Virus record (IMG/VR): IMGVR_UViG_3300032087_001150
Span: 1-27,763 of that record
Reading direction: 5' to 3' (one strand)
Source of the DNA: a virus
DNA: 27,763 nt
Shown: positions 1-27,763 of the stretch, one piece after another
How the letters are laid out: each line of letters starts with the position of its first letter
Numbering within the stretch: the stretch's first letter is position 1
The notes under the pieces: model-generated
The model's input: only the letters and a program-made list of their open reading frames with translations
Database searches by the model: none
Told to the model about the DNA's origin: nothing
Made by a program: the position numbers and the translations under genes

Positions 1-35
1 AACAAACGTAGTGTAACTTGTAAAAGGAGGGTGTT

Positions 36-860
36 ATGGCAACACCAACTATTGATACCTCCTTTATCGAGGAGTTTGAATCTGGCGTCCATATGGCGTA
101 CCAGCGTCAAGGCTCTAAGTTGCGTGGTACTATTCGTACAGCTAACGGTGTAAAGAATAAGACTACGTTTCAAAAAATCGGTAAAGGTTTTGCTACAACC
201 AAGGCTCGTCATGGTAATGTAGCACCCATGAATCTTGAGCATACAAATGTGTCCGTTACATTAGAGGACTATTTTGCAGGCGAATGGATTGATGACTTAG
301 ATCAGCTTCGCATTAACCACGATGAGATGTTGGTTGCCCAACAGTCTGGAGCATACGCTCTTGGTCGTAAGACTGATGAGCTTATTCTTGCAGCTATGGA
401 CACAACAACCAATAACCTCAACGAAACAACAAATGGCATTACATTGACTTGGGCGTTTAGCCTGATGGAAGCATTCGGTAATAACGATGTTCCTGATGAT
501 GGTCAGCGTTACTGTGTTGTTGGTTGGGAAAACTGGTCACAGTTGATGGACATTGACGAGTTCTCTCGTGCTGAGTATATCGGTACAGAAAACTTGCCTT
601 TCGCTAACTCAATCACTGCAAAGCAGTGGCTTGGCTTTACATGGTTTCCGTTCTCAGGGTTGGATTCAATCAATGGTGACGCAGACCGTAAGTGTTTTGC
701 TTGGCACATGTCATCAGTGGGTCATGCGATTGGCACAGATGTTTCATCAAACATGCAGTATCACAACGATAAAGATGCGTACTTTGTATTGAATAAGATG
801 CAGATGAACGCAACACTGATTGATGCGAATGCATGTTATGAACTGCAACTGAAGAAATAA
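36..860 (+). CDS. Major capsid protein
   Basis: 274 residues. Start chosen for the strong AAAGGAGGG ribosome binding site just upstream. The sequence reads like the short podovirus/siphovirus capsid family (Phage_capsid_2 type): an N-terminal helix-rich arm with YQRQGSKLR (about residues 23-31), a GRKTDELILAAMD segment (about 110-122) and a mixed alpha/beta remainder ending in LQLKK. It would polymerise into the icosahedral head. It is shorter than T7 gp10A (about 345 residues), so homology to T7 itself is distant. It is the first gene of the structural run and is followed 12 bases later by a small protein that may decorate the capsid. Family assignment is by eye; function is supported by position directly before the tail tubular genes. 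Confidence 0.85.
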   Translation: MATPTIDTSFIEEFESGVHMAYQRQGSKLRGTIRTANGVKNKTTFQKIGKGFATTKARHGNVAPMNLEHTNVSVTLEDYFAGEWIDDLDQLRINHDEMLVAQQSGAYALGRKTDELILAAMDTTTNNLNETTNGITLTWAFSLMEAFGNNDVPDDGQRYCVVGWENWSQLMDIDEFSRAEYIGTENLPFANSITAKQWLGFTWFPFSGLDSINGDADRKCFAWHMSSVGHAIGTDVSSNMQYHNDKDAYFVLNKMQMNATLIDANACYELQLKK

Positions 861-872
861 GGAGAGGTTCTA

Positions 873-1133
873 ATGGCACTCGTAAATGCAGACTTCACCT
901 TAGTCAATTATTCAGGTAACGGCTTTCACATTTGGCACTACAAATCAACAGCCGATAATCTGAACGCCATTGATACAGCTGGTTACTTCAACAACAAGTC
1001 CAGTGAAATCAATGTTGGCGATGTTATCTTTGTCAATGCCTCTAATGGTTTTGGTATTGCAACAGTTGTTTCAAACTCTGGCGGTGTGGTCGATACAGGC
1101 GACATTGTTAGCATGACAACAGATAGTCGCTAA
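873..1133 (+). CDS. Small beta-rich protein after the capsid gene, possible head decoration protein
   Basis: 86 residues, start preceded by AAGGAGAGG. The sequence is short, lacks charged clusters and is rich in V, G, N and T (for example INVGDVIFVNASNGFG and ATVVSNSGGVVDTGDIV), which suggests an all-beta fold. No signal peptide or membrane segment is seen. Position immediately after the major capsid gene and the beta-rich composition fit a head decoration or head-fibre protein. That role is inferred from context, because I do not recognise the family. Its stop codon TAA overlaps the next start (TAATG), so the two are likely translated in a coupled way. Confidence 0.6.
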   Translation: MALVNADFTLVNYSGNGFHIWHYKSTADNLNAIDTAGYFNNKSSEINVGDVIFVNASNGFGIATVVSNSGGVVDTGDIVSMTTDSR

Positions 1134-1264
1134 TGGCTAAAGCACCTACAAAGAAGGCGGCGGCGAAAGCTGCCCCTTCTACCACCAAGACCAAAGAGAA
1201 AACTGTCCGTGGCGGCAAAGTAACTTTTGGTAAGGGTGTAACTCTTGGAAAGGGAGTATCATGA
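1133..1264 (+). CDS. 43-residue Lys/Ala-rich basic protein
   Basis: A small ORF starting in the TAATG overlap with the preceding gene and ending in an ATGA overlap with the next. The N-terminal half (APTKKAAAKAAPSTTKTKEK) is a lysine/alanine/proline/threonine tract like a histone H1 tail. The second half has two similar units, GKVTFGKGV and TLGKGV. No known domain is recognised. The tight overlaps on both sides, typical of real genes in this phage, support it being translated. A nucleic-acid-binding or head-completion role is possible given its charge and its place between capsid and tail genes, but that is inference only. Confidence 0.6.
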   Translation: MAKAPTKKAAAKAAPSTTKTKEKTVRGGKVTFGKGVTLGKGVS

Positions 1265-1383
1265 AAACTTGTCCAACATGTCCGCATCCTAGCAAGTGTA
1301 AAGCTGCTGGTAAGTGTTTGCTTCATCCCAAGCACAATAAAAGCATGGGCAAAAAAAGCTCTGAAAGCAGGTACGGTAAGTAA
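1261..1383 (+). CDS. 40-residue cysteine-rich mini-protein
   Basis: Starts in ATGA overlap with the preceding gene (good AAAGGGAG upstream) and ends in TAATG overlap with the tail tubular gene. It carries C4-x2-C7, H9, C13, C19, H22 and H25 (CPTCPHPSKCKAAGKC then LLHPKH), a spacing able to bind one zinc ion, and a basic C-terminus. Not recognised as a named family. Both overlaps argue for a real gene rather than a chance ORF. A structural or metal-stabilised role within the head-tail region is conceivable, without direct evidence. Confidence 0.55.
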   Translation: MKTCPTCPHPSKCKAAGKCLLHPKHNKSMGKKSSESRYGK

Positions 1384-2003
1384 TGCCAACAACTCCATCA
1401 ACTGACATTGAGGTAGCTCAGAAAGCAATGGTTCTGATTGGATTGGAGCCATTGACTTCTTTTACAGACAACACAGATGAAGCACTTGTTGCCAATACAA
1501 TTTATGAAGATGTTGTTTCAGACTGCCTTGGTCAGCATACATGGAACTTTGCTACTGGTCAGAAAGAGTTAGCTAGACTTACTGATGTTCCTGTAGACAG
1601 ATGGGATGCAGCATATGCTTTGCCTACAAGCCCACCAGTTATACAAGTACAAACAATAACTATAGACGATGCACCACAGCCATACGACATCTATGAGCGT
1701 TACATTTACATTAATGCTCAAGTAGAAGATGATGTTGTTTTGAACTATGTGTTTAGACCAGAGACTCAATATTGGCCTCCAACATTTACTATGTGGGTTA
1801 TATTTAGACTTGCATCTGTTTTGGCTTTGTCAGTAACTCGTAAAGCAGATGTAGCCCAGTCATATACACAGCTTGCAGAAGCTCAGTTTAGACGAGCCAA
1901 AGCAAGAGATTCACAACAGGTAACGACACAAGGTCTAAGGCTCAATAGATTTAGCAGAGCCAGACTTGGTAATGGTATATTTCAAAACATAGAAGGCACA
2001 TAA
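1383..2003 (+). CDS. Tail tubular protein A-like (T7 gp11-type adaptor)
   Basis: 206 residues, close to the 196 of T7 gp11. It begins with a helical segment (IEVAQKAMVLIGLEPLTSF, about residues 9-27) and continues with CLGQHTWNFATGQKELARL (about 49-67). The pattern of a short gene number/VxxxL start followed by W-x-FA is characteristic of the podovirus gp11/gp4-type head-to-tail adaptor. The C-terminal half is helical and basic (FRRAKARDS, LRLNRFSRARLGN). It forms the ring between portal and tail nozzle. The next but one gene is the matching tail tubular protein B-like protein, as in T7-like phages. Assignment is by pattern and order. Confidence 0.85.
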   Translation: MPTTPSTDIEVAQKAMVLIGLEPLTSFTDNTDEALVANTIYEDVVSDCLGQHTWNFATGQKELARLTDVPVDRWDAAYALPTSPPVIQVQTITIDDAPQPYDIYERYIYINAQVEDDVVLNYVFRPETQYWPPTFTMWVIFRLASVLALSVTRKADVAQSYTQLAEAQFRRAKARDSQQVTTQGLRLNRFSRARLGNGIFQNIEGT

Positions 2004-2278
2004 TGTTTGATGATCCAGTAACACGTTCTTACAAAAAGAAAATGAGAAAATTAGACAAAATGGACCTTGATAAAATCAAGCCTGTAAGTGAAGGACATAG
2101 AAAAGATATTGAATTTATGAAAAGAGTTCAGGCCAGAAGAATTGCGAAAAGAATGGGTGTTGCAAGGCTTGTAAATCCTATTGCTGGTGCGGTAGGTGCA
2201 ATTTTTACTCCTAAACCAGCAGGACAGGGTTCTGCTCTTTATGGTCCCGGCTCAGATAAAAAGAAAAGAAACAGATGA
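2003..2278 (+). CDS. Small basic protein between the tail tubular genes
   Basis: 91 residues starting at the TAATG overlap and followed immediately by the next gene (TGAATG). About a third of the residues are K or R in the first 55 positions (for example SYKKKMRKLDKMDLDK), then a small hydrophobic stretch (VNPIAGAVGAIFTP, about residues 57-70) and a basic KKKRNR tail. No known domain recognised. Its place between the two tail tubular proteins suggests a virion or assembly role, perhaps binding DNA or sealing the connector, but this is only positional inference. Confidence 0.6.
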   Translation: MFDDPVTRSYKKKMRKLDKMDLDKIKPVSEGHRKDIEFMKRVQARRIAKRMGVARLVNPIAGAVGAIFTPKPAGQGSALYGPGSDKKKRNR

Positions 2279-4207
2279 ATGGCACTACTTCGTCAGTTTT
2301 ACACCAACTTTACGTCAGGAGAGCTAACACCCTTACTGTCTTCGAGGGTTGACTCCAACGCATATAAAAACGGAACCAAGAAGCTCCGTAACTTTCGCAT
2401 GCTATCTCAGGGTGGTATAAGACGCAGAGGTGGCTTTCGTTATTTACAAACTTTAACGAATACAGCTTATCAGTCTGAAGCTTACATCTATGATGAGGAT
2501 GAAGCTTACATATTGCTGTTTTCTAATACAAAGCTAGAGGTTATAGATATTACTGCCCCAACAGTAATCACCCAGACCATTACATCTTGCCCTTGGACAA
2601 CTGCCATGATTGGTGAGTTAAAGGTTTCTCAGTCTGGAGATACAATGGTTGTTGTTCACCCAGACATGGCAATGCAAAGGCTTACTCGTACAGCAGTAGA
2701 TACATTTTCTCGTACAGACTATGCTTTTGATACATCTAATAATTTTATTCATCAGCCTTTTTATAAATTTGCTGACCCAGCAGTTACTCTCACGCCATCC
2801 AACAACTCTGCTGGCAATCAAACAATTACAGCAAGTGCGGCAATTTTTTCATCTGATTGGGTTGGTGAAGAAATTGAATTTATAGATTCTAGTAATGTAA
2901 TTCACCACATTACTGTAGTTGCTTATCTTACAACCACAACAATAACTGGAAATTTTGATACCGCTCCTGCAAATACAACCTCTAGAACAACTTGGAAAGA
3001 AGCTGTATTTTCAAGCAGACACGGATATGCTCGTGCAGTAACATTCCATGACCAGCGTTTAATATTTGGTGGTTCAAAAGATTTACCCAATCATTTGTTT
3101 ATGTCTAAAGCTGGTGAGTTTTTTAACTTTGATGTTGGTACTGGATTAGATGATGAGTCTATACAAGTTCAAATAGCTGAAAATCAAATATCAGAAATTA
3201 AGTCTTTGGCTTCATTTAGACATTTGGTTATCTTTACATCTGAGCAAGAATTATATGTACCTACATCAGAAAACAGACCGCTTACTCCATCAACTATTGC
3301 TATTAAGAAACAAACTTCTTACGGCAGTGGTGAGGTTGTTCCTTCTGATTTTGATGGTGCCTTGGTGTTTCTTACCAAGTCTAAAGGTGCAGTTAGAGAG
3401 TTTGTCTATTCTGATGTAAGCCAAGCTTATAATGCTGATGCATTAACTTTGTTATCTCCACACTTAATTGGTATTCCATCGCAAATGGTTTCTCAGCGTG
3501 AAGCGCAAGACCAAGTAGAAGCTTATCTTTATCTTGTAAATAGCGATGGCAAAATGCCTGTATTTATGTCTATTCGCAAAGAGCAATTACAAGGATGGTG
3601 TGAGTGGTCAACCCAAGGCAACTTCAAGAACTTAGTCAACGTAAACAGACAGGTCTATTCTATAGTTGAAAGAACTATCAATAGCGCAACTGTTACAACT
3701 CTTGAGTTGTTAGATAACGAATATCATACAGATGCAGCATCTAAGCAAACTGGTTCAGCAACAAAAAACTGGACAGTCGCTCATTTGCCTAACACTGAAG
3801 TTGTTGTTAAGTCTGGTAATTATTCTTTGGGGACTTACACAACAAATGGCAGTGGACAGCTTACACTTACTGATGCTGTAACCAGCGTTGAGATAGGTCT
3901 TAACTACACACCAGAGCTAACGACACTACCTCCTGAGTTTCAACTGCAAGATGGTATATCTGTAGGTCAGAAACGCAGAGTTGTTCGTGCTGTTTTAGAC
4001 CTCAATGAAACTCTTGATGTTAAGACCAAAGGCACAAGCATTCTTATTAGACGAGTTACAGATGACTTTTCTCTTGAGCCAACACCAATTACTGAACGCA
4101 AGGAAGTGTATTTACTGGGTTGGGGTAAAGAAGGTACAGTGACAATAACACAAGACCAGCCATTGCCACTCACAATCAATGGCCTATTGCTAGAGGTAGA
4201 AGTTTAA
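2279..4207 (+). CDS. Tail tubular protein B-like nozzle / stabilisation protein
   Basis: 642 residues (T7 gp12 is about 794). The N-terminus NFTSGELTPLLSSRVDSNAY followed by GTKKLRNFRMLSQGGIRRRGG (residues 10-52) is the hallmark opening of the podovirus nozzle family: it packs the first strand, then the QGG-xxRRxG motif. Most of the remainder is beta-rich, consistent with beta-propeller and beta-sandwich domains. It forms the tubular tail below the adaptor ring. It sits directly after the gp11-like gene and its accessory, and its stop overlaps the following ATG (TTTAATGG). Recognition rests on the N-terminal motif and on order; the C-terminal half was not matched to a domain. Confidence 0.85.
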   Translation: MALLRQFYTNFTSGELTPLLSSRVDSNAYKNGTKKLRNFRMLSQGGIRRRGGFRYLQTLTNTAYQSEAYIYDEDEAYILLFSNTKLEVIDITAPTVITQTITSCPWTTAMIGELKVSQSGDTMVVVHPDMAMQRLTRTAVDTFSRTDYAFDTSNNFIHQPFYKFADPAVTLTPSNNSAGNQTITASAAIFSSDWVGEEIEFIDSSNVIHHITVVAYLTTTTITGNFDTAPANTTSRTTWKEAVFSSRHGYARAVTFHDQRLIFGGSKDLPNHLFMSKAGEFFNFDVGTGLDDESIQVQIAENQISEIKSLASFRHLVIFTSEQELYVPTSENRPLTPSTIAIKKQTSYGSGEVVPSDFDGALVFLTKSKGAVREFVYSDVSQAYNADALTLLSPHLIGIPSQMVSQREAQDQVEAYLYLVNSDGKMPVFMSIRKEQLQGWCEWSTQGNFKNLVNVNRQVYSIVERTINSATVTTLELLDNEYHTDAASKQTGSATKNWTVAHLPNTEVVVKSGNYSLGTYTTNGSGQLTLTDAVTSVEIGLNYTPELTTLPPEFQLQDGISVGQKRRVVRAVLDLNETLDVKTKGTSILIRRVTDDFSLEPTPITERKEVYLLGWGKEGTVTITQDQPLPLTINGLLLEVEV

Positions 4208-4641
4208 TGGGAGTTGGATTTCAAATTGCAGCGGTTGGTTTAACTTTAGCTGGTGCTTCACAGGCTAAAGCTGCTTATAAAATGGAAGAAGAAGCCTATA
4301 AAGAAAAGGCTGAACTTGCCAAATTACAAGCTGATCAAGATGAGATAGCAAGAAACAATCAGCTAAGAATGCAACTTGCAGCTCTTGGAACTTCTGCTTC
4401 TGCAAGAGGTATTGAAGGTGGCCCCACAAGCGCAAGTATTTCTGCTGCTGAGGGGAGAGAAAAAGACATAGCAAAAAGAGATATAGCCAATATCAAACTA
4501 ATGGGAATGACTACAAGAAGAAATTATCAAATAAGTGCTGCTGGATCAAAAGCTGCTGGCAAAGCGGCTTATTTAGGTAGTTCAGCGCAAGGTGCTGGTA
4601 TGGCTTATTCTATAGGTCAAGGTGTAGGTAAGGGTCAATAA
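4207..4641 (+). CDS. Internal virion protein, gp14-like
   Basis: 144 residues (T7 gp14 is 196). A small hydrophobic N-terminus (VGFQIAAVGLTLAGA, residues 3-17) leads into a long Ala/Glu/Lys/Gln-rich helix (about 20-65), then a GTSASARGIEGGPTSAS linker and a second helix with glycine- and alanine-rich tail. This layout, and its place just before two very large internal core proteins, matches the smallest of the three ejection proteins, which would form a channel in the outer membrane at infection. GTSxxARGIExxGxS-type text is common in gp14-like proteins. Assignment is good on context, moderate on sequence alone. Confidence 0.75.
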   Translation: MGVGFQIAAVGLTLAGASQAKAAYKMEEEAYKEKAELAKLQADQDEIARNNQLRMQLAALGTSASARGIEGGPTSASISAAEGREKDIAKRDIANIKLMGMTTRRNYQISAAGSKAAGKAAYLGSSAQGAGMAYSIGQGVGKGQ

Positions 4642-4642
4642 T

Positions 4643-7600
4643 ATGTCTTTTAAGCCAACTCAAGGTAGAGGTGTTCGTTTGCAGCTTGGCAATATACCAA
4701 ACTTGTCTGGCTTCAAGCAAGCTGCTAATCAGCTAAGTCAATTAGGTCAACTTGCTTATAATATTGGTTTAGATGACAGGAAACGTCAGTATAACGATGC
4801 TATTCTTCAAGCTGAGATAGATGGTAAAACTGCTGGCGTTAAATACGAAACCAATGAAAAAGGTGAGCGTGTTTTAGTTCCTCTTACTAATTTAGATTAT
4901 AGTAAAGCCGCAGAGTTATTTTCTGAAAGTGAACGTAAAGACGTTCTTAAGGCTTTTAGGGAAGCTGCTGTTGGGACTTATGTTACTGCTAAAAAGTTAG
5001 ATATAGAATCACAAGCTGAACAAGCATTAATTAAATCTCCTGCTGATCCAGACCAAATAAGAGGCGAAAAGTCTGGTGTGTTTAAAAGCTTAGAGAGTCT
5101 TGATGATGAGATTCGTGTTGCTTTATCTCCCATTGTTGAAAATTATTTTACTAGAGCTGAAAACAGAGCTTTTGCACAGCAACAGCAAAACGCAAAAGAC
5201 TATGCTTTAGATGTAAATAAAAAGTCATTTAACAGTTTAAATGCTGAATTAAGCGTTCTTCTTAATAAAGCTGATTTAACGGATGATGGTGTTAATGAAA
5301 GAATAGAGGAAATTCTACAAGAACAAGACCAAGTTATTAAACGCTTAGGTCTTAACGGTATGTCTGAACAAGAACTTGAATCACTTCAAGATAGCAGAGA
5401 TACATATCTTTTTTTAGAAGCTTCGAATTCACATATTGAAAGACACTATGCCATAAATGGTGACTATTCAAAATCATTAGAAGAGATTGATAAATATAGA
5501 AAAAATCTATTAGCCGCAGGAAATGTTGATGCAGAAACCATAACTGCAAGCATGGAGTCTAGGCTAAAAACATTACATGGAATCCAGCAAAATGCAGACA
5601 AAGAAGAGTCTGCTAGACAAACTAAAGTTTATGAACAAGCATTATTGGATTTAGTTCTTCGTAAGCCAATAACTATTAAAGATATTCAAAATATGGATAT
5701 TGATGATGGTCAAAAATATAATCTTTTGACTTCATTACAAAGCATTCAAAACACAGATCAAAATGCAAGAGAAGCATTGGCTACAGAAAGTAAAAATCTT
5801 TATAAACAAAACTTTAATAGGCTTATGATTCCATTTAAAGATGAATTTGGAGATGCATCAGCTCGTCAAAGAAATGCTCCTTTAATAGAGCAGATGTATA
5901 TTGATGGGAAAATAGACCCTACTCAGTATAGTAGTTATATTGCTGAGCGTAATACTATATTTAAAAAGCAAGTTAAAACAGCAGCTCAGATTGGAAGAGC
6001 AGAGATAGAAGCTCAAATGTCTGCTAGTTCTGGTTATGCTATTCGTCCACAGGCATTTGTTGATGCCACTGCTGACCTTATAGAAAAAGGAATTGTAGGT
6101 GATTTAGAAGGTCAAATAAGTATATCTGCTTGGCAAAAGAAAATAGAGACTTACAGGAAATCCTACAAGACTTATCATGAGAAGATAAAAAAAGAAGCTT
6201 CTGCAGTAAGTCGTGTTAGAAACTCAGACAATCCTAGTCAATCGGATTTTGAAGTTGTAGCTAAACTTGCTCCTCAGTTACAAGCAGATGAACTTGGTCA
6301 AACACTTAATCATCAAGACCCCTCAATAAGAGAAAGTAATATTCAACAAGCTGTTGAGTTTACTCTTAGTTATAATGCTCTGCATCCTGAAGTTGCTGAT
6401 CAACTTAAAGGGTTAAACGGAATCCAGGATGAAGAAACATTTAACAATAAAATGCAAACATTCAATTTAATTGTAGATTCTATAGCACAAAACGATGAAT
6501 TAGGCGTTGGTTATATGAATGTAATGAAAATTATGAAAGACCAAGGAATTGATGTTACTTCTTTTGAAGTAGCAAGAATTTTTGGTTTTAGAAAATGGAA
6601 TGAAGCACAATCAACTTCAGTTACTGTAAATCCAGACAGAATACTTACTGGTTTATCTTCTCAATATCGAGATTTAGAAACAGCTATAGTGGCTAATTGG
6701 TCTGATTCAACTCAAGGAAGTGGTTGGGGAGATATGATAATTAACTCCTTTGTCCCATTTTACGATACATCTGATGTTGAAGTATTGAAAATGATAGATG
6801 ACATCAAATCAAATGTTCCTGATGAACTTTTTATTAATGGTGATGTAGGTGACGCATATATTGGTGATGAGCGTTTACTTCGTGCGATTAGTCTTGGTGT
6901 TCAACAACAGTTTGCTAGTAAAGCAATCCCAGTAAATGATGAAGGTTTGAAAATAGCAATAAGAGGTGCTTTGTATAATATTGCAGATACAGTAGGTATT
7001 ACTGTTGACTCTCAAGGCACTCCTAATTGGACTGTAAATTCTTGGTATACAGAAGCTGCAAAAAGCATTGGTGATGCTAAAGATATTATTCCAGAAGGTT
7101 TATATAGCGATGATGTTGGCCCTGTAGCTGGTGCGGTATTCTCAGACATTAAAGCCAAGTTTATGGCCAGTAATATTCAAAATGACAAAGCAAGGGAACT
7201 TTTAAATGATGACGGAGTTGTCTACTTAGCCCCTAATCCTACTGTTGGGAAAGCACAAACATATAGGGTAATGGTTCGTGACCCAGATGACCCTTATATA
7301 GTAGAAACATTATTTCCTAGTTACAGGTATGAGTATCATAGCAGTTTACAAAGTCCTGCATTTCTTGCTGCAAATGAAAGAGTAAAGAATGCATCTATTA
7401 GAAACATTATAAGTAACTTTCCAATTATAGGAAATTACTTCAATGCAAAGTTCATAAGGTCAGAGCTTCTTGACCTTACAGAAGATTTAAACAGTAGGTC
7501 ATTTACTGAAAAGTTTGCTGGTTTTATTTTAGAAATTGCTCAAACATTTGATGAAGATGTTGAGGATTTAACTGTTCAAGATTTAATTGAGATTAATCAA

Positions 7601-7702
7601 CTTAAGATAGATGCAGCAGATGTTGCTGTTTTAAGAGATTACCTTGAAGGTAATTTTAACAATGAAGAATACTTAGAAAGATTGGAAAAGCTTTATGAGT
7701 AA
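4643..7702 (+). CDS. Internal virion protein, gp15-like core protein
   Basis: 1019 residues (T7 gp15 is 747). It begins FKPTQGRGVRLQLGNIPNLSG, a basic and proline-containing opening often seen in podovirus internal core proteins, then becomes almost entirely helical with many charged and Gln-rich stretches (for example about residues 170-260). No enzyme motif or membrane segment is visible. It is expected to build the internal core stacked on the portal and then the periplasmic tube during DNA ejection. It is flanked by the gp14-like and gp16-like genes and overlaps the latter by 8 bases (ATGAGTAA). Function rests mainly on position, size and helical composition. Confidence 0.75.
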   Translation: MSFKPTQGRGVRLQLGNIPNLSGFKQAANQLSQLGQLAYNIGLDDRKRQYNDAILQAEIDGKTAGVKYETNEKGERVLVPLTNLDYSKAAELFSESERKDVLKAFREAAVGTYVTAKKLDIESQAEQALIKSPADPDQIRGEKSGVFKSLESLDDEIRVALSPIVENYFTRAENRAFAQQQQNAKDYALDVNKKSFNSLNAELSVLLNKADLTDDGVNERIEEILQEQDQVIKRLGLNGMSEQELESLQDSRDTYLFLEASNSHIERHYAINGDYSKSLEEIDKYRKNLLAAGNVDAETITASMESRLKTLHGIQQNADKEESARQTKVYEQALLDLVLRKPITIKDIQNMDIDDGQKYNLLTSLQSIQNTDQNAREALATESKNLYKQNFNRLMIPFKDEFGDASARQRNAPLIEQMYIDGKIDPTQYSSYIAERNTIFKKQVKTAAQIGRAEIEAQMSASSGYAIRPQAFVDATADLIEKGIVGDLEGQISISAWQKKIETYRKSYKTYHEKIKKEASAVSRVRNSDNPSQSDFEVVAKLAPQLQADELGQTLNHQDPSIRESNIQQAVEFTLSYNALHPEVADQLKGLNGIQDEETFNNKMQTFNLIVDSIAQNDELGVGYMNVMKIMKDQGIDVTSFEVARIFGFRKWNEAQSTSVTVNPDRILTGLSSQYRDLETAIVANWSDSTQGSGWGDMIINSFVPFYDTSDVEVLKMIDDIKSNVPDELFINGDVGDAYIGDERLLRAISLGVQQQFASKAIPVNDEGLKIAIRGALYNIADTVGITVDSQGTPNWTVNSWYTEAAKSIGDAKDIIPEGLYSDDVGPVAGAVFSDIKAKFMASNIQNDKARELLNDDGVVYLAPNPTVGKAQTYRVMVRDPDDPYIVETLFPSYRYEYHSSLQSPAFLAANERVKNASIRNIISNFPIIGNYFNAKFIRSELLDLTEDLNSRSFTEKFAGFILEIAQTFDEDVEDLTVQDLIEINQLKIDAADVAVLRDYLEGNFNNEEYLERLEKLYE

Positions 7703-10700
7703 CTGGATTGATGACTATATGAAGATACTTGCCAAACATGAGGGAACTCGTGGAGCAAGGGCTATTGAAGGTGGTGGTTATACAAGGGGATATGGTCTTA
7801 CTGATTTAGCTCAAAGCTTTCTAAATCACCTAATGCAAACAAAAGGTGCTAATGCTGATGAAATGTCAGACAAAAAGCTTGCTAGAGAATATGTCATTTG
7901 GAATGCAGAACAGATAAGTAATCAGTTTGATAATTATGATGAGTGGCCTGACAGCGTAAAAATGGCTGCTGTAGACCTTGCATATAATGGTGGTAACATC
8001 ACTCGATTTAAAGGATTTACTACTGCTTTAAGAGAAGGTCGTTATCAAGACGCTATGAGTGAAACATTAGATGTAGTTGCTGCTAATGATCCAGAAACAG
8101 GTAAACGTGGTGCTTTGCGTGGTCTTGGTAATAGACGTTTTGATATATATAACTACGTTGCAGATGAGTTAGAGTTTCCAGAAATAACTGGCTTGAAGGT
8201 ATTGAAGCGAGGTACAGGAAGCTTGTTTTCCTATACAACCGCTGATGGGGCTACAATAGATAAAGCTATTGGCTCACCTATTCACTCTGCTTCGGGTTCT
8301 TATGATCCACCTTTAAAAAAAAAGATTAAACCTGTAGTTGAAGAGGGGTCTCTTACAAAAGATTTAAGTAATCAAGAGCTTGTTGAATTGGCTCAACAAA
8401 AAATTACTGAGTCAAGAAATTTAAGGGAAGACCCCCCTCAGACCATTACAGCTACAAAAATTGAACCAGATGAACCAGAACAAGAAGCAGAAGTTGATGA
8501 GCCTGTTTCTGTAAAACCTGTTCAACCAGTTACTTTACCAGAATTTGAATTTGACAATATGTATGTTCAGAGGATGGCATCTGTTCCAGAACCAAAGCCA
8601 TTAAATTTAAATTTACAAAAAGAGCCAGACCTTAGAAAAAAATTACAACAAACTATTGAAGAAGATTATGAAAACAATGGGCAGTTTGCTCAGTTTATCA
8701 AAAGAGAAGAAAACGGTTTAGCTGCACCATTTTTATTTACAGATGATTTTAGCACAATAGCAAGAGCTGCTTTTAATCAGGTCAACCCAATTAAAGCTGG
8801 GATAGACTGGTATAATGATAAGCTTTTTATGATTGATGATGATCCAAATTATGATTTTATAAAAGACGAGCAACTTAAACCATATCAAAACTCACTGTGG
8901 AGATTTTACGATAGTAAAAGCTCAGAAGAAACGGCAAAAAGAATTAAACGACTTAAGCAAGAACAAGAAGATCAGTCTATATTGTCATCTAGCAGTGGTT
9001 CAGAAATAACTTTTGGTGCTGCGTTACTTACTCCATCTACGTTACTCCCTATTGCTCCTTTGAAGGTTTTAAAATCAAAAAGTATGCTTGATAGAGCATT
9101 GTATGGTGGCTTGTTTACAGGCGGTGCTGTGGGTGCAGAACAGGCCATACTATCTTCACAAAGAGAATTACGCTCTCCATCAGATGTTATAAAAGCGATT
9201 GGAATATCTGCGGCTATTGGAAGTAGTGTTACTGCTGCTTTTGGAAGAACGATAGCCAAAGGTAAAATAACGCAACAGCAACAAAGAAATAGACAAAAAA
9301 GAAGAACAAAAGACCCAATGTACAAAGCTGCTGGTGCAAGTGTAAACCCAGATATTTTGCGTAGACAAGCCTATGAAACAATCGAACAAGATTCACTTAA
9401 GGAAACTGGTGTTGGTATAGAAAAATTAGGTTGGAATCCAGTAATACGTTTGTTGCAAAGTCCTAACCCCATTGTAAGGGGTGTTGTAGCAGAGCTTGTT
9501 GACCTTGGCGGTATGATGCAAAAGAAAGTTGATGACGAAGTAGCTATGTCTACCAGTGTTGAGAAAAACTTTTCTGCTTTGTACACTGGCAGACTTTTGG
9601 AAGCTATTCGTTCATTAGACGAACAGTATCTTGCCTATAGAGGTGTTGTTGCAAAAGATGGTGATGTTGCTAGGTCATTTCAAATAATGCATATACAAGC
9701 CAAGGATAAATTTAAAAGAACTCTTAATTCTTTAACAGAATATGAGTTTAGGGTTCGTGTTGCTAAGGCTATGCGTAGAGGAGATGAAGACAGTGTTATT
9801 GATGCTGCAACCCCTTACGTTAATCAGGCTGCTCAAAAGAGTCGTGTGCAATTTAACTTTATCAAAAAACAAGCAGAAGAAGTAAAATTACATGAAGAAC
9901 AAATTGTTCGGTCTTTGCGTTCAGCCAGAGCATCTGATGCTCCCCCAGCAAGAATAGCTGAGTTAGAACAAAGATTAGAACGTGTAAGGGCAGAAGGAGT
10001 ATTTTTAAACTCTGCTGCTTCTTATGTGCCAAGAGTATATCGTGTAGATAAGATTATGGCAGATGAGATTAGGTTTCGAGATATTATAAGAAACTATGCG
10101 TCTACAAGACTTGGCTTAGCTGGTAATGATTTAGAAAAATATGTGGATGATGTTTTTGATGGTGTAACCAAACAAAAACCTTATCACGCTATAGATGAAG
10201 CTGATGACCTCGAAGATGTTGTAGTCGCTTCTGGTTTGAGATCAAGAGAGATTGATATAGATGATATTCTTATAGAAGACTTTCTTGAAAATGATATAGA
10301 AGTTTTACTGCGTCACCACACAACCAGAATGGGTATGGATATCGAGCTTACAAAAACCTTTGGTTCTGTTGATATGAAGAATGTCATTAACCAAGTTAAA
10401 TCAGAATATAGCAGACTCATATCTGAAACATCAGATGTAGCCAAAAAAGCAGAACTAAATAAAAACCTGCTTGCTGATTTGCGAGATATAAGAGGGTTGC
10501 GTGATAGAGTTCGTGGTACTTATGGAGCCTCGAAAGACCCCCATGCTGTGTCCAGTAGATTTGTTAGAACAATGAAATCATTCAATGTCATTGTAGGTAT
10601 GGGCGGTGCAACCATATCTTCTATACCTGATATTGCCAGAACAGCAATGGTTGAAGGTTTTAAGGCTAGTTACGATAAAGGGCTTGCTAAAGCATTTAGC

Positions 10701-11723
10701 CAACAATCTGCACAATTAAGGAAGATGACTAAAAAAGAGCTTAGGTCATCTGGCGTTGCTGCTGATGCAATCTTAGGTTTGCGTTCAAGCGCAATGGCAG
10801 ACCTTGGAGACATATTTGGAAATAGATTTGCTATTGAAAGATTTATGAACCAAAGCGTTGGTGTAATGTTTTTTATGAATGGTCTGAATATATGGAATCA
10901 GACTCTTAAAGAGTTTGCTGGCACTGTTACAATGCTTCGTATGACTGAAGATATTATGAAGCCTTGGAATAATCTAGCAAAAGCGCAAAAAGAAAAATTT
11001 CTAAAAGTAGGCATAGATGGAAATATGCACACTAGAATGCAAAGCCTTATAAGAACTCATGGTGAGCAAGTAGATGGTGAATGGATGCCTAATACTTCTT
11101 TATGGGGAGATCAGACAGCAAGACTGGTATTTAGACAAGCTTTAAATAAATCTGTCGATAGAGTTATTATAACACCTGGGGCTGGTGACAGAGCTTTGTG
11201 GACATCTCGTGAGCTTGGCTCATTGCTTACACAATTCAAATCTTTTGGACAGGGTGCAACTGTAAGAATGCTTACATCAGGATTACAAGAACGTGATGGA
11301 GCATTTTGGCAAGGTGCATTTTTGCTTGTAGGACTTGCAGCCTTAGTAAATGAAATTAAAAGATTGCAGTATGGCATTGATAGAGAAGAAACTTTTGATG
11401 AAAAACTTATCAATGCTATAGATAGGTCTGGAATACTGGGTTATTTTATGGACGTTAATAATGCTATTGAAAAGATAAGCAATAGAGAGATTGGTTTAAG
11501 GCCAGCTATTACTGACCAAAGGTCTTATCCTATGCCTATGGGAGCAAAGGCATCAGCAGTCGCTGGCCCAACAGCAGGGAATATTACTAATCTTGCTGGT
11601 ATTATGGGTGATTTAGTTGGCTTTAGAGCTGATGCAGATACACTTAAAAGCGTAAGCTTTTTGGTTCCTTATTCTAACTTACCTTACACTCAACCTGTTT
11701 CTAACATGATTTTTAATAAGTAA
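7695..11723 (+). CDS. Internal virion protein, gp16-like, with N-terminal lysozyme-type domain
   Basis: 1342 residues, near the 1318 of T7 gp16. Residues 1-155 read as a T4-lysozyme/GH24-like muramidase: HEGTRGARAIEGGG (E16 the likely acid) followed by YTRGYGLTD (29-37), then AAVDLAYNGGN (about 92-102) and a closing LGNRRFDIYNY near 143-153. T7 gp16 instead carries a lytic transglycosylase, so the peptidoglycan-cutting module differs. A Pro/Glu-rich linker (about 210-290) separates it from a long helical core domain with hydrophobic patches near 442-480 and 1202-1220. The virion lysozyme would open a local hole in the cell wall for DNA entry. A T TTA AAA slippery run sits at codons 206-208 (8312-8323). 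Catalytic residues are inferred from motif spacing. Confidence 0.8.
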   Translation: MSNWIDDYMKILAKHEGTRGARAIEGGGYTRGYGLTDLAQSFLNHLMQTKGANADEMSDKKLAREYVIWNAEQISNQFDNYDEWPDSVKMAAVDLAYNGGNITRFKGFTTALREGRYQDAMSETLDVVAANDPETGKRGALRGLGNRRFDIYNYVADELEFPEITGLKVLKRGTGSLFSYTTADGATIDKAIGSPIHSASGSYDPPLKKKIKPVVEEGSLTKDLSNQELVELAQQKITESRNLREDPPQTITATKIEPDEPEQEAEVDEPVSVKPVQPVTLPEFEFDNMYVQRMASVPEPKPLNLNLQKEPDLRKKLQQTIEEDYENNGQFAQFIKREENGLAAPFLFTDDFSTIARAAFNQVNPIKAGIDWYNDKLFMIDDDPNYDFIKDEQLKPYQNSLWRFYDSKSSEETAKRIKRLKQEQEDQSILSSSSGSEITFGAALLTPSTLLPIAPLKVLKSKSMLDRALYGGLFTGGAVGAEQAILSSQRELRSPSDVIKAIGISAAIGSSVTAAFGRTIAKGKITQQQQRNRQKRRTKDPMYKAAGASVNPDILRRQAYETIEQDSLKETGVGIEKLGWNPVIRLLQSPNPIVRGVVAELVDLGGMMQKKVDDEVAMSTSVEKNFSALYTGRLLEAIRSLDEQYLAYRGVVAKDGDVARSFQIMHIQAKDKFKRTLNSLTEYEFRVRVAKAMRRGDEDSVIDAATPYVNQAAQKSRVQFNFIKKQAEEVKLHEEQIVRSLRSARASDAPPARIAELEQRLERVRAEGVFLNSAASYVPRVYRVDKIMADEIRFRDIIRNYASTRLGLAGNDLEKYVDDVFDGVTKQKPYHAIDEADDLEDVVVASGLRSREIDIDDILIEDFLENDIEVLLRHHTTRMGMDIELTKTFGSVDMKNVINQVKSEYSRLISETSDVAKKAELNKNLLADLRDIRGLRDRVRGTYGASKDPHAVSSRFVRTMKSFNVIVGMGGATISSIPDIARTAMVEGFKASYDKGLAKAFSQQSAQLRKMTKKELRSSGVAADAILGLRSSAMADLGDIFGNRFAIERFMNQSVGVMFFMNGLNIWNQTLKEFAGTVTMLRMTEDIMKPWNNLAKAQKEKFLKVGIDGNMHTRMQSLIRTHGEQVDGEWMPNTSLWGDQTARLVFRQALNKSVDRVIITPGAGDRALWTSRELGSLLTQFKSFGQGATVRMLTSGLQERDGAFWQGAFLLVGLAALVNEIKRLQYGIDREETFDEKLINAIDRSGILGYFMDVNNAIEKISNREIGLRPAITDQRSYPMPMGAKASAVAGPTAGNITNLAGIMGDLVGFRADADTLKSVSFLVPYSNLPYTQPVSNMIFNK
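8312..8323 (+). promoter_or_regulatory. Candidate slippery sequence after the lysozyme domain
   Basis: The reading frame goes CCT TTA AAA AAA AAG, which gives the heptamer T TTA AAA in the correct phase plus a run of nine A (8315-8323). A -1 slip would add K-K-D and stop at TAA 8327-8329, giving a product of about 211 residues that is the lysozyme domain alone. The other frame also stops quickly (TAG 8335-8337). Whether slippage occurs is unknown; no stimulatory hairpin was identified just downstream. Confidence 0.3.
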
Positions 11724-11765
11724 TGTGAATAGACATCTGTAGGCCAAGAAAGGATACAATATATC

Positions 11766-14540
11766 ATGGCTACTATATCGATAGCAGATAATGATGCGAG
11801 AGTTCAGTATACGCAGGCAGTTACTGCGAATACGACACAGCTTACTATTGACTTTCCGTTCTTTAGTTTGGACGACATTAATGTCATTGTTACCAGTGCT
11901 GCTGGGGTGGATACTACGCTTACTAGAGGAACTGGCACAGGAACTTTTGCCGTTGTTGGAACAAGTGTTGATGATGGTTTCTCTGGTGGTCACATTACTC
12001 TTGGCGATACTTATAGTGATGCTGCTACTAAATTTACTATATTCCGTGACATTACTGTAGAAAGAACAACTGACTTTCCAACGTCAGGTCCATTTAATGT
12101 ATCTGCTTTAAATACTGAGTTGGACAAGATTTTTGCTATTGAGCAAGAACTTGAAACTAAAATTGGCAGAACCATGAAGTTGGCTGATTCTGATACAGCA
12201 GCTTCACTTACACTTCCTAACTTAGATACTCGCAAAGGCAAAACTCTTGCGTTTAACAATACAACAGGTCTTCCTGAAGCTGGACCTAGCATAGCTGATG
12301 TGCAGACCGTATCTTCAGCTTCTGCTGATATAGCTACACTTGCAGACATTGAAGACGGAACGGATGCTACTGATGCAATACAGACGGTTGCTGGAATTAG
12401 TGCTAACGTTACTACTGTGGCTGGTATTTCAAGTAATGTCTCCACTGTTGCCGGAATTAGCGCAAATGTAACAACAGTTGCAGGCAACAACTCTAATGTA
12501 ACTACAGTTGCTTCTAACATATCTTCTGTAAATACTGTAGCATCAAATATAACAGATGTTATTGCTGTTGCTAATGATTTAGCAGAAGCCACATCTGAAA
12601 TTGTTACTGTGGCTGATGATTTAAATGAAGCTGTTTCAGAAATTGATACAGTTGCAAACAGCATTACAAATGTTGACGCGGTTGGCACAAACATTGCCAA
12701 TGTAAACACAGTTGCAGGTATATCATCTAACGTAACAACAGTTGCAGGAGTATCATCTGATGTTACAACAGTTGCAGGAGTATCAGGAAACGTAACAACA
12801 GTAGCTGGAATTGCATCTGATGTAACGACAGTTGCTGCTGACGGCACAGATATTGGCACTGTGGCTGGGATTAGTTCAAACGTTAGCACAGTAGCTGGTA
12901 TATCTGCCAATGTTACAACAGTAGCTGGTGTGTCATCAGATGTAACAGCAGTTGCTGGCATTTCAGCAAATGTAACTACTGTTGCAAATAATGTTGCTGG
13001 AGTTAATAGCTTTGCTGATCGTTATCGTATTGGTTCTTCAAATCCAACTACTTCTCTTGATGAAGGGGATTTGTTTTTTAACACTACAGATAACGAGTTA
13101 AAAGTTTACAATGGTAGCTCTTGGGTGGCAGCATCAAGTTCTGTAAATGGAACTTCTGTACGTCAAACATATACAGTTGGCACAGCATCTGGTGGCTATG
13201 ATGGCTCAACTACAGTATTTCCAATAACTTATGATGTTGGCTTTGTTGATGTTTATTTAAACGGCGTCAGGCTGGCTGGCTCAGATTTCACAGCAACCAA
13301 CGGCACATCAGTTACACTAGGTTCTGCGGCTGCATCTGGTGACACTGTAGACATGGTTGCGTTTGGTATATTTAATGTTGCAGCAATCAGTGCTGCGGCT
13401 CTTACAAGCGGGACAATACCTGATGCTAGATTCCCTGCTACACTGCCAGCCGTGTCAGGTGCGAACCTAACAGGTATAAATACAGATTTGGTAGCAGATA
13501 CTACTCCGCAACTTGGCGGCAATTTGGATGTCCAGACACATTCGATTGTAAGCACAAGCAATCAGGATATTACAATTACACCAGATGGCACTGGTAATGT
13601 TGTGATGAATACCGATAATCTTCAAATTATAGAAAGTGCAGATAGTGCATCTCAAGCACCTAATCTCGACTTACGGAGAATAAGTTCAAGTCCAGCCGAT
13701 AATGATATTCTTGGTGCTGTTCGTTTTTATGGTAAGGATAGTGCTGGAAACGATGAGTTATACGGAAAAATAAGCGTTGAAGCTGAGGATGTAACAAATA
13801 CAATCGAATCAAGTAGTATGTATTTCGAAGCTCAACCTGATTGTAGGATGCAGCTTTATCGTCCAAACATCTCAAATAAATTTTTGTACTTTCTTGATGA
13901 ACAAATATTGCATTGGGATCAACATAAGGGAACAAATTATTTCTGTAGATTATTTTGGGAAACACCAACACAAAGTAACAACCTTTCCTTACCAAATGTT
14001 CAAAGCGGCACATTATCCCATGTTGCACTAAGCACGACAACAATCACATCAGCAACAAGCATTATTACTATCGATAACTTGCCTGATGAGTTTGACACTT
14101 TTCAGTTTTTTATAAACGCACATCCTGTGACTGACAATGTGAGTTTTAGGTCAAGATTTTTAAATGCTTCTGGAGTCGCTATATCATCCGCTAATACCTA
14201 TGGTTTCTATCGTGACACAGATGGTGGCGGTACTAGCGTTGATAATGAAACATTTATCCAACTTACAGGAAACTCTATCGGCAATTCTGATCATGAAGGA
14301 GTAGTAGCTAATTTAACATTACAAGGCAGGAACTTTGACGGCGCTAATCTTGCCGTCGTGCCACCAGTTATTCATGGAAATATTGTAGGTCATTACACTA
14401 CTAGCGTGGCTTCTGGTGGTAGTGCTTATGGATGTATGAATGATAACGTTGCTATGGGTATTAGAGGCATACAATTTTACTTTAGTAGTGGCGATGTAGA
14501 AAAAGCAACGGTTCAAGTATTTGGGATACAAAACACATGA
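11766..14540 (+). CDS. Tail fibre protein with T7 gp17-like N-terminus
   Basis: 924 residues. Start is preceded by AAAGGA. Residues 1-150 match the T7 tail fibre N-terminal attachment domain (YTQAVTANTTQLTIDFPFF near 17-35; an FRDITVERTTDF block near 94-105; a helix with AIEQELETKIGRTMKLAD). About residues 205-415 are a run of 10-residue repeats of the type VAGISxNVTT, probably a trimeric shaft. Then come modules frequent in marine phage fibres: DEGDLFFNTTDNELKVYNG (near 437-455), VDVYLNGVRLAGSDFT (near 494-509), and TPQLGGNLDVQTHSI (near 580-594). The last 180 residues, probably the receptor tip, are not recognised. It binds the host surface. Its stop overlaps the chaperone gene (ATGA). Confidence 0.85.
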   Translation: MATISIADNDARVQYTQAVTANTTQLTIDFPFFSLDDINVIVTSAAGVDTTLTRGTGTGTFAVVGTSVDDGFSGGHITLGDTYSDAATKFTIFRDITVERTTDFPTSGPFNVSALNTELDKIFAIEQELETKIGRTMKLADSDTAASLTLPNLDTRKGKTLAFNNTTGLPEAGPSIADVQTVSSASADIATLADIEDGTDATDAIQTVAGISANVTTVAGISSNVSTVAGISANVTTVAGNNSNVTTVASNISSVNTVASNITDVIAVANDLAEATSEIVTVADDLNEAVSEIDTVANSITNVDAVGTNIANVNTVAGISSNVTTVAGVSSDVTTVAGVSGNVTTVAGIASDVTTVAADGTDIGTVAGISSNVSTVAGISANVTTVAGVSSDVTAVAGISANVTTVANNVAGVNSFADRYRIGSSNPTTSLDEGDLFFNTTDNELKVYNGSSWVAASSSVNGTSVRQTYTVGTASGGYDGSTTVFPITYDVGFVDVYLNGVRLAGSDFTATNGTSVTLGSAAASGDTVDMVAFGIFNVAAISAAALTSGTIPDARFPATLPAVSGANLTGINTDLVADTTPQLGGNLDVQTHSIVSTSNQDITITPDGTGNVVMNTDNLQIIESADSASQAPNLDLRRISSSPADNDILGAVRFYGKDSAGNDELYGKISVEAEDVTNTIESSSMYFEAQPDCRMQLYRPNISNKFLYFLDEQILHWDQHKGTNYFCRLFWETPTQSNNLSLPNVQSGTLSHVALSTTTITSATSIITIDNLPDEFDTFQFFINAHPVTDNVSFRSRFLNASGVAISSANTYGFYRDTDGGGTSVDNETFIQLTGNSIGNSDHEGVVANLTLQGRNFDGANLAVVPPVIHGNIVGHYTTSVASGGSAYGCMNDNVAMGIRGIQFYFSSGDVEKATVQVFGIQNT
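12387..13000 (+). repeat. In-frame ~30-bp repeats in the tail fibre shaft
   Basis: About twenty consecutive units of 30 bases encode VAGISxNVTT-type decapeptides, with some units nearly identical at DNA level (for example around 12710-12830 and 12855-12975) and a more diverged middle (about 12490-12700). The period and content suggest a repetitive trimeric shaft able to change length by recombination or slippage. The unit count is by eye. Confidence 0.8.
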
Positions 14541-14878
14541 GTAAGACAGTAATTGATTTTAGTGTTATGCCTGATGAGTATGACCCTTTGACAAATCCAA
14601 CAGCAGTAAAAATAACTGCTTCAGAAGTTGAAATGACTGCTGAAGAAACTGCCGCAAGGCAAGCTGAAGAAGCCGCAGAAGGCACTGATGCAGAAAGAGC
14701 AATGAACGCCTTGCGTGAACAACGTAATAAACTATTAGCAAAGACAGATTGGACGCAGGGGGCTGATGTTCCTGACGCAATTAAGGGGGCATATACAACT
14801 TATCGACAGGCATTGCGAGACATAACAAAAGCACACAACAACCCACGCACTGTTGTGTGGCCTGACAAACCGGAGTAA
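14537..14878 (+). CDS. Tail fibre assembly chaperone-like protein
   Basis: 113 residues starting in ATGA overlap with the fibre gene. The C-terminal half, LREQRNKLLAKTDWTQGADVP followed by YTTYRQALRDI, is the typical signature of phage tail assembly chaperone (Phage_tail_APC-type) proteins. A Glu/Ala-rich stretch (VEMTAEETAARQAEEAAEG, about residues 31-49) precedes it. It probably helps fold or trimerise the fibre encoded just upstream, or the second fibre-like protein just downstream. The motif is distinctive; the exact partner is not shown. Confidence 0.75.
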   Translation: MSKTVIDFSVMPDEYDPLTNPTAVKITASEVEMTAEETAARQAEEAAEGTDAERAMNALREQRNKLLAKTDWTQGADVPDAIKGAYTTYRQALRDITKAHNNPRTVVWPDKPE

Positions 14879-14881
14879 GCC

Positions 14882-16243
14882 ATGACACGAGCAAGAGATT
14901 TAGCTGACATCATTTCTGGTGGTTTTACTGAAGCAGACATTCCTGCTTTGTCAGCATCTAAAATAACATCCGGTAGTTTTGCTGATGGTAGAATACCAAA
15001 TCTTGCTGCCTCTAAAATTACAAGTGGTGCATTTGATGAAGCTCGTTTGACAAACGCACCTAGCGGTGGTGGACACAGTAGAGCGTCTGTTGCTAGTTCT
15101 GGAAATGTTACTTTAGATTTGAGTGGTGATGATAATTATTTTGACGCTGGCACACTTACAGGCTCAACTACTGTTACTTTTGGAACACCAAGTGATGCAA
15201 ACAAAAGATTTATTTATAGCTTTATTCCTTCTTACGACTCAAGTGCATCGTCTGTAGACGATACCGATACATGGAGCATTGATGCTAGTCAAAGTAACAA
15301 TTTTGCAGATACTTCTGGTGAATCACGTGCATGGAGTCCTGATGGCAAGAAATACTACATTAACAACAGTGTTGGAGATTGGGTATCTCAATATAACCTA
15401 ACTTCACCTTTTGATTTATCAACGGCTACTTTTCATTATAAAGTTCATCTCAACAATCAATCGTCATCTGCATATGGTCCTGCTATAAAAAGAACCTTAA
15501 ATGCAACAGTTACAACCGCAGAGGACATAATTCTCAAACCTGATGGGACTAAGATGTTCATGGTTTGTAGGGGGACAGATGATGTCAAAGAATTTAGTAT
15601 GTCTACAGCGTTTGATATTAGCACTTTGACCTATTCTAGTTCTGACCTTTATGTTGGTGGACAAGAAACAAATCCATTCTTAGTGCAATTTGCGAATAAT
15701 GGTGCAATTTTATATGTATCTGGAACAACAGGTGATGGAGTTGACAGGTGGAATTTAAGCACAGCGTATGATGTTTCTACTGGTACATATGCTGGTTTTG
15801 TAAGTACGAATAATTTGTTCAACACTACGTCTATGACTACTGTTCTTGGGTTTTGCGAATTTAGTGCTGATGGAAACACGGCTTTTCTTGCTGGATCTGA
15901 CTCAGTGACAACTGCTGTTTACACTTTGAGTTTAGTTTCTCCTTTCCAATTAAGTACCTCTGCAACAGTTAGCTCGACAAAAGTTTTTAATATGGCGTTT
16001 GATGGTAACACAGGTCCGGGCTTTCCCAACTGGAAAGCTATAAGCATGGATAGGATGTTTTGGTCAGATAGATATATGATTCTTGAGCGTGGCACAAGAT
16101 ATCTTCCAACATTTTCAACATCTTTTGCCGGCGAACATAAATATCTTGATAGAGGATATAGGCACTTTCTAGAGTTTGAAACCCATGATACTGGTTCAAG
16201 CTATCAACTCATTAATCACACTAAAGTTAACATACAGACTTAA
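14882..16243 (+). CDS. Second fibre-like protein with beta-propeller-type repeats
   Basis: 453 residues, start preceded by GGAGTAAGCC. Residues 1-62 contain tandem fibre-type units (ALSASKITSGSFADGRIPNL, then AASKITSGAFDEARL), related to the ALTSGTIPDARFPATLP segment in the main fibre. From about 140 there are spaced repeats of the kind xWSPDGKKYYI, ILKPDGTKMFMV, FANNGAILYVSG and FSADGNTAFLAG, each followed by a YxLSTAYDVST-like strand. That pattern is typical of beta-propeller blades. It probably sits on or near the fibre as a receptor-binding or accessory tip protein. The role is inferred from position and the shared N-terminal units. Confidence 0.65.
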   Translation: MTRARDLADIISGGFTEADIPALSASKITSGSFADGRIPNLAASKITSGAFDEARLTNAPSGGGHSRASVASSGNVTLDLSGDDNYFDAGTLTGSTTVTFGTPSDANKRFIYSFIPSYDSSASSVDDTDTWSIDASQSNNFADTSGESRAWSPDGKKYYINNSVGDWVSQYNLTSPFDLSTATFHYKVHLNNQSSSAYGPAIKRTLNATVTTAEDIILKPDGTKMFMVCRGTDDVKEFSMSTAFDISTLTYSSSDLYVGGQETNPFLVQFANNGAILYVSGTTGDGVDRWNLSTAYDVSTGTYAGFVSTNNLFNTTSMTTVLGFCEFSADGNTAFLAGSDSVTTAVYTLSLVSPFQLSTSATVSSTKVFNMAFDGNTGPGFPNWKAISMDRMFWSDRYMILERGTRYLPTFSTSFAGEHKYLDRGYRHFLEFETHDTGSSYQLINHTKVNIQT

Positions 16244-16245
16244 TC

Positions 16246-16416
16246 ATGAGTAAGCCAACCATACAGTCAATCCATGTTGAGCTTGAGAAGCATATCGCTG
16301 TTTCAGATGAACGCTGGACAGAAACACTAATGCGTATTAAGCGCATGGAAAGTATTATGATTGGTTCTGCTGGCGCAATAATACTATTGCTGTTGGCTGT
16401 AGTCTGGCGAGGCTAA
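16246..16416 (+). CDS. 56-residue single-span membrane protein (XhlA-like layout)
   Basis: The ORF begins MSKPTIQSIHVELEKHI two bases after the previous stop and ends one base before the next ATG. An N-terminal helix of charged residues (ELEKHIAVSDERWTETLMRIKRME, seen in two parts at about 12-23 and 24-35) is followed by a transmembrane segment (about residues 38-53, IGSAGAIILLLLAVVW) and RG. Soluble amphipathic helix plus C-terminal span is the layout of XhlA-type haemolysin/holin-associated proteins. It opens the probable lysis cassette. Family level is tentative; the membrane topology is clear. Confidence 0.6.
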   Translation: MSKPTIQSIHVELEKHIAVSDERWTETLMRIKRMESIMIGSAGAIILLLLAVVWRG

Positions 16417-16417
16417 C

Positions 16418-16885
16418 ATGGCTATCGACCCTTTGACCGCCATTGCTGTAGCAACTACGGCATACAAGGGTATAGTCAAAGCTTTTCAAACAGGCAAAGA
16501 AATTGAGGCTATGTCTAAGGACATAGGTAAGTGGATGGGTGCTATTGCTGATGTAAAGCAAGCCCATCAAGAAAAGAAAACATCTCGATTTAAAAACGTA
16601 GAAGAACAAGCTCTTGATACTTTTCAAGCTTTGAAGAAAGCAGAAAAGATGGAGATGGATTTAAAGAACTTTCTTATAGCTAACTACGGCTTTAATGCTT
16701 GGAATGATTTACAGCGCATTCAACGTGATATGAGAAAGGCTAAATTAGAAGAAAAGCGTTTAAAGGAAAAACGTGTAGCAGAAATCATGGATATGCTTGG
16801 TCTTGGTTTTGTAAGCATATTGATAGCAGCTATGGTAGGTGGTTTAGTTGCATGGATGGTTTGGCTTAAAGGAGGCTTTAAATGA
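16418..16885 (+). CDS. 155-residue coiled-coil protein with C-terminal membrane anchor
   Basis: Residues 1-20 are mildly hydrophobic (LTAIAVATTAYKGIV), 25-120 are charged and helical with likely coiled coil (for example RDMRKAKLEEKRLKEKRVAE), and 126-150 form a strong transmembrane segment (GLGFVSILIAAMVGGLVAWM) followed by KGGFK. Not recognised as a named family. In the cassette of small membrane proteins it could be a spanin-like or holin-associated component, but no lipobox or signal anchor supports a spanin specifically. The end overlaps the next gene (ATGA). Confidence 0.6.
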   Translation: MAIDPLTAIAVATTAYKGIVKAFQTGKEIEAMSKDIGKWMGAIADVKQAHQEKKTSRFKNVEEQALDTFQALKKAEKMEMDLKNFLIANYGFNAWNDLQRIQRDMRKAKLEEKRLKEKRVAEIMDMLGLGFVSILIAAMVGGLVAWMVWLKGGFK

Positions 16886-17088
16886 GTGCAGAAGATGTGG
16901 CTCGCAAAATGTTAGAGCTAAAAATACTTCCTAGGTTTATGATGTTATGCATGACAGGTGTGTATATACGTTGCATTGAGTGGGCATTATCACAGCCGGA
17001 TTTAACAACTCAACAGGCTTCGTTAATATCGGTTGTCACTGGTGCAATGACAGGCAGTCTGGCTGTTTGGCTTGGGAGTGAGAAATGA
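16882..17088 (+). CDS. 68-residue two-span membrane protein, probable holin component
   Basis: Starts in ATGA overlap and ends in ATGA overlap, so it is translationally coupled on both sides. Two hydrophobic stretches are present: about residues 15-34 (ILPRFMMLCMTGVYIRCIEW) and 46-65 (ASLISVVTGAMTGSLAVWLG). Size and topology fit a small class II-like holin or antiholin. Context, directly before a recognisable 3TM holin, supports a role in host lysis. No specific family is recognised. Confidence 0.6.
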   Translation: MSAEDVARKMLELKILPRFMMLCMTGVYIRCIEWALSQPDLTTQQASLISVVTGAMTGSLAVWLGSEK

Positions 17089-17429
17089 TACAGTTACTCG
17101 GTATTGCTGGCAGCCTTGCCAAAACATTTTTAGAAGGCAAGGTAGAAAAAGAAAAAGCCAAAGCAGAGGTTATGAAGACTGCGGCTCAACATGATAGTAA
17201 ATGGGAACTAATCATGGCTGAGTCTACAAAAGGAAGCTGGAAAGACGAGGCAGTCACGATTGTCGTGTTAGTGCCTGTGATAATGTGCTTTATTCCTGGC
17301 ACTGAGGAACTTGTAAAGTCTGGGTTTGACAGGCTCAATGAGTTGCCTGACTGGTATCAGTATCTACTTTACCTTGTTTGTAGTGCTGCGCTTGGCATTA
17401 AAGGACTGGATAGACTTCTTCGCAAGTGA
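17085..17429 (+). CDS. Holin of the gene-transfer-agent 3TM type
   Basis: 114 residues. An N-terminal helical region with KVEKEKAKAEV (about 19-29) is followed by the signature GSWKDE (50-55), a hydrophobic segment VTIVVLVPVIMCFIPG (57-72), then a LPDWYQYLLYLVCSAALG segment (87-104). The GSWKDE-hydrophobic-xxP-W pattern is that of GTA_holin_3TM proteins, common in alphaproteobacterial phages and gene transfer agents. It would permeabilise the inner membrane at lysis. It is the last rightward late gene, and its 3' end overlaps a leftward gene by 66 bases. Confidence 0.75.
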   Translation: MIQLLGIAGSLAKTFLEGKVEKEKAKAEVMKTAAQHDSKWELIMAESTKGSWKDEAVTIVVLVPVIMCFIPGTEELVKSGFDRLNELPDWYQYLLYLVCSAALGIKGLDRLLRK

Positions 17430-17573
17430 ACGCATCATCAACGTAGAACGTGTTTGTTTGGTTGCTACGGCTGCTGCTCTATTAAATAGTTTTTCACGTT
17501 TTTCAGCCAGATATTCAGCAAATTCATCTGGGGTCATTGACAAAATGTCATCATTATCATTAATCTGAGTCAT
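17364..17573 (-). CDS. 69-residue small protein, convergent with the holin gene
   Basis: Start placed at 17573 (MTQINDNDDILSMTPDEF), behind GAGGGCAGCC, and overlapping the upstream gene end by 14 bases. The N-terminal half is acidic (MTPDEFAEYLAEKREKLFN, about residues 13-31) and helical; the C-terminal half is basic (SLAKKSIQSFNAKRSTTNKVK in part). It overlaps the last 66 bases of the holin gene on the other strand, which lowers confidence in its exact 3' end. Not recognised. It is the last gene of the leftward recombination operon. Confidence 0.5.
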   Translation of the reverse strand: MTQINDNDDILSMTPDEFAEYLAEKREKLFNRAAAVATKQTRSTLMMRSLAKKSIQSFNAKRSTTNKVK

Positions 17574-17949
17574 GGCTGCCCTCATCGGCGGTTGTATGGG
17601 AAGAGGAGAAGGGGTGTGCTTCAAACACTTCTTCTCCGCCCCCTGTTAAAATATCTTCTATAATAAAGATAAGCATCTGCATTACAGAGGATTTATCCTC
17701 ACTATCCCCATATCCCCAAATAAGGAAGTTAGTATGTCCTCTGTCGTCATTTACAATAGTGACAGATATCTTTACTGCATCTTCAGTTACTTGCCTTACG
17801 TTGATAAACATTTGACGGTAAGAAGTAAATATACCAGCCCCTGTTATCCAGAGGCAGTTGTCTTCAGCTATGCATTGTGGTGAGAATATCTGTGCCTTTT
17901 TTGCAAGAAGACTTTGCAGACCCCTATCGTGTAGGCATTCATTTGTCAT
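17560..17949 (-). CDS. 129-residue protein of unknown function
   Basis: Start chosen at 17949 because ATGACAAATGA overlaps the stop of the upstream zinc-ribbon gene; longer in-frame starts lie inside that gene (for example 17997). The protein reads MTNECLHDRGLQSLLAKKAQIF, then a beta-rich centre (about residues 35-95: CLWITGAGIFTSYRQMFINV, VKISVTIVNDDRG), and a Glu/Ser/His-rich tail. No motif recognised. Conserved operon position after the recombination genes suggests an early accessory role only. Confidence 0.55.
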   Translation of the reverse strand: MTNECLHDRGLQSLLAKKAQIFSPQCIAEDNCLWITGAGIFTSYRQMFINVRQVTEDAVKISVTIVNDDRGHTNFLIWGYGDSEDKSSVMQMLIFIIEDILTGGGEEVFEAHPFSSSHTTADEGSHDSD

Positions 17950-18175
17950 CTCGGTAACGGACTTTCTGGATTTCTCGTCCTTCTGAATGATTTTCATAAG
18001 GCTTCTTGAGGTTCTGCCAACCGACACCGTAATAGCATCGGTCGCAGAATCTGTCCCCTGCGGCTGTTACAGTAAAACTATCTGTCTGACAGTTAAACAT
18101 CTTACCGCACTCACGGCAACGTGCAAATATATGGTTACGCTGCTTTGAGTTTGTTTTTCGCTTTCTTGAACTCAT
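17939..18175 (-). CDS. Small zinc-ribbon protein
   Basis: 78 residues. C20-x2-C23 (RCRECGKMF) and C44-x2-C47 (FCDRCYYG), plus C29, are spaced as in a one-domain zinc ribbon. The N-terminus is strongly basic (SSRKRKTNSKQRNH), which would suit nucleic-acid binding. The start lies inside the end of the annealing-protein gene (41-base overlap); no later start keeps the first CxxC pair. Phage zinc-ribbon proteins of this size are often recombination or transcription accessories, but no specific role can be assigned. Confidence 0.65.
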   Translation of the reverse strand: MSSRKRKTNSKQRNHIFARCRECGKMFNCQTDSFTVTAAGDRFCDRCYYGVGWQNLKKPYENHSEGREIQKVRYRDDK

Positions 18176-18710
18176 CAGTTACCTTGTTTCTTACAACTTT
18201 ACCCAGAGTAGAGATAGCGGCTGAATGTTTACGCCATACCTTGTCAATCTCCTCAACTGACTTAGCTTTAGCAAAATCTTCGATAATGACAGAGCCATCC
18301 TCTTCATCCAAGTCCATAGGCAAGTCCTCACCAGCATAGACATTGAGGCCAAGACCGTGGAACGCAATAGCTTTTACCAAGCAACGCTGTAGAGCTTTGT
18401 TGACCTGCCCACCGTCTGGATGCTGGATGGATTTGTTCATGTGGTCCATCACATAATGAATCTCTGTGTGTTTGATATCTTCGATAGTGACGGACACAGC
18501 AACGTATGTATGACCTTTAGTGTCACGCATAAAAGGCAGTGGGTTGTCCTGATTGTCACGGAAGATGTGCTTTTCAAAGGTAGCAGTGGGATACTTCTCT
18601 TTGACATAAGCCCAAGCCCAAGCCCATGAGAGGTAGTCGAACTTACCCTTCTTCTTGACTTCTGCTGATACATCAAACTTAGATAGTGTTGACCATACAT
18701 TACTCATCAT
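18135..18710 (-). CDS. Single-strand annealing protein, DUF1071 (Sak3-like) type
   Basis: 191 residues from the start at 18710 (or 18707), which lies behind AAGGAGAAG; a longer frame from 18728 has no such site. FDYLSWAWAWAYVKEKYP (about residues 24-41) is the typical N-terminal DUF1071 motif, and NKALQRCLVKAIAFHGLGLNVY (about 126-147, shown here as one block of the family) plus AGEDLP complete it. The family anneals complementary single strands for phage recombination, alongside a 5'-3' exonuclease. The exonuclease gene is directly upstream in the same operon, and an SSB is encoded further along the leftward strand. Strong by motif and context. Confidence 0.85.
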   Translation of the reverse strand: MMSNVWSTLSKFDVSAEVKKKGKFDYLSWAWAWAYVKEKYPTATFEKHIFRDNQDNPLPFMRDTKGHTYVAVSVTIEDIKHTEIHYVMDHMNKSIQHPDGGQVNKALQRCLVKAIAFHGLGLNVYAGEDLPMDLDEEDGSVIIEDFAKAKSVEEIDKVWRKHSAAISTLGKVVRNKVTDEFKKAKNKLKAA

Positions 18711-19563
18711 TCTTCTCCTTCGGTGCAATGTGTGTACATGTCAGTGTGCCAGAACGAGAACGTGTGACACGAATTTTGTGGCCCTTCATATTGCCAGTAA
18801 GTTCGTAATCCATACGGCGGCATTTCTCAGGCATTCTTGATTTAAATGCTTTCTTGGCTTCATCACTTAGAGCAACTGACTCTTTAGCGTCAATGATAGC
18901 TTTAGATACCATGCGATAGGTGGCATCTACTTCCTCAGACCAGTCAGGTAAGTCACGCATATTCATGACGAACATATCTGAATACTCTACAGGAGGCAGT
19001 GCAAGAGGTGTCTTTAGCACTCCATTCTGATACATATCCCAGAACTGTTTGCATTGCTCAAGATAATCATCCATCCAGTTATGGTCAGCTTTGATGAGCC
19101 GCCATTCTAGACGGCAGCGTACACCGAATAGAGCCACAAGATAGCAGACGTTGCGACCAGCCACGAGCATATGGTGCTGACATTGTGGCGCATATAGTTC
19201 ACATAGTTCGTCCATGTCCTTGAAACCAAAATGAGTTTTAACTTCCACAGGAATAAGAGAACCAGAAGTACAAGCATCAAAGGTAGAATGCATAGGGATG
19301 CCGCCAATAAGATTAGTTTTGCCAGCCCCTTCCATGCAGACATTTTGTGCCTCCTGTTCTACCCACTTGTCGATGATGAATGATTCCATGTGAGAGCCAG
19401 CGTCCATCATAAGTTGAACTTGCTTGCTGGGCTTCCATGTCTCTTCACCACGCTTTTGTGCTGCTAGTGTTTGCCATTCTTCGATGTCACCAGAGGCGAT
19501 GACTTTGGCATCTGATGAGCCGATGTAGGTGGCTCGTTCTTTTAGTTGTGCTTCTGTCAACAT
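18700..19563 (-). CDS. YqaJ-type phage recombination exonuclease
   Basis: 287 residues, starting in an ATGTTGA overlap with the upstream gene. The PD-(D/E)XK exonuclease motifs of the YqaJ/lambda-exonuclease group are visible: IGSSDA (residues 14-19), GSHMES with E60, STFDAC with D96, IPVEVKTH with E107 and K109, and the QCQHHM glutamine/histidine motif (127-132). The enzyme would resect double-strand ends to give 3' single strands for the DUF1071 annealing protein encoded just downstream. The operon arrangement exonuclease then annealing protein is the standard phage recombinase pair. Confidence 0.88.
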   Translation of the reverse strand: MLTEAQLKERATYIGSSDAKVIASGDIEEWQTLAAQKRGEETWKPSKQVQLMMDAGSHMESFIIDKWVEQEAQNVCMEGAGKTNLIGGIPMHSTFDACTSGSLIPVEVKTHFGFKDMDELCELYAPQCQHHMLVAGRNVCYLVALFGVRCRLEWRLIKADHNWMDDYLEQCKQFWDMYQNGVLKTPLALPPVEYSDMFVMNMRDLPDWSEEVDATYRMVSKAIIDAKESVALSDEAKKAFKSRMPEKCRRMDYELTGNMKGHKIRVTRSRSGTLTCTHIAPKEKNDE

Positions 19564-19733
19564 GGTGCTTGCTCCTCACGTTTGTCCATCTCACGGCTGT
19601 AACATTCGCATTCACCGTTCTTGATTTCATTGTATCCACACTCATGTTCGCAATCTGGTATAGGCATATCTTCCATAATGACATTGCCGTAAGCTTCTTT
19701 ACCAGCTTGTTCTTTTGGGTCTTCTTTAGACAT
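19557..19733 (-). CDS. 58-residue cysteine-rich acidic protein
   Basis: Start at 19733 is preceded by TAAGGAGAC; a longer frame upstream has no such site. Five cysteines occur at 28, 32, 42, 44 and 58 (PDCEHECGYNEIKNGECECY), with H30, a spacing that could bind a metal. The N-terminal half is Glu/Lys-rich and flexible. Unknown function. It is the second gene of the recombination operon and overlaps the exonuclease start. Confidence 0.6.
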   Translation of the reverse strand: MSKEDPKEQAGKEAYGNVIMEDMPIPDCEHECGYNEIKNGECECYSREMDKREEQAPC

Positions 19734-19743
19734 ATTAGTCTCC

Positions 19744-19950
19744 TTAGTAATCGGCTTGCTTATATAAGTCAGGCCCGCATTCTTCGGCTTGTTGATCCGC
19801 CCATGCGTCTTCCATTGCATCACGGAATTTGTAGGGATTGAAGTTTGTGTTAGCGTGTCTCCTTACTTTGATGAAAAATAATTCCTTGTTTTGAACAAGG
19901 GGTGATATCTCGGCAGCAAGCCACCGATAGTCTTTTCGGGTAAGTGCCAT
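19744..19950 (-). CDS. 68-residue small protein, first gene of the recombination operon
   Basis: Start at 19950 (MALTRKDYRWLAAEISPL) is chosen for the GGAGGAGAC site; an in-frame ATG at 19977 has none. It has a helical N-terminus, FFIKVRRHANTNFNPYKF (about residues 25-42) and an acidic C-terminus. It resembles small conserved phage proteins starting with the pattern (L/F)T(K/R)xDYxxIAxxI, but no function is known to me. It is 64 bases from the divergent HTH gene. Confidence 0.6.
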   Translation of the reverse strand: MALTRKDYRWLAAEISPLVQNKELFFIKVRRHANTNFNPYKFRDAMEDAWADQQAEECGPDLYKQADY

Positions 19951-20014
19951 GTGTCTCCTCCTTGCATGACAATTCACATTAACATATTATTGGCTTGAAT
20001 AACAGGTGAAGTGA
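19951..20014. promoter_or_regulatory. Divergent promoter region between HTH gene and recombination operon
   Basis: 64 bases separate the two divergent starts. On the + strand, TTGCAT (19971-19976) and TATTAT lie 17 bases apart, a plausible sigma70-type promoter with a weak -35, giving a short leader to the start at 20015 behind AGGTGA. No equally good - strand promoter is apparent. A small HTH regulator encoded next to it is the natural candidate to bind here; this is inference. Confidence 0.35.
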
Positions 20015-20242
20015 ATGAGCGAATCAGAATTTACCTCCGACTTAATCAAGCAGTTCCAGTTGAGGCGTTATCAACTTGGCTTGACCCAGCCCGATGTTGA
20101 CCAGAAGATAGGAGTCGCAACGGGACTCTGTGCTAAATGGGAAATGGGTAATAGAAAGCCAACATTGTTTAATGCATATTGTTGGGCAGAGGCCCTTGGA
20201 TGCGAGATTAAGCTGGAGGCAAAACATGATATGCGGGATTGA
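20015..20242 (+). CDS. Small HTH (XRE/Cro-like) transcriptional regulator
   Basis: 75 residues. Residues 16-62 (LRRYQLGLTQPDVDQKIGV then KWEMGNRKP and YCWAEALG) match the helix-turn-helix pattern of XRE-family DNA-binding proteins: LGLTQxDVxxKIG, then WExGxRxPT. There is no oligomerisation domain. It is read with the resolvase and faces the divergent recombination operon, so it may regulate the shared intergenic region. Its stop overlaps the resolvase start by 17 bases. Confidence 0.75.
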   Translation: MSESEFTSDLIKQFQLRRYQLGLTQPDVDQKIGVATGLCAKWEMGNRKPTLFNAYCWAEALGCEIKLEAKHDMRD

Positions 20243-20708
20243 CCCTGGACTTACAGGGGGCATAGCGTTTCTACACAACGATGTTGTATTAGCGATACGA
20301 ACACCTGTCATTAAAGTTAAGAAGAAAAATTATCTCAATGTAGGCGAGATTGTGGCGTTGCTAATAAAGCATGAGCCAGACCACATTTACATTGAGAAGC
20401 AACAAGCAATGCCGAGGCAAGGCGTAGCTAGTACATTTCGTACTGGTTTTGGCTACGGTATTTACCTTGGCTTGATTATTGCATTAGGTATCAAGCATAC
20501 AGAGGTCACTGCTCGTCAATGGAAGAAAGACCTCTGTGTGCCTGCTGATAAGGATATGGCAAGAGGCATAGCAACACAGCTGTATCCGCATGCCTCAAGC
20601 CAATGGAAGTTAAAGTGTGAAGATGGAGTAGCTGAATCTACTCTGATTGCTCACTGGGGGGCCAAGTTCCAAATGGGTCAAAGCGTCCCTCAGAAAGAGC
20701 TTCAGTAA
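20226..20708 (+). CDS. RuvC-like Holliday junction resolvase
   Basis: 160 residues from the ATG at 20226, chosen for CTGGAGGC upstream and because MICGIDPGLTGG starts the first catalytic strand; a longer frame begins inside the HTH gene. Acidic residues expected in the RNase H-like fold are present: D6 in CGIDPGLTGG, E57 in IYIEKQQA, and D133/E137 in CEDGVAESTLIAHWG. The loop QQAMPRQGVASTFRTGFGYG is typical of phage RuvC-like resolvases. It would cut branched DNA made by recombination and replication before packaging. Its last 71 bases overlap the convergent ParB-domain gene. Confidence 0.85.
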   Translation: MICGIDPGLTGGIAFLHNDVVLAIRTPVIKVKKKNYLNVGEIVALLIKHEPDHIYIEKQQAMPRQGVASTFRTGFGYGIYLGLIIALGIKHTEVTARQWKKDLCVPADKDMARGIATQLYPHASSQWKLKCEDGVAESTLIAHWGAKFQMGQSVPQKELQ

Positions 20709-22242
20709 TCTTCTCGACACGAGATGACTTAGTGCCGCTTTTGGCGTTACCAAAGAGCCACTCTTCCATCTGGTCTAGCTGGTTGGTCTTCCACTTGTTG
20801 ACCCACGTTGCGTCTGGCTTGAACCAGTTTTGTAGGTTAAGCTTTTCGTTGAACCCTTCCATCGATTCAGACCTGAAGTCATAGATTGATAAACTACGCA
20901 GACAACACGCCACAAACAACTCGTCAAGGTCTTTAGCTGGGAGATTGTAGCAGTACATAAGTGGAGTAATATTGTCATTTTCATAAGCATATTCACAAGC
21001 ATCGATGTGCTTACCGATAACAGCTTCATCAGGTAAATCAGTGTAGCCATTTGGCTCTCCTTCTGATGGGAAGATTCTTTGTACGTCAGCATATACATGA
21101 CCAATACGATTAACATGGTGGTATGTGTAGCCAAGCTTGCGGTGACATAGCAAAGCTTTGAAGAACTTCACTTTGTCTATTTTGTTTGTTTTCCACATGA
21201 GACGAAGTGTTGCATCAGCAAAATAAGAGTAAACCAAATCCTTTTGTGGATTGGAGAATGTAAGAGGCGTAATGTCTTCTTCTGCTTCTTCCATTTCTTT
21301 CTTGGCTTCAGTGTCTTCCTTGATGTCTTTGAGTACCATGAGATGTGTATCAAGTGCGTAACGCATAGTGTTGTACGTTACGACTATAATCATCTCTGAT
21401 ATGTCATAGTCTTCTTCATTGTAGACAGTGAGGCATCCTCTAAGTTCTGGCATATCCCAGTGATACTGGTCTTTGGCATACACAACATCGTAGTAACCTT
21501 GCTGACGATAATCTTGACATACATTGAAGATATGTTCCTCTTGTAGCTTGTCGAATGCTTCACGGTTGGTAATAAACTCTTCATCACCAAACAAGTCAGC
21601 TTCGATACCAAGGCTACTGCGATGTCTTTCAGTATTAAACAGTGCAGCACTCATAGGAATTTTGGCTGAAAGCATAGCTCGTCTGACTGATTCTGGATGA
21701 AAATGTGTATTGTCTGCCAGAAACTCGTCCTGTTTCTCCTTTGTACCGAGCGTCAGGGCCTGTGCAGCGCCCATAGTGAAGTCACCATTACGGAACATAG
21801 CTTTGGCGTTATCAGACAGCTCAGAGAGGCTTATACGCTGTTCTACCCACCGTTTGGTTTGACCAAAACGTGAGGCAACAGAGTCAAAGTCCTCCTGACC
21901 ATCGTTGCACAACGCCATAATAACATCACATTCATCAAGCGGATGCATGTCTTCACGGATCATATTGGCATGGAGGCCAACCTCTGCGCTGTCTTCATCG
22001 ATGACAATACAGTTGATAGGTGTACCACCTTTGCCTTTGTAGATAGTCTTGAGGGCATCGAGGCGTCTGTTGCCATCGATAACTACATAGCCCTTGCCGT
22101 TGGGAGTTACGACAAGGTTATGCAGCAGACCACAGGACTGGATTGAGGCGCATAAAGCCTTGAACCCAGAGTCACTGGGCTTGACCTTACGCACATTGTT
22201 TGGGGAGTGTTTTAACTCCTTTAGTTCAATTTGCGTTTGCAT
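20638..22242 (-). CDS. ParB-like N-terminal domain protein, large
   Basis: 534 residues; start behind GGAGGAAGTAA. Residues 1-110 carry the ParB/Srx-like fold: SIQSCGLLHNLVVTP (33-47), IDGNRRLDALK (55-65, the NTP-binding GxRR motif with N instead of E), and LHANMIREDMHPLDE (90-104). An HTH follows (ASRFGQTKRWVEQRISLSEL, 123-142). The rest, about 350 residues, has no recognised domain and contains an acidic helix (DIKEDTEAKKEMEEAEED). No ParA partner lies in the window, so plasmid-type partition is not implied; in phages such proteins can act as nucleases or transcription modulators. Function unknown beyond the domain. Confidence 0.8.
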   Translation of the reverse strand: MQTQIELKELKHSPNNVRKVKPSDSGFKALCASIQSCGLLHNLVVTPNGKGYVVIDGNRRLDALKTIYKGKGGTPINCIVIDEDSAEVGLHANMIREDMHPLDECDVIMALCNDGQEDFDSVASRFGQTKRWVEQRISLSELSDNAKAMFRNGDFTMGAAQALTLGTKEKQDEFLADNTHFHPESVRRAMLSAKIPMSAALFNTERHRSSLGIEADLFGDEEFITNREAFDKLQEEHIFNVCQDYRQQGYYDVVYAKDQYHWDMPELRGCLTVYNEEDYDISEMIIVVTYNTMRYALDTHLMVLKDIKEDTEAKKEMEEAEEDITPLTFSNPQKDLVYSYFADATLRLMWKTNKIDKVKFFKALLCHRKLGYTYHHVNRIGHVYADVQRIFPSEGEPNGYTDLPDEAVIGKHIDACEYAYENDNITPLMYCYNLPAKDLDELFVACCLRSLSIYDFRSESMEGFNEKLNLQNWFKPDATWVNKWKTNQLDQMEEWLFGNAKSGTKSSRVEKITEALSEGRFDPFGTWPPSEQSE

Positions 22243-22441
22243 TTACTTCCTCCACGAGAATAGTCTGGTCTCTTTCTTCGACAGAACGCAACCATTGCAA
22301 GCGTTTACCATCACTTACGCTAAGATAAACAGTATGAGCAGCACTGCCATTTTGAATAAAACGAATGCCAACAAAATCTGGGTCATCGGTGTCAATGACA
22401 ACCCTAGTGCATTCGAGGGTAATACTAGAAGATGTGTACAT
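22226..22441 (-). CDS. 71-residue small beta-rich protein
   Basis: Starts in a TAATG overlap with the upstream gene and overlaps the ParB-domain gene by 17 bases. It is preceded by TGGAGAAATAAATA. The sequence alternates strands (SITLECTRVVIDTDDPDFVGI, in pieces at about 5-25, then AAHTVYLSVSDGKRL), suggesting a compact beta fold. No family recognised. Both overlaps support its being a real gene in the operon. Confidence 0.6.
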   Translation of the reverse strand: MYTSSSITLECTRVVIDTDDPDFVGIRFIQNGSAAHTVYLSVSDGKRLQWLRSVEERDQTILVEEVNANAN

Positions 22442-22665
22442 TATTTATTTCTCCATACACGCCATGTGTCATTTGTTAGCTTACGCATAGTAGCAGAACT
22501 ATTGCCGTATCTTCTGCGAATAGCCTGGCACATGCTTATTACCTGAAACTTGTCAACTTCAACACAGTCTCCAACTTTCATTTTTTCTGCTACAGCACCA
22601 AGTTGAGAATGTGAGTTTCTTGTTGGTAGCGGAATGCCGCTACGAATCTTAATCTTATCAAACAT
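22441..22665 (-). CDS. 74-residue small conserved phage protein
   Basis: Start at 22665 (MFDKIKIRSGIPLPTR) has GGAGAA just upstream; longer starts lie inside the next gene. The pattern EKMKVGDCVEV (about residues 27-37) followed by IRRRYGNSSATMRKLTNDTWRVWR (in pieces, 49-72) resembles a family of small phage proteins in which a VGDSF-like turn precedes a basic helix and a WRVWR ending. The basic helix could bind nucleic acid. No function is established to my knowledge. Confidence 0.6.
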   Translation of the reverse strand: MFDKIKIRSGIPLPTRNSHSQLGAVAEKMKVGDCVEVDKFQVISMCQAIRRRYGNSSATMRKLTNDTWRVWRNK

Positions 22666-22681
22666 TTTTTTTCTCCATAAA

Positions 22682-22912
22682 TTACGAATCATATTTTGGC
22701 TTCCAGTGCGTAACATCACCAGTAAGCCAGCTTGAATTATCGCTGGACACAAAGATATGCATACTTTTCCATTCAACACCTTCGGAATCGGTATAATATC
22801 CTTGAAAAGTTCCTTCGTCTTGAATTACAAAATCAGGTTTAGGGGCAAAATAATATTCTACCCTTTGTCCAATCTCAGGCATTCTATCTTCTACTGCTAT
22901 CCAATCAGTCAT
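22682..22912 (-). CDS. DUF551-like small protein
   Basis: 76 residues; start at 22912 behind AAAGGAGGAC. The ends match the DUF551 pattern frequent in phages: WIAVEDRMPEIGQRVEYYF near the N-terminus (residues 4-22) and GDVTHWKPK near the C-terminus (about 66-74), with VEWKSMHIFVS between. The molecular role of this family is not known. It is one of a string of small leftward genes each with its own ribosome binding site. Confidence 0.75.
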   Translation of the reverse strand: MTDWIAVEDRMPEIGQRVEYYFAPKPDFVIQDEGTFQGYYTDSEGVEWKSMHIFVSSDNSSWLTGDVTHWKPKYDS

Positions 22913-22931
22913 TAGTCCTCCTTTTATGGGT

Positions 22932-23174
22932 TTATTCCCCAATATTTAGCTCCATTTCCTCTGGTGTTATTGTGCCGTTTTCAATTTGAAGCCTTGTATC
23001 TTTATTTAATTTGTCTATTGCAATGGATGCATTTTTTATAAGCTCATTAGAATGAAAATTAGGATTTACTATTCTATAGCTGTGGTCATAAAGATGAATA
23101 CGCATTACAATTTCTCGTCTATCTAGCGATTCTTGTTCTCTTTTTATATGTTTAGGATTTGGATTGTTTGCCAT
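22932..23174 (-). CDS. 80-residue small protein of unknown function
   Basis: Start at 23174 lies directly next to the stop of the upstream gene (23175) behind GGAGGACTAA. The sequence is charged and largely helical (KHIKREQESLDRREIVMRI at about 8-26), with an acidic C-terminus (TITPEEMELNIGE). No motif recognised. Confidence 0.6.
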   Translation of the reverse strand: MANNPNPKHIKREQESLDRREIVMRIHLYDHSYRIVNPNFHSNELIKNASIAIDKLNKDTRLQIENGTITPEEMELNIGE

Positions 23175-23393
23175 TTAGTCCTCCATAATTTTGTCAGTCA
23201 GTGTCTTTGAGGCGAACGCAACGCCAATCCACAGGGGCGCACCAATCACTGAAACCAAAAGGGTCGGATTGATGCCCATGCCTATCATCAATAACAGGAT
23301 GGTAAACGACAATGTTAGGTGAACAGTGACGAACCACCCAATCCATCGAGTCTTCGTGTTGACGAATCCTATTTGTCTTAGCTTGTTGATCAT
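23175..23393 (-). CDS. 72-residue two-span membrane protein
   Basis: Two hydrophobic segments are clear: about residues 18-40 (WIGWFVTVHLTLSFTILLLM and GMG) and 43-62 (PTLLVSVIGAPLWIGVAFAS), with a short charged tail (KTLTDKIMED). The N-terminus is basic (NKLRQIGFVNTKTR). Likely inserted in the host inner membrane as an early accessory or superinfection-type protein, which is a guess from topology alone. It abuts the next gene without a gap. Confidence 0.6.
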   Translation of the reverse strand: MINKLRQIGFVNTKTRWIGWFVTVHLTLSFTILLLMIGMGINPTLLVSVIGAPLWIGVAFASKTLTDKIMED

Positions 23394-23395
23394 GT

Positions 23396-23557
23396 TTACT
23401 CCTCATTCTTTTGTACTTCACCCAGACCATGACACTCATCGCACTCACCCCATTCTCCTTTGAGGTATCCGCCACGTTCATAGTCAATGACTGGGACTTC
23501 ATATTCGAGGCGGCCTTCACCGCCACATTTTGAGCATTCTACAAATATATCAAGCAT
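23396..23557 (-). CDS. 53-residue zinc-finger protein (two CxxC pairs)
   Basis: Start at 23557 overlaps the end of the upstream gene by 8 bases (ATGCTTGA). C8-x2-C11 (ECSKCGGEGRL) and C39-x2-C42 (ECDECHGLG) form a pair of CxxCxGxG-like knuckles, similar to half of a DnaJ zinc domain. A site for one zinc ion is therefore likely. Nothing else is recognised. The short length and overlap are typical for small genes in this operon. Confidence 0.65.
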   Translation of the reverse strand: MLDIFVECSKCGGEGRLEYEVPVIDYERGGYLKGEWGECDECHGLGEVQKNEE

Positions 23558-23753
23558 CGAGTATGCCCTCTCTTATCATGTCTTGAATGCGTCTGCCGTA
23601 CCAACCTTGGAGGCGTAAGTACATACCTGAGTCGTACAGGTATTGCCACGCAGCTATAAACTCTTCTTGGCTTTTTGCTTGCTCAATGCCCTCAGCAATA
23701 AACACAGCAATGCCGGGCTGATCATTGAAAGAATATTGGTCTGTAGTCCTCAT
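23550..23753 (-). CDS. 67-residue small protein of unknown function
   Basis: Start at 23753 (MRTTDQYSFNDQPG) is preferred over the ATG at 23759 because GGAG lies at a proper distance only from the former. It reads helical with FIAEGIEQAKSQEEFIAAWQYL (in pieces, about 17-38) and LQGWYGRRIQDMIREGILDA (about 48-67). No motif known. The start lies inside the 3' end of the upstream gene. Confidence 0.6.
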   Translation of the reverse strand: MRTTDQYSFNDQPGIAVFIAEGIEQAKSQEEFIAAWQYLYDSGMYLRLQGWYGRRIQDMIREGILDA

Positions 23754-24141
23754 AACCATTCTCCATTGATATTTGTTTCTTTTTGAACATCAACATAACT
23801 TGTAAGTCATGCGTATCACCAATAAAGTGTATGTCTTTCTCAAGGGTTTTAAAAGACGTTTGAGGCACAGATGACTCACCTTCATCGTCAACACCCATGA
23901 ATAATCCTTTGTTTACAAGGGGTTGAGGATAGTTACGGTGAATCCAGAAGTACCGCTGCTCTGCATAGAGGCCCTCGTCATCGACATACACACCATCGCC
24001 ATTGTCGTAGAGGCGTACGAATGTGAACATTGAGGCGTCAATGAGGCGTTTGATATGGCTGAAGCCGTCTGGGTCTATGTCTGATTTAACCAGTTCAAGC
24101 TTTTGGCTTTTGGGATTTACGATAGTGTCCATTGATTCCAT
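23722..24141 (-). CDS. DUF3846-like protein
   Basis: 139 residues. Start at 24141 (MESMDTIVNPK) is preferred for GGAGGTTCAC immediately upstream. The stretch RLIDASMFTFVRLYDNGD then YVDDEGLYAEQRYFWIH (about residues 32-65), and later KGLFMGVDDEGE, match the DUF3846 pattern of a glycine/asparagine-rich V(D/N)xEG core followed by aromatic residues. Many phages and mobile elements carry this domain; its role is unknown to me. Its leader can form a hairpin that may hide the ribosome binding site (24139-24166). Confidence 0.6.
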   Translation of the reverse strand: MESMDTIVNPKSQKLELVKSDIDPDGFSHIKRLIDASMFTFVRLYDNGDGVYVDDEGLYAEQRYFWIHRNYPQPLVNKGLFMGVDDEGESSVPQTSFKTLEKDIHFIGDTHDLQVMLMFKKKQISMENGYEDYRPIFFQ

Positions 24142-24166
24142 GTGAACCTCCTGTGAATCTTTCACA
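24139..24166 (-). promoter_or_regulatory. Possible ribosome-binding-site hairpin
   Basis: Read on the - strand: TGTGAA (24166-24161), a short AGA loop, TTCACA (24157-24152), GGAGG, then TTCACA again (24146-24141) with its last A being the A of the start codon. The first element can pair with either copy of TTCACA. Pairing with the second would enclose GGAGG and part of the start codon, while pairing with the first would leave them open. No effector or experimental support is known. Confidence 0.35.
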
Positions 24167-24231
24167 AAAACAGCCCCACCACTTACCCGTAACTTTAGCA
24201 GAAGTCATAAACGGTTAAGCGATGAGGCTGT
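24166..24231 (-). terminator. Intrinsic terminator after the SSB gene
   Basis: Two 20-base arms (24231-24212 and 24189-24170, - strand) pair along their full length except for one A.G mismatch, with three G.U pairs, and are followed by T5 (24170-24166). The loop is 22 nt. On the + strand the same G.U positions become A.C mismatches, so the signal belongs to the - strand. It lies about 43 bases past the SSB stop. Confidence 0.75.
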
Positions 24232-24274
24232 CCTTCTATTCTAGGCAATAGTCGTGATGACTACCGTTGGAGAC

Positions 24275-24688
24275 CTAGAATGGAATGTCGTCATCTGCGT
24301 CATTCTTGGAGGCTGGTGCAGAGCCACCCTCGGATGAAGCCTTCCCAGCAAGCCGGAAGGTAGACCCTGCGCCTGCTAGTTTAACTTTGAATGAGCGATG
24401 TGTCACGCCATCTTTTTCATACTCCTCAATGATTGGGAAGCCTTGAGCAAAGACGGTGATGCCCTTCTTCACATACGGCTCAATGACAGATGACACGAGG
24501 CCCTTGCCATTGCTACCGTCCCAAGCTTCGAGGCGATACCAGTGGGTCTTCTCCACCTTCTCACCCTGCTTGTTGGTGTATCCTTCGTTGACAGCAACAG
24601 ACAGGTTAGCAACCTTTGTGTCGTTGACCATACGAATTTCTGGGTCTGCACCCACGTTACCTGATACTGTGATTTGTGCGATGTTCAT
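24275..24688 (-). CDS. ssb: Single-stranded DNA-binding protein
   Basis: 137 residues. The N-terminus MNIAQITVSGNVGADPEIR and the HWYRLEAWDG block (about 49-58) are typical of OB-fold SSB proteins. The C-terminus ends ASKNDADDDIPF, the acidic DDDIPF peptide that bacterial and phage SSB proteins use to recruit partners. It would coat single strands during replication and the exonuclease/annealing recombination encoded further left. The gene has its own hairpin-rich leader (24689-24881) and a strong terminator, so it may be a separate transcription unit. Confidence 0.92.
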   Translation of the reverse strand: MNIAQITVSGNVGADPEIRMVNDTKVANLSVAVNEGYTNKQGEKVEKTHWYRLEAWDGSNGKGLVSSVIEPYVKKGITVFAQGFPIIEEYEKDGVTHRSFKVKLAGAGSTFRLAGKASSEGGSAPASKNDADDDIPF

Positions 24689-24881
24689 GACGAACTTCTC
24701 CTTACGTTATGTTACAGTCACTATCGACTGCACCAAAATACCCCATTGGCTTATGAAAACCAACAGGGTACTTCAGTGTTTGTGACAACGGTTGAAAGGT
24801 GAGGGTATCACGTTACCTGACCCTCTGTGGCACTACTGACGACCTTGCTCGAGCTGACGGTGAGTACCTCAATCTCCTATG
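24689..24881 (-). promoter_or_regulatory. Hairpin-rich SSB leader
   Basis: 193 bases without a convincing gene. It holds four perfect or near-perfect inverted repeats: CAGTC/GACTG (24715-24730), the terminator-like hairpin at 24735-24770, GAGGGT/ACCCTC (24801-24825), and CCTCAA/TTGAGG (24867-24896, which spans the stop of the gene at 24882). A weak - strand promoter (TTGGTT, 17 bases, TATTTT) overlaps the second hairpin. The AAGGAGAA ribosome binding site lies at its 3' end. Confidence 0.5.
24735..24770 (-). terminator. Terminator-like hairpin in the SSB leader
   Basis: On the - strand TACCC-TG-TTGG pairs with CCAA-TG-GGGTA to give 11 continuous pairs including two G.U, with a 10-nt loop, followed by TTTT (24738-24735). 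On the + strand the G.U pairs would be A.C mismatches. It could end transcription from the genes to the right or act as an attenuator before SSB. The short T run makes this moderate. Confidence 0.5.
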
Positions 24882-25172
24882 TTAGTTACGTTGAGGCGGA
24901 ACTTTCTCCCACCCAAACCATAATTTATTCCACTTTGGCTTCTTATAACCTCTGATGCGTTTTGCGGCATATAAGAAAGAGGATATGATGCATCCGCCAA
25001 TTACTGCTGCCATCATGCCTGCAAATGTTCCAGCGAACATAATCACAAGCAAGATAGTTGAGGCTATGTCTATTGGTATGTCAAGCCAAAGAACTTTGTC
25101 AAAGTCAAACTTGGCTAAGAGGAATATTATTGCGAACGCCGCAAAAACCCCAGCAATGATGTAGAAGACCAT
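24882..25172 (-). CDS. 96-residue membrane protein
   Basis: Start behind CAGGAGAATC. Hydrophobic segments lie at 2-20 (VFYIIAGVFAAFAIIFLLA) and in a long stretch at about 35-69 (with ILLVIMFAGTFAGMMAAVIG), which may be one long or two short spans. The C-terminus is basic and aromatic (KPKWNKLWFGWEKVPP). Not recognised as a family. It overlaps the upstream membrane gene by 46 bases, so the two are probably coupled partners. Confidence 0.6.
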   Translation of the reverse strand: MVFYIIAGVFAAFAIIFLLAKFDFDKVLWLDIPIDIASTILLVIMFAGTFAGMMAAVIGGCIISSFLYAAKRIRGYKKPKWNKLWFGWEKVPPQRN

Positions 25173-25369
25173 TTGATTCTCCTGATAATTGAACCAAGAA
25201 CTTGCAATGTATCAACGACCCAAATATGAGCCATGCCAAAAATTACAAGGCCAAGTATTTTGAGGAAGACAACAATAGCTGCCATAACTCCTGAATTAAA
25301 TGCAATGTAGGCATAGAAACCAAATAACAATACAGCAAGTGTGTATCTAAGAAACTTTGAAGCGAACAT
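25127..25369 (-). CDS. 80-residue membrane protein
   Basis: Start behind AAAAGGAGAATATC. A basic N-terminus (ASKFLRY) leads into two spans, about residues 9-27 and 29-55 (AAIVVFLKILGLVIFGMAHI), then a basic C-terminal tail (RRIKWSSTSLLGFLRRSQ). Positive-inside charge distribution suggests both ends are cytoplasmic. It is followed by another membrane protein gene in overlapping frame. No family recognised. Confidence 0.6.
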   Translation of the reverse strand: MFASKFLRYTLAVLLFGFYAYIAFNSGVMAAIVVFLKILGLVIFGMAHIWVVDTLQVLGSIIRRIKWSSTSLLGFLRRSQ

Positions 25370-25584
25370 GAGATATTCTCCTTTTACTCATTTGAGGCAT
25401 TGCTTGGCTTACCCCCTGTCAACGTGAACGTCTTTTGTGGTTAGCCTCTTTGCTAGGGTGTCGGGAGTGCGTGAACGTCCTGACTTGACTGACGACCCTC
25501 GATGGGTCGGAGAGCAACTGCCGAGCTTTGCGAGCCTGGTCGAACGAAGTGAAAACCAAGCGAGCAAAGCGTTGTTTGGCACAC
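25370..25584. other. Intergenic region with repeats and a long imperfect palindrome
   Basis: About 215 bases with no convincing gene. It contains a direct repeat CGTGAACGTC (25423-25432 and 25470-25479), a CGACCC/GGGTCG hairpin (about 25492-25508), and a 46-base palindrome 25525-25570 in which 13 of 16 arm positions pair. A perfect - strand TTGACA lies near 25418, but no matching -10 is seen. Confidence 0.5.
25525..25570. repeat. Imperfect palindrome, 16-base arms
   Basis: GCTTTGC-ga-GC-c-TGGT (25525-25540) and ACCA-a-GC-ga-GCAAAGC (25555-25570) are complementary at 13 of 16 positions with a 14-base spacer. Either strand could form a hairpin. It could be a protein-binding site or an RNA structure; the strand cannot be decided from mismatches because the + strand gives tandem G.A and the - strand gives one G.U. 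Confidence 0.6.
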
Positions 25585-25623
25585 AAAAAAAAGGTGGAGA
25601 CCTGACTCTGTGGCCAGGCCTCC
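25585..25623 (-). terminator. Intrinsic terminator after the gene at 25632
   Basis: On the - strand GGAGGCCTG (25623-25615) pairs with CAGGTCTCC (25604-25596) to give a 9-bp stem with one G.U, followed by ACC and eight T (25592-25585). It lies just past the stop of the gene ending at 25632. Confidence 0.8.
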
Positions 25624-25631
25624 GTCTGCTG

Positions 25632-26255
25632 TTAGACTTCTTTGCAGTGCTGATTGAGATATGCTTGCTGTTCTGGCTTTGACATTGACAGCCAGCGGTC
25701 AGCAGTGACACGCTTGTTGACTGGACGCCACTGACGAGCTTTCTTCTCTGCGTCAAGTGCCTTGCGTGACTTGTACACTCCCATCGTGTAGCCAGTGCGT
25801 CTCTCAATCTCTGGACGAACCGAGTTGAGTAAAACATAGTGCATGTTCTTGATGTAAGCGTACTGATCTCTCAGCTTGTCACGAAGGTCGACAAGTCTGC
25901 GATGCTCAAGCACTGTAATCTCTGGGTCAGTGATAACGTGGTCTGCGATACTGTCGTTTATCTTAGTACCGTAACGTCCAAGTGACTCCATCTCGTACTC
26001 GAGGTTGCGAATGCGACTGTCGATGAGCTTGCAGCACAACGTCAAGTCGTTGCCGTCACCATGAAACATGATGGCAGCAGTCTCAAGCTGTGCGTAATGC
26101 TGTTGCCATGCTTCATCGTATGACTGCTTGGCTTGCTCTGAGAATGTCTCGTGTTGCAACTGTCGTGCAATGTCATCAAGATAGTCTGTCGTGATGTCCT
26201 GCAACCGTGGTAGTTGCTGGCACTGTTCTCTGAGCTGTTCTGATAATGATTGCAT
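25632..26255 (-). CDS. 207-residue helical protein of unknown function
   Basis: Start at 26255, just after the stop of the upstream gene, behind AGAGGAGAATTAG. The protein is Gln-, Leu- and Arg-rich (SEQLREQCQQLPRL, then DDIARQLQHETFSEQAKQSY in pieces), with long helices through about residue 145 and a basic C-terminal part (RKALDAEKKARQWRPVNKRV). No membrane span or known motif. Followed by a strong terminator, so it ends a transcription unit. It could be a coiled-coil accessory; no function can be assigned. Confidence 0.6.
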   Translation of the reverse strand: MQSLSEQLREQCQQLPRLQDITTDYLDDIARQLQHETFSEQAKQSYDEAWQQHYAQLETAAIMFHGDGNDLTLCCKLIDSRIRNLEYEMESLGRYGTKINDSIADHVITDPEITVLEHRRLVDLRDKLRDQYAYIKNMHYVLLNSVRPEIERRTGYTMGVYKSRKALDAEKKARQWRPVNKRVTADRWLSMSKPEQQAYLNQHCKEV

Positions 26256-26256
26256 C

Positions 26257-26484
26257 CTAATTCTCCTCTACGATACGGTTGCCAAGTTCTTCTTTGAATA
26301 ATGACCAGCACTTAGGAAGTGTGTTGGTCTGTATGTCATATGCTGCTGCCATGTCATCTTCTTGAATGGCTTCAATTTGTCTTTTGGACCAGAATATAAT
26401 CATCTGTTTCAGTGTATATTCTTTGTCCATCATAAACTCCATTGGTTGATATGGATTAAAATGTTTAGATAACTCTTTGTTCAT
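26257..26484 (-). CDS. 75-residue small protein of unknown function
   Basis: Start preceded by ACGTCAAGGAGAATC. A Met/Pro-rich beginning (HFNPYQPMEFMMDKEY) leads to a helical body (TLKQMIIFWSKRQIEAIQED at about 24-43) and an acidic end. Nothing recognised. It abuts the next gene with a one-base gap, suggesting co-translation. Confidence 0.6.
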   Translation of the reverse strand: MNKELSKHFNPYQPMEFMMDKEYTLKQMIIFWSKRQIEAIQEDDMAAAYDIQTNTLPKCWSLFKEELGNRIVEEN

Positions 26485-26538
26485 TTGATTCTCCTTGACG
26501 TAATGGGGTAGATGACAATCACCTACCCATAAGTTGGC
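26485..26538 (-). promoter_or_regulatory. Leader with hairpin before the gene at 26484
   Basis: The sequence holds GGGTAG/CTACCC (26506-26511 and 26523-26528, extended outward by AT pairs with one bulge), then the shared leader ACGTCAAGGAGAA next to the start. There is no T run after the hairpin, so it is not an intrinsic terminator; a processing or stability element is possible. Confidence 0.4.
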
Positions 26539-26745
26539 TTAATTGGATGCTTGGTCTTTGTTCCACTCTAACAAGTAGAACCCAGCCCCCATGAGGTTGT
26601 TCATGCAATCCAATAACTCTTCAACTAGATATGGATGATGATGACTAGTCTCATCATGCTCCTTAAGCATAAGCTTGACGTAATCGTAGTTGGTAAGTTC
26701 GATACGAATTGCCATGTCCATATCAAAGTCTTTAGTTAAAGTCAT
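26539..26745 (-). CDS. 68-residue acidic small protein
   Basis: Start behind GTAGGAGGCTGAT. The protein is acidic, with a His-rich patch (KEHDETSHHHPYLVEELLDCM, in pieces at about 28-48), and ends YLLEWNKDQASN. No family recognised. It is separated from the next leftward gene by a GGGTAG/CTACCC hairpin (26506-26528). Small size and the strong ribosome binding site favour a real gene. Confidence 0.6.
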   Translation of the reverse strand: MTLTKDFDMDMAIRIELTNYDYVKLMLKEHDETSHHHPYLVEELLDCMNNLMGAGFYLLEWNKDQASN

Positions 26746-26754
26746 ATCAGCCTC

Positions 26755-26949
26755 CTACTGAATTGTAATGTCGATAAGTGAAGCAAGTTGCTCTGCTCTG
26801 TGGTAGTCACCGTTTGATATAGCATCCTGTATCTCACAACGTACCATATCAAGGTCATCGAACTCGTGACCAGAATGGAAAGTATCTGGTACTTCATGAT
26901 GTGATGTTACTGTTTCTGCAATGATTTGATTCTCGTCTTTGATAGTCAT
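26755..26949 (-). CDS. 64-residue acidic small protein, first gene of the leftward run
   Basis: Start behind AACGTCAAGGAGAAATT. The protein is acidic and histidine-containing (TVTSHHEVPDTFHSGHEFDD at about 12-31), then a helical stretch (RCEIQDAISNGDYHRAEQLASL in pieces). No motif recognised. It is the rightmost leftward gene; upstream of it lies the large structured noncoding region, where its promoter should be, though no good - strand sigma70 promoter is obvious. Confidence 0.55.
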   Translation of the reverse strand: MTIKDENQIIAETVTSHHEVPDTFHSGHEFDDLDMVRCEIQDAISNGDYHRAEQLASLIDITIQ

Positions 26950-26981
26950 GTCAATTTCTCCTTGACGTTAAGTTGATTCAG

Positions 26982-27260
26982 CAGGGGTTTGTCACACCTA
27001 CGGTTGGCTATCATCACGCCCAGAAAGGGGTCGAAGAATAAATTCAGATGTCAGTCCTTAGTTTTGCCGTCCTGAAAACGGCAAAAGTTTAAGCACCGCA
27101 CTATCGAAAGAGACTAGCTGTGATGTATCGGGGTGCGTAGGACTGCACTGAAGAATGAGATAGCCGTTGCGAGTTGTTCGACATAGAGTGAAGTCAAGGC
27201 TATCGAACCCCTTGTCGGGTGTGGTATCCCACTTGTTTACGTGGGTGTGACAAATCCCTG
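26982..27260 (+). ncRNA. Candidate large structured noncoding RNA, class not recognised
   Basis: Arms 26982-27002 and 27240-27260 (21 bases each) pair completely, using 19 Watson-Crick and 2 G.U pairs (26987:27255 and 26999:27243). Inside, nested helices can form: AAGGGGT 27025-27031 with ACCCCTT 27207-27213; CAGTCCT 27052-27058 with AGGACTG 27139-27145; TTTTGCCGT 27062-27070 with ACGGCAAAA 27078-27086; GCACC 27093-27097 with GGTGC 27132-27136; GATAGCC 27159-27165 with GGCTATC 27198-27204; GTGG 27221-27224 with CCAC 27229-27232. The two G.U pairs would be A.C mismatches on the - strand, so the + strand is favoured. No promoter was identified. It is not recognisable as tmRNA, RNase P RNA, 6S RNA or a tRNA. 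Confidence 0.55.
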
Positions 27261-27268
27261 TGTGGCCC

Positions 27269-27286
27269 GAGCGGCCTGAGCGGCCT
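27269..27286. repeat. Tandem 9-base repeat GAGCGGCCT
   Basis: Two exact adjacent copies (27269-27277 and 27278-27286), GC-rich in an otherwise moderate region and placed just after the large helix. Function unknown. Confidence 0.8.
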
Positions 27287-27313
27287 ATCGGTGCGGCGCA
27301 AGGAAGTGAGTAA

Positions 27314-27360
27314 GAGCAACATACTTACACCGCAGACCAAATCTCGTAAGTGTGTTGCTC
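27314..27360 (+). repeat. 15-bp hairpin in the noncoding region
   Basis: GAGCAACATACTTAC (27314-27328) pairs with GTAAGTGTGTTGCTC (27346-27360) with 14 Watson-Crick pairs and one U.G pair; loop 17 nt. The U.G pair would be an A.C mismatch on the other strand, so + strand RNA is favoured, as for the larger fold just upstream. Confidence 0.75.
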
Positions 27361-27379
27361 GCATCGATGAAAGCGTGAT

Positions 27380-27549
27380 TGACCTGACAAGACAGGTCAG
27401 CCTGTCTGGCAAGACAGCCGTAAGGCAAAGAGTGATAAAACGGCGTTACGTTTTTGTGATCAAACTGACAACAGTTTGCCCATCTGGAAGATGCCCGTCT
27501 GGCGAAGACTTGCTGCAAGGCAACAGTGATGCAACGGCGCAACGTTGCC
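27380..27549 (+). repeat. Cluster of short inverted repeats
   Basis: In order: TGACCTG/CAGGTCA (27380-27399), CTGTCT/AGACAG (27402-27417), CGTAA/TTACG followed by T5 (27419-27455), CAAACTG/CAGTTTG (27461-27478), CATCT/AGATG (27481-27493), GTCT/AGAC (27497-27509), and GGCAAC/GTTGCC (27519-27549), the last including the perfect palindrome GCAACGTTGC (27539-27548). The first two can also re-pair with each other, AGACAGG 27390-27396 with CCTGTCT 27401-27407. Confidence 0.7.
27419..27455 (+). terminator. Weak intrinsic terminator candidate
   Basis: CGTAA (27419-27423) pairs with TTACG (27446-27450), followed directly by TTTTT (27451-27455). The stem is only 5 bp; an overlapping GCCGT/ACGGC pairing (27417-27421 with 27440-27444) competes. 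It could end an RNA that started in the structured region upstream. Confidence 0.3.
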
Positions 27550-27657
27550 GCACTCCGAGAAGGAGACAATAGAAAAATATGCAAGCGCAAGTCTTGCTCA
27601 ATGAATGCGCCACAAAAGAAAAACGGACGACAAAGCCCCGATTTCGTAAAATGTGTC

Positions 27658-27688
27658 TTGACAGCTAGCAGAGATTGATATGTATAAT
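27658..27688 (+). promoter_or_regulatory. Consensus sigma70-type promoter, rightward
   Basis: Perfect TTGACA (27658-27663) and perfect TATAAT (27683-27688) are separated by 19 bases, two more than ideal. Transcription would start near 27695 and run off the right end of the window, towards a gene beginning at about 27720. It suggests an early operon read by host RNA polymerase. Confidence 0.6.
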
Positions 27689-27719
27689 CGTCCGTAGACG
27701 CAATGATTGGCCCACGGAT

Positions 27720-27763
27720 ATGACGAAAGCAAACGTTACACAACAAGAGAAGTACAAGGCAGG
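27720..27763 (+). CDS. Start of a rightward gene, cut by the window end
   Basis: An ATG at 27720 opens MTKANVTQQEKYKAG and stays open to the last base. It lies about 25 bases after the predicted start site of the promoter at 27658-27688, and overlaps the stop of a 6-codon leader ORF (27703-27722) as ATGA. No strong ribosome binding site is seen. Only 14 complete codons are present, so the product cannot be identified. Confidence 0.4.
   Translation, partial: MTKANVTQQEKYKA

Follow-up and report, generated by a model that had tools for sequence, protein, structure and literature searches.

The window analyzed here, meaning the whole stretch of 27,763 bases, is a virus record whose plus strand carries an internal virion protein (IVP) gene. 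The following features were identified:

7695..11723, plus strand: IVP gene, T7 gp16-like, zero-frame product of 1342 aa (open reading frame; phrog_342 and phrog_16310)
7695..8309, plus strand: N-terminal lysozyme domain with a predicted GH24/T4-lysozyme fold (profiles, predicted structure, residue invariance)
8312-8318, plus strand: T TTA AAA, in frame (sequence)
8315..8323, plus strand: A9 slippery run, which is the element that is conserved (relatives have A8 or A9; sequence; 71/71 fused junctions)
8318..8324, plus strand: in-frame A AAA AAG heptamer of the dnaX type (sequence)
8327..8329, plus strand: TAA reached by a -1 slip, end of a 211-aa lysozyme (sequence)
8335..8337, plus strand: stop reached by a +1 slip (sequence)
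8703..11717, plus strand: gp16-like IVP region, in the zero-frame product only (phrog_342 match, residues 337-1341)
16418..17429, plus strand: three small genes (155, 68, and 114 aa) that occupy the place of a holin/spanin-like cassette and include no endolysin (open reading frames, PHROG scan)

The IVP gene matched phrog_342, "internal virion protein with endolysin domain" (E 2.1e-68), by which its C-terminal body is identified as T7 gp16-like, and phrog_16310 (E 4.1e-108). An upstream ORF (4643-7702) overlaps the start of the IVP gene by 8 bases, which suggests translational coupling. In the downstream cassette, a membrane segment was scored in two of the three small genes. Alignment to the relatives G001 and G003 suggests that the window is short of about 7 kb of its genome.

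The first ~200 residues of the IVP had weak matches to endolysin profiles (PHROG endolysin, 3.6e-5). No informative match was found for the lysozyme domain alone in Pfam, PF00959 included, or by sequence in the PDB, and PF00959 matched the corresponding domain in seven of 11 relatives with a best E of 0.024, below the cut-off. An AF2 model of the domain (mean pLDDT 89.7) was matched by Foldseek to the AbLys1 endolysin (8app, probability 1.00) and T4 lysozyme (0.99), with no match at E <0.001. VIA-align superposed the model on the prophage muramidase 6et6 with a Z of 13.0 (rmsd 3.2 over 138 residues), on the R21 endolysin with a Z of 12.2, and on pesticin with a Z of 9.8. As modeled, the N-terminal domain is of the T4-lysozyme type. 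Glu16, Glu25, and Thr30 were invariant in all 24 lysozyme domains compared, and, by spacing only, they may correspond to E11, D20, and T26 of T4 lysozyme. Some cultured pelagiphages have a similar IVP body but a different N-terminal lysozyme, of the pesticin type, and the two types share no detectable sequence similarity.

Positions 8310-8327, in the linker after the lysozyme domain, read CCT TTA AAA AAA AAG ATT. The A9 is the longest A or T run of the window, and TTTAAAAAAAAA occurs only once in the whole record. A preliminary description of this DNA had proposed that the A9 tract and the in-frame T TTA AAA could release a free lysozyme, with a -1 slip meeting the TAA at 8327-8329 after 211 residues and the third frame closing at 8335. 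Each of these elements was present as described, and the predicted -1 product has a mass of 23.3 kDa and the C-terminus LKKKD.

Relatives were collected by two routes. Searches with the lysozyme domain gave 22 loci and a further 48 loci from viral contigs, many of which share contigs, with one from a metagenome-assembled genome (MAG), and using the IVP body as the query added 77 loci. The 181 loci with a match reduced to 76 distinct junctions, including 71 fused, three stand-alone, and two cut off by contig ends. The run was present in all 22 loci of the first lysozyme-domain set and in 24 of the 27 further loci read from the second; of the other three, L068 and L070 end before the tract and L069 has a disrupting frameshift upstream of it. 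Similarly, 69 of the 77 IVP-body loci carried the run at the junction. Four others were cut, with L125 beginning inside the run and L131, L162, and L178 after it, and the last four (L176, L177, L179, and L180) were IVPs with neither a lysozyme domain nor the run. Hence, the check proposed at the outset, conservation in related phages, was borne out in every covered relative with a fused lysozyme: all 71 distinct fused junctions contained an A8 (50) or an A9 (21). The run was absent from all three stand-alone lysozyme homologues, found in the Vibrio phages VBM1 and 1.154.O and as gp53 of pelagiphage HTVC031P.

Several records showed individual peculiarities. In IMGVR_UViG_3300000116_005513 (L069/L112), a frameshift upstream of the tract breaks the lysozyme domain, either as an assembly error or as a real change; L112 is counted among the 71 junctions. 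The second IVP piece of HTVC309P (L099, 30909-33386) is annotated as two ORFs, unlike in its relatives. One contig assigned to a Legionellales MAG carries a relative of the phage gene (L071, PBNF01000016.1); this contig may come from a phage and have been binned wrongly, or it may point to a host.

The run was conserved as nucleotides rather than as a fixed peptide or codon context. The codon before it was CTA, GTA, TTA, or ATA. Close relatives read xTA AAA AAA AAG, distant relatives (38-44% identity) read CTA AAA AAA ACT or AGT, and the cultured pelagiphages with the pesticin-type lysozyme read TCG CTA AAA AAA AGY at the same lysozyme/IVP boundary. The encoded residues included SLKKTD, SLKKSI, TVKKKT, DVKKNL, LIKKKS, and AKKKLT. 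In L135 and L140, the string TCGCTAAAAAAAAG is translated in another frame, giving AKKK instead of LKKS; the in-frame A AAA AAG is retained there and the -1 stop lies three codons further on. The slippery element first proposed therefore stood in part: the A8/A9 is conserved, while T TTA AAA was ruled out as a conserved signal because the base before TA varies and the run begins at another codon position in two junctions.

The motif [LVI]KK[TSKN] occurred 75 times in 20 genomes and was A8-coded at 12 of 12 tract sites versus two of 63 others (Fisher 3.5e-12, or 2e-5 when only four independent lineages are counted). When synonymous codons were drawn within each gene, the joint probability that the run is kept in 10 clusters (defined at <80% identity) was 10^-6.25, a product that assumes independence of the clusters. 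A Fisher p of 0.09 on the same draws was not used, as that combination is unsuited to yes/no events. Shared ancestry of the sequences is ignored in the gene-background and shuffle tests and is not fully corrected in the motif and codon-draw statistics. The two A8-coded sites outside IVP genes are both at codon 52 (LLKKS) of small genes in HTVC200P (L095, 38640-38999) and Jormungand (L103, 32333-32698), and are possibly a second conserved slip site.

These results bear on three explanations without functional slippage. The preliminary description had allowed that the tract may be chance in an AT-rich gene, and pelagiphage genomes do have A8 runs elsewhere; the constant position of the run across all 71 fused junctions, with the contrast to the control sites given above, rules out this origin, to which we attach practically no probability. 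Alternatively, the lysine pair could be a pause site that aids folding of the lysozyme, with truncation as a by-product. Such a site would be expected where the run is found, exactly at the domain boundary, but it needs neither AAA over AAG nor an A on both sides of the lysines, and the same genomes use a coding other than A8 at 61 of their 63 other [LVI]KK[TSKN] sites, so that we regard it as very improbable. The run could also be a recombination joint for swapping lysozyme modules, as the same string, for example TCGCTAAAAAAAA, is found between similar IVP bodies and either of two lysozyme types, and the match of S42C7 to L011 (81.6%) starts at residue 200, exactly where the tract lies. However, the joint would have to be an A8 or an A9 with differing neighbors (CTA, GTA, TTA, ATA), a pure A-run is unneeded for it, IVPs without a lysozyme domain have none, and every junction combines an in-frame A AAA AAN with closed alternative frames. 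This explanation is improbable, though less so than a pause site.

Slippage itself was examined through the known signals. All 71 junctions contained an in-frame A AAA AAN heptamer, as in ribosomal frameshift sites, and a homopolymer of about 8-9 A, as in transcriptional slippage. The -1 frame closes within 1-5 codons in 71 of 71 junctions and the +1 frame within 1-10 codons in 70, the exception being L112. Since both shifted frames close early, a slip in either direction would end with a free lysozyme. The closeness of the -1 stop (within 1-5 codons in 19 of 19 representatives) was dropped as evidence, because the same genes have an equally near stop at 24-58% of their positions (0.24-0.58 each), so that the closeness is not beyond the gene background. 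Among the 19 representatives, a Shine-Dalgarno-like stimulator was found upstream in three and was absent from 16, and downstream RNA structure gave no consistent signal (z from -2.4 to +1.7). Classical stimulated -1 frameshifting is thus not indicated, and unstimulated ribosomal or transcriptional slippage is plausible. For the former, sliding of E. coli ribosomes on consecutive AAA codons and termination at out-of-frame stops have been described (PMC4363877); for the latter, slippage of T7 RNA polymerase at A/T runs yields indel transcripts and restores frames (PMC6260861). Five of the six tract-bearing pelagiphage-type genomes have an annotated T7-like RNA polymerase, and none is listed for the sixth.

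These six complete genomes (Bylgja, HTVC120P, HTVC134P, HTVC309P, S46C10, and S42C7) were compared with eight sister pelagiphage-type genomes without the tract. In the sisters, a T7-3.5-like amidase follows endonuclease I; tblastn found this amidase in all eight and GH24 lysozymes in six, and each thus has at least one stand-alone lysis enzyme. In contrast, tblastn in the six tract-bearing genomes found no T7-3.5-like amidase and no lysozyme besides the fused domain. As the six form one related group, the contrast of 6/6 with 8/8 may represent few independent losses. Profile searches agreed: Amidase_2 matched in three of three non-tract records and in none of eight tract records, and PF00959 was above the cut-off in two of three and none of eight, respectively, with two weak matches inside the fused gene; the eight tract records include two relatives of the window. 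A PF00959 search over 14 records found nothing and is by itself uninformative, since even the fused domains were missed. One lysozyme query run without a positive control was likewise uninformative and not counted. Two further queries were rejected as lysis evidence: 'ami_S28', in spite of how it is annotated, resembles a membrane protein, and 'pept_S28' bears no resemblance to a lysis enzyme. In HTVC031P, the stand-alone pesticin-type lysozyme (L091, 39753-40292) lies after DNA maturase B, in a slot that holds a GH24 lysozyme in several sisters.

The near-complete relatives G001 and G003 yielded no T7-3.5-like amidase or GH24 lysozyme gene. G003 is 87% identical to the window in the lysozyme domain and is probably a complete genome, as its ends overlap by 206 bases. 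Ten of its ORFs searched against PHROGs and eight against Pfam, including the cassette at 28355-29940 that is equivalent to the holin/spanin-like genes of the window, gave no endolysin; the remaining ORFs were inspected by eye and covered by the lysis-gene queries and the Amidase_2 and PF00959 profiles. A very divergent endolysin could escape such searches, for example in the partly scanned small ORFs of the six pelagiphage-type genomes or in a 139-aa ORF of G003 (L074, 7297-7716), which directly follows a large ORF (5690-7300) and had no PHROG or Pfam match. The preliminary description had noted no other endolysin gene near the holin-like cassette; the searches of G001, G003, and the six complete genomes likewise found no dedicated endolysin, and comparative evidence favors its suggestion that one gene may supply both the virion lysozyme and the lysis enzyme.

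The run is conserved, the alternative frames are closed, the upstream domain has a lysozyme fold as modeled, and no separate endolysin was found. We infer from sequence comparison that slippage takes place at some frequency, on one machine or the other, and that its product lyses the cell; overall, it is likely that slippage on the A8/A9 run, by a -1 move of the ribosome or by RNA polymerase, frees an endolysin from the IVP gene. One gene would thereby give two proteins. Most of the machinery would read through the run and produce the IVP with its N-terminal lysozyme, which is thought to aid DNA entry as T7 gp16 does. A fraction would slip, either as ribosomes moving by -1 on A AAA AAN or as an RNA polymerase (in pelagiphages probably the phage's own T7-type enzyme) adding or dropping an A. 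The shifted frame would meet a stop within a few codons and leave a complete lysozyme of 211 aa in the window and 182 aa in Bylgja. This putative endolysin, let out by holin-like genes elsewhere, would stand in for the dedicated endolysin gene of the sister phages.

Alternatively, slippage may be real with the short lysozyme serving as a second virion or assembly component, or as a throttle on the full-length IVP, and not as a lysis enzyme. By profile, all fused genes tested code for virion proteins, and setting fixed ratios of short to long products is a known use of frameshifting, as in dnaX and the tail chaperones. Against this role, which we consider unlikely, the complete tract genomes lack the amidase and lysozyme that their sisters encode as separate genes, and the product that would be released is as long as an endolysin encoded on its own (182 aa in Bylgja versus 181 aa in the VBM1 homologue). 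Taking release of an endolysin as the preferred reading, we lean toward the broader proposal that, in several lineages of marine phages, such a slippage tap has taken the place of the endolysin gene, with different lysozymes placed upstream of one conserved A8/A9; the amount of endolysin would then be a constant share of that of a virion protein, which would couple the onset of lysis to virion production.

In the literature searched, which included few subscription journals, no paper was found that describes the tract or the release of an endolysin from an IVP. A 'pesticin domain protein' gene is mentioned as part of a variable region in one paper (PMC5628999), and a term search of the main text of the Bylgja paper returned no endolysin, holin, lysozyme, or pesticin (PMC8163748). 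If correct, the proposed release would explain how host lysis is possible for sequenced SAR11 phages in which no endolysin is annotated, and a single gene would serve both entry and exit. A lysozyme domain followed by an A8/A9 within a virion protein gene, unmarked in the annotations examined, would be a cheap signature of such genes, and the tract would offer a natural system for slippage studies without obvious stimulators.

In T7, the IVP gp16 has an N-terminal transglycosylase, and the separate endolysin is the gp3.5 amidase. The tract-bearing IVPs similarly carry a murein hydrolase at the N-terminus, but theirs is a GH24- or pesticin-type lysozyme, and a gene-3.5-type amidase was not found where the tract is present. 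The pelagiphages HTVC019P, HTVC131P, Jormungand, and others share the T7-like genome plan and related capsid proteins, whereas their IVPs start without a lysozyme domain or an A8 near the N-terminus and dedicated lysis genes, amidase and lysozyme, are present. A mechanistic likeness is to dnaX, where gamma is released from tau by frameshifting on A AAA AAG in E. coli and by transcriptional slippage on an A9 in Thermus. In both dnaX and the phage gene, an A-rich run and an early out-of-frame stop would yield a short protein that consists of the N-terminal domains of its full-length counterpart. They differ in gene and purpose; in addition, no Shine-Dalgarno-like stimulator precedes the phage tract in 16 of the 19 representatives, no consistent structure follows it, and most phage members have A8 instead of A6G. 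Among frameshift-containing lysins, a Lactococcus phage lysin (Shearman 1994, cited in PMC10885494) comes, by its title, from two overlapping genes, whereas here a slip would cut the lysozyme from a virion protein.

Follow-up and report, generated by a model that had tools for sequence, protein, structure and literature searches.

What is encoded in the gene-free stretch that separates the two divergent operons of a marine phage? The window analysed here is the complete 27,763-base virus record (IMGVR_UViG_3300032087_001150) of a marine short-tailed phage infecting bacteria. From its letters alone, an original prediction had proposed that the + strand of this stretch carries a multi-branched RNA of about 280 nt, closed by a 21-position helix with two G·U pairs, which belongs to no known class and recalls the large ornate RNAs of phages. 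We show that the fold is beyond chance, that a fold is kept in the same slot of relatives, that pairing is compensatory in the main family of these relatives, and that whole domains are swapped between near-identical flanks. Catalogues list no such RNA, and the slot fold probably represents a working class of phage RNA, although its function is unproven.

Genome setting

The slot is bounded on one side by the ribosome binding site (RBS) of the first gene in the leftward early operon and on the other by the promoter of the terminase small subunit gene (terS), which is read rightward; the predicted gene-free location between divergent operons held. The surrounding features are:

36-17429, rightward (+): structural genes
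26949-17560, mostly leftward: early genes, with SSB, Sak annealing protein, YqaJ exonuclease and a ParB-like gene
26755..26949, - strand: leading gene of the leftward early operon, with an RBS (CTCCT on +) whose end lies some 20 nt ahead of the closing helix P1
27658..27688, + strand: terS promoter, TTGACA-19-TATAAT, the best-scoring sigma70-like site of the window and conserved in relatives
27720..27763, + strand: start of terS (MTKANVTQQEKYKA..), truncated by the window end

The early region also holds a small HTH gene and a RuvC-like gene, both on the + strand. The gene at 27720 was identified as terS through relatives, where terL comes next. In a TerL search the closest cultured phages were Pelagibacter phage Hodr (55%) and Methylophilales phage MEP301 (40%), and a TerL search of bacterial genomes gave a single distant match only (44%). 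No tRNA or tmRNA was found in the window.

A protein-coding explanation was considered and rejected. Two open reading frames overlap the slot, 27200-27412 (-) and 27219-27572 (+), and both are taken as spurious (without a codon test) because they extend into sequence that is non-homologous in relatives with near-identical flanks.

A hairpin element, GGGGTAGATGACAATCACCTACCC, lies between early genes at 26505-26528 and recurs beside the early genes of relatives; it could be a processing site or a recombination joint.

A multi-branched fold closed by a long helix

The predicted closing helix (P1) was confirmed. All 21 of its positions pair, 19 as Watson-Crick pairs and two as G·U when the + strand is read as RNA. 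Helices of this kind (21/21 pairing, at least 19 Watson-Crick, span below 400) occur exactly once in the window and never in 40 dinucleotide shuffles of the whole window. The further nested helices and the multi-branched form also held as described, with a predicted interior of P2, P3 and two branches, one of them bearing two hairpins:

26982..27260, + strand: module A, the multi-branched RNA domain closed by P1 (z = -7.35); the slot of relatives is also folded
26982-27002, + strand: P1 5' arm, CAGGGGTTTGTCACACCTACG
27240-27260, + strand: P1 3' arm, CGTGGGTGTGACAAATCCCTG
27013..27021, + strand: P2 5' arm, ATCACGCCC, pairing with 27217-27225 (predicted fold)
27217..27225, + strand: P2 3' arm, GGGTGTGGT (predicted fold)
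27025..27031, + strand: P3 5' arm, partner 27207-27213 (predicted fold)
27207..27213, + strand: P3 3' arm (predicted fold)
27043..27152, + strand: branch a, stem TTCAG.TG.CAGTCCT / AGGACTGCACTGAA, bearing two hairpins
27062-27086, + strand: one of the branch a hairpins, TTTTGCCGT/ACGGCAAAA
27159..27204, + strand: branch b, hairpin arm GATAGCC / GGCTATC (predicted fold)
27261..27575, + strand: module B, an array of more hairpins reaching the terS promoter region (z = -4.1)
27314..27360, + strand: 15-bp hairpin in module B, with GACCAA in its loop

The 279 nt of the + strand fold at -113.8 kcal/mol, and none of 200 shuffles was equally good. This strong z is tied to the exact module boundaries, since a 300-nt sliding scan (step 150) fails to single the region out and reaches z = -5.5 elsewhere. 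The extent of about 280 nt needs qualification: structure runs on to about 27575, so the RNA is likely to be larger, with its transcript ends undetermined.

The - strand of the same 279 nt also folds well (-102.2, z = -6.81), as does the + strand with single-stranded DNA parameters (z = -7.8). These strong alternatives mean that the strand, and whether RNA or DNA is at work, could only be settled by comparative evidence.

Two other 300-nt windows of low energy, 901-1200 (z -5.5) and 16351-16650 (z -5.0), lie at least partly within genes.

The same slot in relatives

More than 100 loci were gathered through two protein searches, a TerL search and DNA patterns; a permissive local-alignment stem finder was discarded as too noisy. 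Close relatives are 88-97% identical to the window up to 26968 and again from 27525 or 27622 onward. The sequence in between is swapped for non-homologous sequence in six of them (L003, L005, L011, L013, L015 and L016), and each replacement folds again around a long closing helix. Among close relatives only L002 retains the slot sequence of the window. In a survey of about 55 relatives, those whose sequence spans the slot almost all have a strong fold there, 1-2 kb upstream of terL. L021 and L022 are among the few that look weak in a coarse scan, yet their exact module folds well. The original prediction would have been undermined by homologues that kept the sequence and lost the pairing; the opposite is seen, as relatives retain the pairing and change the sequence.

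An identical sequence, TCTCCTTGACGT, stands ahead of two early genes (26490-26501 and 26957-26968), its second copy at the left edge of the swapped region. It consists of a reverse-strand RBS plus ACGTC and exceeds the length that an RBS needs.

Covariation in the main family

About 35 distinct modules of relatives (230-450 nt) form a main family in which a long helix closes the module and more hairpins follow. The closing helix has the pattern …ACACACG / CGTGTGTGTGT…, with TGTGTGTGTG on its 3' strand, and the module begins 13-25 nt past the RBS of the first leftward gene, whatever that gene is. Searching 2.9 million viral contigs with the pattern CRTGTGTGTGTGTTCTCA returned 29 stretches, mostly on contigs already found by the TerL search.

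Covariation is strong here. In the alignment of one group (Z), 19 of 61 pairs are changed on both sides, 8 of those in P1, and 94% of cells are paired, against 27-43% in slid-partner controls. In 500 shuffles, paired cells, both-sided changes and covariation score never attain the values of the real alignment; the count of additional pair types stands out less (20/500 shuffles). A second group (T2) has 16 of 84 pairs changed on both sides. A covariance model built on T2 (R1) recovers members of the Z group as well as L030, L043 and L044, and one built on the X group (R2) recovers the T2 members L007 and L047, plus L044, L011, L064 and others. Together, the two models unite most relatives in a single family.

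Certain loops persist while their stems are rewritten. Eight hairpins carry a GACCAA loop on rewritten, still paired stems, and thirteen have a YACY loop with a bulged A; all of these lie on the + strand and none on the - strand.

Module A of L030, L043, L102 and L120 contains a hairpin with two facing AAGGAA loops (GGAAGGAACCG..TTGGAAGGAACCG), and other relatives carry AAAATGGATTT..AAATTCGGATTTTG with a GG bulge. These are exchangeable subdomains that could serve as protein-binding motifs.

RNA or DNA, and which strand

The strand was examined through single-pair interruptions in helices common to the folds of both strands. Interrupted pairs are G·T in 43 cases and A·C in 6 (32 vs 4 in module A; 11 vs 2 in the module B of relatives). 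Of 38 modules, 37 fold more stably as the + strand, despite a G+T content of 0.498. GNRA tetraloops number 9 vs 5 by strand; their GYAA subset (8 vs 0) was chosen post hoc and carries no weight.

These counts bear on two rivals. The first holds that the slot is a DNA element (a cruciform, an origin, or a cos/pac site beside terS) without RNA function. Packaging sites often adjoin terS, and the stability of the + strand under DNA parameters is unusual. On the other hand, a cruciform would have no preference for G·T over A·C, and specific loops occur on one strand only (although this does not rule out one-stranded ssDNA). We consider this rival highly improbable.

The second sees a 5' leader of the early operon on the - strand, that is, a riboregulator or antiterminator. 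In its favour, a gap of 13-25 nt separates the end of the fold from the RBS of the first - strand gene, and in Hodr the closing helix spans the RBS and start of that gene. Against it stand the wobble bias and the loops, which favour the + strand, the lack of any conserved - strand promoter in our search, and a hairpin at 27597-27581 (- strand) that resembles a terminator and would stop such transcripts in the window. This reading, too, has very little likelihood.

The G·T excess and the loops confined to the + strand exclude a simple cruciform and a - strand leader as the main function. In the main family the functional strand is thus the + strand, acting as RNA and not as a cruciform, although single-stranded DNA is not formally excluded. 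The predicted + strand RNA is accordingly supported by the covariation of relatives and the wobble signature.

How the module of the window relates to the family

For the window's own sequence, comparative support is indirect. Neither R1 nor R2 matches 26982-27260 significantly; the only matches, both weak, fall at 27314-27360 (11.4 bits for R1 and 5.6 for R2). The stem of that hairpin resembles the P1 ends of relatives (ACATAC..GTGTGT), and it might be a leftover of the usual module or a product of chance. The P1 3' strand of the window has GGGTGTGAC where most relatives have TGTGTGTGTG.

Two exact-pattern scans for more copies of the window's subtype returned L002 alone. L002 is 97% identical to the window (20 differences in 469 columns) with P1 unchanged; one C-G pair of P2 becomes G-U by changes on both sides, and differences between the two disrupt several of the predicted interior pairs.

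What the window does share with the family is its place, with the terS promoter on one side and the RBS of the leading leftward early gene on the other, and its architecture, a long closing helix around a multi-branched domain. We therefore assign its RNA to the slot and the architecture, not to the sequence family. The window is not alone in this respect: slot folds that match neither model are present in Hodr (z = -9.7) and in the distant relatives L075-L096. In the Hodr record, OQ414635.1, the slot lies at about 12,160-12,400.

Transcript signals and a late-operon leader

The terS promoter lies downstream of the fold. Searches for a conserved sigma70 promoter ahead of P1, or for a conserved promoter on the - strand, found none, and no conserved + strand terminator was found between the fold and terS. 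Without a conserved promoter before the fold or terminator after it, the ends of the RNA are undetermined.

A third rival is a cis-acting leader of the late operon. In this scenario, + strand transcripts from further upstream would traverse the fold before they reach terS, and the RNA would modify RNA polymerase (like the put RNAs of HK022) or otherwise control late gene expression. In support, the fold shares its strand with the late genes and directly precedes terS, no conserved terminator intervenes, and small hairpin motifs are conserved. However, with a strong conserved promoter after the fold, most terS transcripts would lack it, and our search for a + strand promoter further upstream found none. 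In addition, the slot RNAs are far larger than put sites. The leader remains a possibility. The put elements are phage RNA hairpins with bulges, connected with terminator read-through; they differ from the slot RNA in being much smaller and in lying inside the transcript that they affect, whereas here a promoter stands between the fold and terS.

The spacer of the terS promoter is 19 nt in most relatives and 17 nt in Hodr. A 19-nt spacer is not usual at sigma70 promoters but is characteristic of those that MerR-type activators remodel. An inverted repeat (ACGGACGA / TCGTCCGT, at 27623-27630 and 27688-27695) flanks the promoter and is conserved in close relatives; it is possibly an operator for a repressor of late transcription.

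Database searches and known phage RNAs

The absence of a known class held. Rfam 15 gave no match even at E <= 5 for the whole window or for 26900-27763 alone, and none for the loci of 14 relatives. No match at gathering level was obtained for GOLLD, ROOL, OLE, HEARO or any other family. A blastn search with the slot of the window and with that of L058 found nothing in 50,697 phage records.

The predicted likeness to large ornate phage RNAs holds in kind only. GOLLD and ROOL are encoded by phages or prophages, measure hundreds of nucleotides, fold into elaborate multi-branched structures and were found by comparative sequence analysis; their function is unknown (PMC12286853). The slot RNA is likewise phage-encoded, large and multi-branched. 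By contrast, GOLLD and ROOL are often near tRNA islands, whereas the slot RNA sits between the early operon and terS in a window without tRNA or tmRNA, and its sequence changes far faster, with domain swapping and no Rfam match. The pRNA of phi29, which binds the portal and is required for packaging, is another structured phage RNA positioned with packaging genes, and it serves another type of motor; the slot RNA accompanies a terS/terL pair, and no pRNA match appeared among Rfam families.

A proposed role and the remaining rivals

In our explanation, the slot would encode a structured noncoding RNA on the + strand. Its minimum extent would be the 279 nt enclosed by P1 (26982-27260); with the hairpin array to 27575 included, it probably measures about 550-600 nt. 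It would belong to a fast-evolving set of RNAs that, in a clade of short-tailed marine phages, occupies this place between terS and the early operon. The RNA would be transcribed in the late direction (there are no transcript data) and may act in trans as a stable scaffold, whose conserved loops (GACCAA; YACY with bulged A) might bind host or phage proteins. Rewriting elsewhere could reflect an arms race, or it could spare co-infecting phages from cross-talk. Loop conservation is the only support for the inferred trans action and protein binding; for the RNA of the window, a shared role is inferred without sequence homology, on the strength of position and architecture. Taken as a whole, from the slot RNA set through to the trans scaffold, this explanation is slightly more likely to prove wrong than right, and the function of the RNA is unproven.

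A fourth rival is a replication RNA, that is, a folded pre-primer like RNA II of ColE1, which would start phage DNA synthesis with host enzymes and whose variability would avoid incompatibility among related phages. RNA II is a folded RNA of comparable size, which forms a primer at an adjacent origin and is used where an initiator protein is absent. The size and rapid variation of the slot RNA would fit. Moreover, the window has Sak, YqaJ, SSB, RuvC-like and ParB-like genes, and no recognized DNA polymerase, helicase, primase or replication initiator among the genes of the early region (17560-26949). Yet many early genes are unannotated and could include an initiator, and Hodr, which has a slot fold, carries a gene whose C-terminal part matches replication-initiation families. 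The slot RNA also differs from RNA II in that it has no sequence or model match, and neither origin features nor an antisense RNA I have been shown. We regard this rival as unlikely. A free-standing noncoding RNA is preferred, with its functional steps inferred, and the late-operon leader and the replication RNA remain live rivals.

A bolder reading, which we consider less likely than not, is that a large clade of marine phages carries RNAs that inherit only an architecture and a few loops, with entire domains passing from phage to phage like cassettes at a fixed place, and that the RNA of the window is an independent solution of the same role. If true, phages would swap RNA in this slot much as they do protein modules, perhaps for counter-defence or the exclusion of rival phages.

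These observations add an unlisted class of large phage RNA, present on dozens of marine metagenomic phage contigs, in which structure is kept under extreme sequence turnover and domain swapping and which ordinary sequence searches miss. Should it act on host defence or on competing phages, its interchangeable domains would form a natural series for comparison. Since Hodr (host Pelagibacter HTCC1062) is cultured and has a strong slot fold, expression, strand and need for the RNA are directly testable.

Hodr (L125) also has a very long hairpin at 3575-3790, with RBS-ATG in its arms on both strands, which looks like the start of the leftward gene duplicated in inverted orientation.
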